NCBI GenBank assembly: GCA_964019135.1 | Contig: OZ025248.1 | Coordinates: 11,043,574 to 11,107,573 of the forward strand | DNA length: 64,000 bases | Origin: Arenicola marina | Lineage: Eukaryota; Annelida; Polychaeta; Arenicolidae | Direction of reading: 5' to 3' | Shown here: positions 1-64,000 of the stretch, one piece after another | Position numbering within the stretch: position 1 is the stretch's first letter | Layout of the letters: the number at the start of each line of letters is the position of its first letter | Position numbers and translations under genes: made by a program | Notes under the pieces: generated by a model | Database searches by the model: none | Seen by the model: the letters and a program-made list of their open reading frames with translations, nothing else | What the model was told of the DNA's origin: nothing

Positions 1-520
1 CCTGCCCGCAATGGTAACACGTGCGGGTTTCCCTCCGTTGCGTCCGTTGACCGCCAGACGGCGCTGCGGAAAGTGGCGTTGACAGACGCAGATGGCTGGC
101 TGATGCTATCTGTGCTAACGCGGCCGGCTGCGTGACCGCCATTTGTTGTATGGATTCAGTGAGGCCCAACAACACCTTTTCCTGAGCCCGTAATGCCAGC
201 GTAAACGATGCGACCTCTGGCGTCTCCGCCGCCGCCGAAGGCTGAGCCATCGCGGACAACGGCGCTCTCACCGAAGGTCGTATGGCGTTGCACTCGACCA
301 CGCTGTGTGCGGCCGAGATCTTCCCACCCTCCGGGCGTGGCGAGTCCTCGCTGTATGCGACGGCTTCCTCCCGCACTTCCATGAAGGTCTTCTCTGGACG
401 CTGCGGACGGGGAGCCTCCGGTTGGTGCACGGCCGCAGCAAGCGGCACTGCCACCCCGCCGCTCACAGCGACGCACTGCGGGGCAGCACCAAGACCCAAG
501 CAACGTTCCCCGGTCCGCTG
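1..520 (-). mobile_element. LTR-retroelement gag-like fossil, cut by the window edge
   Basis: One minus-strand frame stays open from about 520 to the window start. It contains KTFMEVREEAVAYSED, which resembles the end of Ty3/gypsy-type gag proteins. It ends at the edge with TCYHCGQ, the beginning of a CCHC zinc knuckle. The stretch is GC-rich compared with the following DNA. It is a fragment: the rest would lie to the left of the window. Family assignment is by resemblance only. A host zinc-knuckle gene is the alternative. Confidence 0.45.
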
Positions 521-1098
521 CGATCAACCGGCAGGAGCCAAGGATTTGCGCCGTTGACCTGGCCACTCGCCTTTTTCGGGTAGCCCTTGCCCTATTAGAC
601 TGAGTGCGACTCATTTGTGTGTTCTATGTTATTATCGTTTATTGTCATTGTTGTGTGGTAATTTCTTGTCATTGGGGTGTGCGCTACGTCACAGAAGGCT
701 GTGACGTAAAGCGGGGGAGAGTGTTGCCGGGTCGGCAATGTGTTTTCGGTATTTAGAGAAATACTAATTTTATTTGAGCGTGACTCCCATGAGCCTTTGC
801 GCGGCGATTCGCGGACTCGCCCCCCGTCGCGCGTTCCCACGCCACTTGCTCCAGAAGAACCGAAGGAAACAGACACACTGTTTGAATACTGGAATTGCTT
901 ACGGTTTATCCCCGGTCACGACAATCCCGGATTATTGATTACTGCGAAGACAAAAACGAAAGATCACACCGTGTCCGTGGGTCCATTAGTCATCGAAGCT
1001 TACACCCACAACATATACAACGTTAGACCCACGCATTCGCCAGATTGGAACATTGTCATGAATCCTATGCTTTATCATATAGTGCTTTATTATTCCAG
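521..1098. other. Unassigned stretch upstream of the MET-like exons
   Basis: A plus-strand frame is open from 740 to 1126. One part (YNVRPTHS, near 1015-1040) faintly recalls the MET IPT motif YEIHPTKS, but I see no convincing splice sites around it. Sema and PSI domain exons of the receptor are not visible here and may lie further left. Confidence 0.3.
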
Positions 1099-1399
1099 CT
1101 GTGTGAGGTTCTCAACAGCACCGTGATGATTTGCCCTACGCCGACTGTCAACAGAGGACAAACGACTATCCAGGGACGCAAAAAACTACAATTGGCAGAC
1201 AACGCTCATCGCATCAATAGGGATTATTTCCAGTTTTACCTGGGCTTCCAGTTTGATGGGTTGCTCACCTACGAGAACGTGAGCGAGGTGCTTCCTCAAT
1301 ACGGTATAATCGACGTGTTCGATGATCCCGACATTCGAGGAAGAAGACTGGATCCGACCGTACCGCGCGTACAAGGGCTCCCAGCTATTGACCATTAAG
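1099..1399 (+). CDS. MET-like exon: IPT/TIG domain
   Basis: Acceptor tattccag precedes 1099 and donor gtgagg starts at 1400. The exon begins [16 protein letters not shown] and continues with [13 protein letters not shown], matching the end of a MET IPT domain. After DVFDDPD the conserved continuation (FEEEDW ... GSQLLTIK) is in the +1 frame, so one extra base lies near 1333. The length of 301 fits phase 0 at both ends only if that base is extra. Literal translation would end at 1398. Confidence 0.8.
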
Positions 1400-4300
1400 G
1401 TGAGGAATTCCTCAGGCCAGAGCTGCATCATATATATGTAATGTATGCAATGGTTAATTCACCATGTAGACACACTATATATATATAGAAGATGGAGAGG
1501 TCCAGACGTGCTACGATTTGTTCAGAATTGATTAGCGGTACTATAATATTAGTAGTAGGAATGTAGACATGTGTTTGAAAGGGATCGCTGGTTATCGTAT
1601 CGTTGCCTCTCGGTGTAGGGAGAGAGATTGAATTACGGCTGCGAGGTGAAGGACTACCTGATTGAGGTCGGCAGAGGGGTCTGCAACATCTCTGACCTCT
1701 TCAACAGCATCATCACGTGTCAGCCTCCCGTTACTAAGCCCCAAGTCACTTCCAGATCCAATGGTGGCAGACCTATGGTTTCGGTGAGTGTATATATATG
1801 TATGCATATATATATATATATATATATATCAAGAGAGAGAGAGAGAGTTTATTTGCCTACAATAGGTATAGACATTTAATTCACCATAAACGTTCACAGT
1901 TAGCCCCCAACCCCCTCCAAAAAAACCCCAAAAAAAACAAACTGAAACGTCGTGACTAATTTTTCTCTCTAACTAGCATGGCAAGATATAGAAACTAACT
2001 CTACTGGACGATGCTGTCACCTGATGAAGTCTTCATGTTAAATTGCTCTCATAAACTCGATTGGCAAGATACAGAAACTGACTCAGTGACAGTAGATACT
2101 GTATGGGATATGTGCATAGTTTATGGGAGGCAGTATCACGGGATGTAATTTTCATAATAAATTACTCCTTGTAACTCACATTACAAGATACAGAATTGCA
2201 GTTTGCAGAGCAATCTCCGGGACAAGAGAAGATTACATTACGTTTGTTTATGTCAGGTGACTGTGGGGAACATCCGAGAGTTCGTCGGCTATCTGGATTA
2301 CTACGAGACTCAGTTCGCAGATCCTGACGTCCATATCCCTGTCATCGTCGTCATTGTTCTGGTTGTCATAGCAGCCGTCGCCATAGGACTCGTAGTCTTT
2401 TGGGTGAGACGCAAGGCTGCCCAGGCTAACCAGGAGCAAGTAAATCACAACGAATATAGTAAGTACTTGCCACCCGATAGGTAATGCTAGAATGCGCAAC
2501 TATCTCACTGAAGTAGATACTGTGGAAAAACATTATCATGTTAGTAAGCATCAGATTTCATTTGTATTATACTAATAATGGATCTTGTAACGGCTATGTA
2601 AGAAATAAATGGGAATTTATGACCGTTTTCCACTGCATTGCACGATTTCAAAACATGGGCGACAATTTTGAAACCTGGGCGGATTTCTTTTCGTTTCTCC
2701 CGTTTACCCTGTAGACTATTTCAGTCAAATGCACTTATGTTAATGCTTCATTGTTGGCTTTTACATAATATGGACGTTAAATAAATCGTGTCTTATCGGT
2801 CTGAACGCAAAAGGCAAGAGGTGTAATGTAACTGTAATATAAATAACAAATTATGTTTAACTAGATTTCTTACAAACACTACCATTACGATGAGACAAGT
2901 AAGCCAGTAAATGCCAGAAAGAGTCGGATATAATGGAATGTTTACTGTTACCAGGTGGTCCTCCTGGTCTCTGGGAACGCCTTCCCGTTGACCTCCAGAA
3001 TGACCTGGAACCTTGTCTGAGGGATCGCGACCGACTTTACGTAGGCAGACAACTAGGAGAAGGTAACCCGATCTGTGTTGGCACGTAGGCTATAGGAGGC
3101 TAACGACAAACAACCGGAGAGCTTTTACGACGCTTTCATTGGCTTGTATATCGGCCTAAAATGTGTCGGTGTATCCGGTATTTAGCACAGACGTGTGTTA
3201 TCCCAGAAATATTGAGGTAGATGTCGAACGTATCGTTTTAACAGACTCAGACTGGGATGTTGTTGGTATTCATCTGCACTTTAATACAACCGCTTAAATG
3301 TATGATTTCATGGGCTGGTTCTCGTATTTTACATTCCGGTTTACAATGCAGTGATAATTGCATCCTTTCAGGTAACTTCGGCAGTGTTTACGCCGGCAAA
3401 TACACAGATGAAAACAACCAAACTACAATAGTTGCTGTCAAGACCATAAAAGGTACAGGATTTTATGTCGAATCCCTAAATACACGAAAAATTCTATTGA
3501 ACTCAAATATCTTTGGAATGTTCGTTTGTCTAGAATTAGTCTTGTATACTTGTTTAATGAGTGCACACCGCTGGTGTAGAGTCTATGCTTGTATACCAAT
3601 GTTTGTTTTTCTCTGTAGATACAAATATAACAGTGAAGGAGTTGTGCGAGTTTCTGGAGGAGGCGACCTTGATGCAGGACTTCAACCACGTGCACGTCTT
3701 GAACTTGGTGGGCGTCGTCCTAAAGGAAGGAAGACCCTTCGTCCTACTGCCCCTCATGGAAAATGGCGACCTCCGCAACTTCGTTCTCAACCCAAGCAAT
3801 GTACGAACTTTCTGTCGTTATGGTGCAGAATACTACATGTTAGTAGTAATATATGTTACTAATTGAATGTGATTAAGACAATTGACGTTATGAACTCGGG
3901 CCACATATGGTTTGTCGTTTAAACTATGCCGTGTCTGTGTTATATGTATGATGTCATATGTGTTGAATTTGACGAGTGATGTATCCCCTGTTGTCCAATC
4001 ACGTTCCACAGAGTTTCACAGTGCGGGACTTGCTGCAGTACGCCCTCCAGGTGGCGCAGGGAATGGAGTACCTGGCCTGCCTCAAGTTCGTCCACCGCGA
4101 CCTGGCCGCCAGAAACTGCATGTAAACCATGGCTTCCATTGCATTAACCATGTTAATTCACACCAGATGCCATAACTGCTTCTTCCACTCCATCCCACGC
4201 AGTGGCTGGCGCCATCAACTCCTTTACATCACCGTTTAATAAATGATGATTGAAACGATGAACGAATAATGATCGTCGGAAAGCTGCCTTTGGTAATTGT

Positions 4301-5731
4301 ATCGCACGGAAAGATACTTTAATTATGCTTACCGTTTCTGCATTGTAGGTTAAGCGCTGACAACGTCATCAAGATTGCTGACTTTGGATTGGCCCGGGAC
4401 ATATACAGCAACGACTACTATCGATCCGAAAACAACCGCCCCCTGCCGGTGAAGTGGATGTGTCCGGAGGCTCTCGACGACCAGAGGTTCACCACCAAAA
4501 GCGATGTGGTAGGGACCATTCTTGTCTCTAGCAATGCGGACCGTGATGGAAGTCATGATGGGCTTCTGAATCAGTTCAGATTCCTGTTTATAGTGAAATT
4601 AGCGTGTCATGGGTAGGCAATAGGAGTACAGGTGCCTATGTATGGTGGTAACACCAGAGCCTCAACACAGATATTTCGGTTTTAAATAATAAAAAAACCT
4701 GAATTATGATTAATTAAAGCCTCAGTGAAAGTTTTTACCAAGACAGGAGCCATGGCGCGAATGAATCGGCGTTTTCTTTGTTTACGTTCTGTTTTCATTT
4801 CAGCTTCAATACCACTTTACAATTACTGAATGACACACATACATCCTTTATAATGCCTCACTGTATTTGTGTATGAAGGAAATTATTTGATCGTGTCTGT
4901 TTTATTGTTGGACAGTGGTCATATGGAGTGTTGGTGTGGGATATCCTAACGCGGGGAAAGAAGCCTTACGCTGACGTTGATAACTACGCCATGAAGTCTT
5001 ATCTGCGATCTGGCCGAAGACTCGAGAAACCAGTCTCAGCACCTGATGAAACGAATCAATATGTTGATACTAATATATTGCAGAGGAAGTTTCACTTATG
5101 CCTCAGAATAACGGCATGGATTTAGTGACAGCGTCTTCGTATTCCGATCAGAGTCCACTGTTATAGCGACCCATGGAATTATTTGCCTTTAGGTACGAGG
5201 TTCTACAGAAGTGCTGGTCATTCAAACCCGAACAAAGACCGACGTTCTCCATGATCGTCCAACACTTAAACGAAATGCTTCAAGTGGACGTCGACGACGA
5301 AAACGAGGCTGTCGACAACAACCAAAACGAGGCCGCGGCGTGCAATGGCGGCGCCGGGGAGACTGGGAGATCCAAGACGTACGAGAGAATGAGCCGCTAC
5401 GTGGACCTCTCAAGCGATCGCCATGGTTACCAGAGTACCCTGATTGAATCGAACCAGGGTTACGTCGACCGAGACCGTATGTTGGAGGCGGTGCGAGAGC
5501 TCCAGCAGCTGGGCGTGGCGCCATCTATCGCAGCCATAGGCGTCGCGGATGACGACACATATCTGGCGCCCTCTAGCGAGACGGGGATACATCAACTTAC
5601 AGTCGTTAGGCGTGGGTCGCGGGGACAGGAGCGAACTCCTTCAACCCGTTGCGTCACCTGGCGGAGGGGAGACTAACTCCTCAGATCTTGCAGAAGGCTA
5701 TTTGCCGATGGATGGCACCACACGCGTGTGA
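1099..5731 (+). CDS. MET/RON-family receptor tyrosine kinase, 3' part of the gene
   Basis: This is a split gene. The visible exons encode IPT/TIG domains, one transmembrane helix, a juxtamembrane segment, a complete tyrosine kinase and a C-terminal tail. Likely exons: 1099-1399, 1619-1783, 2257-2458, 2955-3062, 3372-3452, 3619-3800, 4012-4121, 4349-4508, 4916-~5032 and 5193-5731. MET-like signatures are [34 protein letters not shown] with tandem activation-loop tyrosines, and KFTTKSDV-like FTTKSDVW. MET receptors bind HGF/plasminogen-like ligands and signal for motility and growth. The ligand here is unknown. Two +1 frame breaks are seen, in the first IPT exon (near 1333) and in the tail (near 5583). 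One donor, after about 5032, is unclear. It may be a recent pseudogene or carry assembly errors. Ectodomain N-terminus is not in view. Confidence 0.88.
1619..1783 (+). CDS. MET-like exon: last IPT domain
   Basis: Acceptor cggtgtag, donor gtgagt, 55 codons in phase 0. It joins LLTIK to [17 protein letters not shown] and contains [17 protein letters not shown], typical of the C..L.C.PP core of an IPT domain next to the membrane. The intron that follows holds a (TA)n and (GA)n microsatellite at about 1790-1846. Confidence 0.87.
2257..2458 (+). CDS. MET-like exon: membrane-proximal segment and transmembrane helix
   Basis: Acceptor tatgtcag, donor gtaagt (perfect), ending in phase 1. The exon opens with [17 protein letters not shown], continuing the IPT domain. 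It then has a hydrophobic helix of about 24 residues ([20 protein letters not shown]) and a basic stop-transfer WVRRK. The topology is type I, with the kinase inside the cell. Confidence 0.88.
2955..3062 (+). CDS. MET-like exon: juxtamembrane region and start of the glycine loop
   Basis: Acceptor ttaccag, donor gtaacc. The phases (1 in, 1 out) fit both neighbours. It encodes [17 protein letters not shown] and ends [11 protein letters not shown], where the last glycine codon is split by the intron. This is the beginning of the kinase nucleotide-binding loop. Confidence 0.85.
3372..3452 (+). CDS. MET-like exon: nucleotide-binding loop and VAVK lysine
   Basis: Acceptor cctttcag, donor gtacag. 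It encodes [15 protein letters not shown] followed by TIVAVKTIK, giving a full GEGNFGSV loop across the junction and the ATP-anchoring lysine of VAVK. Phase is 1 to 1. Confidence 0.88.
3619..3800 (+). CDS. MET-like exon: kinase N-lobe, helix C and hinge
   Basis: Acceptor ctctgtag, donor gtacga. It encodes [19 protein letters not shown], where the helix C glutamate pairs with the VAVK lysine. [16 protein letters not shown] follows as hinge and helix D, very close to the LPYMKHGDLRNF of MET. The exon ends in phase 0. Confidence 0.9.
4012..4121 (+). CDS. MET-like exon: catalytic loop
   Basis: Acceptor gttccacag, donor gtaaac. It encodes [20 protein letters not shown] and [12 protein letters not shown], the HRD catalytic loop with the receptor-type AARN. 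The methionine codon of NCML is split by the intron (phase 2). All catalytic residues are present. Confidence 0.92.
4349..4508 (+). CDS. MET-like exon: DFG motif and activation loop
   Basis: Acceptor cattgtag, donor gtaggg. It encodes [20 protein letters not shown], then the tandem tyrosines [20 protein letters not shown] and FTTKSDV. The YY pair sits where MET has its two activating autophosphorylation tyrosines. Confidence 0.92.
4916..5032 (+). CDS. MET-like exon: kinase C-lobe
   Basis: Acceptor ggacag. It opens [20 protein letters not shown], then [19 protein letters not shown], matching MET WSFGVLLWELMTRG and YLLQGRRLLQP. The 3' end is uncertain. A GT follows CCA at 5033, but the next exon starts one base into a codon, so the phases do not meet. 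A small missed exon or a damaged junction is possible. The frame stays open to 5125. Confidence 0.8.
5193..5731 (+). CDS. MET-like last exon: end of kinase and tyrosine-rich tail
   Basis: Acceptor gcctttag. It encodes [20 protein letters not shown], the last kinase helices, then an acidic and asparagine-rich linker. The tail has tyrosine motifs YVDLSS, GYVDRD, TYLAPS and, in the +1 frame, [10 protein letters not shown] and EGYLPMDG, ending at TGA 5729-5731. The literal frame ends at 5676 without these last motifs. Reading GGGG near 5581-5584 as GGG would join ETGYINLQ. The motifs look like SH2-docking sites, as in the MET tail. Confidence 0.82.
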
Positions 5732-7107
5732 TAAGAGGCGCAAGCACGGCACACGTCTCCGCATTGTGAAATGGTTGAATACTCATTATGAGGATTACAT
5801 TTGTTGCACATTTTCTAGGACTCATTGCAGTGTGTTTTTGTTGTAATATCTTAGCCGGACGCATTCCTACTGGACAAAGTTAATTTCGGTGCCGAGCCAT
5901 GATTTTGGTAAGAGCGGTATGGGTGGGAGTGACGTATGCGTATGCAGCTTGACTGAAGAATGACTGTCCGGGCATTCTTCACATAAATGTCGCGTTTGAG
6001 CCTGTGTCGGTTTTTATATACATCTTATATTATATATAGCCTGTTGCAGTGACGGTGTATGTTTTAACTTGGCACAGGCAAATTAGCAGCGAAATAAGTC
6101 TCTCCCGCACGTTATACAAATCGTTATCGTAGTATTGTAGTAAATGGTAGGCTCATGAGTAATACGTGAGCTAAACTGAAAGCTTCGTCCTATCCTGGAA
6201 GAACGACCTTTCGCCGTAGTAGTGATGGCCTAGCATTTTACACAGATCGTGTCTGCCTAATGCGGCCATTTAATGTAAATAAAAACGTGTAGTTGAGTCA
6301 GCTTAATTCAACAAGATGTGTTCGTATATACCGGTAAGTCTGTTTACAGACCAATTTAAGATTGGTTGAGAAACCGGTGCAGCATTTACCGACTCCTTAA
6401 CTTGCTTCTAACTTTTTCTTATAAAGCAGATAAATGACTCGTTCACTAAATTGTCAGGGAAGCGATATAGGAATAATTATATAGCTGTGAGTCAATTGTA
6501 TTCTTCAAAGTGGAGATTTGGTATATTATTATATATTATTACTCAACGTCTTGCCTTATTTCTGCTTATGAACGACAAATATATGTTTGCCAATTGTGAA
6601 TATGTCATCTCTTGTAAAATCAGTAAGTGCAATACAAAAATCAATTGGATTATAGAGTACCAATAGGGTAGATGAAAGCGCTTGTTAGTAGTGTTCTTAT
6701 GACACGGATTAAGAAGTATTTATTGAAGTTAAATGACGATTGTCTTTTACAAATGTGTAAACAATTTCAAAAGTCCCCTGGACCTTTGCTTTTCCTTTGG
6801 GAGGGTACTTTTTACGACGCAGAATGTTCCGCTGGTGTTTACTTTCTCCAAGCTTTTTCATATAGAAATTAAACTTTAAGACAACTCGCATAAATTTACG
6901 ATTACGATTAAGTCGTCTCTTGACAGAGATTGGGCACAATGATGCCTTTGTTGCCTGCGTATTCACATGCACAGCTACACTAGTGTGTCTCAGTCTTCTT
7001 TGGGGCCGGTATTCATTAAGGTCTCCAGCTACTTGTCACCAATCTTGACCTGCCTGTTTGTTACTCTCTGCCGCTTCACTTTGTCTAGGCAGTTGCCGCG
7101 GCTCGTT
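5732..7107. other. Intergenic stretch after the MET-like gene
   Basis: AT-rich DNA with no supported gene. An AATAAA-like signal lies near 6278 (taaataaaaa) and could end the receptor transcript, though it is 550 bp from the stop. Short open frames here have no recognisable content. Confidence 0.4.
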
Positions 7108-7243
7108 TGTTGACATCGGGCAATATACCCGAAAGCTTCCGCATGGCGGCGCCACTAATTTTCGTTGTGTGTCTATAGTCGTGCGTGCGTTTTTGACGCA
7201 ACTAGCGGCGCCGCCATGCGGATGATGTCGGTTCTATTGCCTG
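7108..7243. repeat. Inverted repeat with perfect 16-bp inner arms
   Basis: Arms 7138-7153 and 7207-7222 are perfect reverse complements (tccgcatggcggcgcc), with a 53-bp loop. Weaker complementarity continues outwards to ggcaata on the left and tattgcc on the right, for about 40 bp per arm. It could be a small foldback or MITE-type element, or a structured site. No target duplication was recognised. Confidence 0.6.
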
Positions 7244-9307
7244 GTCAAATTTGAAGCGTCAGAGAGGAAAGCCGTTAACAACCGATAAAAATATAATTGA
7301 TGTGCAAGTAATAGAGAGCAAACTTTAAAATGAATGCATCCTAGGTTCCAAGTAATGTGTGAAGAAGAGGGTCGAGGCGATTTAGAGAGGTAGGCTCGTT
7401 GTCATAATCGACAATAATTCATCGAAGTGAGCTTGGTTAAGCATTACTACTTTTTTAACCATGTGTATTGCTTGACCCTTCTGCCTATCAGCTTGTTGTC
7501 AGAAGGATCAAATTTTCTGGGCTACGGTAGGGCCAACCGGACTCACTGTTTTCACGCAGTTTCTGTTTGGGCTCGGCTTTTTAACGGCGAGAAGCGCTTA
7601 GGTAAACCATGCCGCCGACACTGTCCGCCAACACTGTCCTCGTGCTGTTGCAACGAATTTTGTCTAAAGTACAAACCTTAGATGGGCATATATGGAAAAG
7701 TCCAACTATGCTCAGGGGCACAGGAGCCTAAGTTGGGAGGGGGGTGGGGGCAATAACCATTTTCATGTGTCCACATTTCTGAAATATGTTGCTGTCCTCA
7801 CTCCCTCGCCTAATGTCCAACTATGTTTAGGGGCACAAGGGGGGCGGGGGAGCGGCAATATCAATTTTGTGTGTCCCTTTTTTTAATATGTTGTACTGCA
7901 CCCACCCCCCCCCCCCCCGCCCCCGCTCCCCCCATCCGTTCGTCCCGTACGGTACCAGCAACACAGTAGATGGTAAACACTGGTCTATTTGCTGGCAAAC
8001 TGCGAATCTATGCTCGATGAGATTCATTCAAATTTTCGCGTACGAAGGATAATTCTGATGGCTAAATTTACGTGGGGCAGACTTCAAAACGTAATAAAAA
8101 AATCATACGTTACTTCACTATAAAAAAGGGAAAATGCTTTAAAATGGGTTTTTTTGTGTGTAATATTTTGAGATCCCTCTAAAAAACGGTAAGACAAAGT
8201 TCAAGAAAAAAAAATGCCTACTGAAGCCTAGTGTCACGGTGAATACAAAAATAACAAATTACTTTTGCTCTATGAGCTCGATTGTAACCAAACTAGGCAA
8301 ACATGCAGAATGATCACAATCACAAGCCTTTCGGTGCGCCCGCAATCACTGCATAGCTTGTGTATTTGCCTGTAATACATGCACATTTTGGCGGAGGAAC
8401 TATTATTTGATGTGACATGATTTGGTTTTGGTTGTCATTGAGACCTAGAAATGCAAAACAAAAAATTATATTTTGGTTCGGAAATAATCCGCCAGGCACC
8501 ATCCGCTCTCGACATTAAATTTCAAATCAAAATCAAATCTAATCAAAATAGATAAATTGTTATACTTGATGAATTTCGCTCTGTTTGGGCTTGTAAATGA
8601 AAAAAAGCATGCCGTGAAGAAACAGCAAAGCAAATTAAGCAATGAGTAAGCAGATGAAATGAAATTTCAGAAAACGCTATTGATCCTTTGACGGGTAATC
8701 AGCCGAAGCCAACAATAACAGTGGATGAAAAAAATTGGACACAAAGCAAGATGAATAAACAAATATTTTATTAAGTAAAGAAATAAGCCAAGACATATAT
8801 CACCATTCCGTGTCAACAAGGCACAACGTGCGATACAAGGAAAGGCTGCTGCTTTGAGTATTTTATGCTGATAATTACAGCAACAAAACTATCCACTTCA
8901 TCGCAGCATCAAGGACAATAGTGGAATTAAGAATCTAATATATTATACACAATACAAAAATAGCGGGTTTGAAACTTTTAACGAGGGGATTTCATATATG
9001 TTAAACATATAAGGTAACAGCTATGACAAATGGTAGATACATTATGTTATCACTTGTTCTGTACGCGTGTTCACTATATGGCAAGCAAGGTATGATAGTG
9101 GATGTTCTGCACGTACAATACGGCTACACAATGCCGCAGAACTTTAAAGATTTCCACTGCAAAATTATGAGGGCCGTAGATATAATTACGATACGGTATA
9201 ACACAATGCCGCAGAAGGTTGAACATTTCCAATGTACAATAATGAGTGTCGTGGATATAATTTCACCCACATACATGTAAAGCTAATCCAACGAAGACGT
9301 ATTACGC
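7244..9307. other. Intergenic stretch between the MET-like and STEAP-like genes
   Basis: No gene supported. It contains C-rich runs (7735-7750, about 7905-7930) within a loose direct repeat around 7700 and 7815 (tccaactatg...aggggcaca). Near 9125-9270 there is a diverged direct repeat of about 78 bp beginning aatgccgcagaa. Confidence 0.4.
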
Positions 9308-9313
9308 TTTATT
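9308..9313 (-). terminator. Probable polyadenylation signal of the STEAP-like gene
   Basis: The plus strand reads tttatt, which is AATAAA on the minus strand, 134 bp past the stop codon of the STEAP-like gene. It is the first such signal downstream and fits a short 3' UTR. Confidence 0.45.
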
Positions 9314-9446
9314 TTTCCTTGCTATATTGAACAAAGATATATAGAATTAACTGTGACATGATATATATCATGATGCGCATCCATAGACAGGCAATACAAT
9401 AACAGAAGCAAAGATTGCTGGAGAAGGAAGACTAATACGATATGGG

Positions 9447-10895
9447 CTAGAGAAAAGAAGCATTTTCCCCCGACTTATTGCGGTTGCCGTTGTAAGTTTC
9501 CATAGTGATGCCATCCCCAGCGGCCTCCGCGTCCTTGTCTGCGACTCTCTCCCACCCCTGCCGTATGTTCTTCACTTTGATGTACACACATGGCATGAAG
9601 AGAATGATCTTGAGGGCCAGTGTGAACCAGGGCAGCAGCAGCGCCAGGAAGGCTAGGCCCTGGACGATGCTCGCGGCGCTGGATGTCGCCCAACCCGGGC
9701 CGCTCTTGACGGTCACGTGGGTGACGGCGAAGACGAGGCAGGCGAATCCCATCCATGTCTGGACGCATGCCCACTCGCGCCAGTTGAGGCGAATCGTGAT
9801 GGACGGGATAGAGGTCAACCCCAGCAAGGCCATGGTGAAGACCGCCAGGAAGCCGAACAGAACCACCGTCTCGCCCTTCCAGTTCATCCTGGAGCCCAGG
9901 GTTATCACTGTGTCCTGCGTGCGGTTCACCGGGATCGTCACCTTGGAGGTCGCATAGAACTTTGAGTAGTAAGCGGGCGATAATAGGGCTAGCGACATCA
10001 TCATGTGCAGGACGGCGCACAGCAGGGCGTACAACCCGAGGCCTTTACGCATCTTCAGCCAGCGGTCGAGGCCCTTGGGGAACCTCTTGTGCTTTGTGCC
10101 GTTAACCAGCTGGGTAAAGGCGGCGATGCAGCCAGGGAGGTATACGCACGCCAACAAGTTGATGGACGTACACCCGATGGCTTTGTTAAGGACGTTCAGC
10201 GGCAGTCGCTCCCACGTGTACGGCGGATTCTTCAGGGCATAGTACCGCACCAGCGAGTAGCTCATCCACACCAGGAAGATGATCAGGAACGCCACCGATG
10301 GCAAGCCCCAGCCGGGGAACAGCTCTCGATTCCTCTCCTCCAAACTCGTAGCCTGGCGGAGAGCTCCGCAGTTGACCGGCAAGAAACCGAGGCGAGAGGC
10401 CAGCTGCAGTACGGTCTCCCTGGCCGTGACGTCATCCCCGCAGACGTACACGGGCCGATTCTCCCCCGTCTCGTTGGCCAAGGCGTAGGCCGACACGGTG
10501 TTAAACCCCTTGACGACACGAGCCCCGGGGAGCAATCCGGCCAGTGCCTCCGTGTTCGACCGTGTCTGGGCCTTCTCAGCGTTGCTGACGTCGATGACGA
10601 TCTTTCCATCCAGGAGCTGCTTGTATTTATCCAGCGTCTGATGGGCGTCCGGGGGAAGAGCAATGAAGATGACGTCAGAGAACGCGATGCATGCTGGGAT
10701 CGCCATCTCTCGGGCCTCCGCTAGAATCGGGTGGATTGCTGCGAGGTTCCTGCGACCCGGGCTACGACTACCTAAGGCCACATTGAAGCCGTTTTCAAGG
10801 AGCCGTTTGGCCAACGAGCAGCCGAAATCGCCGCGACCTATGATGGAAACGGCTTCCGGTACGCTCTGCTTCCCGGCGACATCCATGGTGTCCAT
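9447..10895 (-). CDS. STEAP-family metalloreductase (STEAP2/3/4-like)
   Basis: A 482-residue protein whose coding region is in one exon. STEAP proteins pass electrons from NADPH through flavin and one heme across the membrane to reduce iron(III) or copper(II). The N-terminal F420-oxidoreductase-like domain has the nucleotide-binding loop GRGDFG (residues 20-25), VIDVSN (100-104) and KGFNTVSAYAL (129-139). Six hydrophobic helices follow at about 201-217, 240-262, 285-306, 345-365, 378-397 and 411-437. Likely heme ligands are His297 (AVLHMMM) and His393 (AVTHVTV). NWREW and IRQGWER near the end are family hallmarks. I chose the ATG at 10895 because a good 3' splice site (ttgtttatgtgttacag) ends about seven bases before it, so an upstream in-frame ATG at 10919 is probably intronic. 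Length matches the family. It looks intact. Confidence 0.93.
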   Translation of the reverse strand: MDTMDVAGKQSVPEAVSIIGRGDFGCSLAKRLLENGFNVALGSRSPGRRNLAAIHPILAEAREMAIPACIAFSDVIFIALPPDAHQTLDKYKQLLDGKIVIDVSNAEKAQTRSNTEALAGLLPGARVVKGFNTVSAYALANETGENRPVYVCGDDVTARETVLQLASRLGFLPVNCGALRQATSLEERNRELFPGWGLPSVAFLIIFLVWMSYSLVRYYALKNPPYTWERLPLNVLNKAIGCTSINLLACVYLPGCIAAFTQLVNGTKHKRFPKGLDRWLKMRKGLGLYALLCAVLHMMMSLALLSPAYYSKFYATSKVTIPVNRTQDTVITLGSRMNWKGETVVLFGFLAVFTMALLGLTSIPSITIRLNWREWACVQTWMGFACLVFAVTHVTVKSGPGWATSSAASIVQGLAFLALLLPWFTLALKIILFMPCVYIKVKNIRQGWERVADKDAEAAGDGITMETYNGNRNKSGENASFL

Positions 10896-10925
10896 GGCTA
10901 TCCTGTAACACATAAACAAACAAAA
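10896..10925 (-). promoter_or_regulatory. 3' splice site just before the STEAP-like start codon
   Basis: On the minus strand a T-rich tract (tttgtttatgtgttacag) ends in CAG, then GATAGCC and the ATG. This implies a 5' UTR intron, with the promoter and first exon somewhere beyond 10.9 kb. The first exon was not identified. Confidence 0.6.
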
Positions 10926-12600
10926 AAAGATGAAGAAAAGAGCAGTTGATCAGTGTGCTGTCAATATCCCTTGGTTTAAAGCTTGTATGCGTCTTAATTG
11001 ACCCACCCGCATACACTTGTTTTCCATACAAAACATGTTATGCTACATGTAAGTTAAAATAAGTCGCTGTATGACTATCGTACCCTATGTGACTACAGAA
11101 CAATGTCAACATCAACAATTCCCTACCCATTTAATACTTGTTACAGTTCTCGTTGCCTGACGTACATATGTCAATATAGCACTTCATGACAATAAAGACC
11201 GGCTTGTTATAAACAACAGGACTGTGTCAACTATCTCATATAACACAAACACCAGAAACATGCAAACAGTATTTATGTCTTACGTTGAGCAAAACCAGTC
11301 TGCCCCCTTCTTCTTTCAACATTATTCTGGTCTGACATGGCATTAATTGGTGCGTATTACCGTTATGCTTCTTACAACTGAGTGTATTGCGAATGTGCCA
11401 CGGGGGGATGTACTTATTACCAGGATCCTAAGTTATGCTTTTTACGATCGTGCTATTATGAAGCCAATATATATCTGTATCCAGAAATGAATGTCTCACC
11501 TTGTTGGTCCGCAGTAAGTCAGCTTATAATCCCACGTGGTCCCTTCCGGCGCTTTCACTTGTCAAAGCCGAGACGGTATTAAGCGCAAGGCCCCCAACTC
11601 GATCGTCTGTTTCGCGTATGGCGTCGAGTGTTGTGAGGGCGGCGACCGGGGAACCCGCTGTATGTGGGACTGGTTATTTCTTACTTGAGGTACAGGCTCC
11701 AGCTCCAGTGAGACTGGGATGTGTCTCACCAACAGTTTACTAATGGTAACAGTGCCTTTCCTCGGGTCCCTTTCGGAGCTTTATAGTCGGTTTTTAGTTT
11801 TTATGCCTTTCGCGTCAGACACAGCGTGAGACTGACTAACTGGACTGACTGTTGCCTAGCAACACCCGACATGTGAAGCACGAGATAGGACGTCTGTCTG
11901 GCCTCCCTCCACCCAACCCACCCATCCCCGCCCTAGTCCCCATCTACCCCCACCCTCTTTAGCCTCATTACATCTGGGGACGGAGGCGGGTATCTTTAGG
12001 TGCAAAACCTCACAAAGGCAATGAACCAGGCCATTATCATATTTTATGGCCGCTCGTATCCAACGCACCCAGTCGTGTTAGTCACAGCGCCGTTTTCCTC
12101 TTTTAATTTCTTCTTTTTCTTGTGAAACGTGACTAAAAACAGCATCCGGCAAGTGGGTTGAGTGCACGGTGTACTACTTCACGGTGACCCATTTAGCGGA
12201 CCGCCTCGGTGGTGTATGTGAAACCCCAGCCACGGCACTGAGAGCGACCTTCACGTTACAGGGCAAGCCATTCACGTACCAGTCAGCCGAGGCACTGGAT
12301 GCCTGCACTCCCTCCTCCTAAACGAATAACAAGCGGTGATATTGCGATCCAGGGGAGACTTGTTTGTATCGTGGAGGTAGGCGATAAACCACCGAGGGCG
12401 GTGTTTGCCTCTCTTTACAACATAACCTGTTGTTGTCGATGAACGGTCTTGAGGATGTAACCCTGGGGGGACTTAATACATTGCTGGGATCGGGGAGTTC
12501 GCCGGTAAAGCCCCCCTTTTTCACCGCTAAAATCCGCTCGGTTGGGTCGTTTTACCGCCAAAATCCGCTCGGAAGGGGTATTTTTGGGCGGCAACCCGCT
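10926..12600. other. Upstream region of the STEAP-like gene
   Basis: No coding region supported. The non-coding first exon and promoter of the STEAP-like gene may be here, but I cannot place them. A C-rich stretch lies at 11900-11960. Confidence 0.35.
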
Positions 12601-13861
12601 CTATATGAACGCACATTTACGACCCCCCCTCCGACCTTTTGGTGGTATCTTTTTCATCCCAAATATCCGGTCTTTTTTTGGTGGTATCTTTTTCATCCCA
12701 AATATCCGCTCTCTCGGGCATCAAGGCACTCGCAGAACCCCCCCCCCCCCCCCCCCCCCCGTGGACGTACTTGTGTCGCTGAGTCATCGCGTCGACGGTT
12801 AACGAACGGCGCATGACTTGACTGACGCGTCATACAATTTATTATCGACTGTCGTCATTGGGCGTTCCCGTTTCGTGTATTAGCACAAACAGTCCCCGCC
12901 ATCCAACTGCCCCCCCCCCCTCCCTCCACCTCCCCCTCCGCGGCCATGTGACTTCACATGTCGTGCGATGACCCAAAATCAGTACAGGATATGTGAAACG
13001 TCAGACCGCACGAAAACATGTGTGGTGTTGTGAGGCGCGGAGGGAGGGGCAGGAGGCGGAGGTAGTGGGGTGGGGGAGAGGCAGGCGGCTTAGGTAGTGG
13101 GGTGGGGAGGGGCAGGAGGCGGAGGCAGTGCTGTTGGGGGGGGGGGGCATGAACTTGGCACGCGCGCCAGGCAGGCAGTCTTTATGGCAGCACTAGCTGC
13201 CCCGCGAGCGGAGCGTTCGTACTAATAAGCGAAAGAAATAACAGTAGGACTTTTGTAGTAGTAGGTAGTTTGTTTGTACAGAATACTCAAATTGCGGCTA
13301 AAGCACGCTAATAAAGGAATATCAGTCCAGTAAACTAAGGCCCAAGCTCAAACATTGATTGAGTGAAAAAAAGGGGTTGATTTGAGTGAAAAAAGGGGCT
13401 GTTTCCCGCCCGTTGTTCGTCATTTAACGTACCATCAGTGGACAAAATTTGCTACTGATGGGAAGTTGTGGACGCGAGACAGTACGGGATTTGTTTGTTT
13501 TGATGACGGTTCGGGCGATAATTCGTTGGGAAAAATATTATTACTGTTGGCACCAAGCCAGGTAGCCCGCCGCAGGCATGGTCACCATGCGGGATAAGCA
13601 CCCGAAAGCGATATTATGCGCGGGAGAAGGTGATAAGCACCCAGTGGTTGTGTTGACACATGCGATAGTGTTGATACATCTAAGAGCGACGGTTGGATAT
13701 ATAGGTTCAAGGCGGCTGCTGATGCCAATGTGCAGCGGCATAGTGGGACAGACAGCTTCATTTTATTAGTATAGAGATACTATGAAACAACACGTGACGG
13801 TCTGCTATGAATAGCAAACTGAAGTAGCTTTATCTATCGCCACAGATCAAAAAATTCTCAG
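12601..13861. other. Low-complexity intergenic stretch with homopolymer runs
   Basis: It contains two adjacent copies of a 35-bp repeat at about 12638-12712 (ttttggtggtatcttttt...), a long poly-C run at about 12739-12761, another near 12908-12920, G-rich repeats (ggggaggggcaggaggcgg type) at about 13035-13125, and a poly-G run near 13135-13148. No gene seen. Confidence 0.5.
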
Positions 13862-14040
13862 TATCGAATGTCGATATTTCACGACGTTCCGTGTGGCTTT
13901 TTGGCTAAGTTGAGTGTCGTTTTTTTTCAAAAATCTGTGTCGATGTCGTTTTTTTTTAGATACTCAGTGTCAGAATGTGGGGGTCAATGTCGAATGTCGA
14001 TTTTTCCAATATGCCTGTGTCTCGTGTCGCCATTTACCCC
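13862..14040. repeat. Dispersed repeat, family A, copy 1
   Basis: A T-rich stretch built on recurring tgtcgattttt and cagtgtc words. It is clearly related to 24048-24242 over its whole length (shared aaaatctgtgtcgatgtcg, tcaatgtcgaatg and caatatgcctgt). No coding content. Confidence 0.65.
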
Positions 14041-14044
14041 TAAA

Positions 14045-14210
14045 AAGGGGCCGGCCCGGTAGCTCAGTGGGTTAAAGGGCGCTCGTTGCTTGTATGATGG
14101 CAGGCTGCATACGTCAATATGATAAATCTTACTTCTTTGGGAACGCATGAATAACTATACATGTATATGTATGCACGTGCTCAACTGACCACAGGCGGCA
14201 AATGCAAATA
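14045..14210 (+). repeat. tRNA-derived SINE-like element
   Basis: It starts with a box A-like tRNA head (ggtagctcagtgggttaaag) and ends in an A-rich tail (aaataaacataaacat). The box B is not clear, so this is an old or different family from the two SINEs in BLTP1. It directly follows the dispersed repeat. Confidence 0.45.
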
Positions 14211-15394
14211 AACATAAACATATCGACGTCACTATGGATACCGAAAATAGGTGACAGATAGTGTAGGTCTTCGGTGGGGGGAGATATGGCCACGCACCGG
14301 AAATAAGCTCAATATTATATAATTACAATTGAGATTTTGGAGATTTTGTTTTCACTGTATTTAGAATTTAATTCGTCATTTATTAAACTCTTACCTAGCT
14401 AATATCACAAATCCATTATCGAAACATGAACTAGCTGGAAATGTTTTTCACTCGTATCGTGGGGTTCCTACTCGTGACAATGTGTCACATCATGCGATCA
14501 TCTATGACTAACAGAGCGGTGCTATATATAGAGCGCTATGGAATGTCCGGAATATCGGCTTACGGTTACGTACGTAATAAAGTATGCAAGGCAAAATGAT
14601 GGTTTGTATGCAATACACAGTGCAGCAATGCTTAAACCCAACACAACAACGTGCCAATACAGATCCAAAGTTGCACAGAGGAATATGTGAAGTAATTCGC
14701 ATAAATAAGAAATAATATATAATCGTATAAATAAGTTGACAACTAATTTATTACAAATGATTTGGACCAAGAGTCAATGGCGGTGTGCACGTTTACAGCG
14801 TATATGGCTCGAGATTTTAAGTAGGCCAAGTCTCTTCAACGTTATCCCGACCATATGACACCATGACTGATAACTTACGTTACGTTCCAATTAACTCCTG
14901 CTGAGGCTCTGGTGTCATATATCTTTCATTTATCTACTAATTATCTACTAATAATGATTTCTCACAAAACACGTATGATTACATATGCCTTTTTTAGATC
15001 TCCATGTTGTGTTGTTACATGTTGTAGTTGGTATATAAACGGAACAGCTGAAACCGTGACGACAACATAATACATAATGTTGATGTCGGACCACAAATGT
15101 TGTTTTCTAGCTGTCATTATCGCTGCTGGCCGTGAGCCAGATCCGGGTATGGCTTGTATCAACGGGTCACACGGGTTCACGTTCCTGGAAAATACCACAA
15201 AACTAAATATCCTCTGGAATAGATATCGCTCGACGGCATCTGGCGCGCCAGCCTGGTAAACAATTTTTTTCCCCGTTCTTTACCGCCGGAACTGCTGCTG
15301 CTACCAACTTACTACCCTTGCGAGTGAGGCCCGAATGTTTTTTTTTATATCGCACCAGCCTCGTATCCGTGCATTTACATTCACATGAGTTAAC
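14211..15394. other. Intergenic, AT-rich, nothing recognised
   Basis: Short open frames only, with no domain or splice pattern that I can support. Confidence 0.35.
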
Positions 15395-15640
15395 CATCAT
15401 GAACTGGGAACGTGGCACAGCCCGGGAATTAGCCAACCGTCGTGATCAAGGATTTATATTAATCGTGATCTAGGAATTTTAATCATAAATAACGGTGAAT
15501 CGGGAAATCGCTAATTTATATCATGTATCCGCCCTTCCTGTGCATGCTGTGAGTTATCATTTTTAATTCATCGTGACCAGGTAATAAAGAAATTTATTCT
15601 TCGTGATCTGGGAACAAGACCCCCCCCCCACCCCCACCCC
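15395..15640. repeat. Dispersed repeat, family B, copy 1
   Basis: Related to 18938-19140 (shared taaataacggtgaat, gtatccgcccttcct, and ttcatcgtga near the end), and both copies end in a C run. Within the copy, cgtgat(c/g)(a/t)(a/g)gga words recur, so it may itself be an old tandem repeat. Confidence 0.6.
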
Positions 15641-16320
15641 TCCCAATTGCCCGCCCCCGGCTGTATTTCATATACATATTCCTGTTAGAAAGTTACAACT
15701 TAATTACTCGATCGATCGTGAGTCATGGGGGTACACTCAGTGACATTATCAATCGAAATGAATCAGATTTACAGTTACACATACAGCAATAATTTCTCTC
15801 AAAAACTTCAAATATGTTTAGAATGAAAGAGAAAATGGCCTACATAGATTGTATGCAATAATTTAATAACAGGGAATGTTGTGAAGCAACCTTGGGTCAA
15901 AGAAACTGCGGGAAACTTTGGCTTTCTTATGCACTAAAAATTCGGACTTCGTTGTCGTTTTATTTTGCCTTTTAGTATAATTAGCATTTATTTTGTAGGA
16001 CATTTTTCGACAAGAGAGCGCGTGGAATGCCAATATGCGTTGACATTTATTTTAGGGGTGTATTTTAATCGAAACTTCACCGACACCTCTGAAACTTACA
16101 AATAAGCATTTAAGGGAACAAATATGGAGCCTAGTTGCCTCATGATCCTAATATCGAGATCTGAAAAAGATTGCTCATGTATGGTTGGTTGTCTCGTGTG
16201 ATGTTTTCTACGGATCTGATACTGATGGGTAGTAGGGAATGAGAGTGCGAGGAGATGATAAGGAGGGAATGGACCGTCAGGAGAGGACAAGGAGAGAGTG
16301 AGACTAGCAAGAGAGGATAA
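15641..16320. other. Intergenic, with decayed minisatellite units at its right end
   Basis: No gene. From about 16205 degenerate purine-rich units of the following 30-bp array can be recognised (aggagaggacaaggagagag type). Confidence 0.45.
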
Positions 16321-17600
16321 GGAGAACATGGGTCTGCCAAGAGAGTGTCGGAAGAGAAGGATTATGAAATGGGAGTGCGCCAGGAGCGGACACGGAGCAA
16401 ATGGAAGTGCCAGGAGCGAACACGGAGCGAATGAAAGTGCCAGGAGCGGACACGGAGCAAATGAAAGTGTCAGGAGCGGACACGGAGCAAATGGACGTGC
16501 CAGGAGCGGACACGGAGCAAATGGAAGTGCCAGAAGCGGACACGGAGCGAATGTAAATGCCACGAACGGACACGGAGCGAATGAAAGTGCCAGGAGCGGA
16601 CACGGAGCAAATGGAAATGTCAGGAGCGAACAAGGAGCAAATGAAAGTGCCAGGAGCGGACACGGAGCAAATGGAAGTGCCAGGAGCGGACACGGGTCGA
16701 ATGAAAGTGCCAGGAGCAGACACGGAGCAAATGGAAGTGCCAGGAGCGGACACGGAGCAAATGGAAGTGCCAGGAGCAAATACGGAGCAAATGGAAGTGC
16801 CAGGAGCGGACACGGAGCGAATGGAAGTGCCAGGAGCGGATACGGAGCAAATGGAAGTGCCAGGAGCGGACACGGAGCGAATGGAAGTGCCAGGAGCGGA
16901 CACGGAGCAAATGGAAGCGCCAGGAGCGGACATGGAGCAAATGGAAGTGCCAGGAGCGGATACGGAGCAAATGGAAGTGCCAGGAGCGGACACGGAGCGA
17001 ATGAAAGTGCCAGGAGCGGATACGGAGCAAATGGAAGTGCCAGGAGCGGACACGGAGCGAATGGAAGTGCCAGGAGCGGACACGGAGCGAATGGAAGTGC
17101 CAGGAGCGGATATGGAGCAAATGGAAGTGCCAGGAGCGGATACGGAGCAAATGGAAGTGCCAGGAGCGGACACGGAGCAAATAGAAATGCCACGAGCGGA
17201 CACGGAGCGAATGAAAGTGCCAGGAGCGGACACGGAGCGAATGGAAGTGCCAGGAGCGGTTACGGAGCAAATGGAAGTGCCAGGAGCGGACACAGAGCAA
17301 ATGGAAGTGCCAGGAGCGGATACGGAGCAAATGGAAGTGCCAGGAGCGGACACGGAGCGAATGGAAGTGCCAGGAGCGGACACGGAGCAAATGGAAATGT
17401 CAGGAGCGGACACGGAGCAAATGGAAGTGCCAGGAGAGGATAATGAGGGAAAGGGAGTGTCAGGAGAGGAAAGTGTGTGAATGGGAGTGTCAAGAAAAGA
17501 TAATGAGGAAATGGAAGTATAGCAGCTAAGAGAGGACAAGCAAGGAATGGAAATGCCAGAAGATCCAGAGGGAATGAGTGCCAGAATATGAGTGTCAGGA
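16321..17600. repeat. 30-bp minisatellite with decayed edges
   Basis: Core 16381-17430 is 35 units of 30 bp with substitutions only and no length change. The consensus starts caggagcggacacggagcaa. Units on both sides (16321-16380 and 17431-17520) keep the 30-bp register but are strongly diverged, and beyond that the register fades. The unit has no stop in several frames, so long open frames appear on both strands. I see no start context, splice sites or known domain that would make this a gene. Confidence 0.92.
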
Positions 17601-18159
17601 TAAGGAAGATAATGTTAAAAGGGATGAGCGATTGGGAATCCCTGAGGTGGAGGGAAATAGCGAGTATTCAGAGCTAGAAGAAACGTAATTTAGTCGGTGA
17701 ACCAGATAAAAGGGGAAAAAATTGCGGCTATAGGAGTGTCAATAGAGCTTGGTATAAGTGCAGTATGAGGGGCGTGTGATAATTAAAAGAAGATGCTGAT
17801 TGAGGGAAGGAGATGAGAATGTCAGGGTAGGAGAAGGAGCATCGGCGAGAGTAGGCTACCCTGACGGGGATAATTTGATTTGCAATGCCCCTGCCCTCGT
17901 GTTCAATGGGCGGTCACCCCAACTCTTGCCTGTCTGGGCGGTCACTTCGCTTCCCCCTTTTTAATTCACCGCTCATGTTCAGATCAAAATAAACAGAGCG
18001 CAAAATCCGCGGTCGGCATGAGTGTCGCACTTGCTGAACAGCACGAATCATGAAGATCCTTAAACAGTACCATAAATAAATCAATGGACACGTGTTGTGT
18101 TCATTAATTTAGTCTAGTTGTTATAATATTAATTACAGAGTTTGCAGGTCAAAATACTG

Positions 18160-18193
<34 letters not shown>

Positions 18194-18937
18194 CGTATTG
18201 CTGGACCTTGAAGCCATGTTGGAAATCCTCGTGATCCTCTTCTGGGTGGGGAGCAATTTCCGGGAGTGAAATGTACCACGTGACCGCGCTATCGGAACAC
18301 AATCTCTGCGTTCGGTTATGCACTCCGCGGAGTCAGACTTCTCTACTAGCATACCCGAACACACCCCTTAGAGAGTGGCCGGCCTAGTTAGAGGCGACCG
18401 CTGCCTGGGGTGTTGTATAATCGCTGAAAACGTCGCCAAGCCGTCGCGACAGTACTATAAGAAGCCGCCCCCCCCACTCCCACCCCCTAAGAATATGGTG
18501 GGGAGGGGGGGGGGGAGGCTGGGAGAGTCAGGTCAACAGAAAGAGGGAGAGTTAATATCAGTGACCGGAGAGGCGAAGCGGCAGGGTAGGGGAGTGCCAG
18601 GAGAGGAGGGGGAAAGCAATTAAAATATGTGGCCACGTGTTATGCGATCGGAACGAGTAACACTATCAATGGTGACAACAAACATGACGGTGAAGTCTCA
18701 TAGTGATACCGGCAGTACCGCCAGCTGTGTTCATACTGTTTTTCCAAAACTTTTGCCATAAACATTACGGTACACTTATCTACTGGCTCGTCGGTACAGG
18801 TCCAGTACTACAGGATAGTAAAGGCTCGGTAACGGGTTTCTCATTTCACCGTGAAATGACAATGGGAAACAAATCAAATAGTGAAATGGGAATGAGAAAC
18901 ATAATCGTTTGTAAACTGGGAATGGTGTATTAATTAA
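17601..18937. other. Intergenic, with a (TA)n microsatellite
   Basis: (TA)n at about 18158-18191. Mixed C and G runs at about 18466-18512. A weak SINE-like word (ggccggcctagttagaggcg) is at about 18377. No gene supported. Confidence 0.4.
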
Positions 18938-19140
18938 CCGACCGTCGGGATGAGAGACTTTCATTTGTTGTGAACTGGGAATTCTTGATATTAAATAACG
19001 GTGAATGGGGAAATCACCACAGCTATTGATATCAGGTATCCGCCCTTCCTTTTTATGCGGGGAGTTCTCCCTTTATTCATCGTGACTTGGGAATAAAGAA
19101 ATGTGTTCTTCGTTAACAGAGAACACGACCCCCCTTGCCC
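18938..19140. repeat. Dispersed repeat, family B, copy 2
   Basis: Second copy of the repeat at 15395-15640 in the same orientation, about 3.5 kb away. Similarity is moderate with several small length differences, so the copies are not recent. Confidence 0.6.
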
Positions 19141-22100
19141 CCCACCCCCCCTCCCCCAGTCGATAGTCTGTTGTTTGACGACCATCGCCATTTAATTGCT
19201 GCACGTAGGATTTAAATAAACGAATTGAAAAAGATTACTGATACCTATTTAAATTTGTTTAATTTAACATACATACTGCTCTGTTAAAATGCATAGTGCT
19301 ATACCGGGCCAATTCCGAATACTGTACCGGGCTTGTGTCGCATACTGTACCGGGCCACTGCCCCATACTGTATTGGGCCAATGACGCCCTGGTACAGGCC
19401 AGTACTTGGCCACTACCGGCAAACATTACTAGCCCATTACAACGCCAGTGTGCAAGCGGTACTAGACCAGTACTGTGTGCCGGTAATGGGCTGATAAAAT
19501 CTGATACTGGCTGAGTGTATCCGGCCAGTCACCAGGTCATGTTTACTGGGGAAGCTCGAGATGGTGGTACCAGGGGACGCCGGTGAGGGTGACAGTTGGG
19601 TGTGGGCAGGTGAAGTGGGGATGTATCGAATTGAGACACGATGTCGCGTGCCGCCTGGCTCTGCCTCAATCAACGCTTCCGGCTCCCAAGGGCGCACAAC
19701 TCTCCCTTCTTCAAGCTCCCTGTGACGCACATCGTTTTCTTCTTCAAACATATTCGTGATCATCAAAGATGTTCCGATTCAGTGGACATATCATCCAGTT
19801 TGCTAAAGATAATCGTTTCTGTTAGAGAATACATATTAAACTGGATGCGGGTAAAACGGCCCACTGGGTCATTTTGCCTCAAGCAGCGTCATTTTGCCCC
19901 TGTTAGTAACCTAAACATTTGACCGCTGTATGCAAAATACGGCGCAGTATATTCCGCATCTGAATTACGTTTGGGGCTTGACTTGGACTTATCTTTGATC
20001 GTGTTAATTTATCAAAATTGTCCCCCAAGCTAGTATCCATTAAGTTCTACTTTCTTCCACTGTTTACCATAGATGGCAACAGCCCATAATCTGTTACTTC
20101 GGTAACGATTACCAGCTGTCTGCTTCAGCGTCCATGTAGATTTGTTAAAGTTGCATGTGGAGTTGTTTCGCTGTTTTGGAATGCCAAATTTGCGTATAAG
20201 AACACAAACCTAAGGCCTTAAGCTTCATAACAGACAATAAACACCTACCATATCGCTCACCAATTATCTGCCAATGAGCAAAACATTTCAAATTCATGAA
20301 TTGTCCGCCACAAAAATGAAAACTTGTGCTGATTTGAAACGTCATAAACGTGTGTACACAAGTCGTTTACCGGTGCCACCGACAGGGGGCCCAAGCGCTA
20401 AATGATATGAGACAATAGAAGCGTCCGGAGCGCCACTTTTTCTTTGGCTGTGGCCGTTGACACTGCTTGTGGTCAAAGGTAACATTTCCTGTTTATGTTT
20501 ATTTTGGTACAGCCGTTGCAACGGTCAGCTCCACATGTAACTTTAAGGTATCAAGTAACAAACAGGACCAAATATAAAACGCTTCAATACAGGTGGCAGC
20601 ACCACAATTGTTTGTTGTGAACGAGAAGCTGACGAGTATGTCCAGGTGTCCGTTTACGCCCTGGCCGAACCCAATCTCTGGTCACCTTTTTGAAGTCCAC
20701 ACCTCTCCCCCACACGGTTATTAAAAGAGGTGGGACTTCACAACGTTACGTAAACACGTCTAGGGGCCAGCGCTTCGTGAAACTCTCCTGTGTGGAGGTA
20801 AATTGACGTTCTCCTGTATGGACGTATCGGCGTCATCGCCGAAATCATCAACTGTTTTCACGTCCGGGACATCGCCGGGACATCAGTAAAAAAACTATTG
20901 TATACATTCACGTCTGGACGTTTTCACGTCCCATCACTTTATACTCTGAAATGTGTGTCGTGTGTTGCCTTTTGGACAAGCAGACAAGAAACAGGTTAGG
21001 GAAGTACTCAGTCTTGGCAGGCAGGCAGTGACCAGACCAGGCGCATTTCTTTGGTAATCCGGGTGTATCTCTACGGTGGACCGAATACGCACATTACGCA
21101 TCGGTTCACCGCCCGACACTTCTTTCACCCGGGTATGGGTGCGCGCGCATGCATTCGGCATGCCGATGTGCCCCGTTTTAAACAGCACGGGGCATTCGAG
21201 AAAAGATGGCGGCTGATTGAAAGGTGATGAGAGTAGGTTGGTTCCAGTGCCTTCATGTGCACCGGATGTCAACTGTGTGTGCATTTCATTGGAATAGGCA
21301 TATCCCTATCGGCACACTCGGAAGTTCCCTGTCACGTGTTGCGGGCCCGGGGCGGGATACCGAACCTGGCCCAAAGAAATGCGCCCACTGTTTGGCCGGC
21401 GTGTTCTTTACAAGCGTGACACCAACAACAACAGAAATATGGCTCACCTGATCGATGTTGGTTTTCAAATCACGGCATTTGTTGTAGAATCAGCTTGATG
21501 GGAGCTCTTCCGGTGGTGGTGGGCGATATCGGCGAATGGCGGCTGTCATATCTTCTTTCTCCTTGCGAATGCCTGGATCCTGGTCACGGCACCAATGTGT
21601 AAGATCTCGACCCTGGTCTTTAGCTTACGATTCTCATGTGTGACATGTTTCGGTTCGCCCAGGGCGTGTACGGACTCCTGGCCTTAGTATTCACAATTGA
21701 AGACGCTCGTACATTTCAATAAAGTCCTTTTTTACAGCGGTAGTACATCTCGTTGTGAAGTTAATACTGTATCATTCGGATGCTTCTGACTTCCCAACCT
21801 GTCTCCGAGGTTGTTTGGACTTCAAACTCTGGGCCCGTTATATACCCATAAGCACCCACGCCCCTTGAAGCACACTCCCCTATCAGGAATTTTGGAAGAA
21901 TGTGGCGACAAGATGTTTTCCTACTCTGTCTTTTTTTCCTAAAGTTTGCGCCTCCAGATTTCGGGTCAGACTTACTGGCGCAATATGACACCTTATCTCC
22001 CGTGTTCTGGTTCCAGATCACAAACATCAGGTTCGCCCGCTTCCCTTCCAGAGCTGTATAAGGTCCTATGACTTCCTGACCGGCTGATCCAGAATGTTCC

Positions 22101-22594
22101 AATAAAAATGTACATAGCAAGTAAGCGTCACGAGAACTGGGGAACGCGGCTACATCATCGCTCGTGGGTGCAGTGACCTCACCCACTTCCACGCGGGTCT
22201 CAGTTCACGTGACTGGGTACACAGTTCATTAAGTGACTCACGCGTTGGGTACACCCTGGGCACAAGGACCAAGTCTATAGCTGACGTAAAACGTTAAGAT
22301 AACATAAGATAAAGTTTTATTTAACGTCGATATGTAAAAGTCAACAATAAACATTAGCACAAGTACTATTGTATACTGTCAGGGGCGGGACCAGCGGGGG
22401 GGCGGGGAGCGACCCGGCCATAAGCTGTTGTCTTAACGCGTGGCATACATATATTTGGCCCATGTTTACGTACAGTACGGCGAGGACAAACTAGGTACAG
22501 AGTTTAGATTACGCAATGCTTCCTTCTGGGGGCAGATTAGTCACGCCCAGTGCAGTAAGTACAGGGCGGGGACTTCACAAGAGTCTGATGGATG
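19141..22594. other. Intergenic stretch, one unrecognised open frame
   Basis: At 19296-19420 a short degenerate tandem repeat of about 22-24 bp (atactgtaccgggcc) is visible. A minus-strand frame of 143 codons at 21761-22192 has no domain that I recognise, no homology-like blocks and no clear splice sites. I do not call it a gene. The rest shows nothing specific. Confidence 0.35.
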
Positions 22595-23630
22595 TTAGGA
22601 TGGAGGTGCAGGGGCCAAGTGAGCATGAATCTCGTGGGTGTTAGGACGGGGGATGGGGGGCTGAGGCCAGGGGAGTGCGTGTCGGTGGGCGGGGGAGGGG
22701 GAGAAGTGTAGGATTCTGGTGGGTGTAGGATTCTGGTGGGTGTCGGTGGGCGAGGGGGGGGGGGGATAGAAGTGTAAGAGTCTGGTGAGTGTCGGTGGGC
22801 GAGCGGGGGTGGAGAAGTGTAGGAGTCTGGTGTGTGTCGGTGGGCGAGGGGGGGGGAAGAAGGGTAGAAGTCTGGTGGGCGGGGGGGGGCAGAATTGTAG
22901 AAGTCTGGTGGGTGTCGGTGGGGGGGGGGGCAGGACTACAAGAGTCTGGTGGGTGCCGGTGGACGAGGGTGGGGGTGCAGAATTGTAGGAGTCTGGTGGG
23001 TGTCGGTGGGCGGCGGGGGGGGGGGCAGAAGTGTAGGAGTCTGGTGGGTGTCGGTGGGCGAGGGGGGGGCAGAAGTGTAGGAGTCTGGTGGATGTCGGTG
23101 GGCGGAGGGGGGGTGGGGGGGCAGAAGTGTAGGAGTCTGGTGGGTGTCGGTGGGCGGGGGAGGGCAGAAGTGTAGGTGGGTGTCGGTGGCCGGGGGGGGG
23201 GGGGCAGGAGTACGTGAGTCTCGTGGGTGTCGGTGAGCGGGGAGGGGCAGAAGTGTAGGTGGGTGTCGGTGGGCGGGGGGGGGGGGCAGGAGTACGTGAG
23301 TCTGGTGGGAATCGGTGAGCGGGGAGGGGCAGAAGTGTAGGTGGGTGTCGGTGGGCGGGGGGGGGGCAGAAGTACATGAGTCTGGTGGAGGTCGGTGAGC
23401 TTGGGGGGGGGCAGAAGTGTAGGAGTCTCGTGAGTGTTGTTGGGCGACGGGGCAGAAGTGTAGGAGTCTGGTGGTTGTCGGTGGGCGGGGGAGGCATAAG
23501 TGTAAGAGTCTGATGGGAATCGGTGGGCCGGGGAGGGGGGGGCAGAAGTTTAGGAGTCTGGTGGGCTGTGAGGCTGGTGAGTCCGTGAGGTTGGTGGGCG
23601 GTTGTGGGGGGGGAGTAACAAGACTTTGTT
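22595..23630. repeat. G-rich minisatellite
   Basis: Irregular units of about 40-55 bp with the frame gtgggtgtcggtgggcg, a G run of variable length, then cagaagtgtaggagtctg. G runs up to about 12. The plus strand could form G-quadruplexes. The long proline-, histidine- and threonine-rich minus frames are by-products of the repeat. Variable G-run length makes this area prone to assembly error. Confidence 0.88.
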
Positions 23631-24047
23631 TAACCGATGAACTGGTTAATTGCTTATTAGCTAAAAAAAGTATCAAACAGATTGCGGACTATTGCGTGTC
23701 TGGCACCAATTCCATCTGGCTTATTATCGACATGTTCTGTATCTTCTAGGCGCCTCACTGTGTGGGAATGCGAGCGGGGGGCAAAGTCGGGGGGCGCTAA
23801 GCTCAAGGACACCATATTGAACGAGAACCAACATTTGATTTAGGGTCTGACCAAAGTGGAAATATAGGTCAGAGCATGACCCGAAATGGTTGGTCCCGCT
23901 GTTTACTTAGGGCCGTTTAGGGCTGTTTTCTTTGGACGCGCCAACGCCAGCGTGTATTTTGTGCACATACTGGACGCGCAATGCACCGTTGCGTGCTTCA
24001 TTCAGGAGCTTATACGGGCCTGGAAGGGTGGTCCAGGGTCCAGGGTC
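23631..24047. other. Intergenic, nothing recognised
   Basis: Mixed sequence, with no supported gene and no repeat apart from the beginning of the dispersed repeat that follows. Confidence 0.35.
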
Positions 24048-24242
24048 CAGTGTCGATTTTTCAAAATTCTCAGTGTCATATGTCGATTTTACACGATCTT
24101 TTGTGTCGCTTTTTGGATAAGTTCACAGTCGTTTTTTCGAAAATCTGTGTCGATGTCGCTTTTTCAGATCCTCAGTGTCGGAATTTGTGGGTTAATGTCG
24201 AATGACGATTTATCAAATATGCCTGTCTCTTGTCGCCATTTA
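24048..24242. repeat. Dispersed repeat, family A, copy 2
   Basis: Same family and orientation as 13862-14040. Opens tgtcgatttttcaaaattct and ends near caaatatgcctgtctcttg. Copies about 10 kb apart and moderately diverged. Confidence 0.65.
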
Positions 24243-24645
24243 GGCCTTCATGGATATGCAAAGTTCGTTCCGTTCCCCGCTGTTTGTTTGTTAGGTCGGC
24301 GTTTAGAGGATTGAGTGGATGTCACTATCTTCTTCTGTGTGAGGTTTCATAATGCTATAATTGTAAGTCAAGATGGTTTTAATTCGTCAAATGTTATGCT
24401 GGGTGATAGTTTTTGGTAGATCGTAAGGGGCGGACCATTTGATTTTGAAAAAACGGACCTTATTAAGGTCAATGCCAGTCATTGTAAGCATGCATAAACC
24501 AGGTTAATTTTCAGTGGGAGCTGGTGAACCTTTCGATCGTCTGCAGTGCAACTGGAGGGCCGCTTTACGACGCAACGTAAGTTTAGCGCATTTTCCAAAC
24601 TTGCAATGTCGAACTGTCAATCAGTCAACGTCGAGTATTTTAGCC

Positions 24646-24823
24646 AATTGACCCAATTTACCTGACCTCTGCCCTTACGTCAGATTATCACATGACCACC
24701 TATCCTCTACTTCCACGCCGACAGCCGTGCTGAACGCACGCACCAATAAACATAAGCCAACATGTCACGACTGCTTTGTCAAGTCTATCTCCTGGCACTC
24801 GTTCAACACACCAGAATATAACA
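24646..24823 (+). repeat. 5' LTR of the Ty3/gypsy element
   Basis: Aligns with the right-hand LTR from ttgacccaatttacctgacc to the end agaatataaca. The presumed primer-binding site (tggtggcagcgcacag) follows immediately. Confidence 0.8.
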
Positions 24824-25068
24824 TGGTGGCAGCGCACAGAGACAAACACACGTCTCAAACGAAGAGAAGAACTCCAAGACACCCAGCAAGCCAAGGCCGC
24901 GTCAAGTTGACACCCCTTTATGCCGGACGAGTCCAAAGAGCTGTCATAACTTCACCACGTGTTCCAAGCTTCGAAGCCGGCATAACAGGACAACACATGG
25001 TCATTGCGGAGCCGTCAATAGGTGAATATCAGTGTTTCTCACTATCTATACGTATATGAACTATCAAC

Positions 25069-28000
25069 ATGCCCGAGGAAGCAGAAGCAGGTGTGCCAAG
25101 GTTTATTGTTCAGTCGAATGATTTAATCGGCATTCAACCCCCAACTTTCAACTGGAATGAGCCCAACCTGGCTAAGTCATTTAAGAACTTTCGACGCTAT
25201 TGTGAACTCTTATTGAAAACCCCAACCTATTCGTCTAAAAATCCGGAAGAAATAGTCAACTACATTCTTCTGTGGCTGGGACCCAGAGGGTTGGAAATAT
25301 ATGATAGCTGGACCTTAACAGAGGCTGAAAGGAGTGACCCATCTGCCATCTGGTTATCCTTCGAGCGTTATTTCGAACCAAAAACAAACTTTCGTTTGGC
25401 TCGTTTTCAACTAAGAGATATGAGGCAAAGCCCATCTGAGCCCGTCGATGAATTTGTCATGCGTCTGAGGTGTCAAGCCAACAAGTGTAACTTCACAGAC
25501 CTCGCTATCACGAACGACAATGTGTTAGACCAGTTAATTAGAGGCACCACATATAAACCAGTTCAAAAGCGACTCCTTGAGCATGATCCCTGCACTCTCA
25601 CGATTGACAAGGCCCAAGACATCGCACGTACCTTTGAGGCTACTAAACAGCATTTGTTGGACATGGATCATTGTACAGAAATTGATATGGTCAGGAAGGT
25701 CTCACCTCCTCCTAAATGTGGAAACTGTGGATTTCCCAGGCATAGGTCCATAAACGATTGTCCAGCTCGGGGCCAGAAATGTAACAAGTGCCAAAAGATA
25801 GGCCACTGGGGTAAAGTGTGTCGCTCCTCCAAGTTTGTTCATCGTCCTCGCGTCGACAGTCGTCACCGAGCACAGGAGCGAAGTAACTCGAAATCCCCAC
25901 ACAGACGTCCATTCTCGTACCATAGGTCACAGAACTATGGCATTCACAGTGTGAATGAGGATCAGCTTAATTTCAACTCACTCACTTTCAACTGTGTTGA
26001 AGTTGTCGACAAGGACCGAAATGAAGCTATTGCAACTGTTCAGATTAAACTTAACCAATGTGACAATGCGAACTTACAGGGAAAGGCCGACACCGGTGCG
26101 CAAGGTAACATACTGCCACTGCGTACATACAGCAAGATGTTCCCTGGCGACCTGAACAGCGAAGGACTGCCAACCAGCACAACAGCTTCACAGGTGAAGT
26201 TAAATGCTTATAACGGTACCGCCATTCCGCAGTATGGTACTGTTAACATTCCATGTAAATATAAGCACAGCGACTGGGTACGCACAGAGTTTTTTGTGGC
26301 AGACACACCAGGACCTGTCATATTCGGACTAAAAACTTGCGAAGATTTGAAGCTTGTTCAAATGAATTGTGCAGTGACAGTGTCATCCTCTACATCAGAA
26401 TCAGTCTCTCACGTCAAGGATGTAGATGAGTTAAAAGAACTGTATCCGGAGTGTTTCAAAGGCATAGGAAATTTCCCTGGTCAGCATAAACTAATCTTAG
26501 ACAAGGACTGTGAACCAGTAATCCATGCACCGCGTCGAGTTCCAATACAACTTAAAGATAAAATCGAGCAGGAACTAAATCGGATGCAAGAGTTGGGAGT
26601 CATCAGACAAGTGGAAGAACCCACAGACTGGGTTTCCAGCATCACCTACGTCGAAAAACAAAACGGTGATCTTCGAATATGCATAGACCCAAAGGATCTG
26701 AACTCAGCACTCAAGAGAGGTCAGCATCACATTCCCACCGTTGAAGATCTCACTCACCGTTTCAGTGGATCTACCGTCTTCAGCAAGCTTGATGCCAAGT
26801 CTGGGTATTGGGCAGTTCATCTAGATCCAGCCAGTCAGCTGCTGACAACTTTCAATAGTCCATTCGGGCGATTCTGTTTCACACGTTTGCCATTTGGATT
26901 AAAAATATCTCAAGATTTATTCCAGAGAGCTATGGATGATATCCTTCGCGACCTTGCAGGCGCCGTGTCCATTGCAGATGACATCATCATTCATGGGGCA
27001 ACAGATGACGATCACGATGCAAACCTCCATCAACTCATGGTAAGAGCCAGAGAAAAAGGTTTGGTTTTCAACGCATCTAAGTGCATCATTCATCAACAAG
27101 AAGTTCCATTCTTTGGTCACATATACAGTAGCAAGGGTGTCCGCCCTGATCCCTCCAAAATTCAAGCCATCGTTGAGCTGTCGGCATCAACATCAGTGTC
27201 TGAACTGCAATCGTTCATAGGCATGATAACCTATCTTTCGCCTTTCATTCCACGGCTCAGTGAGCACACTGCACCTCTCCGAAAACTACTGCTCAAAACA
27301 TCTGACTACCAATGGCATTCTGAGCACCAATCGGCGTTTGACACCATCAAGTGTGTTATTGAGCATGCAAGTCAGCTGATCTACTTTAACCCTAATAAGC
27401 CTGCTGTTCTGCAAGTTGACGCATCGCAGGAAGCGCTTGGAGTAGTTCTGACCCAAAACGGACAGCCGATTGCATACGCTTCAAAGAGTTTGACCCCTAC
27501 TGAAAAGAACTATGCTAACATTGAAAGGGAGTTACTCGCTTGTGTGTTCGGAGCAGAGAAATTTCACAATTATCTCTATGGAAAACCTTTCGTTATAGAA
27601 TCAGACCACAAACCTTTGGAGATGATTTCCAGGAAGAACCTGACAGCAGCCCCAGCGCGTCTTCAGCGAATGCTGCTGAAACTGCAACGCTATGATTACG
27701 AGATCAACTACCGACCTGGCAAGGACATGATCTTACCTGACAGTCTGTCACGTCTACCTCGTAAGTCTCAAGACAAGGAGATTCCTCTGGATCTCAAGGT
27801 ATGCTTTGTACAGTTCTCCAGAGTAAAACTCCAGGAACTTCGTGACGAGACTAGAGACGACCCAGTGCTAAGTCTCTTGTTGAAATACGTGATTCAAGGG
27901 TTCCCTGGTCGCTCACGTGACATTCATCCGATGATCCGACCTTTCTGGAGCTATCGCGATGAGCTAAGTGTGGAGGACGGAGTGCTGCTAAAGGGGGAAC

Positions 28001-29265
28001 AAGTTCTCATCCCTCAAACTCTCCATAAGTACTACCTCAGCAAAATCCATGAAGGACACCAGGGTATCACGAAATGCCAACAGAGGGCAAGGTCTACGAT
28101 ATACTGGCCAGGTATCAACAACGATATCACTCATCTGGTTGAACAATGTAACATGTGCCAAGAAAACCAATCATCGCAGGTGAGAGAGCCTTTAGAGCCA
28201 ATAGAATTTCCCAACATTCCCTGGCATACCCTTGGAACAGATTTGTTTCACCATGACAACAGCCAATATCTAATCGTGTGTGACTATTTCAGTAAATATC
28301 CTGTCATTGAACGCCTGCAACACAACACCAGCAATGAAGTAGCCGAGATCACTTCAAAGATCTTCTCGTTGTTCGGCGTTCCAACTGAGATCATTTCAGA
28401 CAATGGCCCGCAGTTTACAGGACAAGCGTATCAGAAGTTAGTCAATTCCCATGACATCTCACACATCACCTCCTCACCTCATCATCCATTGTCCCACGGC
28501 TTCATAGAGCGTCAGATACGTACCGTGAAATCCCTCTTGAAGAAGAACAATCAAGAATCGCACAATGCCCTCCTCTCGCTGCGAACCACTCCAGTTGGTT
28601 CTGGACTACCATCGCCTGCCGAAATCTTATTCGGTAGGAAATTGCACACAAATCTGCCTGTGCACGTAAACAGTTCAGCGACCCCCAAACTCCGACAACA
28701 ATATGAGGACAGGCGATCCTACAGCAAAGCGTATTACGACCAACACTCAAAAGAGCTTTCTGAGCTACAGATGGGGCAAGCTGTTATGTTTCAAGATGTC
28801 GCCAAGCGAACCTGGTCTCCTGGAGTCGTATCCGGTTATGGACCAGAACCTCGATCGTATACGGTCACATGCGACACAACGGGCAGATCTCTGAGGCGAA
28901 ATAGATGCTTTCTTCGACCGCGAGTTGTCACTTTCCGTGATACACCAGTCTTCATCCAGCCGCCAAAGCCTCATCTCAACGCTTCCAGAGATCACCAACA
29001 ACCTGAGGTCGATTTACGTCATGCCCGACGCACATCCTCATCACACGGAGAAACCTCTGGTTCTGTGCCTGTGAACACACAACCTTTCATCGCCACTCGC
29101 TCACCTTCGCCAAGGTCGACTCCGGAGACGCAGGATGTTCCTTCTGTTCGTCACCAACCACCCACCGTCGTCGAACATGTACCTCATCCCCCGGACACCC
29201 CCAGCATCATAACGCGCTCTGGACGTCACATTAAGCCGCCCAGAAGACTTATTGATGAACTATGA
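25069..29265 (+). CDS. Gag-pol polyprotein of the Ty3/gypsy element
   Basis: One open frame of 1398 codons. Order: gag-like domain (about 1-210), two zinc knuckles (about 217-252, CGNCGFPRHR and CNKCQKIGHW), aspartic protease (ADTGAQ, about 339), reverse transcriptase (about 500-680, active site ADDI), RNase H (about 770-890), integrase with HHCC zinc finger (about 988-1035) and D,D,E core (TDLF, SDNGPQF, HGFIERQ). The tail is rich in Pro, Ser and Arg. It is an element gene, not a host gene. Confidence 0.93.
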   Translation: MPEEAEAGVPRFIVQSNDLIGIQPPTFNWNEPNLAKSFKNFRRYCELLLKTPTYSSKNPEEIVNYILLWLGPRGLEIYDSWTLTEAERSDPSAIWLSFERYFEPKTNFRLARFQLRDMRQSPSEPVDEFVMRLRCQANKCNFTDLAITNDNVLDQLIRGTTYKPVQKRLLEHDPCTLTIDKAQDIARTFEATKQHLLDMDHCTEIDMVRKVSPPPKCGNCGFPRHRSINDCPARGQKCNKCQKIGHWGKVCRSSKFVHRPRVDSRHRAQERSNSKSPHRRPFSYHRSQNYGIHSVNEDQLNFNSLTFNCVEVVDKDRNEAIATVQIKLNQCDNANLQGKADTGAQGNILPLRTYSKMFPGDLNSEGLPTSTTASQVKLNAYNGTAIPQYGTVNIPCKYKHSDWVRTEFFVADTPGPVIFGLKTCEDLKLVQMNCAVTVSSSTSESVSHVKDVDELKELYPECFKGIGNFPGQHKLILDKDCEPVIHAPRRVPIQLKDKIEQELNRMQELGVIRQVEEPTDWVSSITYVEKQNGDLRICIDPKDLNSALKRGQHHIPTVEDLTHRFSGSTVFSKLDAKSGYWAVHLDPASQLLTTFNSPFGRFCFTRLPFGLKISQDLFQRAMDDILRDLAGAVSIADDIIIHGATDDDHDANLHQLMVRAREKGLVFNASKCIIHQQEVPFFGHIYSSKGVRPDPSKIQAIVELSASTSVSELQSFIGMITYLSPFIPRLSEHTAPLRKLLLKTSDYQWHSEHQSAFDTIKCVIEHASQLIYFNPNKPAVLQVDASQEALGVVLTQNGQPIAYASKSLTPTEKNYANIERELLACVFGAEKFHNYLYGKPFVIESDHKPLEMISRKNLTAAPARLQRMLLKLQRYDYEINYRPGKDMILPDSLSRLPRKSQDKEIPLDLKVCFVQFSRVKLQELRDETRDDPVLSLLLKYVIQGFPGRSRDIHPMIRPFWSYRDELSVEDGVLLKGEQVLIPQTLHKYYLSKIHEGHQGITKCQQRARSTIYWPGINNDITHLVEQCNMCQENQSSQVREPLEPIEFPNIPWHTLGTDLFHHDNSQYLIVCDYFSKYPVIERLQHNTSNEVAEITSKIFSLFGVPTEIISDNGPQFTGQAYQKLVNSHDISHITSSPHHPLSHGFIERQIRTVKSLLKKNNQESHNALLSLRTTPVGSGLPSPAEILFGRKLHTNLPVHVNSSATPKLRQQYEDRRSYSKAYYDQHSKELSELQMGQAVMFQDVAKRTWSPGVVSGYGPEPRSYTVTCDTTGRSLRRNRCFLRPRVVTFRDTPVFIQPPKPHLNASRDHQQPEVDLRHARRTSSSHGETSGSVPVNTQPFIATRSPSPRSTPETQDVPSVRHQPPTVVEHVPHPPDTPSIITRSGRHIKPPRRLIDEL

Positions 29266-29580
29266 ACATTAATTAGTACCTGTCTCAGTACTGATATATT
29301 GATCAGATTATCATATTCTGCGCATGGATATAAACATATTGTTTCGTCTCCATCCATGCAATGATTTCTTGCTATGTTGCTATGATATATATGAATGGTT
29401 ATGTATGACTTACCATGTAGATTTTCGTAGCCAATTAAATATGGTTACAGTCATAACGTGGTGATAAGAATGATGTAATTTCACATAAGTTTCAATATCA
29501 ACCCTGTGATATGTTAGATACCAGAAATGTAGATGGCTGTGGATTTCTTCCTCAATTTTTGTACTCCTAAAAAGGGGGGA

Positions 29581-29815
29581 TGTTATATTATGAAGCTCAA
29601 ATGTAATTGGTTGAAATCCTTTATTAACTTGACCCAATTTACCTGACCTCTGCCCTTACGTCAGATTATCACATGACTTCCTATCCTCTGTATCTTGGTC
29701 ACTTCCACGCCGGCAGCCGTGCTGAACGCACGCACCAATAAACATAAGCCAACATGTCACGACTGCTTTGTCAAGTCTATCTCCTGGCACTCGTTCAACA
29801 CACCAGAATATAACA
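29581..29815 (+). repeat. 3' LTR of the Ty3/gypsy element
   Basis: Starts tgttatatta just after the polypurine run and ends aatataaca, giving the usual TG..CA ends with a 9-bp terminal inverted match. It contains caccaataaacataagcc, a likely polyadenylation signal. Confidence 0.88.
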
Positions 29816-29829
29816 GTAGCTGGCTAACA

Positions 29830-30300
29830 CTTCAGCCCGGATTTGGTCTCCCTGTTTTGCCATGATAAGCCTAAAATGTTTCGCTAGCAACGAAAATGGA
29901 AATTGTTCAATTTTCTTTCTTGGCCACAATATATTTGTGGTCCACGTTTCACTGCGACACAGCATGCAGGCTGCTTAGAACACACGCCCTGTAGACTAGC
30001 ATTTTGGTGCGAATGGGTCGATACTTTTGAATTTTGCCTCGCACGTTTGTTCAACATGTACCAAAGGTGGTGACTGTCTTCCCAATGCTATCACACAAGG
30101 CTGTGATAACCCCTAATTGGCTCATTACTAGTTTTATGTAGAATGTTTCTGAATGTGCAACCAGCGCTGCGTCGTCAGCGAATAGCAGTTCCCTTGTTAG
30201 GAAGCACCTCCGCGCAGTCTTGAAAGGTTGAACAACTTTCCATCCGATCTTGTGTGCAAGTAAACCGTGCACCCTCCGTGTCCTCATCAAAAGCGTGTAA
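29830..30300 (-). mobile_element. Decayed LINE (non-LTR retrotransposon) fragment, reverse transcriptase
   Basis: On the minus strand, ELLFADDAALVAHSE (about 30150-30190) is the catalytic FADD block of LINE reverse transcriptases. Further along, TKMLVYRACVLSSL and a weak SETWTT-type block (about 29930-30025) match the region after it. Stops and frame changes separate the pieces, so it is dead. Jockey/CR1-like by feel, family not certain. Confidence 0.7.
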
Positions 30301-31017
30301 AAGGAGCATAGAGAATAAGACCACGTTCCACTGGCAATACTGCATTGATCAGCTGGTTCGTGGTTCTATATGATGTTTCCATACAAAGATGTCTGAACTT
30401 TATCGTGAGGCGCTTTACCAGAAAAATATAGAAAATTACCCCGTGTTAGTTTGGAAAGCAGCATGTGAATTATTAGGGAAGAGGTGGGGGGGGGGCACAA
30501 AGATACCCCCCAATATTTTGATCGGGGGGGGGGGGGCGTGCCCGTGCCCCGGATGCCCCCATGCAGCCCCCCTGTTCCTTCGCCTATATGATATGGAGAG
30601 CGAGAAAAGTGTGATATTTTGTGGTCATTCAGTCGGAGATAACAGTTTCGATACCGAAAATAGTGTCAAGGACTGAAATTTTTAAGAAAATCGTCAGATG
30701 GGCACATCGATAGGATTTCTGCACCGAGGATTTGGAGAAGAAAAAGGCACTGAGGACTCCCGAGCCCTCCTTGTTGCTCAGAAAACGGTAATTATAAGGT
30801 TTTCGGTAAATAGTTTCAACATCATCAACTTCCGGATGAACACTCACAACAACAGAAAACCGAAGTGGACATTCATCTGTTCATTTCACCTGTACATATC
30901 CAGGGTACCTGCATTTAACATCACATTCTGAAAGTGAATAGCTAGGTCTATGTATCTGTAACATATGCTTGACTGTAATTAACAGCTAGATCTAGATAGT
31001 TGCAAGCGCATTCAGAC
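30301..31017. other. Intergenic, nothing coding recognised
   Basis: G runs at about 30488-30497 and 30525-30537 and C-rich text up to 30572. Otherwise mixed sequence without supported features. Confidence 0.35.
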
Positions 31018-31737
31018 CTATAGTCGAAACGGAATCTCTCCGAACATCGAAATTTCCCGTTTACAAGAAAATATTCACTGATTCGAAGAAAAAAATACTT
31101 TCTGTGTGAACTTCAAATCGTGGCCTAATAAGTGTATATCAACTCACGTTTCCTGAGACACTTGCAAATAAACTATAAACAAATATTGCTTTGCTGCACT
31201 TCGAAGCAGCCGATCGGCGTGATGGCGCCATTCACTGTTTACTGTGACGTCACTGGGCGATACCATTTACATCTTTGTAAGGGATCATAGGTTTGAATTC
31301 CTTTGTAGTGTTTTATCATTGACTCTGTTTTGAAGCATTGACGCATAGTTAAAGTGACCCAGAGGGAACTTGAAATCAGTTTAGTATCAATTGAGGCTAA
31401 ACTTAGATCCATTGCACCTCCTGCAAAAGTGGGTACAGCAGAGCAATCATTACCCCCTGATCATTGCATTCAACCTCGGTACCAATCAGGCAGCAGTTGG
31501 ATGACCTTTACGTTTGCGCGACTGACAGGAGAACAATAAAAACATCGTCTGCTCTATTAAATAGCATGGCAGGTCATGTGTTGCGAGGATAGGAAGCGAA
31601 CTGCAGATCGGATAAACAATTGCTCAGACAGGCCCCAGTTCATAGGTAAGGAATATGCATAGATTTCGCCCTCAACTCGTAGAGTAAACTAATAATTCGC
31701 AAATTTCGATGTTCGGATAGTTTCCGTTTTGACTATA
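31018..31737. repeat. Element with 37-bp terminal inverted repeats
   Basis: The left arm 31018-31055 (ctatagtcgaaacggaatct...) and right arm 31701-31737 are reverse complements with about 34 of 37 matches, 645 bp apart. Weaker similarity seems to continue outside the arms. There is no transposase frame inside. It fits a non-autonomous DNA transposon or foldback element. No clear target-site duplication was found. Confidence 0.65.
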
Positions 31738-31973
31738 AGTTCAACCGAAACGCCCGCTGAAAATTGTGGGTAGAATCTATGACTATGCGGCTGCCTATGC
31801 TATGCCTATGGACGGTGTATGGTCCTATGGACAATACGGCCGTACTACCAGAGCGGCCGTATGGGTTAGGGTGGGCGGGCGGGGTGATCTATGGGTGTGG
31901 GGAAGGTGTGGAGGGAGGAGGGATGCGTGAAGCATGACCGGTAAAAAGGTCACCATAAAATTGCGTAGTCCAG

Positions 31974-32052
31974 CCTACCTATGAATAGCCTCGACTCCTT
32001 CGTCGTTCTCAGAACGAATGACGAAGGAGTCGAGGCCATTCATAAGTAAGTC
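31974..32052. repeat. Long hairpin, about 35-bp arms with a short loop
   Basis: The arms cctcgactccttcgtc and gacgaaggagtcgagg are perfect. Imperfect pairing continues to cctatgaatag / ccattcataag on the outside. The loop is about 10 nt (gttctcagaac, itself partly palindromic). Could be a foldback element tip or a structured RNA. I cannot tell which. Confidence 0.7.
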
Positions 32053-35000
32053 CAGCCACATTAGACTCCGCATTAAATTTGTTGAACAAAAAATTGCGTA
32101 GATGCAATGCTGAGCCCCTTCTAGGTTATAACAGCGTGTAGTTGATTATCATGCACTTGATGTTTTAAATTTGTATTATTATTATATAACACTGCCATTT
32201 TGGTGAAACAAAATTTATTTATACATAAAAGTTTATTTATTTAGACCTTCTTTCCGGTCATGCACATCAAAACCATTTCTGTCATCTGACATTTGTTTTG
32301 AATCAGCCAGGCAGGTCGAAGGTATTGTTTTGAGGGTAAGAATATAGATTAAACCGGTACATATGCAAGCAAAAATTAGATAAGTTATTTAATTAAAGAT
32401 TACTTTATCAAGATATAAAGTTAAAAAGGCGAGAGATTGTGAAATGAACAAGCGCATTGCCCCTAACTACCAAAGTTGGCATTTTTTAATGGTGTATGTA
32501 GGGTTGCATCTACGACCCAGATGGGTGCAGTCTGTGGCTAACTGGAATTGGGTATCAAAATGAAATAATTGATATTCTTTGATAATAACTCAACCAGAGA
32601 AAGACAATTCAAGGATTTTTCAATTCAATATTTTATAAACATTTACAAGTCATGCCTTTCTGGGATCAGAGGAGTCCAATTCAAAGCTTCCCCCCCCCCA
32701 CCAGCTCCTTCCCCCACCCATACTAAAGGGTGGGGAGATCATCCAACTGTTCTGTCTATAGACCAAATCTATATTATAGTATAAATCTATACTATAGTAT
32801 AGCATAAGCCTATTTTAACTTTAGGACAAATTAGGTACATTTCTTTGGGCCAGGGCTGGTGCTGGTATGCTGCCTAGTATATTCAACTGGTTTCTAGACA
32901 AATCTACCCAAAACCTTGGTGTAAGTGCAAGCCAGCTTCCCTAGAAGTGGGCTTGCCTAAGGGCATTTGAGCCAATTCAAAACCAAGTTGATACATAACT
33001 AGCTCGATCTAGCCCTGATAAACCCAGGCCTTGATAAGTAGATGTACCTGTGATTGTTGCCTAGAGGGACCCACAAGTCGCAAGCTCCTCCATACTAGGG
33101 TCCAGAAGCAGTGCATTAACAAATGCCTCCCAAATCAAGCAGATAATTAAAAACAAATAAATATCAACTTTCCTGGATTATCATTTATATATTTAATATT
33201 TCCTTACTCTATGCAACTTAATATATTACTTAACCTTTTAGTTGACATATTTATTCATATTATAAAGATACCTAAGGCGATTTAGTCTGCTGCTGCAATT
33301 TTTACGCTGTGAGCAATGATAAATTAATTTGGGGGTTCATTCATATGCGAATATACATGAAGTGGCTCCATCTGGCGGTAACTGTTTAGCACAATGTTGT
33401 GCCGACATGGCTTATCAAATGAGCTTTCAAATGGAATGAGCACCCAGGCACATGCTGTTTATAGGCAGGCCTGGTAAAGAACCAGTCTAGTCCTAGTCAG
33501 TCACTTTTCACTCATCTGCCATGTTCTCCCAAATGCCCTGTGCTGTTTTGAAGGGATGCAATTGATATGCTGGATGGATGAGCATGCATCTATTTTATAA
33601 TATAAAGCTACATTTGTCTGAATGAGATGCATTAATTTGACCAAATAAGTTGATTAACAACATGTCTGGGTTTTTATTGCATAGAACATATGTATTTATA
33701 CATGTTATATGCTAAAGAATATAAAAAAAATTTTTTAAGTTTCTCACGAAAAATATTAAAACTGTATGAGTAACTTTAATAAACTTTTGCTGGGGCTATT
33801 CAAACTCAATCAATGGCAGACTGCCAACTGCAACCCATATGTGCAAGCTTGGTATGAGAATTGTATGTGCAATTCACAAAGCCTTCATACATTCTTCATA
33901 TTTTGTATGGCTACAATCCCTTGTACAAACCTTGATTAAACACAATTTATAAGTCACAATCTTCCTACAAAGGTTTGTACACATGCAAAAGTTTTGTTAT
34001 ATTGGGCTGCCAAAAGAAATAATACAGATGAAACCCCTCTGATCATGCCAATGATTTTTTGTAATTCATGGGGTCTCTTAATGAGTGATGGTGGTGCAAT
34101 AGTGTTATCTCGGATAACGCTCATTTATAACTTTTGCAGGTCTTGGAACAAGTTAATAAAATATGTAACAGTAACATACTGGTACAATGAATAGATAGAT
34201 GTATAATTATGACATAAAATCTTCTATTTTACGGCATCTATCACTTCATTCATTTGTGTATGTGTGTGTGCGCTCTCTGTAGGTCGCAAAACGCAACATT
34301 TTGTTCTGTAACTTTACCCATCGATAGGTATGCGACATATCTCGGTCAAGTTCGTTAGCGGGGTATGTAGTCAAAGGTCAAGGTCACAGTAATTTTTAGT
34401 TTGTTACTTCACCATTGGTAGATAGGACCAAAAATCGGGAAAGTCGCTATAAGTCATATATTTTTCAATGTCTTTGTTATGTTCTATCATACAGAATCTT
34501 TCTATACAAGGACAGGACATCAATTTAATTTAGTAAACAGAAATGATGGAAATTGCTGGAAATCGATGGTCAAATAGCTGTGCCAGCTTATATACTGGTC
34601 ACAGAGCTGTCCACTAGGTACCGGTACATATACCAGTAAATATGTGGGCTGAATTTTAATGCTGGATATTAAGGTAACTGATCAGGGAATAAAGTTAAAC
34701 CATTTGCCAATCTACTAATGAGACTGAGATTTACAATTGATAAATAAACTGAGTAATAAGGAATGTCTTAACTTGTGACGTGATTTCCTATGTTTGAGAT
34801 TTAAAAAAATATATTACTAGTAGCAGCTAATTATAAAGTTCAAGTCAGATAGGCATTTTCTTTCTATCTATCATATAAAGCAACTTTCTGTCCCTTTCTC
34901 AGCCTGAATATATACCTCACCCACTTACTGGAGAAATATAGCCGCTAATATGGTTGACAGTGAGTTATTTTTAACTCACTACAGAGTTTCCAAGGGAGCT

Positions 35001-35382
35001 TTGATTAAGATTAAAAATAAAACTGTTATATCAGGCTGAACTGGCAATGTCTGGCTATACATGTAGTGGCAGCAATGTCCATGCAAACATTGTTCATTCT
35101 TTAAAAGTGCTTTATTGCCTTGAACTTTTAAACTTTTTATGCAGCAGTTTTATTTCATAGTTACTATATACACAGGTATTTACCATATGTTTTACTTTGT
35201 TTTTATGTCACATCATACTTTGTGTGTGTAAATTACATTGCAGGCTGTTCCATGTATTGCACTTCAACCTCAAGTATTTGTATCAGCCAACCCATAGTAA
35301 ACATTTTCAGGGGGGGGGGGGTACTTTTCCAAGCCTGTGTACAGTCAGTTATTTTAGTGGGTGTATGTCCAATTCTCCCGTG
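32053..35382. other. AT-rich intergenic stretch before BLTP1
   Basis: No gene supported. Short repeats of (c/t)tatactatagtata type near 32770-32800 and a caaggtcaaggtcaca-like word near 34370-34390. The BLTP1 promoter and non-coding first exon may lie in this part, but no core promoter was recognised. Confidence 0.4.
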
Positions 35383-35636
35383 GCGGGCCTGATAGCTCAG
35401 TGGGTTAGAGCGCTCCCCTTGAGTGCTCTGGTCACCTGAGAGTCTAACGGCACATGGATCGGTGGTTTGAGCCCTGTTGTGGCCATGTCTGTGTGGTTGC
35501 AGGATAAAGATCCCATGTCCTTCTTCGCAAAGAGTAGAGGTTACCCCCGGAGACATGGCTCTTCTCCCTTCTCTCATTGACGCGATATGACCAAAAGTGG
35601 TTAAAGCGTCTTAAATATACAACCAATCAATCATCC
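35383..35636 (+). repeat. tRNA-derived SINE, copy 1
   Basis: The tRNA-like head has box A (tagctcagtgggttag) and box B-like (ggtttgagccc). A body follows (aggataaagatcccatgtcc ... gacatggctctt ... gatatgaccaaaagtgg), and the tail is a short aaccaatcaatc repeat rather than poly-A. A second copy lies at 37568-37830. It sits just upstream of the first coding exon of BLTP1. Not a functional tRNA: the anticodon arm does not fold like one and the copies are dispersed. Confidence 0.85.
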
Positions 35637-35688
35637 AGTACAACCCAAATCGATAACCTGCCTTGCTTCATGTTCTTTTCCATTTCAG

Positions 35689-38600
35689 GGGATGCTTCAA
35701 GTGTCATGACCAGTCAGAAGACAACAGAAATGTAGCCTGGAAAGTTCAGGCAAAGGGATGTGATTGGCGGCTGTTGAATAATCGCTGCTTGATAAAGGTG
35801 TCAACATGGTGCAGTGGATGAATACTTATAACAATGAGAGTATCATTGATGTCATTCAGAAAGAGCTGCCACAGTCTACATTCGCATTGCTTTTGATCTC
35901 ATTGCTGCTGGCCATCGTATGGGTTGTCTACCTTACTTACTACAACTCACGAACCCTTGGTTTGATATTGACAGCCATTATCAACCGCTTTGTCAAGTAT
36001 GGACATGTCAAAGTTGGTAGGTATGCCTTTGGTATAATTCTACAATGTAGATCTTAGTTATGTTTCATTGCAAAAAAACTAGATTTTCGGAAAAAAAGCT
36101 ATTTACAAATGATTACTGGTAGCTGAGAATATCTTGCCCTGCATGACTGCTTCTGAACTTGGTCTGCAGTGTTACAATTAATTAGCCCTATACTATGTTT
36201 TATGTATCTGGGCATGAACTTTATATTTAGAGCTTTGCACTTTTATCTTTTGCAGGTTCCTTCAGCTTCTCTGTGCTGGCTGGTAAGATTATGTTCCGCG
36301 ATGTTCATCTGGTCACTGAGGACTACTCCCTGAGGATTCAGCTCGGACTGGCGATATTCAGATGGTGGAGACCCCTCACCAGCAAGGAAATTCATGAAGG
36401 TATGGTCAACTTGTCAATTGTCATCAGTTGTATCGCCATATTCTGCATTATGGATCTGTATGTAATTACCCCGGTAGATACTGTGAATTTTATAGAATGT
36501 TGTAAAATGACTATGGCTACTATGGAATACAAGTTTAGTATGCTTTGAGGCTTTATAACGGTTATAACATGTATTGCCTTTTGAATAGTTTTACATGAAC
36601 TGTTTTTATTACAGATTTATCACTGTCGGAAACTAGAGTGTCGGTGGAGTTAGACAGCTTTGAGCTTCACGTCTACAACCGATCAGCTAGCTATGCCAGG
36701 TTGGAAAAACTGTTTGGATTGAGTGAACTCATGCTTCCTCCTGAAATTAAGGAAGTGAGAAAGAAAAGGTGAGATTTTGAAGTTAGATTTGTTTTTTCCG
36801 TTGTACATAACGTTCAGTACCGAGTAGTTATTTTGCGTTCTACGTTAGAGGTATTAACGTGGTTGATATGACACAGAGCTGTTTGAGGGATTGAGGGTGG
36901 TAAGTCATAACGAGGGTGGGTTCATTGTACATCCAGATGCAGATAATATTGTGAACAGCGGTACAACAGGTTCCCAAACGCATTAGCATTTAAGATACAG
37001 ACACTTCTCATATGAACAGCACCGGTGTATCCTTATATTGTTATACGGGCACTCCTTATATAAACAGCACCGGTATATCCTTATATTGTTATACGGGCAC
37101 TCCTTATATAAACAGCACCGGTATATCCTTATATTGTTATGCGGGCACTTCTTATATAAACTGCACCGGTATATCCTTATATTGTTATACGGGCACTCCT
37201 TATATAAACAGCACCGGTATATCCTTATATTGTTATACGGGCACTCCTTATATAAACAGCACCGGTGTATCCTTATATTGTTATACGGGCACTCCTCATA
37301 TGAACAGCACCGGTATATCCTTTTATGGTTGTAATACATGGAGTTAGTTCTATCATGTTTTACAGCTTTGGAAGGAAAGCAAAAGAGAAAGACAAGAGTC
37401 CTACACAGAAGAGAGACAGTCGCTGGCAATGGAGAGATCTCGTTCCTGTCATCAAAGTGGAGATCTCGTCGGTGGGTTTACATTTGAGCCCCGACCCGAG
37501 GAATGACGGGCCGCCGGCGTCCTGTGGTCAATATATTGAAAGGACGTATTTACTTCTACTTTACATGGCGGCCGCCTCGATAGCTCAGTGGGTTAGAGCG
37601 CTCGCCTTGAGTGCTCTCACCACCTGAGAGTCTAACGATCGTGGATCGGTGGTTCGCGCCCTCCTGTGGCCGTGTTTATGTGGTCGCAGGATAAAGATCC
37701 CATGTCCTTCTTCGCAAAGAGTTTAGGTTACCCCCGGGGACATGGCTCCATTCTCCCTTCCTTCTCCCATTGACGCGATATGACCAAAAGTGGTTAAGCG
37801 TTCTGAATATACAACCAACGAACCAATCTACTTCACATCTTTTCAATCCCCGATTAAATAATTACGAATGTCAGTGAGCGAAAAAGTTGAAGCAACAAAA
37901 TGATCTTAATCTTTCCCGAGTGAAAAATATGAGCGATAAAACCAACTTAATACAGTAATCTCAGTGCTTATAGATAGATATATTGATAAAAGAATGTAGG
38001 GGGGTGGGTTTGCTGCTGAGGACATTTTGCCTTTGGGTTATAAAAATGGACTGGAAAATTATGGCTATGTAAACACATGGATGGCTAGGTATGTGAAATG
38101 TTCCGGAGTTTCTAATATTAATATTGTCAGCAACATGGTCACTCTATCCCAATCGATGTTGTCTTAACCTTGTATAGCAGTAACCAAACTAGACATAATG
38201 ATTTGCTGAGTAATGTTCAGAAACGGAATGCAATACTTCTCTAACTACCAGCGCAGCTTTAAATTACTGGACGGCTCTGTGCGTTATTAATCCATTACCA
38301 GTACTTCTTGCCCATGCTATGGATTTCTTAGCACTTGTGTAAAGGCAGATCTCACCTTCTCCCCCAATATTACAATACTATGTGTGTACGTGTACCGGTA
38401 ATCTAGCAGTCTGCATTGAAATTACTTCTTTTTCTCGCTTTTTCAGGGAAGAATAGCATTTGGAAATTACTTGGTTCCTACCACGGTATCTATCAACTTC
38501 GGGGATGCTAACTTTCTGTACACGACGAAAAAGGCTTCGACCTTGTCTGACCAGTTCATGCACGTGGTCAAGGCACGGGCGGACAACCTGAGGGTAGTCT

Positions 38601-41600
38601 TGGTGGAGAGCCCAAAATACAAGGGCCATCGCGATGAGTAAGTAGCTGATTAATTTATATATATCTCTTATAAGAAAACCAATTAGCGTTAATTATCATT
38701 ATCAGGAATAAAACGTTTTTTCATGTTTCTATGTTTAATAGTTGGCCTACACACTGATTAACGGAACAAGCTTCTGAACACTGATCCAAGAATATTGATC
38801 CGTTTTGTCTTCTTATCGACTTTCGATTGCCTCGATGTTAAATTGCTGCAAAGCGCTGGGTTATGTTTAAGGCAAGCTTTTCGTATTATTTCAGACCACC
38901 TCGATTCATGGGAGATGGATTTGTGGTGCTACAGAGTCAACACGTGCAAGTTTACTACTACCAAGACGAAGCAGGTATTGCCCGATAGAATGCATATGCC
39001 CCAACATGTACCATACATGCTTTCTTGTTTTTCTGCCATTGCAAAATAAAACCGCTGCATGTCTGGCACAAGGTGAATTAACTGGCCCTAATGTTCTCTA
39101 TTGGTGGTTTCAAAGTTCACTTGGATGATCGTGCCGTATTTTTAGTCTTTCACTAGTATATTACATATATAAGTAGGCCGACATGAATTTGTAGAACCAA
39201 AACAACTTGTGCAATTACTGGGCAAAGACTGAACATTTCTCTGTTGAAGACAATTGAGCGAGCCGGTCGTTCTTCCATGTAAGGGCGAACCATTGTTTCA
39301 GCATAGCTCACGTATTACTCACGCCTAACTTTTACTACAATAATGCATTTCCCGTCCCTTTTGTGTACCAAATCCCACTGAATAAACTTGTGTTATTCCA
39401 CCGCTGTTGTTAATTATTCTATATACTATTATTATCGAAGATATATATAAATGATATATTTGTGATTATTGGTATGTCCTATCCTATTTATGCAGGACTG
39501 GTCCCATATGAACCGGAGGTTGTACAGTTGGCCAATGGAGACATTCTGTATGTTAATCGCACTTGGCCGAGCTGGGGGATGGAAGTCAAGTGCTACAAGG
39601 CGACCGACATCAGCTATGGACCGTGGGCAGACAGACAAAGGTTCGTAATGTCGGATTTTTTTAAGTAGGTTAAAGTTCTCCCGTCCCCAGGAGTCTATTC
39701 CAGCTTCAATTCTCTTAAGTATGGCGTTGAATTTTAAATCTATTTTATGATATACACATATTTAACTTATAATATAGATAGCATTCTTCAGATGTAAATT
39801 ATGCATTAATGCATTAATAAGTCGACGCTACAAATGCTTTCTAAGAAGAGGCGAAACTTAACTGATATATACGTTATTTTGCAGAGAATTCCTGTGGAAG
39901 TTCTTTTTTCCACAAGACTACAAGACTATGGAGCCCACGAGGCTTCCAGAGCCCGGAGAGGTGCGGATACCCAAGAACTTTGACTTCAAGATGAGCATAC
40001 AGAATGACGCCACGCTGGATATTCTGTTCACCAAGAACAAGGTTTGTTCTCCCCAATCTGTTCACCAAGAACAAGGTTTGTTCTCCCCAGTCTGTTCACC
40101 AGGAACAAGGTTTGTTCTCCCCAGTCTGTTCACCAAGAACGAGGTTTGTTCTCTCCAGTCTGTTCACCAAGAACGAGGTTTGTTCTCCCCAGTCTGTTCA
40201 CCAAGAACAAGGTTTGTTCTCCCCAGTCTGTTCACCAAGAACAAGGTTTTTTCTCCCCAGTCTGTTCACCGAGAACAAGGTTTGTTCTCCCCAGTCTGTT
40301 CACCAAGAACGAGGTTTGTTCTCCCCAGTCTGTTCAACAAGGACAAGGTTTGTTCTCCCCAATCTGTTCAACCGGAAAATGGTTTGTTCTCCCCAGTCTG
40401 TTCAACAAGAACGAGGTTTGTTCTCCCCAATCTGTTCAACCGGAAAAAGGTTTGTTCTCCCCAGTCTGTTCACCAAGAACAAGGTTTGTTCTCCCCGGTC
40501 TGTTCACCAAGAACAAGGTTTGTTCTCCCCAATCTGTTCACCAAGAACAAGGTTTGTTCTCCCCAGTCTGTTCAACAAGAACGAGGTTTGTTCTCCCCAG
40601 TCTGTTCACCAAGAACAAGGTTTGTTCTCCCCAGTCTGTTCACCAAGAACAAGGTTTGTTCTCTCCAGTCTGTTCACCAAGAACAAGGTTTGTTCTCCCC
40701 AGTCTGTTCACCAAGAACGAGGTTTGTTCTGCCCGGTCTGTTCACCAAGAACACGGTTTGTCCTCCCCAGTCTGTTCACCAAGAACAAGGTTTGTTCTCC
40801 CCAGTCTGTTCACCAAGAACAAGGTTTGTTCTCTCCAGTCTGTTCACCAAGAACGAGGTTTGTTCTCCCCAGTCTGTTCACCAAGAACGAGGTTTGTTCT
40901 CCCCAATCTGTTCACCAAGAACGAGGTTTGTTCTCCCCAGTCTGTTCACCAAGAACAAGCTTTGTTCTCTCCAGTCTGTTCACCAAGAACGAGGTTTGTT
41001 CTCCCTAGTCTGTTCACCAAGAACAAGGTTTGTTCTCCCCAGTCTGTTCACCAAGAACGAGGTTTGTTCTCCCCAATCTGTTCACCAAGAACAAGGTTTG
41101 TTCTCCCCAGTCTGTTCACCAAGAACGAGGTTTGTTCTCCCCAATCTGTTCACCAAGAACGAGGTTTGTTCTCCCCAGTCTGTTCGCCAGGAACGAGGTT
41201 TGTTCTCCCCAGTCTGTTCACCAAGAACAAGGTTTGTTCTCCCCAATCTGTTCACCAAGAACAAGGTTTGTTCTCCCCAATCTGTTCACCAGGAACGAGG
41301 TTTGTTCTCTCCAGTCTGTTCACCAAGAACGAGGTTTGTTCTCCCCAATCTGTTCACCAAGAACGAGGTTTGTTCTCCCCAGTCTGTTCACCAAGAACAA
41401 GGTTTGTTCTCTCCAGTCTGTTCACCAAGAACGAGGTTTGTTCTCCCCAGTCTGTTCACCAAGAACAAGGTTTGTTCTCCCCAGTCTGTTCACCAAGAAC
41501 GAGGTTTGTTCTCCCCGATCTGTTCACCAAGAACAAGGTTTGTTCTCTCCAGTCTGTTCACCAAGAACGAGGTTTGTTCTCCCCAGTCTGTTCACCAAGA

Positions 41601-44600
41601 ACAAGGTTTGTTCTCCCCAGTCTGTTCACCAAGAACGAGGTTTGTTCTCCCCAATCTGTTCACCAAGAACAAGGTTTGTTCTCCCCAGTCTGTTCACCAA
41701 GAACGAGGTTTGTTCTCCCCAATCTGTTCACCAAGAACGAGGTTTGTTCTCCCCAGTCTGTTCACCAGGAACGAGGTTTGTTCTCCCCAGTCTGTTCACC
41801 AAGAACACGGTTTGTTCTCTCCAGTCTGTTCACCAAGAACGAGGTTTGTTCTCCCCAGTCTGTTCACCAGGAACGAGGTTTGTTCTCCCCAGTCTGTTCA
41901 CCAGGAACGAGGTTTGTTCTCCCCAGTCTGTTCACCAAGAACACGGTTTGTCCTCCCCAGTCTGTTCACCAAGAACAAGGTTTGTTCTCTCCAGTCTGTT
42001 CACCAAGAACGAGGTTTGTTCTCTCCAGTCTGTTCACCAAGAACAAGGTTTGTTCTCCCCAATCTGTTCACCAAGAACAAGGTTTGTTCTCTCCAGTCTG
42101 TTCACCAAGAACGAGGTTTGTTCTCTCCAGTCTGTTCACCAAGAACGAGGTTTGTTCTCTCCAGTCTGTTCACCAAGAACGAGGTTTGTTCTCCCCAGTC
42201 TGTTCACCAAGAACAAGGTTTGTTCTCCCCAGTCTGTTCACCAGGAACGAGGTTTGTTCTCCCCAATCTGTTCACCAAGAACAAGGTTTGTTCTCCCCAG
42301 TCTGTTCACCAAGAACGAGGTTTGTTCTCCCCAATCTGTTCACCAAGAACGAGGTTTGTTCTCCCCAGTCTGTTCACCAGGAACGAGGTTTGTTCTCCCC
42401 AGTCTGTTCACCAAGAACACGGTTTGTTCTCTCCAGTCTGTTCACCAAGAACGAGGTTTGTTCTCCCCAGTCTGTTCACCAGGAACGAGGTTTGTTCTCT
42501 CCAGTCTGTTCACCAAGAACACGGTTTGTCCTCCCCAGTCTGTTCACCAAGAACGAGGTTTGTTCTCCCCAATCTGTTCACCAAGAACAAGGTTTGTTCT
42601 CCCCAGTCTGTTCACCAAGAACGAGGTTTGTTCTCCCCAATCTGTTCACCAAGAACGAGGTTGTTCTCCCCAGTCTGTTCACCAAGAACAAGGTTTGTTC
42701 TCCCCAATCTGTTCACCAAGAACAAGGTTTGTTCTCCCCAGTCTGTTCACCAAGAACAAGGTTTGTTCTCCCCAGTCTGTTCACCAAGAACGAGGTTTGT
42801 TCTCTCCAGTCTGTTCACCAAGAACGAGGTTTGTTCTCCCCAGTCTGTTCACCAAGAACAAGGTTTGTTCTCCCCAATCTGTTCACCAAGAACAAGGTTT
42901 GTTCTCCCCAGTCTGTTCACCAAGAACCAGGTTTGTTCTCCCCAGTCTGTTCACCAAGAACGAGGTTTGTTCTCTCCAGTCTGTTCACCAAGAACGAGGT
43001 TTGTTCTCCCCAGTCTGTTCACCAAGAACAAGGTTTGTTCTCCCCAATCTGTTCACCAAGAACAAGGTTTGTTCTCCCCAGTCTGTTCACCAAGAACAAG
43101 GTTTGTTCTCCCCAGTCTGTTCACCAAGAACGAGGTTTGTTCTCTCCAGTCTGTTCACCAAGAACGAGGTTTGTTCTCCCCAGTCTGTTCACCAAGAACA
43201 AGGTTTGTTCTCCCCAATCTGTTCACCAAGAACAAGGTTTGTTCTCCCCAGTCTGTTCACCAAGAACGAGGTTTGTTCTCCCCAATCTGTTCACCAAGAA
43301 CAAGGTTTGTTCTCCCCAGTCTGTTCACCAAGAACAAGGTTTGTTCTCCCCAGTCTGTTCACCAAGAACGAGGTTTGTTCTCCCCAATCTGTTCACCAAG
43401 AACGAGGTTTGTTCTCCCCAGTCTGTTCACCAAGAACGAGGTTTGTTCTCCCCAGTCTGTTCACCAAGAACAAGCTTTGTTCTCCCCAGTCTGTTTACCA
43501 AGAACAAGGTTTGTTCTCCCCGGTCTGTTCACCAAGAACAAGGTTTGTTCTCCCCGGTCTGTTCACCAAGAACAAGGTTTGTTCTCCCCAGTCTGTTTAC
43601 CAAGAACAAGGTTTGTTCTCCCCGGTCTGTTTACCAAGAACAAGGTTTGTTCTCCCCGGTCTGTTCACCAAGAACAAGGTTTGTTCTCCCCGGTCTGTTC
43701 ACCAAGAACAAGGTTTGTTCTCCCCAATCTGTTCACCAGGAACGAGGTTTGTTCTCTCCAGTCTGTTCACCAAGAACGAGGTTTGTTCTCCCCAATCTGT
43801 TCACCAAGAACGAGGTTTGTTCTCCCCAGTCTGTTCACCAAGAACAAGGTTTGTTCTCTCCAGTCTGTTCACCAAGAACGAGGTTTGTTCTCCCCAGTCT
43901 GTTCACCAAGAACAAGGTTTGTTCTCCCCAGTCTGTTCACCAAGAACGAGGTTTGTTCTCCCCGATCTGTTCACCAAGAACAAGGTTTGTTCTCTCCAGT
44001 CTGTTCACCAAGAACGAGGTTTGTTCTCCCCAGTCTGTTCACCAAGAACAAGGTTTGTTCTCCCCAGTCTGTTCACCAAGAACGAGGTTTGTTCTCCCCA
44101 ATCTGTTCACCAAGAACAAGGTTTGTTCTCCCCAGTCTGTTCACCAAGAACGAGGTTTGTTCTCCCCAATCTGTTCACCAAGAACGAGGTTTGTTCTCCC
44201 CAGTCTGTTCACCAGGAACGAGGTTTGTTCTCCCCAGTCTGTTCACCAAGAACACGGTTTGTTCTCTCCAGTCTGTTCACCAAGAACGAGGTTTGTTCTC
44301 CCCAGTCTGTTCACCAGGAACGAGGTTTGTTCTCCCCAGTCTGTTCACCAAGAACGAGGTTTGTTCTCCCCAGTCTGTTCACCAAGAACACGGTTTGTCC
44401 TCCCCAGTCTGTTCACCAAGAACAAGGTTTGTTCTCTCCAGTCTGTTCACCAAGAACGAGGTTTGTTCTCTCCAGTCTGTTCACCAAGAACAAGGTTTGT
44501 TCTCCCCAATCTGTTCACCAAGAACAAGGTTTGTTCTCTCCAGTCTGTTCACCAAGAACGAGGTTTGTTCTCTCCAGTCTGTTCACCAAGAACGAGGTTT

Positions 44601-47600
44601 GTTCTCTCCAGTCTGTTCACCAAGAACGAGGTTTGTTCTCTCCAGTCTGTTCACCAAGAACGAGGTTTGTTCTCCCCAGTCTGTTCACCAAGAACAAGGT
44701 TTGTTCTCCCCAGTCTGTTCACCAGGAACGAGGTTTGTTCTCCCCAATCTGTTCACCAAGAACAAGGTTTGTTCTCCCCAGTCTGTTCACCAAGAACGAG
44801 GTTTGTTCTCCCCAATCTGTTCACCAAGAACGAGGTTTGTTCTCCCCAGTCTGTTCACCAGGAACGAGGTTTGTTCTCCCCAGTCTGTTCACCAAGAACA
44901 CGGTTTGTTCTCTCCAGTCTGTTCACCAAGAACGAGGTTTGTTCTCCCCAGTCTGTTCACCAGGAACGAGGTTTGTTCTCTCCAGTCTGTTCACCAAGAA
45001 CACGGTTTGTCCTCCCCAGTCTGTTCACCAAGAACGAGGTTTGTTCTCCCCAATCTGTTCACCAAGAACAAGGTTTGTTCTCCCCAGTCTGTTCACCAAG
45101 AACGAGGTTTGTTCTCCCCAATCTGTTCACCAAGAACGAGGTTGTTCTCCCCAGTCTGTTCACCAAGAACAAGGTTTGTTCTCCCCAATCTGTTCACCAA
45201 GAACAAGGTTTGTTCTCCCCAGTCTGTTCACCAAGAACAAGGTTTGTTCTCCCCAGTCTGTTCACCAAGAACGAGGTTTGTTCTCTCCAGTCTGTTCACC
45301 AAGAACGAGGTTTGTTCTCCCCAGTCTGTTCACCAAGAACAAGGTTTGTTCTCCCCAATCTGTTCACCAAGAACAAGGTTTGTTCTCCCCAGTCTGTTCA
45401 CCAAGAACCAGGTTTGTTCTCCCCAGTCTGTTCACCAAGAACGAGGTTTGTTCTCTCCAGTCTGTTCACCAAGAACGAGGTTTGTTCTCCCCAGTCTGTT
45501 CACCAAGAACAAGGTTTGTTCTCCCCAATCTGTTCACCAAGAACAAGGTTTGTTCTCCCCAGTCTGTTCACCAAGAACAAGGTTTGTTCTCCCCAGTCTG
45601 TTCACCAAGATCGAGGTTTGTTCTCTCCAGTCTGTTCACCAAGAACGAGGTTTGTTCTCCCCAGTCTGTTCACCAAGAACAAGGTTTGTTCTCCCCAATC
45701 TGTTCACCAAGAACAAGGTTTGTTCTCCCCAGTCTGTTCACCAAGAACGAGGTTTGTTCTCCCCAATCTGTTCACCAAGAACAAGGTTTGTTCTCCCCAG
45801 TCTGTTCACCAAGAACAAGGTTTGTTCTCCCCAGTCTGTTCACCAAGAACGAGGTTTGTTCTCCCCAATCTGTTCACCAAGAACGAGGTTTGTTCTCCCC
45901 AGTCTGTTCACCAAGAACGAGGTTTGTTCTCCCCAGTCTGTTCACCAAGAACAAGGTTTGTTCTCCCCAGTCTGTTTACCAAGAACAAGGTTTGTTCTCC
46001 CCGGTCTGTTCACCAAGAACAAGGTTTGTTCTCCCCGGTCTGTTCACCAAGAACAAGGTTTGTTCTCCCCAGTCTGTTTACCAAGAACAAGGTTTGTTCT
46101 CCCCGGTCTGTTTACCAAGAACAAGGTTTGTTCTCCCCGGTCTGTTCACCAAGAACAAGGTTTGTTCTCCCCGGTCTGTTCACCAAGAACAAGGTTTGTT
46201 CTCCCCAGTCTGTTCACCAGGAACAACATCTGTTCTTGTCGTAAGGGGCAGCAAACCGATCTTCAGTATTTATACCGGCATAAATGTACTTTACCCTATT
46301 CAACCTTTACTCGAGTATTGATGGCGTAGTCATATGTAACTTGCTTGCTCTAGTGTTGCCGTAGAATGCTGAGTCATTGATCCTTACGTGTGAAGTCATT
46401 GTGTCTCGGCTTGACCAAGTGATGTATTACTGTCCCAGGAGACGCAGGCGATCCACATGATCTGCAAGAAGGGGTCGTACCTGGACTTCAACGTACCCTG
46501 GATTACCGAGGAGCTTGGCTACGTCACCAAGATCAACATGCAGATGATGCACCTGGATGCGACGACCAGCTTGGCCTTCCGGTCGCTGCTCGACTGCGAG
46601 ACGCTGGAGGTACGTCACTCGGGGGGGGGGGTTGGGGGGCGGGGGGGGGGTATATATAACTATGTCACCAAAGCCAAGGAAGCATAATGATCATTTATAT
46701 TTACAAACCTTAAAATATATCTGCCTGTATATGAAAGTTTTTTCGTTAAGCATCTTGCAAAAGAAGAACCTGAATATGAACATGACGTTGATATTAGTTT
46801 GGCCTTCGTATTGCATAAACACCGCTATTTACTGTTGCTCAGGTTGACGTGTTGGTGAAGTACCCGCCGCACTGGAACGACCTGCAGGACTGGCGGATCG
46901 ACGTGCGGGCGAGCAAGGCCTCGGCCAACCTCATCTACCACCACAAACACTTCTTCGTGGGTCAGTCACCCAGCATGGCCAGTACTGACACTGTATTGAC
47001 ATGGTGTACTGACACTGTATTGACATGGTGTACTGACACTGTATTGACATGGTGTACTGACACTGTATTGACATGGTGTACTGACACTGTATTGACATGG
47101 TGTACTGACACTGTATTGACATGGTGTACTGACACTGTATTGACATGGTGTACTGACACTGTATTGACATGGTGTACTGACACTGTATTGACATGGTGTG
47201 CTGGCACTGTATTGACATGGTGTACTGGCACTGTATTGACATGGTGTACTGACACTGTATTGACATGGTGTACTGACACTGTATTGACATGGTGTACTGA
47301 CACTGTATTGACATGGTGTACTGACACTGTATTGACACTTGGTATTGATATTGTGTATTGATATTGAGTATTGACATGTATTGATACTATATTGACATGG
47401 TGTACTGACACTGCATTAACATGGTGTGCTGACACTGTATTGACATGATGTACTGACACTGTATTGACATGGTGTGCTGGCACTGTATTGACATGGTGTA
47501 CTGACACTGTATTGACATGGTGTACTGACACTGTATTGACATGGTGTACTGACACTGTATTGACATGGTGTGCTGGCACTGTATTGACATGGTGTGCTGG

Positions 47601-50600
47601 CACTGTATTGACATGGTGTGCTGGCACTGTATTGACATGGTGTACTGACACTGTATTGACATAGTGTACTGACACTGTATTGACATGGTGTACTGACACT
47701 GTATTGACATGGAGTACTGACACTGTATTGACATTGTGTACTGGCACTGTATTGACATGGTGTACTGACACTGTATTGACATGGTGTACTGACACTGTAT
47801 TGACACTTGGTATTGATATTGTGTATTGATATTGAGTATTGACATGTATTGATACTATATTGACATGGTGTACTGACACTGCATTAACATGGTGTGCTGA
47901 CACTGTATTGACATGATGTACTGACACTGTATTGACATGGTGTGCTGGCACTGTATTGACATGGTGTACTGACACTGTATTGACATGGTGTACTGACACT
48001 GTATTGACATGATGTACTGACACTGTATTGACATGGTGTGCTGGCACTGTATTGACATTGTGTACTGACACTGTATTGACATGGTGTGCTGGCACTGTAT
48101 TGACATGGTGTACTGACACTGTATTGACATGGTGTACTGACACTGTATTGACATGATGTACTGACACTGTATTGACATGGTGTGCTGGCACTGTATTGAC
48201 ATTGTGTACTGACACTGTATTGACATGGTGTGCTGGCACTGTATTGACATGATGTACTGACACTATTGACATGGTGTACTGACACTGTATTGACATGGTA
48301 TACTGACACTGTATTGACATGGTATGCTGGCACTGTATTGACATGGTGTACTGACACTGTATTGACATGGTGTACTGACACTATATAGACATGATGTACT
48401 GCCACTGTATTGACATGGTGTACTGACACTGTATTGACATGGTGTACTGACACTGTATTTATATGGTGTACTGACACTGTATTGACATGGTGTACTGACA
48501 CTGTATTGACATGGCGTACTGACACTGTTGACATGGTGTATTGACACTGTATTGACATGGTGTGCTGACTGTATTGACACTCTGGGATGTTACCTCTCTC
48601 TGGCTGGAGTGTTGACGTCACGCATTTAAACGTTTCCTCTTATGCAATATGGTCCAACATGCCATCCCGCTGACCATAGAAACTTGAACAAGGGCATTGA
48701 ATATTATTGATTAATTATAATTGATTAAACTTCTGGTACTGTAAAACCATATGGTTAGTGTGAAAACCTTGATGGGCATGTTCTCATGTGTTACGCCGTA
48801 TCTGGATTGTTTGTACGCCGTGTGTATTGTTTTGTCTTGTAGAAATGATTGATGACTGGTCGAGCAAGGTCCCGCCGGATATCTTCCACTTTGTGCCTTA
48901 CACCCTCAAGTTGAACGTCATCATGAATGAATTCGAACTGTTGACGTTAGCTAATGAGTGGAACTGGATAGACTGCTTCGGTCAGACACCAGAAAACGGT
49001 GGGTTTAATGTTATATACCACATAGAAATAATACTCCTAGTAACAGGTGGGTTTAATGTTATATACCACATAGAAATAATACTCCTAGTAACAGGTGGGT
49101 TTAATGTTATACACCACATAGAAATAATACTCCTAGTAACAGGTGGGTTTAATGTTATATACCACATAGAAATAATACTCCTAGTAACAGGTGGGTTTAA
49201 TGTTATACACCACATAGAAATAATACTCCTAGTAACAGGTGGGTTTAATGTTATATACCACATAGAAATAATACTCCTAGTAACAGGTGGGTTTAATGTT
49301 CTACACCACATAGAAATAATACTCCTAGTAACAGGTGGGTTTAATGTTATACACCACATAGAAATAATACTCCTAGTAACAGGTGGGTTTAATGTTATAC
49401 ACCACATAGAAATAATACTCCTAGTAACAGGTGGGTTTAATGTTATATACCACATAGAAATAATACTCCTAGTAACAGGTGGGTTTAATGTTATACACCA
49501 CATAGAAATAATACTCCTAGTAACAGGTGGGTTTAATGTTATATACCACATAGAAATAATACTCCTAGTAACAGGTGGGTTTAATGTTATACACCACATA
49601 GAAATAATACTCCTAGTAACAGGTGGGTTTAATGTTATACACCACATAGAAATAATACTCCTAGTAACAGGTGGGTTTAATGTTATACACCACATAGAAA
49701 TAATACTCCTAGTAACAGGTGGGTTTAATGTTATATACCACATAGAAATAATACTCCTAGTAACAGGTGGGTTTAATGTTATACACCACATAGAAATAAT
49801 ACTCCTAGTAACAGGTGGGTTTAATGTTATACACCACATAGAAATAATACTCCTAGTAACAGGTGGGTTTAATGTTATACACCACATAGAAATAATACTC
49901 CTAGTAACAGGTGGGTTTAATGTTATACACCACATAGAAATAATACTCCTAGTAACAGGTGGGTTTAATGTTATATACCACATAGAAATAATACTCCTAG
50001 TAACAGGTGGGTTTAATGTTATACACCACATAGAAATAATACTCCTAGTAACAGGTGGGTTTAATGTTATATACCACATAGAAATAATACTCCTAGTAAC
50101 AGGTGGGTTTAATGTTATACACCACATAGAAATAATACTCCTAGTAACAGGTGGGTTTAATGTTATACACCACATAGAAATAATACTCCTAGTAGCAGGT
50201 GGGTTTAATGTTATACACCAAATAGAAATAATACTCCTAGTAACAGGTGGGTTTAATGTTATACACCACATAGAAATAATACTCCTAGTAACAGGTGGGT
50301 TTAATGTTATACACCACATAGAAATAATACTCCTAGTAACAGGTGGGTTTAATGTTATATACCACATAGAAATAATACTCCTAGTAACAGGTGGGTTTAA
50401 TGTTCTACACCACATAGAAATAATACTCCTAGTAACAGGTGGGTTTAATGTTATACACCACATAGAAATAATACTCCTAGTAACAGGTGGGTTTAATGTT
50501 ATACACCACATAGAAATAATACTCCTAGTAACAGGTGGGTTTAATGTTATATACCACATAGAAATAATACTCCTAGTAACAGGTGGGTTTAATGTTATAC

Positions 50601-53600
50601 ACCACATAGAAATAATACTCCTAGTAACAGGTGGGTTTAATGTTATATACCACATAGAAATAATACTCCTAGTAACAGGTGGGTTTAATGTTATACACCA
50701 CATAGAAATAATACTCCTAGTAACAGGTGGGTTTAATGTTATACACCACATAGAAATAATACTCCTAGTAACAGGTGGGTTTAATGTTATACACCACATA
50801 GAAATAATACTCCTAGTAACAGGTGGGTTTAATGTTATATACCACATAGAAATAATACTCCTAGTAACAGGTGGGTTTAATGTTATACACCACATAGAAA
50901 TAATACTCCTAGTAACAGGTGGGTTTAATGTTATACACCACATAGAAATAATACTCCTAGTAACAGGTGGGTTTAATGTTATACACCACATAGAAATAAT
51001 ACTCCTAGTAACAGGTGGGTTTAATGTTATACACCACATAGAAATAATACTCCTAGTAACAGGTGGGTTTAATGTTATATACCACATAGAAATAATACTC
51101 CTAGTAACAGGTGGGTTTAATGTTATACACCACATAGAAATAATACTCCTAGTAACAGGTGGGTTTAATGTTATATACCACATAGAAATAATACTCCTAG
51201 TAACAGGTGGGTTTAATGTTATACACCACATAGAAATAATACTCCTAGTAACAGGTGGGTTTAATGTTATACACCACATAGAAATAATACTCCTAGTAAC
51301 AGGTGGGTTTAATGTTATACACCACATAGAAATAATACTCCTAGTAACAGGTGGGTTTAATGTTATATACCACATAGAAATAATACTCCTAGTAACAGGT
51401 GGGTTTAATGTTATACACCACATAGATATAATACTCCTAGTAACAGGTGGGTTTAATGTTATACACCACATAGAAATAATACTCCTAGTAACAGGTGGGT
51501 TTAATGTTATATACCACATAGAAATAATACTCCTAGTAACAGGTGGGTTTAATGTTATACACCACATAGAAATAATACTCCTAGTAACAGGTGGGTTTAA
51601 TGTTATACACCACATAGAAATAATACTCCTAGTAACAGGTGGGTTTAATGTTATACACCACATAGAAATAATACTCCTAGTAACAGGTGGGTTTAATGTT
51701 ATACACCACATAGAAATAATACTCCTAGTAACAGGTGGGTTTAATGTTATACACCACATAGAAATAATACTCCTAGTAACAGGTGGGTTTAATGTTATAT
51801 ACCACATAGAAATAATACTCCTAGTAACAGGTGGGTTTAATGTTATACACCACAAAGAAATAATACTCCTAGTAACAGGTAGGTTTAATGTTATACACCA
51901 CATAGAAATAATACTCCTAGTAACAGGTGGGTTTAATGTTATATACCACATAGAAATAATACTCCTAGTAACAGGTGGGTTTAATGTTATATACCACATA
52001 GAAATAATACTCCTAGTAACAGGTAGGTTTAATGTTATACACCACATAGAAATAATACTCCTAGTAACAGGTGGGTTTAATGTTATACACCACATAGAAA
52101 TAATACTCCTAGTAACAGGTGGGTTTAATGTTATATACCACATAGAAATAATACTCCTAGTAACAGGTGGGTTTAATGTTATACACCACATAGAAATAAT
52201 ACTCCTAGTAACAGGTGGGTTTAATGTTATACACCACATAGAAATAATACTCCTAGTAACAGGTGGGTTTAATGTTATACACCACATAGAAATAATACTC
52301 CTAGTAACAGGTGGGTTTAATGTTATATACCACATAGAAATAATACTCCTAGTAACAGGTGGGTTTAATGTTATACACCACATAGAAATAATACTCCTAG
52401 TAACAGGTGGGTTTAATGTTATACACCACATAGAAATAATACTCCTAGTAACAGGTGGGTTTAATGTTATACACCACATAGAAATAATACTCCTAGTAAC
52501 AGGTGGGTTTAATGTTATATACCACATAGAAATAATACTCCTAGTAACAGGTGGGTTTAATGTTATACACCACATAGAAATAATACTCCTAGTAACAGGT
52601 GGGTTTAATGTTATACACCACATAGAAATAATACTCCTAGTAACAGGTGGGTTTAATGTTATATACCACATAGAAATAATACTCCTAGTAACAGGTGGGT
52701 TTAATGTTATACACCACATAGAAATAATACTCCTAGTAACAGGTGGGTTTAATGTTATATACCACATAGAAATAATACTCCTAGTAACAGGTGGGTTTAA
52801 TGTTATATACCACATAGAAATAATACTCCTAGTAACAGGAACCACAGCTAAAAGACGAATATGAGTTCTATGGCACGAGCAAATTAGTTTGTCATGGGGG
52901 AGTGGTAACCAAATGAAGTATTTTTTTTGTGTTTCTTACTCTTAGATAGCATGTAGCATCTTTGCTTTCAAATAATGAATATCTTCGGATGTATGTTGCC
53001 TCGTACGTATTGCCATATGGTATCAATCACATGTATGTTTGAACTGTAGCATCAGCTTTGCAGAACCCAAGGTTCTGATAATATCTTATTTTTTTTATTT
53101 GCCGTACGTTCACAACATATTTTAAACTTGTATATATATTTTACGGTATCCCACTTTGGTGGGTCATGAATGCCATAATTAAGATGTCCCGCAGACGACC
53201 CGTGTGTGACGCCGTGACCTCTGTTTGTCCTTGCAGCCCACGTGGCCGTGTGCGGTGACACGTTTGACCTCTCCTTCACGCTGCCCTTCGATCAGTTCCT
53301 GCCACCCACCGTACCGCTGAAGATCTTCATCAGGGTGAGCGTAGATTGCGTGCTGTTGTTACACCGATATAGTCCTGACCTATTGTCAGTAGTCACATGG
53401 GGCCATAATGTGGCGACGTCGGTAAAGGATTTACTTAGCACTTGTTTAGCCGATGAAATCGCAAACACGGAGATAATTATGATCGCGTCTTGCGATTATA
53501 ATTACATACTTATCTATTGCGTGATTTACCGCTGATCAAAGGATGGTAAGGTGTGAAAGTGATATGCCAGTTCAAGTTCTTTATCTTTGAATATTACTTA

Positions 53601-56600
53601 TAATAATATGTATTTACGATCGATACACTGAGGATGGCGCATTCATTCTCTGCCTCAAGAGACACTTAATTACTCGGCGTTCGTGGTATTTGTTCACCTT
53701 TAATGGATAAATATATCTATGACCATACTGATGACTAAAACAAAACTCAAATCGACGAATTTGGATACTGATTTTGCCGATATTTTGCTTCACTTTCCAG
53801 GGTGAGAGTGTGGACGTGCGACTGTACCTGCCCGAGACTAACACCAGCAGACACGTGGTTCTGGCGCTGGCCGAGAACATGCGCATTGTGGACCGGGATG
53901 GCACCGTCCTCCTCGAGCCCTTCAGCGGCCGGACCATCAAGCAGTGGCGGCGGCTCACACAGAAAAGGTGGGTCCGTCCAGACCTGCATTACGGCATTCA
54001 GCGAAGATCTGTTCCTTCATTTGGCTGTCTTTATGGGCAGTTCACGTGCTCCTCTGGTGGCTTCCGCCGGAAATGGAACTGAGATGTTAACTATATGTAA
54101 AATATGGAGGCAGGAAAAGATTGGTGGACAATTGCGGAATAAAATAGCTGCATGTGTATGTATCTTGGTTGGAATATTATTCTTTGTACCGTGTACCACG
54201 AGGAAGACATTACTGGCAGAGTAATTATCTTTGCATAGTGAAACTGTACAATTGTACAACTAGTATGTATCTGAGGGTTCCCTCGGTCACGGAAAATCGT
54301 TGAAAAATCCCTTAAATTTTTTTTTTACAAAGTCATGCAAAGTGGCCTCGTAAGGTGAGGGTGGGGGGGGGGGGTGTAAAAATTTGGAAATGGTACAATA
54401 TTTCCCTTTATTCTGTACTGTACTGCATATTCCATATTTTTCATAGGGACACTTATGTATGGCTTTTTTCCATAGGGTGACTTATCCATGCTATGGACCA
54501 ATATCCTTTTATTCTCGTTATGACGTTAAGTAACTGGTTTATTTAGCTCCAACTATGTCACCGACTTTATCTCCGGTTGGAAGATCAGTTTATAATTACG
54601 GTCATGGCTGTTTTTGTTTTGTTTTGTTTTTTTGTTTATGTACCTTGGCTGGATGCCAGCCTACAGTACGAAATAAACTGCAACTCATAGATTCTTATTC
54701 TTCCAGGGGTGGTTTGTCCGGGGTAAGCCCCAGGTGTGCATCACCTTAGCACCAACGCATTCATCCATACGGTCGTTTTCATGAAATATCCTTGGACCCT
54801 CCCCTTGCAGCCAGGGTTGGGTGGACTGCTTCAACACCCCGATGGTGGGCCTGAGCATCAACTACACGTACCACCCGATGCCCCTGCTGCCAGAGCGCCA
54901 CGCCTCCCAGAGCGCCAGGCTGATCGCGGGGCTCACCACCCCCGAGGCCGAGGAACACCTCCTCATCCCCCTGCGCCTGGACTCCCAGCAGCCCCACCCC
55001 GGGGCCGGCCAGGGGGCGGGGGCGGGGGCGGCGGCGGGGGAAGGGGCGCCGGGCGGTGGGGAGGACGGGGATTCCTTCGACCCCACTTTCATGGAGGCTG
55101 ATCAGCTGCAGTTCGAGCTTGAAGTGGGCCCTTCGGTGCTGTGCTTGTATGGATCCCTCTTCCGCAACCTGTGGCACCTCAAGGTGGGTCATCTGTGATC
55201 AGTCGCTCGACGGACTCGCACAAAGCTTAATGGCTTTCACCAAAAAGGAAAAGCGGCGAATCCACCGTCTTTTTGGTAGATTGGACGAATGTCATGCGTG
55301 TCCCGGTTATGTTCTTAGGACCTAACATTCCGTCTACGCAGGATATGTTGTCCAGGTTAAAGTTCGCTCCCGTGACTGCATACTTGTGGGGGGGTAGGGG
55401 GGCTAAGTGCAGGTACGGTTTGTAAGTTGCAGTTTATCCCACAAGATTCTTGGTGCCTTATAAACACAGCGTTGACATCACCGGTAGACAGTTTGCGGTG
55501 TATAATATACTGTACGTGGATAATACATCAAAAGATGGATACCTTTATACAATGTAGCGACTGAGAGCGTTCGCCGTTGTGGACCGTTTGTCTTATTGTA
55601 TTGTCAATAAATATTAATGCTGAGCGGCTTATCATGCTACAAGGCTTGTCGTTGCTTGGTGACGCAGGAGAACTACGTGGGGGAGGACCAGCGCTACACA
55701 GACTACGAGGAGGTCTTCTCCACCAACGACAAGGGCTCCAACTTCGAGCATATCTTCACCAGTCAGCGGAGTGACCGACCCTTCGACTGTCGCCGCTACC
55801 GACCCATGGAGATCAAGGTCAAGGTCAACCTGCACGAGATACACGCCCACATGGTCAAGGTGAGTGCAGATAGTGGGTAGCTCGCAGATAGTGCCGTGTG
55901 TTACCAATGTGGGCCTCGCCAATAGTGGGAGAACACGCACAGTCGAGAGCTAACTTTGGCGGTTTCGTCGCCTTCTCTCATTGTCCCAGAGCCTCGGTGG
56001 CGAACACATGGGCTAAAGATCGGGCTGTGTGTCCCTATGTAGCCTAGAACAACAGCGCGTCCATCCATACCAATAATAATAATAAGGAATTATATTATAT
56101 TATATATTCTTTAATCATACTAATTGGACTATCACGCATTAAACCTAATACTATTATTATTTTACGCCTGCCATTCACCTTTGTTGATTCCTGACGACTC
56201 CCTCTTGACATTCATCCCCCCATCCATTCATCCCCCCATCCATTCACCCACCCACCCATTCATCCCCTCATCCAGTCATCCCCCCAGCCATTCATCCCCT
56301 CACCCATTCATCCCCCCCATCCATTCATCCCCCCAGCCATTCATCCCCCCACCCATTCATCCCCCCCAGCCATTCATCCCCCACCCATTCATCCCCCCCA
56401 CCCATTCATCCCCCCATCAGTTCATCCAGTCATCCCCCATCCATTCATCCCCTCATCCAGTCATCCCCCATCCATTCATCCCCCCACCCATTCATCCCCC
56501 CATCCATTCATCCCCCCATCCTTTCATCCCCCCATCCATTCATCCCCTCATCCATCCTTCTACCCATCCATCCATTCATCCCCCCATCCATTCATCCAGT

Positions 56601-59600
56601 CATCCCCCCACCCATTCATCCCGCCATCCATTCATCCAGTCATCCCCCCACCCATTCATCCCGCCATCCATTCATCCCCCACCCATTCATCCAGTCATCC
56701 CCCCACCCGTTCATCCCCCCCACCCATTCTTCCCCCCATCAGTTCATCCATTCATGCCCCCACCCATTCATCCCGCCATCCATTCATCCCCCCGCCCATT
56801 CATGCCCCCATCCATTCATCCCCCCACTCATTCATCCCCCCATCAGTTCATCCAGTCATCCCCCCACCCATTCATCCCCCCATCAGTTCATCCAGTCATC
56901 CCCCCACCCATTCATCCCCCCATCCATTCATCCCCCCATCCATTCATCCCCCCATCCATTCATCCCCCCATCCATTCATGCCCCCACCCATTCATCCCCC
57001 CACCCATTCATCCCCCCATCCATTCATCCCCTCATCCATTCATGCCCCCATCCATTCATCCCCCATCCATTCATCCCCCCATCCATTCATCCCCCCATCC
57101 ATTCATCCCCCCATCCATTCATCCCCCCATCCATTCATCCCCCCATCCATTCATCCCCCCATCCATTCATGCCCCCATCCATTCATCCCCCACCCATTCA
57201 TGCCCCCACTCATTCATCTCCCACCCATTCATCCCCCCACCCATTCATCCCCCCATCCATTCATCCCCCATCCATTCATGCCCCCACCCATTCATGCCCC
57301 CACTCATTCATCCCCTCATCCATCCTTCTACCCATCCATCCATTCATCCCCCCATCCATTCATCCCCCCCACCCATTCATCCCCTCATCCATTCATGCCC
57401 CCACCCATTCATCCCCCCATCCATTCATCCCCCCCACTCATTCATCCCCTCATCCATTCATGCCCCCACCCATTCATCCCGCCATCCATTCATCCCCCAC
57501 CCATTCATGCCCCCACCCATTCATGCCCCCACTCATTCATCTCCCACCCATTCATCCCCCCACCCATTCATCCCCCCATCCATTCATCCCCCATCCATTC
57601 ATGCCCCCACCCATTCATGCCCCCACTCATTCATCCCCTCATCCATCCTTCTACCCATCCATCCATTCATCCCCCCATCCATTCATCCCCCCCACCCATT
57701 CATCCCCTCATCCATTCATGCCCCCACCCATTCATCCCCCCATCCATTCATCCCCCCCACTCATTCATCCCCTCATCCATTCATCCCCCCATCCATTCAT
57801 CCCCCATCCATTCATCCCCCACCCATTCATGCCCCCACTCATTCATGCCCCCACTCATTCATCCCCCACCCATTCATCCCCCCACCCATTCATCCCCCCA
57901 TTCATTCATCCCCCATCCATTCATGCCCCCACTCATTCATCCCCTCATCCATCCTTCTACCCATCCATCCATTCATCTCCCCACCCATTCATCCCCCCAT
58001 CCATTCATGCCCCCACTCATTCATCCCCTCATCCATCCTTCTACCCATCCATCCATTCATCCCCCCATCCATTCATCCCCCCCACCCATTCATCCCCTCA
58101 TCCATTCATGCCCCCACCCATTTATCCCCCCATCCATTCATCCCCCCACCCATTCATCCCCCCACCCATTCATCCCCCCATCCATTCATCCCCCATCCAT
58201 TCATGCCCCCACCCATTCATGCCCCCACTCATTCATCCCCCCATCCATTCATGCCCCCACCCATTCATCCCGCCATCCATTCATCCCCCATCCATTCATC
58301 CCCCCCACCCATTCATCCCCCCATCCATTCATGCCCCCACCCATTCATGCCCCCACCCATTCATGCCCCCACTCATTCATCCCCTCATCCATCCTTCTAC
58401 CCATCCATCCATTCATCCCCCCATCCATTCATCCCCCCACCCATTCATCCCCTCATCCATTCATGCCCCCACCCATTCATCCCCCACCCATTCATCCCCC
58501 CATCCATTCATCCCCCGACCATTCATGCCCCCACTCATTCATCCCCTCATCCATTCATGCCCCCATCCATTCATCCCCCACCCATTCATCCCCCCATCCA
58601 TTCATCCCCCACCCATTCATGCCCCCACTCATTCATCCCCTCATCCATCCTTCTACCCATCCATCCATTCATCTCCCCACCCATTCATCCCCCCATCCAT
58701 TCATCCCCCCATCCATTCATACCCCCACCCATTCATCCCCCCATCCATTCATCCCCCCACTCATTCATCCCCTCATCCATCCTTCTACCCATCCATCCAT
58801 TCATCCCCTCATCCATTCATCCCCCCACCCATTCATGCCCCCACTCATTCATCCCCTCATCCATCCTTCTACCCATCCATCCATTCATCCCCCCATCCAT
58901 TCATCCCCCCACCCATTCATGCCCCCACTCATTCATCCCCTCATCCATCCTTCTACCCATCCATCCATTCATCCCCCCACCCATTCATCCCCCCACCCAT
59001 TCATCCCCCCATCCATTCATCCCCCACCCATTCATGCCCCCACTCATTCATCCCCTCATCCATCCTTCTACCCATCCATCCATTCATCCCCCCATCCATT
59101 CATCCCCCCACCCATTCATCCCCCCATCCATTCATCCCCCACCCATTCATCCCCATCCATTCATGCCCCCACCCATTCATGCCCCCACTCATTCATCCCC
59201 CCATCCATTCATGCCCCCACTCATTCATCCCCTCATCCATTCATCCCACCATCCATTCATGCCCCCACCCATTCATCCCCCCATCCATTCATCCCCCACC
59301 CATTCATGCCCCCACTCATTCATCCCCTCATCCATCCTTCTACCCATCCATCCATTCATCCCCCCATCCATTCATCCCCCCACCCATTCATCCCCCCACC
59401 CATTCATCCCCCCGTCCATTCATGCCCCCATCCATTCATCCCCCCATCCATTCATCCCCCCCACCCATTCATCCCCCCATCCATTCATCCCCCACCCATT
59501 CATGCCCCCACTCATTCATCCCCTCATCCATCCTTCTACCCATCCATCCATTCATCCCCCCATCCATTCATCCCCCCACCCGTTCATCCCCCCATCCATT

Positions 59601-62600
59601 CATCTCCCCATCCATTCATCCCCCCATCCATTCATCCCCTCATCCATCCTTCTACCCATCCATCCATTCATCCCCCCATCCATTCATCCAGTCATCCCCC
59701 CACCCATTCATCCCGCCATCCATTCATCCAGTCATCCCCCCACCCATTCACCCCCCCATCCATTCATCCCTCCATCCTTTCATCCCCCCATCCATTCATC
59801 CCCTCATCCATCCTTCTACCCATCCATCCATTCATCCCCCCATCCATTCATCCCCCCACCCGTTCATCCCCCCATCCATTCATCCCCCCATCCATTCATC
59901 CCCCCATCCATTCATCCCCTCATCCATCCTTCTACCCATCCATCCATTCATCCCCCCATCCATTCATCCCCCCATCCTTTCATCCCCCCATCCATTCATC
60001 CCCCCATCCATTCATCCCCCCATCCATTCATCCCCTCATCCATCCTTCTACCCATCCATCCATTCATCCCCCCATCCATTCATCCCCCCACCCGTTCATC
60101 CCCCCATCCATTCATCCCCCCATCCATTCATCCCCCCATCCATTCATCCCCTCATCCATCCTTCTACCCATCCATCCATTCATCCCCCCATCCATTCATC
60201 CCCCCATCCTTTCATCCCCCCATCCATTCATCCCCCCATCCCCCCATCCATCTATCCCCTCATCCACCCCTCCATCTATGTATTCATCCATCCCCCTCAA
60301 CCCATCCATCTATACATCCATCCAGGTTTCAGCCTTGCTTCGCCTTTCAGTACCATTATATTTCATTTCATGATGACGTCATGTCCTTCATTACATTCTC
60401 CTGTCAAATAACAACCCTAAGTCCCTCATTAAACACGACCCATTATGAATCCCTCTTCCCTCTCCAGAACTGTAACATCGACGACCCGCCGTGCCCCTCC
60501 ATCTACCAATAACAACCCCAAGTCCCTCATTAGACACGACCCATTAAGAATCCCTCTTCCCTCGCCAGAACTGTAACATTGACGACCCGCTGTGCCCCTC
60601 CATCTACCAATAACAACCCCAAGTCCCTCATTTGACACGACCCATTAAGAATCCCTCTTCCCTCGCCACAACTGTAACATCGACGACCCGCCGTGCCCCT
60701 CCATCTACCAATAACAACCCCAAGTCCCTCATTAGACACGACCCATTAAGAATCTCTCTTCCCTCGCCAGAACTGTAACATCGACGACCCGCCGTGCCCC
60801 TCCATCTATCAATAACAACCCCAAGTCCCTCATTAGACACGACCCATTAAGGATTTCTCTTCCCTCGCCAGAACTGTAACATCGACGACCCGCCGTGCCC
60901 CTCCATCTACCAATAACAACCCCAAGTCCCTCATTAGACACGACCCATTAAGGATCTCTCTTCCATCGCCAGAACTGTAACATCGACGACCCGCCGTGCC
61001 CCTCCATCTACCAATAACAACCCAAGTCCCTCATTAGACACGACCCATTAAGAATCCCTCTTCCCTCGCCACAACTGTAACATTGACGACCCGCCGTGCC
61101 CCTCCATCTACCAATAACAACCCCAAGTCCCTCATTAGACACGACCCATTAAGGATCTCTCTTCCCTCGCCAGAACTGTAACATCGACGACCCGCCGTGC
61201 CCCTCCATCTACCAATAACAACCCCAAGTCCCTCATTAGACACGACCCATTAAGAGTCTCTCTTCCCTCTCCAGAACTGTAACATCGACGACCCGCCGTG
61301 CCCCTCCATCTACCAATAACAACCCCAAGTCCCTCATTAGACACGACCCATTAAGAATCCCTCTTCCCTCGCCAGAACTGTAACATTGACGACCCGCCGT
61401 GCCCCTCCATCTACCAATAACAACCCCAAGTCCCTCATTTGACACGACCTATTAAGAATCCCTCTTCCCTCGCCAGAACTGTAACATCGACGACCCGCCG
61501 TGCCCCTCCATCTACCAATAACAACCCCAAGTCCCTCATTAGACACGACCCATTAAGGATCTCTCTTCCCTCGCCAGAACTGTAACATCGACGACCCGCC
61601 GTGCCCCTCCATCTACCAATAACAACCCCAAGTCCCTCATTAGACACGACCCATTAAGAGTCTCTCTTCCCTCTCCAGAACTGTAACATCGACGACCCGC
61701 CGTGCCCCTCCATCTACCAATAACAACCCCAAGTCCCTCATTTGACACGACCTATTAAGAGTCCCTCTTCCCTCGCCAGAACTGTAACATCGACGACCCG
61801 CCGTGCCCCTCCATCTACCAATAACAACCCCAAGTCCCTCATTAGACACGACCCATTAAGGATCCCTCTTCCCTCTCCAGAACTGTAACATCGACGACCC
61901 GCCGTGCCCCTCCATCTACCAATAACAACCCCAAGTCCCTCATTTGACACGACCCATTAAGAATCCCTCTTCCCTCGCCAGAACTGTAACATCGACGACC
62001 CGCCGTGCCCCTCCATCTACCAATAACAACCCCAAGTCCCTCATTTGACACGACCCATTAAGAATCCCTCTTCCATCGCCAGAACTGTAACATCGACGAC
62101 CCGCCGTGCCCCTCCATCTACCAATAACAACCCCAAGTCCCTCATTAGACACGACCCATTAAGAATCCCTCTTCCATCGCCAGAGCTGTAACATCGACGA
62201 CCCGCCGTGCCCCTCCATCTATCAATAACAACCCAAGTCCCTCATTAGACACGACCCATTAAGAATATCTCTTCCCTCTCCAGAACTGTAACATCGACGA
62301 CCCGCCGTGCCCCTCCATCTACCAATAACAACCCCAAGTCCCTCATTAGACACGACCTATTAAGGATTTCTCTTCCATCGCCAGAACTGTAACTTTGACG
62401 ACCCGCCGTGCCCCTCCATCTACCAATAACAACCCCAAGTCCCTCATTAGACACGACCCATTAAGGATTTCTTTTCCATCGCCAGAACTGTAACATTGAC
62501 GACCCGCCGTGCCCCTCCATCTAACAATAACAACCCCAAGTCCCTCATTAGACACGACCCATTAAGGATTTCTCTTCCCTCGCCAGAAATGTAACCTCGA

Positions 62601-64000
62601 CGACCCGCCGTGCCCCTCCATCTACCAATAACAACCCCAAGTCCCTCATTTGACACGACCCATTAAGAATCTCTCTTCCCTCTCCAGAACTGTAACATCG
62701 ACGACCCGCCGTGCCCCTCCATCTACCAATAACAACCCCAAGTCCCTCATTTGACACGACCCATTAAGGATTTCTCTTCCCTCGCCAGAACTGTAACATC
62801 GACGACCCGCCGTGCCCCTCCATCTACCAATAACAACCCCAAGTCCCTCATTTGACACGACCCATTAAGAATCTCTCTTCCCTCGCCAGAACTGTAACAT
62901 CGACGACCCGCCGTGCCCCTCCATCTACCAATAACAACCCAAGTCCCTCATTAGACACGACCCATTAAGAATCTCTCTTCCCTCGCCAGAACTGTAACAT
63001 TGACGACCCGCCGTGCCCCTCCATCTACCAATAACAACCCCAAGTCCCTCATTTGACACGACCCATTAAGAATCCCTCTTTCATCGCCAGAACTGTAACA
63101 TCGACGACCCGCCGTGCCCCTCCATCTACCAATAACAACCCCAAGTCCCTCATTTGACACGACCCATTAAGAATCTCTCTTCCATCGCCGGAACTGTAAC
63201 ATCGACGACCCGCCGTGCCCCTCCATCTACCAATAACAACCCCAAGTCCCTCATTAGACACGACCCATTAAGGATTTCTCTTCCCTCGCCAGAACTGTAA
63301 CATTGACGACCCGCCGTGCCCCTCCATCTACCAATAACAACCCCAAGTCCCTCATTAGACACGACCCATTAAGGATCTCTCTTCCCTCGCCAGAACTGTA
63401 ACATTGACGACCCGCCGTGCCCCTCCATCTACCAATAACAACCCAAGTCCCTCATTAGACACGACCCATTAAGGATCTCTCTTCCATCGCCAGAACTGTA
63501 ACATCGACGACCCGCCGTGCCCCTCCATCTACCAATAACAACCCAAGTCCCTCATTAGACACGACCCATTAAGAATCTCTCTTCCCTCGCCAGAACTGTA
63601 ACATTGACGACCCGCCATGCCCCTCCATCTACCAATAACAACCCCAAGTCCCTCATTTGACACGACCCATTAAGAATCCCTCTTTCATCGCCAGAACTGT
63701 AACATCGACGACCCGCCATGCCCCTCCATCTACCAATAACAACCCCAAGTCCCTCATTTGACACGACCCATTAAGAATCTCTCTTCCATCGCCAGAACTG
63801 TAACATCGACGACCCGCCGTGCCCCTCCAACTGCCAATAACAACCCCAAGTCCCTCATTAGACACGACCCATTAAGGATTTCTCTTCCCTCGCCAGAACT
63901 GTAACATTGACGACCCGCCGTGCCCCTCCATCTACCAATAACAACCCCAAGTCCCTCATTAGACACGACCCATTAAGGATCTCTCTTCCCTCGCCAGAAC
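35689..64000 (+). CDS. BLTP1: BLTP1 (KIAA1109/Tweek/LPD-3), bridge-like lipid transfer protein, first 15 coding exons
   Basis: A very large protein (about 5000 residues in human) that forms a long hydrophobic groove at endoplasmic reticulum contact sites and carries phospholipids in bulk. It is called Tweek in Drosophila and LPD-3 in C. elegans. The coding exons here are 35806-36016, 36256-36399, 36615-36768, 37366-37471, 38447-38637, 38895-38974, 39496-39640, 39885-40041, 46439-46609, 46843-46960, 48843-48998, 53237-53334, 53801-53967, 54811-55183 and 55668-55859. Together they give 821 codons with every intron phase consistent and no stop. Alignment to the human N-terminus as I remember it is continuous. 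Introns 8, 10, 11 and 15 are swollen by minisatellites, three of which repeat the local splice junction. The gene continues past the window. Confidence 0.95.
35806..36016 (+). CDS. BLTP1: BLTP1 coding exon 1: N-terminal membrane anchor
   Basis: Start ATG at 35806, with an in-frame TAA 27 nt upstream. The exon itself probably begins at 35689 after ccatttcag, with about 117 nt of 5' UTR. Residues 26-43 are a transmembrane helix ([18 protein letters not shown]) followed by [12 protein letters not shown], matching human [14 protein letters not shown]. The donor gtaggt splits a glycine codon (phase 1). The anchor holds the protein in the ER membrane. Confidence 0.95.
36256..36399 (+). CDS. BLTP1: BLTP1 coding exon 2: start of the chorein-like groove
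   Basis: Acceptor cttttgcag, donor gtatgg. Encodes [20 protein letters not shown], then [20 protein letters not shown]. Close to human [20 protein letters not shown] and IFRWWK. Phase 1 to 1. Confidence 0.95.
36615..36768 (+). CDS. BLTP1: BLTP1 coding exon 3
   Basis: Acceptor tattacag, donor gtgaga. Encodes [20 protein letters not shown], then [16 protein letters not shown]. Human has FEFHVYNRSDLYGRLQELFGL. Ends in a basic RKKR stretch, phase 2. Confidence 0.94.
37014..37326. repeat. 48-bp tandem repeat in BLTP1 intron 3
   Basis: About 6.5 units of 48 bp, consensus tatatccttatattgttata then cgggcactccttatataaac and agcaccgg. It ends 39 bp before the acceptor of exon 4. Few differences between units, no length change seen. 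Confidence 0.9.
37366..37471 (+). CDS. BLTP1: BLTP1 coding exon 4
   Basis: Acceptor gttttacag, donor gtgggt. Encodes a lysine-rich linker ([18 protein letters not shown]) and [17 protein letters not shown], matching human WRSLIPVIKVNVS. Ends in phase 0. Confidence 0.93.
37568..37830 (+). repeat. tRNA-derived SINE, copy 2
   Basis: Same family and orientation as 35383-35636, in intron 4 of BLTP1. Box A tagctcagtgggttag, box B ggttcgcgccc, same body, same aaccaa-type tail. The copies differ by point changes and a few short indels. Confidence 0.85.
38447..38637 (+). CDS. BLTP1: BLTP1 coding exon 5
   Basis: Acceptor gctttttcag, donor gtaagt. Encodes [20 protein letters not shown], then [20 protein letters not shown] and [17 protein letters not shown]. 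Human: GRLAFGNHYQPQTLCINF, LDQFMHIVKGK, NVRVMLVPSPRY. The preceding intron also holds SINE copy 2. Phase 0 to 2. Confidence 0.95.
38895..38974 (+). CDS. BLTP1: BLTP1 coding exon 6
   Basis: Acceptor ttatttcag, donor gtattg. Encodes [20 protein letters not shown] and YYYQDEAG. Human: EPPRLMGEGFVVMQSNDVDI, YYYMDEPG. Phase 2 to 1. Confidence 0.94.
39496..39640 (+). CDS. BLTP1: BLTP1 coding exon 7
   Basis: Acceptor tttatgcag, donor gttcgt. Encodes [18 protein letters not shown], then [20 protein letters not shown] and WADRQR. The human counterpart has [24 protein letters not shown]. Phase 1 to 2. Confidence 0.94.
39885..40041 (+). CDS. BLTP1: BLTP1 coding exon 8, ending in the sequence that seeds the 34-bp array
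   Basis: Acceptor tattttgcag, donor gtttgt. Encodes [20 protein letters not shown] ... [19 protein letters not shown]. Human: WKFFFPPDYQ, ATIDLLFTKNR. The last 18 nt (40024-40041, encoding LFTKNK) are identical to part of the repeat unit that fills the next intron. Because LFTKN is conserved in human, the exon is the older sequence and the array the derived one. Phase 0 exit. Confidence 0.94.
40024..46232. repeat. 34-bp minisatellite made of the exon 8 / intron 8 junction, about 182 copies
   Basis: The unit is gtttgttctccccag, then tctgttcaccaagaacaag. It carries the last 18 nt of exon 8 (LFTKNK codons) followed by its donor gtttgt. Before them sits a pyrimidine tract ending in CAG. Common variants are aacgag, aacacg, caggaac, ccccaat and ccccgg. 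Almost no indels: one 33-bp unit near 42660 and its duplicate near 45141. The unit has no stop in any plus frame, so all three plus frames are open for kilobases. A block of 72-73 units is duplicated (about 41.28-43.70 and 43.73-46.2 kb). Confidence 0.95.
46439..46609 (+). CDS. BLTP1: BLTP1 coding exon 9
   Basis: Acceptor actgtcccag, donor gtacgt. Encodes [20 protein letters not shown], then [20 protein letters not shown]. It joins LFTKNK directly to ETQAIHM, as in human LFTKNRETNAVHVNVGAGSY, which shows that the whole 6.2-kb array is intronic. Phase 0 to 0. G runs start within 12 nt of the donor. Confidence 0.95.
46843..46960 (+). CDS. BLTP1: BLTP1 coding exon 10
   Basis: Acceptor gttgctcag, donor gtcagt. 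Encodes [20 protein letters not shown], then [14 protein letters not shown]. Human: NASYPRIWNMPQTWQCELEV, ATYHFIFAQKNFF. Phase 0 to 1. Confidence 0.9.
46981..48575. repeat. 24-bp minisatellite in BLTP1 intron 10, about 66 copies
   Basis: Unit ttgacatggtgtactgacac + tgta, starting about 20 bp after the exon 10 donor. A block with variant words (ggtattgatattgtgtattg) occurs at 47341 and again at 47809, a 468-bp higher-order copy. Unit 24 bp with few stops, so long frames appear on the minus strand. Unlike arrays in introns 8, 11 and 15 it does not copy the exon edge. Confidence 0.93.
48843..48998 (+). CDS. BLTP1: BLTP1 coding exon 11
   Basis: Acceptor tttgtcttgtag, donor gtgggt. Encodes [20 protein letters not shown], then [14 protein letters not shown] and [15 protein letters not shown]. 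Human: DLIQDWSSDSPPDIFSFVPY, NQHNWIDC. Phase 1 to 1. The 48-bp array begins exactly at the first base of the intron. Confidence 0.95.
48999..52838. repeat. 48-bp minisatellite starting at the exon 11 donor, exactly 80 copies
   Basis: 3840 bp = 80 x 48 with no net length change. Each unit starts gtgggtttaatgtta and ends ctcctagtaacag, so every unit boundary reads CAG|GTGGGT. Main variation is one T/C site (tatatacc or tatacacc), plus rare changes (ctacac at 49301 and 50405). The two ctacac units are 1104 bp (23 units) apart and the T/C pattern after them is the same, so a 23-unit block was duplicated. Open in the exon 11 frame (16 residues per unit, [16 protein letters not shown]), and on the minus strand. 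Confidence 0.97.
53237..53334 (+). CDS. BLTP1: BLTP1 coding exon 12
   Basis: Acceptor tccttgcag, donor gtgagc. Encodes [20 protein letters not shown], then [13 protein letters not shown]. Human: YLAACGETLNIDFSLPFTDF. Phase 1 to 0. It joins exon 11 in frame across the 48-bp array. Confidence 0.93.
53801..53967 (+). CDS. BLTP1: BLTP1 coding exon 13
   Basis: Acceptor cactttccag, donor gtgggt. Encodes [20 protein letters not shown], then [11 protein letters not shown]. Human: GEDVDLHLFLPD, PKWRNVTQEK. Phase 0 to 2. Confidence 0.93.
54811..55183 (+). CDS. BLTP1: BLTP1 coding exon 14, with a GC-rich Gly/Ala insert
   Basis: Acceptor ccccttgcag, donor gtgggt. Begins [20 protein letters not shown] and YHPMPLLPE (human SGWVECWTVPSVMLTIDYTW, HPIYP). 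About residues 683-704 are low complexity ([20 protein letters not shown]), encoded by very GC-rich DNA. Ends [20 protein letters not shown]. Phase 2 to 0. Confidence 0.94.
55668..55859 (+). CDS. BLTP1: BLTP1 coding exon 15
   Basis: Acceptor ggtgacgcag, donor gtgagt, 64 codons, phase 0 at both ends. Encodes [20 protein letters not shown], then [20 protein letters not shown]. Human: ENYFGEDDMYMDFEEV, RPWDITVLVNLYKVHGRLPV. The next exon lies beyond the window, and its first codons seem to be copied in the 101-bp array. Confidence 0.94.
56205..60330. repeat. C-rich 16-bp minisatellite in BLTP1 intron 15
   Basis: About 4.1 kb built on catccattcatccccc (16 bp) with frequent cacccattcat and actcattcat variants. 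A longer unit with catccatccttctacccatc recurs many times, giving higher-order blocks. The plus strand has hardly any G. The minus strand has a GGGGG run nearly every 16 nt. The long Pro/His/Ser/Ile frames on the plus strand are by-products. Confidence 0.93.
60389..64000. repeat. 101-bp minisatellite carrying a 3' splice site and an exon start, at least 35 copies
   Basis: The unit is an intron part (ataacaaccccaagtccctc ... cccattaagaat) then ctcttccctcgccag and AACTGTAACATCGACGACCC ... CCATCTACCA. It looks exactly like a pyrimidine tract, a CAG acceptor and an exon start. Translated in the phase left by exon 15 it reads [14 protein letters not shown] and then TAA. In human BLTP1 the same place reads HGTTDGPECPTAFL. 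The first acceptor is at 60466-60467, then every 100-101 bp. Most units differ by substitutions and by loss of one C. The array runs off the window. Confidence 0.93.
60468..60512 (+). pseudogene. First copy of the duplicated BLTP1 exon 16 start
   Basis: 14 codons [14 protein letters not shown] followed by TAA. It is the first of at least 35 near-identical partial exon copies. No donor follows, so it can only be a terminal, truncated exon if spliced in. I infer that the true exon 16 begins the same way past the right edge. Confidence 0.6.

Follow-up and report, generated by a model that had tools for sequence, protein, structure and literature searches.

Minisatellites that extend across exon-intron boundaries have been described in lancelets under the name "mirages" (PMC3087553, PMC3902484). 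A mirage at Adh3 is found in both Branchiostoma floridae and B. lanceolatum (Canestro et al. 2002, cited in PMC3087553 and PMC3902484), and others are present in the globin genes BflGb6 and BflGb9 (PMC3087553) and in the troponin C and PGBD5 genes (PMC3902484). They occur at either exon-intron boundary, on the donor or the acceptor side (PMC3902484), and are reported to leave splicing undisturbed. Cephalochordates are the sole group named in those parts of the mirage accounts that are used here. Earthworm metallothionein introns also contain minisatellites, and the passages cited for them do not mention boundary-spanning ones (PMC12783039).

The array in intron 8 of BLTP1 from Arenicola marina, located in the 64,000-nt stretch of DNA analyzed here ("the window"), shares two features with the mirages: its unit spans an exon-intron boundary, and its copies carry splice signals, with the donor G/GT (the slash marks the junction) in 180 of 182. 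The 34-bp unit falls within the 10 to 72 bp given for the Adh3 mirages. By this resemblance, the array would be a mirage-type minisatellite, an already described phenomenon, and would represent a large example of it rather than a new kind. The copy numbers in BLTP1 are 182, 80, and at least 35, compared with the 2 to 7 reported for the globin and PGBD5 mirages. Unlike the lancelet genes, BLTP1 has three such arrays, and the intron 11 decoys (the donor copies beyond the authentic one) combine better predicted U1 pairing with a preserved frame. The BLTP1 arrays show that minisatellites of this type can grow to kilobases and be present repeatedly in a single conserved gene, a point of relevance to models of how introns lengthen or are gained.

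Two other systems are comparable in part. Human internal tandem repeats in segmental duplications include minisatellites at exon-intron boundaries that, as in BLTP1, may alter splicing; the variable ones (exonic repeats included) average four 30-bp units, or 160 bp, in recent paralogues, and novel introns and alternative transcripts are reported for them (PMC2812944). The potato RdRp gene contains a duplication that, as in BLTP1, extends over an intron-exon boundary. However, this one duplication is described as having made a new intron (PMC4974935), whereas in BLTP1 an existing intron has been lengthened and no gain is seen.

The BLTP1 gene and its intron 8 array

The 16-exon gene model has an open frame of 834 aa, which matches BLTP1_N (Pfam PF20413) with an E value of 4.7e-225. 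Caenorhabditis elegans LPD-3 (9cap), the sole PDB match, aligns with it without gaps at the exon 8/9 and exon 11/12 junctions. These two results bear out the initial annotation of the gene as BLTP1. A tRNA scan and an Rfam scan of the window found nothing. The features of the gene around the first array are as follows.

35806..60508, + strand: 5' part of BLTP1, comprising 15 exons plus the exon 16 edge in its first visible copy (gene model, Pfam PF20413)
39885..40041, + strand: coding exon 8, 157 nt (gene model, LPD-3 alignment)
40042..46438, + strand: intron 8, 6,397 nt, with the donor AAG/GTTTGT at 40041/40042
40024..46209, + strand: donor-spanning array, 182 units of 34 bp (Tandem Repeats Finder, unit parse)
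40024-41247, + strand: head of the array, 36 units
41248..43728, + strand: 73-unit block, copy 1
43729..46209, + strand: 73-unit block, copy 2
46210..46240, + strand: degenerate terminal unit, donor lost
46439..46609, + strand: coding exon 9 (gene model, LPD-3 alignment)

Tandem Repeats Finder reports a period of 34 and 182.5 copies at positions 40023-46226 (94% matches, score 10763), and the parse of positions 40024-46209 resolves 180 units of 34 bp and two of 33 bp, in agreement with the roughly 182 repeats annotated initially. As also annotated, each unit joins the last 18 nt of exon 8 (CTGTTCACCAAGAACAAG, positions 40024-40041) to the donor, here as part of 16 nt (in places about 16) of intron 8; the donor is lost in two units. 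Counting the T at 40023 lengthens the exonic part to 19 nt. The 18 exonic nucleotides are the same as in the exon copy in 73 of the 182 units (exon copy counted in), and the chief variable site is donor position -3, with 93 A, 85 G, and 2 C among the 180 full-length units. The 14-mers of the consensus unit are not found outside the array on either strand of the window.

Direct alignment of the two tandem blocks, each of 2,481 bp, shows 99.8% identity over ungapped positions, with four mismatches and a compensating single-unit shift. Within this assembly, which represents one haplotype, the 73-unit block has been doubled once, at most an indirect sign of length instability. Mean difference from the consensus is 1.42 in the head and 1.25 and 1.24 in the blocks. 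Adjoining blocks of exactly equal length and such high identity might also come from an assembler that inflated a shorter array, and if the doubling were an assembly error, the true count would be nearer 109 units. Such an artefact seems very unlikely, as the mismatches and the offset insertion of a single unit distinguish the blocks, the head has variants of its own, and BLTP1 contains two other junction arrays.

The open 834-aa frame and the gapless alignment at exon 8/9 place the array in the intron, where the initial annotation had put it. An array translated as a large repeat region, with the true donor beyond it (e.g., GTAAGG at 46241), is scarcely credible. The exon 8 frame does stay open through all 182 units (ORF 39862-46329, 2,155 aa), and just one of the three forward frames is interrupted within the array, once, near 41009. 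However, about one 34-bp unit in five is estimated to be stop-free by chance, which makes open frames a weak argument, and an exonic array would add some 2,000 residues at a site where the LPD-3 alignment is gapless. By the same homology, the array does not behave as a coding VNTR exon, whose repeat is kept in the mRNA and protein. Within the exonic stretch of the unit, where the initial annotation took LFTKN to be conserved in human BLTP1, LPD-3 keeps just D-I-x-F.

Two further junction arrays

BLTP1 contains two more arrays at exon-intron junctions, both missed in the initial annotation.

48843..48998, + strand: coding exon 11, with the donor ACG/GTGGGT (gene model, LPD-3 alignment)
48998..52839, + strand: second junction array, 80 units of 48 bp, beginning at the last base of exon 11
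60407..64000, + strand: third junction array, acceptor type, 35.6 units of about 101 bp, cut by the window end

The intron 11 array supplies 79 further donors, 77 of them CAG/GTGGGT and two CAG/GTAGGT, and each of the 79 preserves the reading frame, with no stop codon as far as the end of exon 13. Predicted U1 pairing is stronger for these decoys (-11.4 or -11.8) than for the authentic donor (-8.6), whereas the gene-derived donor PWM scores them at 9.1 to 9.3 versus 9.2. All 7 distinct variants of the 48-bp array are non-synonymous; among these few variants there is no sign of selection for a coding constraint, which also speaks, within the limits of so small a number, against translation of its sister array in intron 8.

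In the third array, the 101-bp unit consists of 61 nt of intron 15 and the first 40 nt of exon 16. The array runs past the window end and has 33 intact acceptors (CCAG before A[AG]) within the window. In a comparison of the 30 full-length units, with five units of 100 bp left out, the substitution rate is 0.015 in the exonic part and 0.039 in the intronic part (variable sites, 9/40 and 15/61, respectively); this difference was set aside, as shared variants are not independent. Three of six arrays lie on junctions (P of 0.07 for random placement, not significant), a count that leaves out the repeats at 55012-55052 in exon 14 and a row of 34-bp period at 60245-60324.

Splice-site choice

Among the 180 full-length units of intron 8, the authentic one included, predicted U1 pairing is -6.0 or -6.1 in 165, weaker in 13, and stronger (-7.5) in 2. 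The authentic exon 8 donor, at -6.0, is the weakest of the gene's 15 donors by this measure and the fifth of 15 by PWM; 80 units equal its PWM score of 8.7 and 100 score lower. Nearly all decoys are thus equal to or below the authentic donor in predicted strength. Mis-splicing would add about 34n nt, and the spliced products of 122 of the 181 decoy positions are predicted to reach a stop before the end of exon 10. Two of these 181 positions lack the GT.

Minigenes in which two identical strong 5' sites competed under exon definition used the upstream one exclusively, in all five cases; of natural pairs with nearly equal strength, 60% favored the upstream site, and the preference was greater with a short upstream and a long downstream intron (PMC9225289). 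The same source reports that identical very weak donors in minigenes led to skipping of larger exons and that, without a strength filter, downstream 5' sites were commoner in all four intron classes. Since the upstream of two identical donors was used in minigenes, the choice among 182 similar donors is not necessarily difficult. In BLTP1, intron 7 is 244 nt long, versus 6,397 nt for intron 8.

The intron 8 array is probably a minisatellite that was seeded at the junction and grew by unequal exchange or slippage, with exon definition choosing the exon-proximal donor. Exon 8 would be defined jointly with its upstream acceptor, so that the first donor, which yields the 157-nt exon, beats the decoys; the array would be tolerated for this reason, and its removal by splicing would let it persist. 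The array itself is not assigned a function.

Appreciable use of decoy donors would instead produce families of BLTP1 isoforms, with nonsense-mediated decay removing the majority of those that arise from intron 8. This appears unlikely, although 59 of the 181 intron 8 decoy positions are in frame, and intron 11, with its uninterrupted decoys that exceed the authentic donor in predicted U1 pairing, would be the likeliest source of stable isoforms; in PMC9225289, the stronger 5' site also dominated 86% of the natural events that were evaluated. However, the lancelet mirages are reported to be normally spliced, the PWM gives the intron 11 decoys no real advantage, and the insertions would hit a conserved part of the protein. 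A quite doubtful extension is that the three arrays form a length-encoded splicing device, in which the decoy donors of introns 8 and 11 are used at a measurable rate that varies with copy number. Array length, somatic or inherited, would then tune BLTP1 output: exon 11 would gain 16-residue repeats in frame, and introns 8 and 15 would cause nonsense-mediated loss.

The BLTP1 pre-mRNA offers three natural tests of splice-site choice: some 180 donors of similar strength in intron 8; 80 donors in intron 11, the authentic one being the weakest in predicted U1 pairing; and at least 33 acceptors in intron 15, of which presumably just the last gives the full-length protein. The exon-proximity rule, as given for competing site pairs in PMC9225289, predicts the outcome for all three introns.

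The initial annotation had also assigned each intron 8 unit a pyrimidine tract ending in CAG and read the units as a ladder of acceptors and micro-exons. The tract is present in 129 of the 182 units and missing from 53. The unit acceptors have a median PWM score of -2.3, a level that 159 of 437 AGs not belonging to the arrays also reach, on a matrix built from just the 15 acceptors of BLTP1, one being the first exon 16 copy. The 15 nt between a unit's donor and its own CAG are too short for an intron. With the CAG missing from many units, scores within the background, and so short a spacing, the ladder reading is weak.

RNA structure does not appear to mask the decoys: the mean unpaired probability is 0.133 at the authentic donor, versus an array median of 0.209 (174 units). 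As openness is no greater at the authentic donor than at the decoys, a hairpin found at the junction was dropped as the basis of donor choice.

Origin of the intron 8 array

The exon edge most likely preceded the array, as initially proposed. The gapless LPD-3 alignment argues for this order and, more weakly, so do one-off variants, which are denser in the exon-proximal head (12 of 36 units) than in a block (5 of 73; Fisher p 0.0012), although the mean difference from the consensus is similar in head and blocks. The one-off variants and the degenerate terminal unit would fit an escape of edge units from homogenization; the similar means would not. A count over all 182 units (12 of 14 one-off variants in the head, p 4.5e-8) was rejected as inflated by the block doubling.

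Under the junction-seeded origin favored above, the seed would be a tandem duplication of 18 exon and 16 intron nucleotides at the exon 8/intron 8 junction. The authentic exon 8 donor is spanned by a perfect 7-bp Watson-Crick stem with a GGT loop, and this hairpin may have aided the initial duplication as a possible seed for slippage, an argument made post hoc. Such a stem lies over the junction at 1 of the 15 authentic donors and at none of 497 GGT sites in positions 1-36000; with G-U pairs allowed, it occurs at 3% of these sites.

Gene structure and the array in intron 8

Splice sites and frames in the 5' part of BLTP1 (35806-60508) yield a model of 16 exons that together form a single uninterrupted reading frame of 834 aa. 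For exon 16, only the edge copies within the intron 15 array are available, as the window stops before that array ends. The predicted product matches the Pfam BLTP1_N domain with an E value of 4.7e-225, and its sole match in the PDB is LPD-3 of Caenorhabditis elegans (9cap; E = 1.6e-78). Three tandem arrays cross splice junctions of the gene, and one has a separate terminal copy.

40024-46209: main array, 182 tandem units (34 bp long in 180, 33 bp in 2), straddling the exon 8 donor
46210-46240: degenerate terminal copy of the 34-bp unit
48998-52839: 48-bp array, 80 copies, from the last base of exon 11 into intron 11
60407-64000: acceptor-type array of ~101-bp units, from the end of intron 15 into exon 16, running past the window end

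The alignment with LPD-3 is free of gaps at both the exon 8/9 (LFTKNK|ETQAIH) and exon 11/12 (TPEN|AHVAVCG) junctions; the arrays in introns 8 and 11 are therefore both intronic, as the initial annotation had proposed for the former. The LFTKN stretch, presumably conserved in human BLTP1, retains only D-I-x-F in LPD-3.

The consensus unit of the main array consists of an exonic part, CTGTTCACCAAGAACAAG, followed by an intronic part, GTTTGTTCTCCCCAGT, and none of its 14-mers was found outside the array within the window. Tandem Repeats Finder reports 182.5 copies with 94% matches, which, like the 182 parsed units, agrees with the earlier estimate of about 182. The proposal that each unit carries the edge of exon 8 and its donor also holds, as G|GT is kept in 180 of 182 units. 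The exonic 18 nt are the same as in exon 8 in 73 of the 182 (the exon 8 copy included), and the most frequent variant is at donor position -3 (93 A, 85 G, and 2 C in the 180 full-length units). The units had further been read as acceptor, micro-exon, and donor. Whereas the donor half of this reading stands, the acceptor half is weak: CAG is present in 129 of 182 units, and the acceptor position weight matrix (PWM) scores of these units are inside the background range.

The main array is made of a head (units 1 to 36) and two adjacent blocks (units 37 to 109 and 110 to 182) of 2,481 bp each, with 99.8% identity over ungapped positions; 4 mismatches separate the blocks, together with a single-unit shift that is compensated. 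The head has the higher density of one-off variants (12/36 versus 5/73 units, counting one of the two blocks only; Fisher p = 0.0012), and its units depart from the consensus on average about as much (1.42) as those of the two blocks (1.25 and 1.24). Such a pattern fits, without proving it, an array that grew and homogenised away from the exon, the exon-proximal end being older. The count of 182 hinges on a single block doubling, which could have been made by the assembler.

Splice-site choice

The authentic exon 8 donor (40041|40042) has a predicted U1 pairing of -6.0, the weakest of the gene's 15 donors, and a PWM score of 8.7, the fifth highest. Predicted pairing is -6.0 or -6.1 in 165 of the 180 full-length units (authentic included), while 13 pair more weakly and 2 more strongly; by PWM, 80 units equal the authentic score and 100 fall below it. 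Outside the arrays, only 5 of 522 GTs in the gene region match that score. The main array thus does contain many good decoy donors. Predicted RNA structure does not set the authentic donor apart (unpaired 0.133 versus a median of 0.209 over 174 units). The authentic site is distinguished by where it lies, as the donor that closes the shortest exon.

According to the excerpted text of PMC9225289, human minigenes carrying a pair of identical strong 5' sites use the upstream one exclusively under exon definition, and the upstream site is favoured in 60% of natural pairs of near-equal strength, the more so with an upstream intron of <250 nt and a longer downstream intron. Exon 8 is flanked by introns of 244 nt upstream and 6,397 nt downstream. 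However, the same excerpts state that without a strength filter downstream sites are commoner in all 4 intron classes, and that very weak identical donors lead to skipping of larger exons. Use of a decoy in intron 8 would keep the frame at 59 of 181 positions (2 of the 181 have lost the GT), and for 122 positions the predicted product would reach a stop codon before exon 10 ends.

In intron 11, the authentic donor ACG|GTGGGT (predicted U1 pairing, -8.6) is outscored by all 79 other copies (77 CAG|GTGGGT, -11.4; 2 CAG|GTAGGT, -11.8), whereas a PWM from the gene's own donors makes them almost equal (9.2 versus 9.1 to 9.3). All 79 decoys are in frame, with no stop through exon 13. The intron 15 unit has 61 intronic and 40 exonic nt, with 33 intact acceptors inside the window; any of the first 32, if used, would lead to a stop within 50 codons. 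The authentic exon 16 lies outside the window, whose end this array overruns. The main array would serve best as a natural experiment on how splice sites are chosen.

Relation to mirages

Mirages are minisatellites spanning exon-intron boundaries, published in lancelets. The main array shares both of their defining sequence features, a boundary-spanning unit and splice signals in the copies. According to PMC3902484, PGBD5 mirages have 2 or 7 copies of a 60-bp unit and 3 or 6 copies of a 108-bp unit in two assemblies, and troponin C is cited as another; minisatellites at human exon-intron boundaries are also described (PMC2812944). No description of a junction array of such size was found among the matches listed, judged by title or abstract start, in a search with subscription journals mostly outside its coverage. 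Assembly caveat aside, the main array is real and, judged by its sequence, is a new, very large member of this kind.

Other repeats and genes in the window

Three further arrays counted in the gene (36995-37330, 46982-48579, and 56209-60324) cross no junction. Three of six at junctions gives P = 0.07 under random placement (one unit per array, collapsed gene), and preferential seeding at junctions is therefore not claimed. The 46982-48579 array has a 24-bp unit and begins 22 nt into intron 10, leaving the donor uncrossed; two row pairs 468 bp apart in its repeat table suggest a longer internal repeat. The one at 56209-60324 (4.1 kb, intron 15) is C-rich, of CATCC type, with extreme GC skew. 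An interspersed repeat has two copies, 87% alike, at 35381-35626 and 37566-37818 (BLTP1 intron 4); its start is tRNA-like by eye, with no ARAGORN match.

Elsewhere, 25060-29265 is an uninterrupted reverse transcriptase-integrase ORF of 1,401 aa, flanked by direct repeats (24648-24823 and 29629-29815, 92.5% alike) that may be long terminal repeats. A 500-aa ORF on the minus strand (9447-10949) combines F420_oxidored and Ferric_reduct domains, an arrangement that we take to resemble STEAP metalloreductases. Protein kinase exons are found at 2161-5676, and two of these exons match the tyrosine kinase family; the kinase is presumably of receptor type, Met-like by eye. At 16379-17440, there are 35 copies of a 30-bp unit, with several frames open on both strands.
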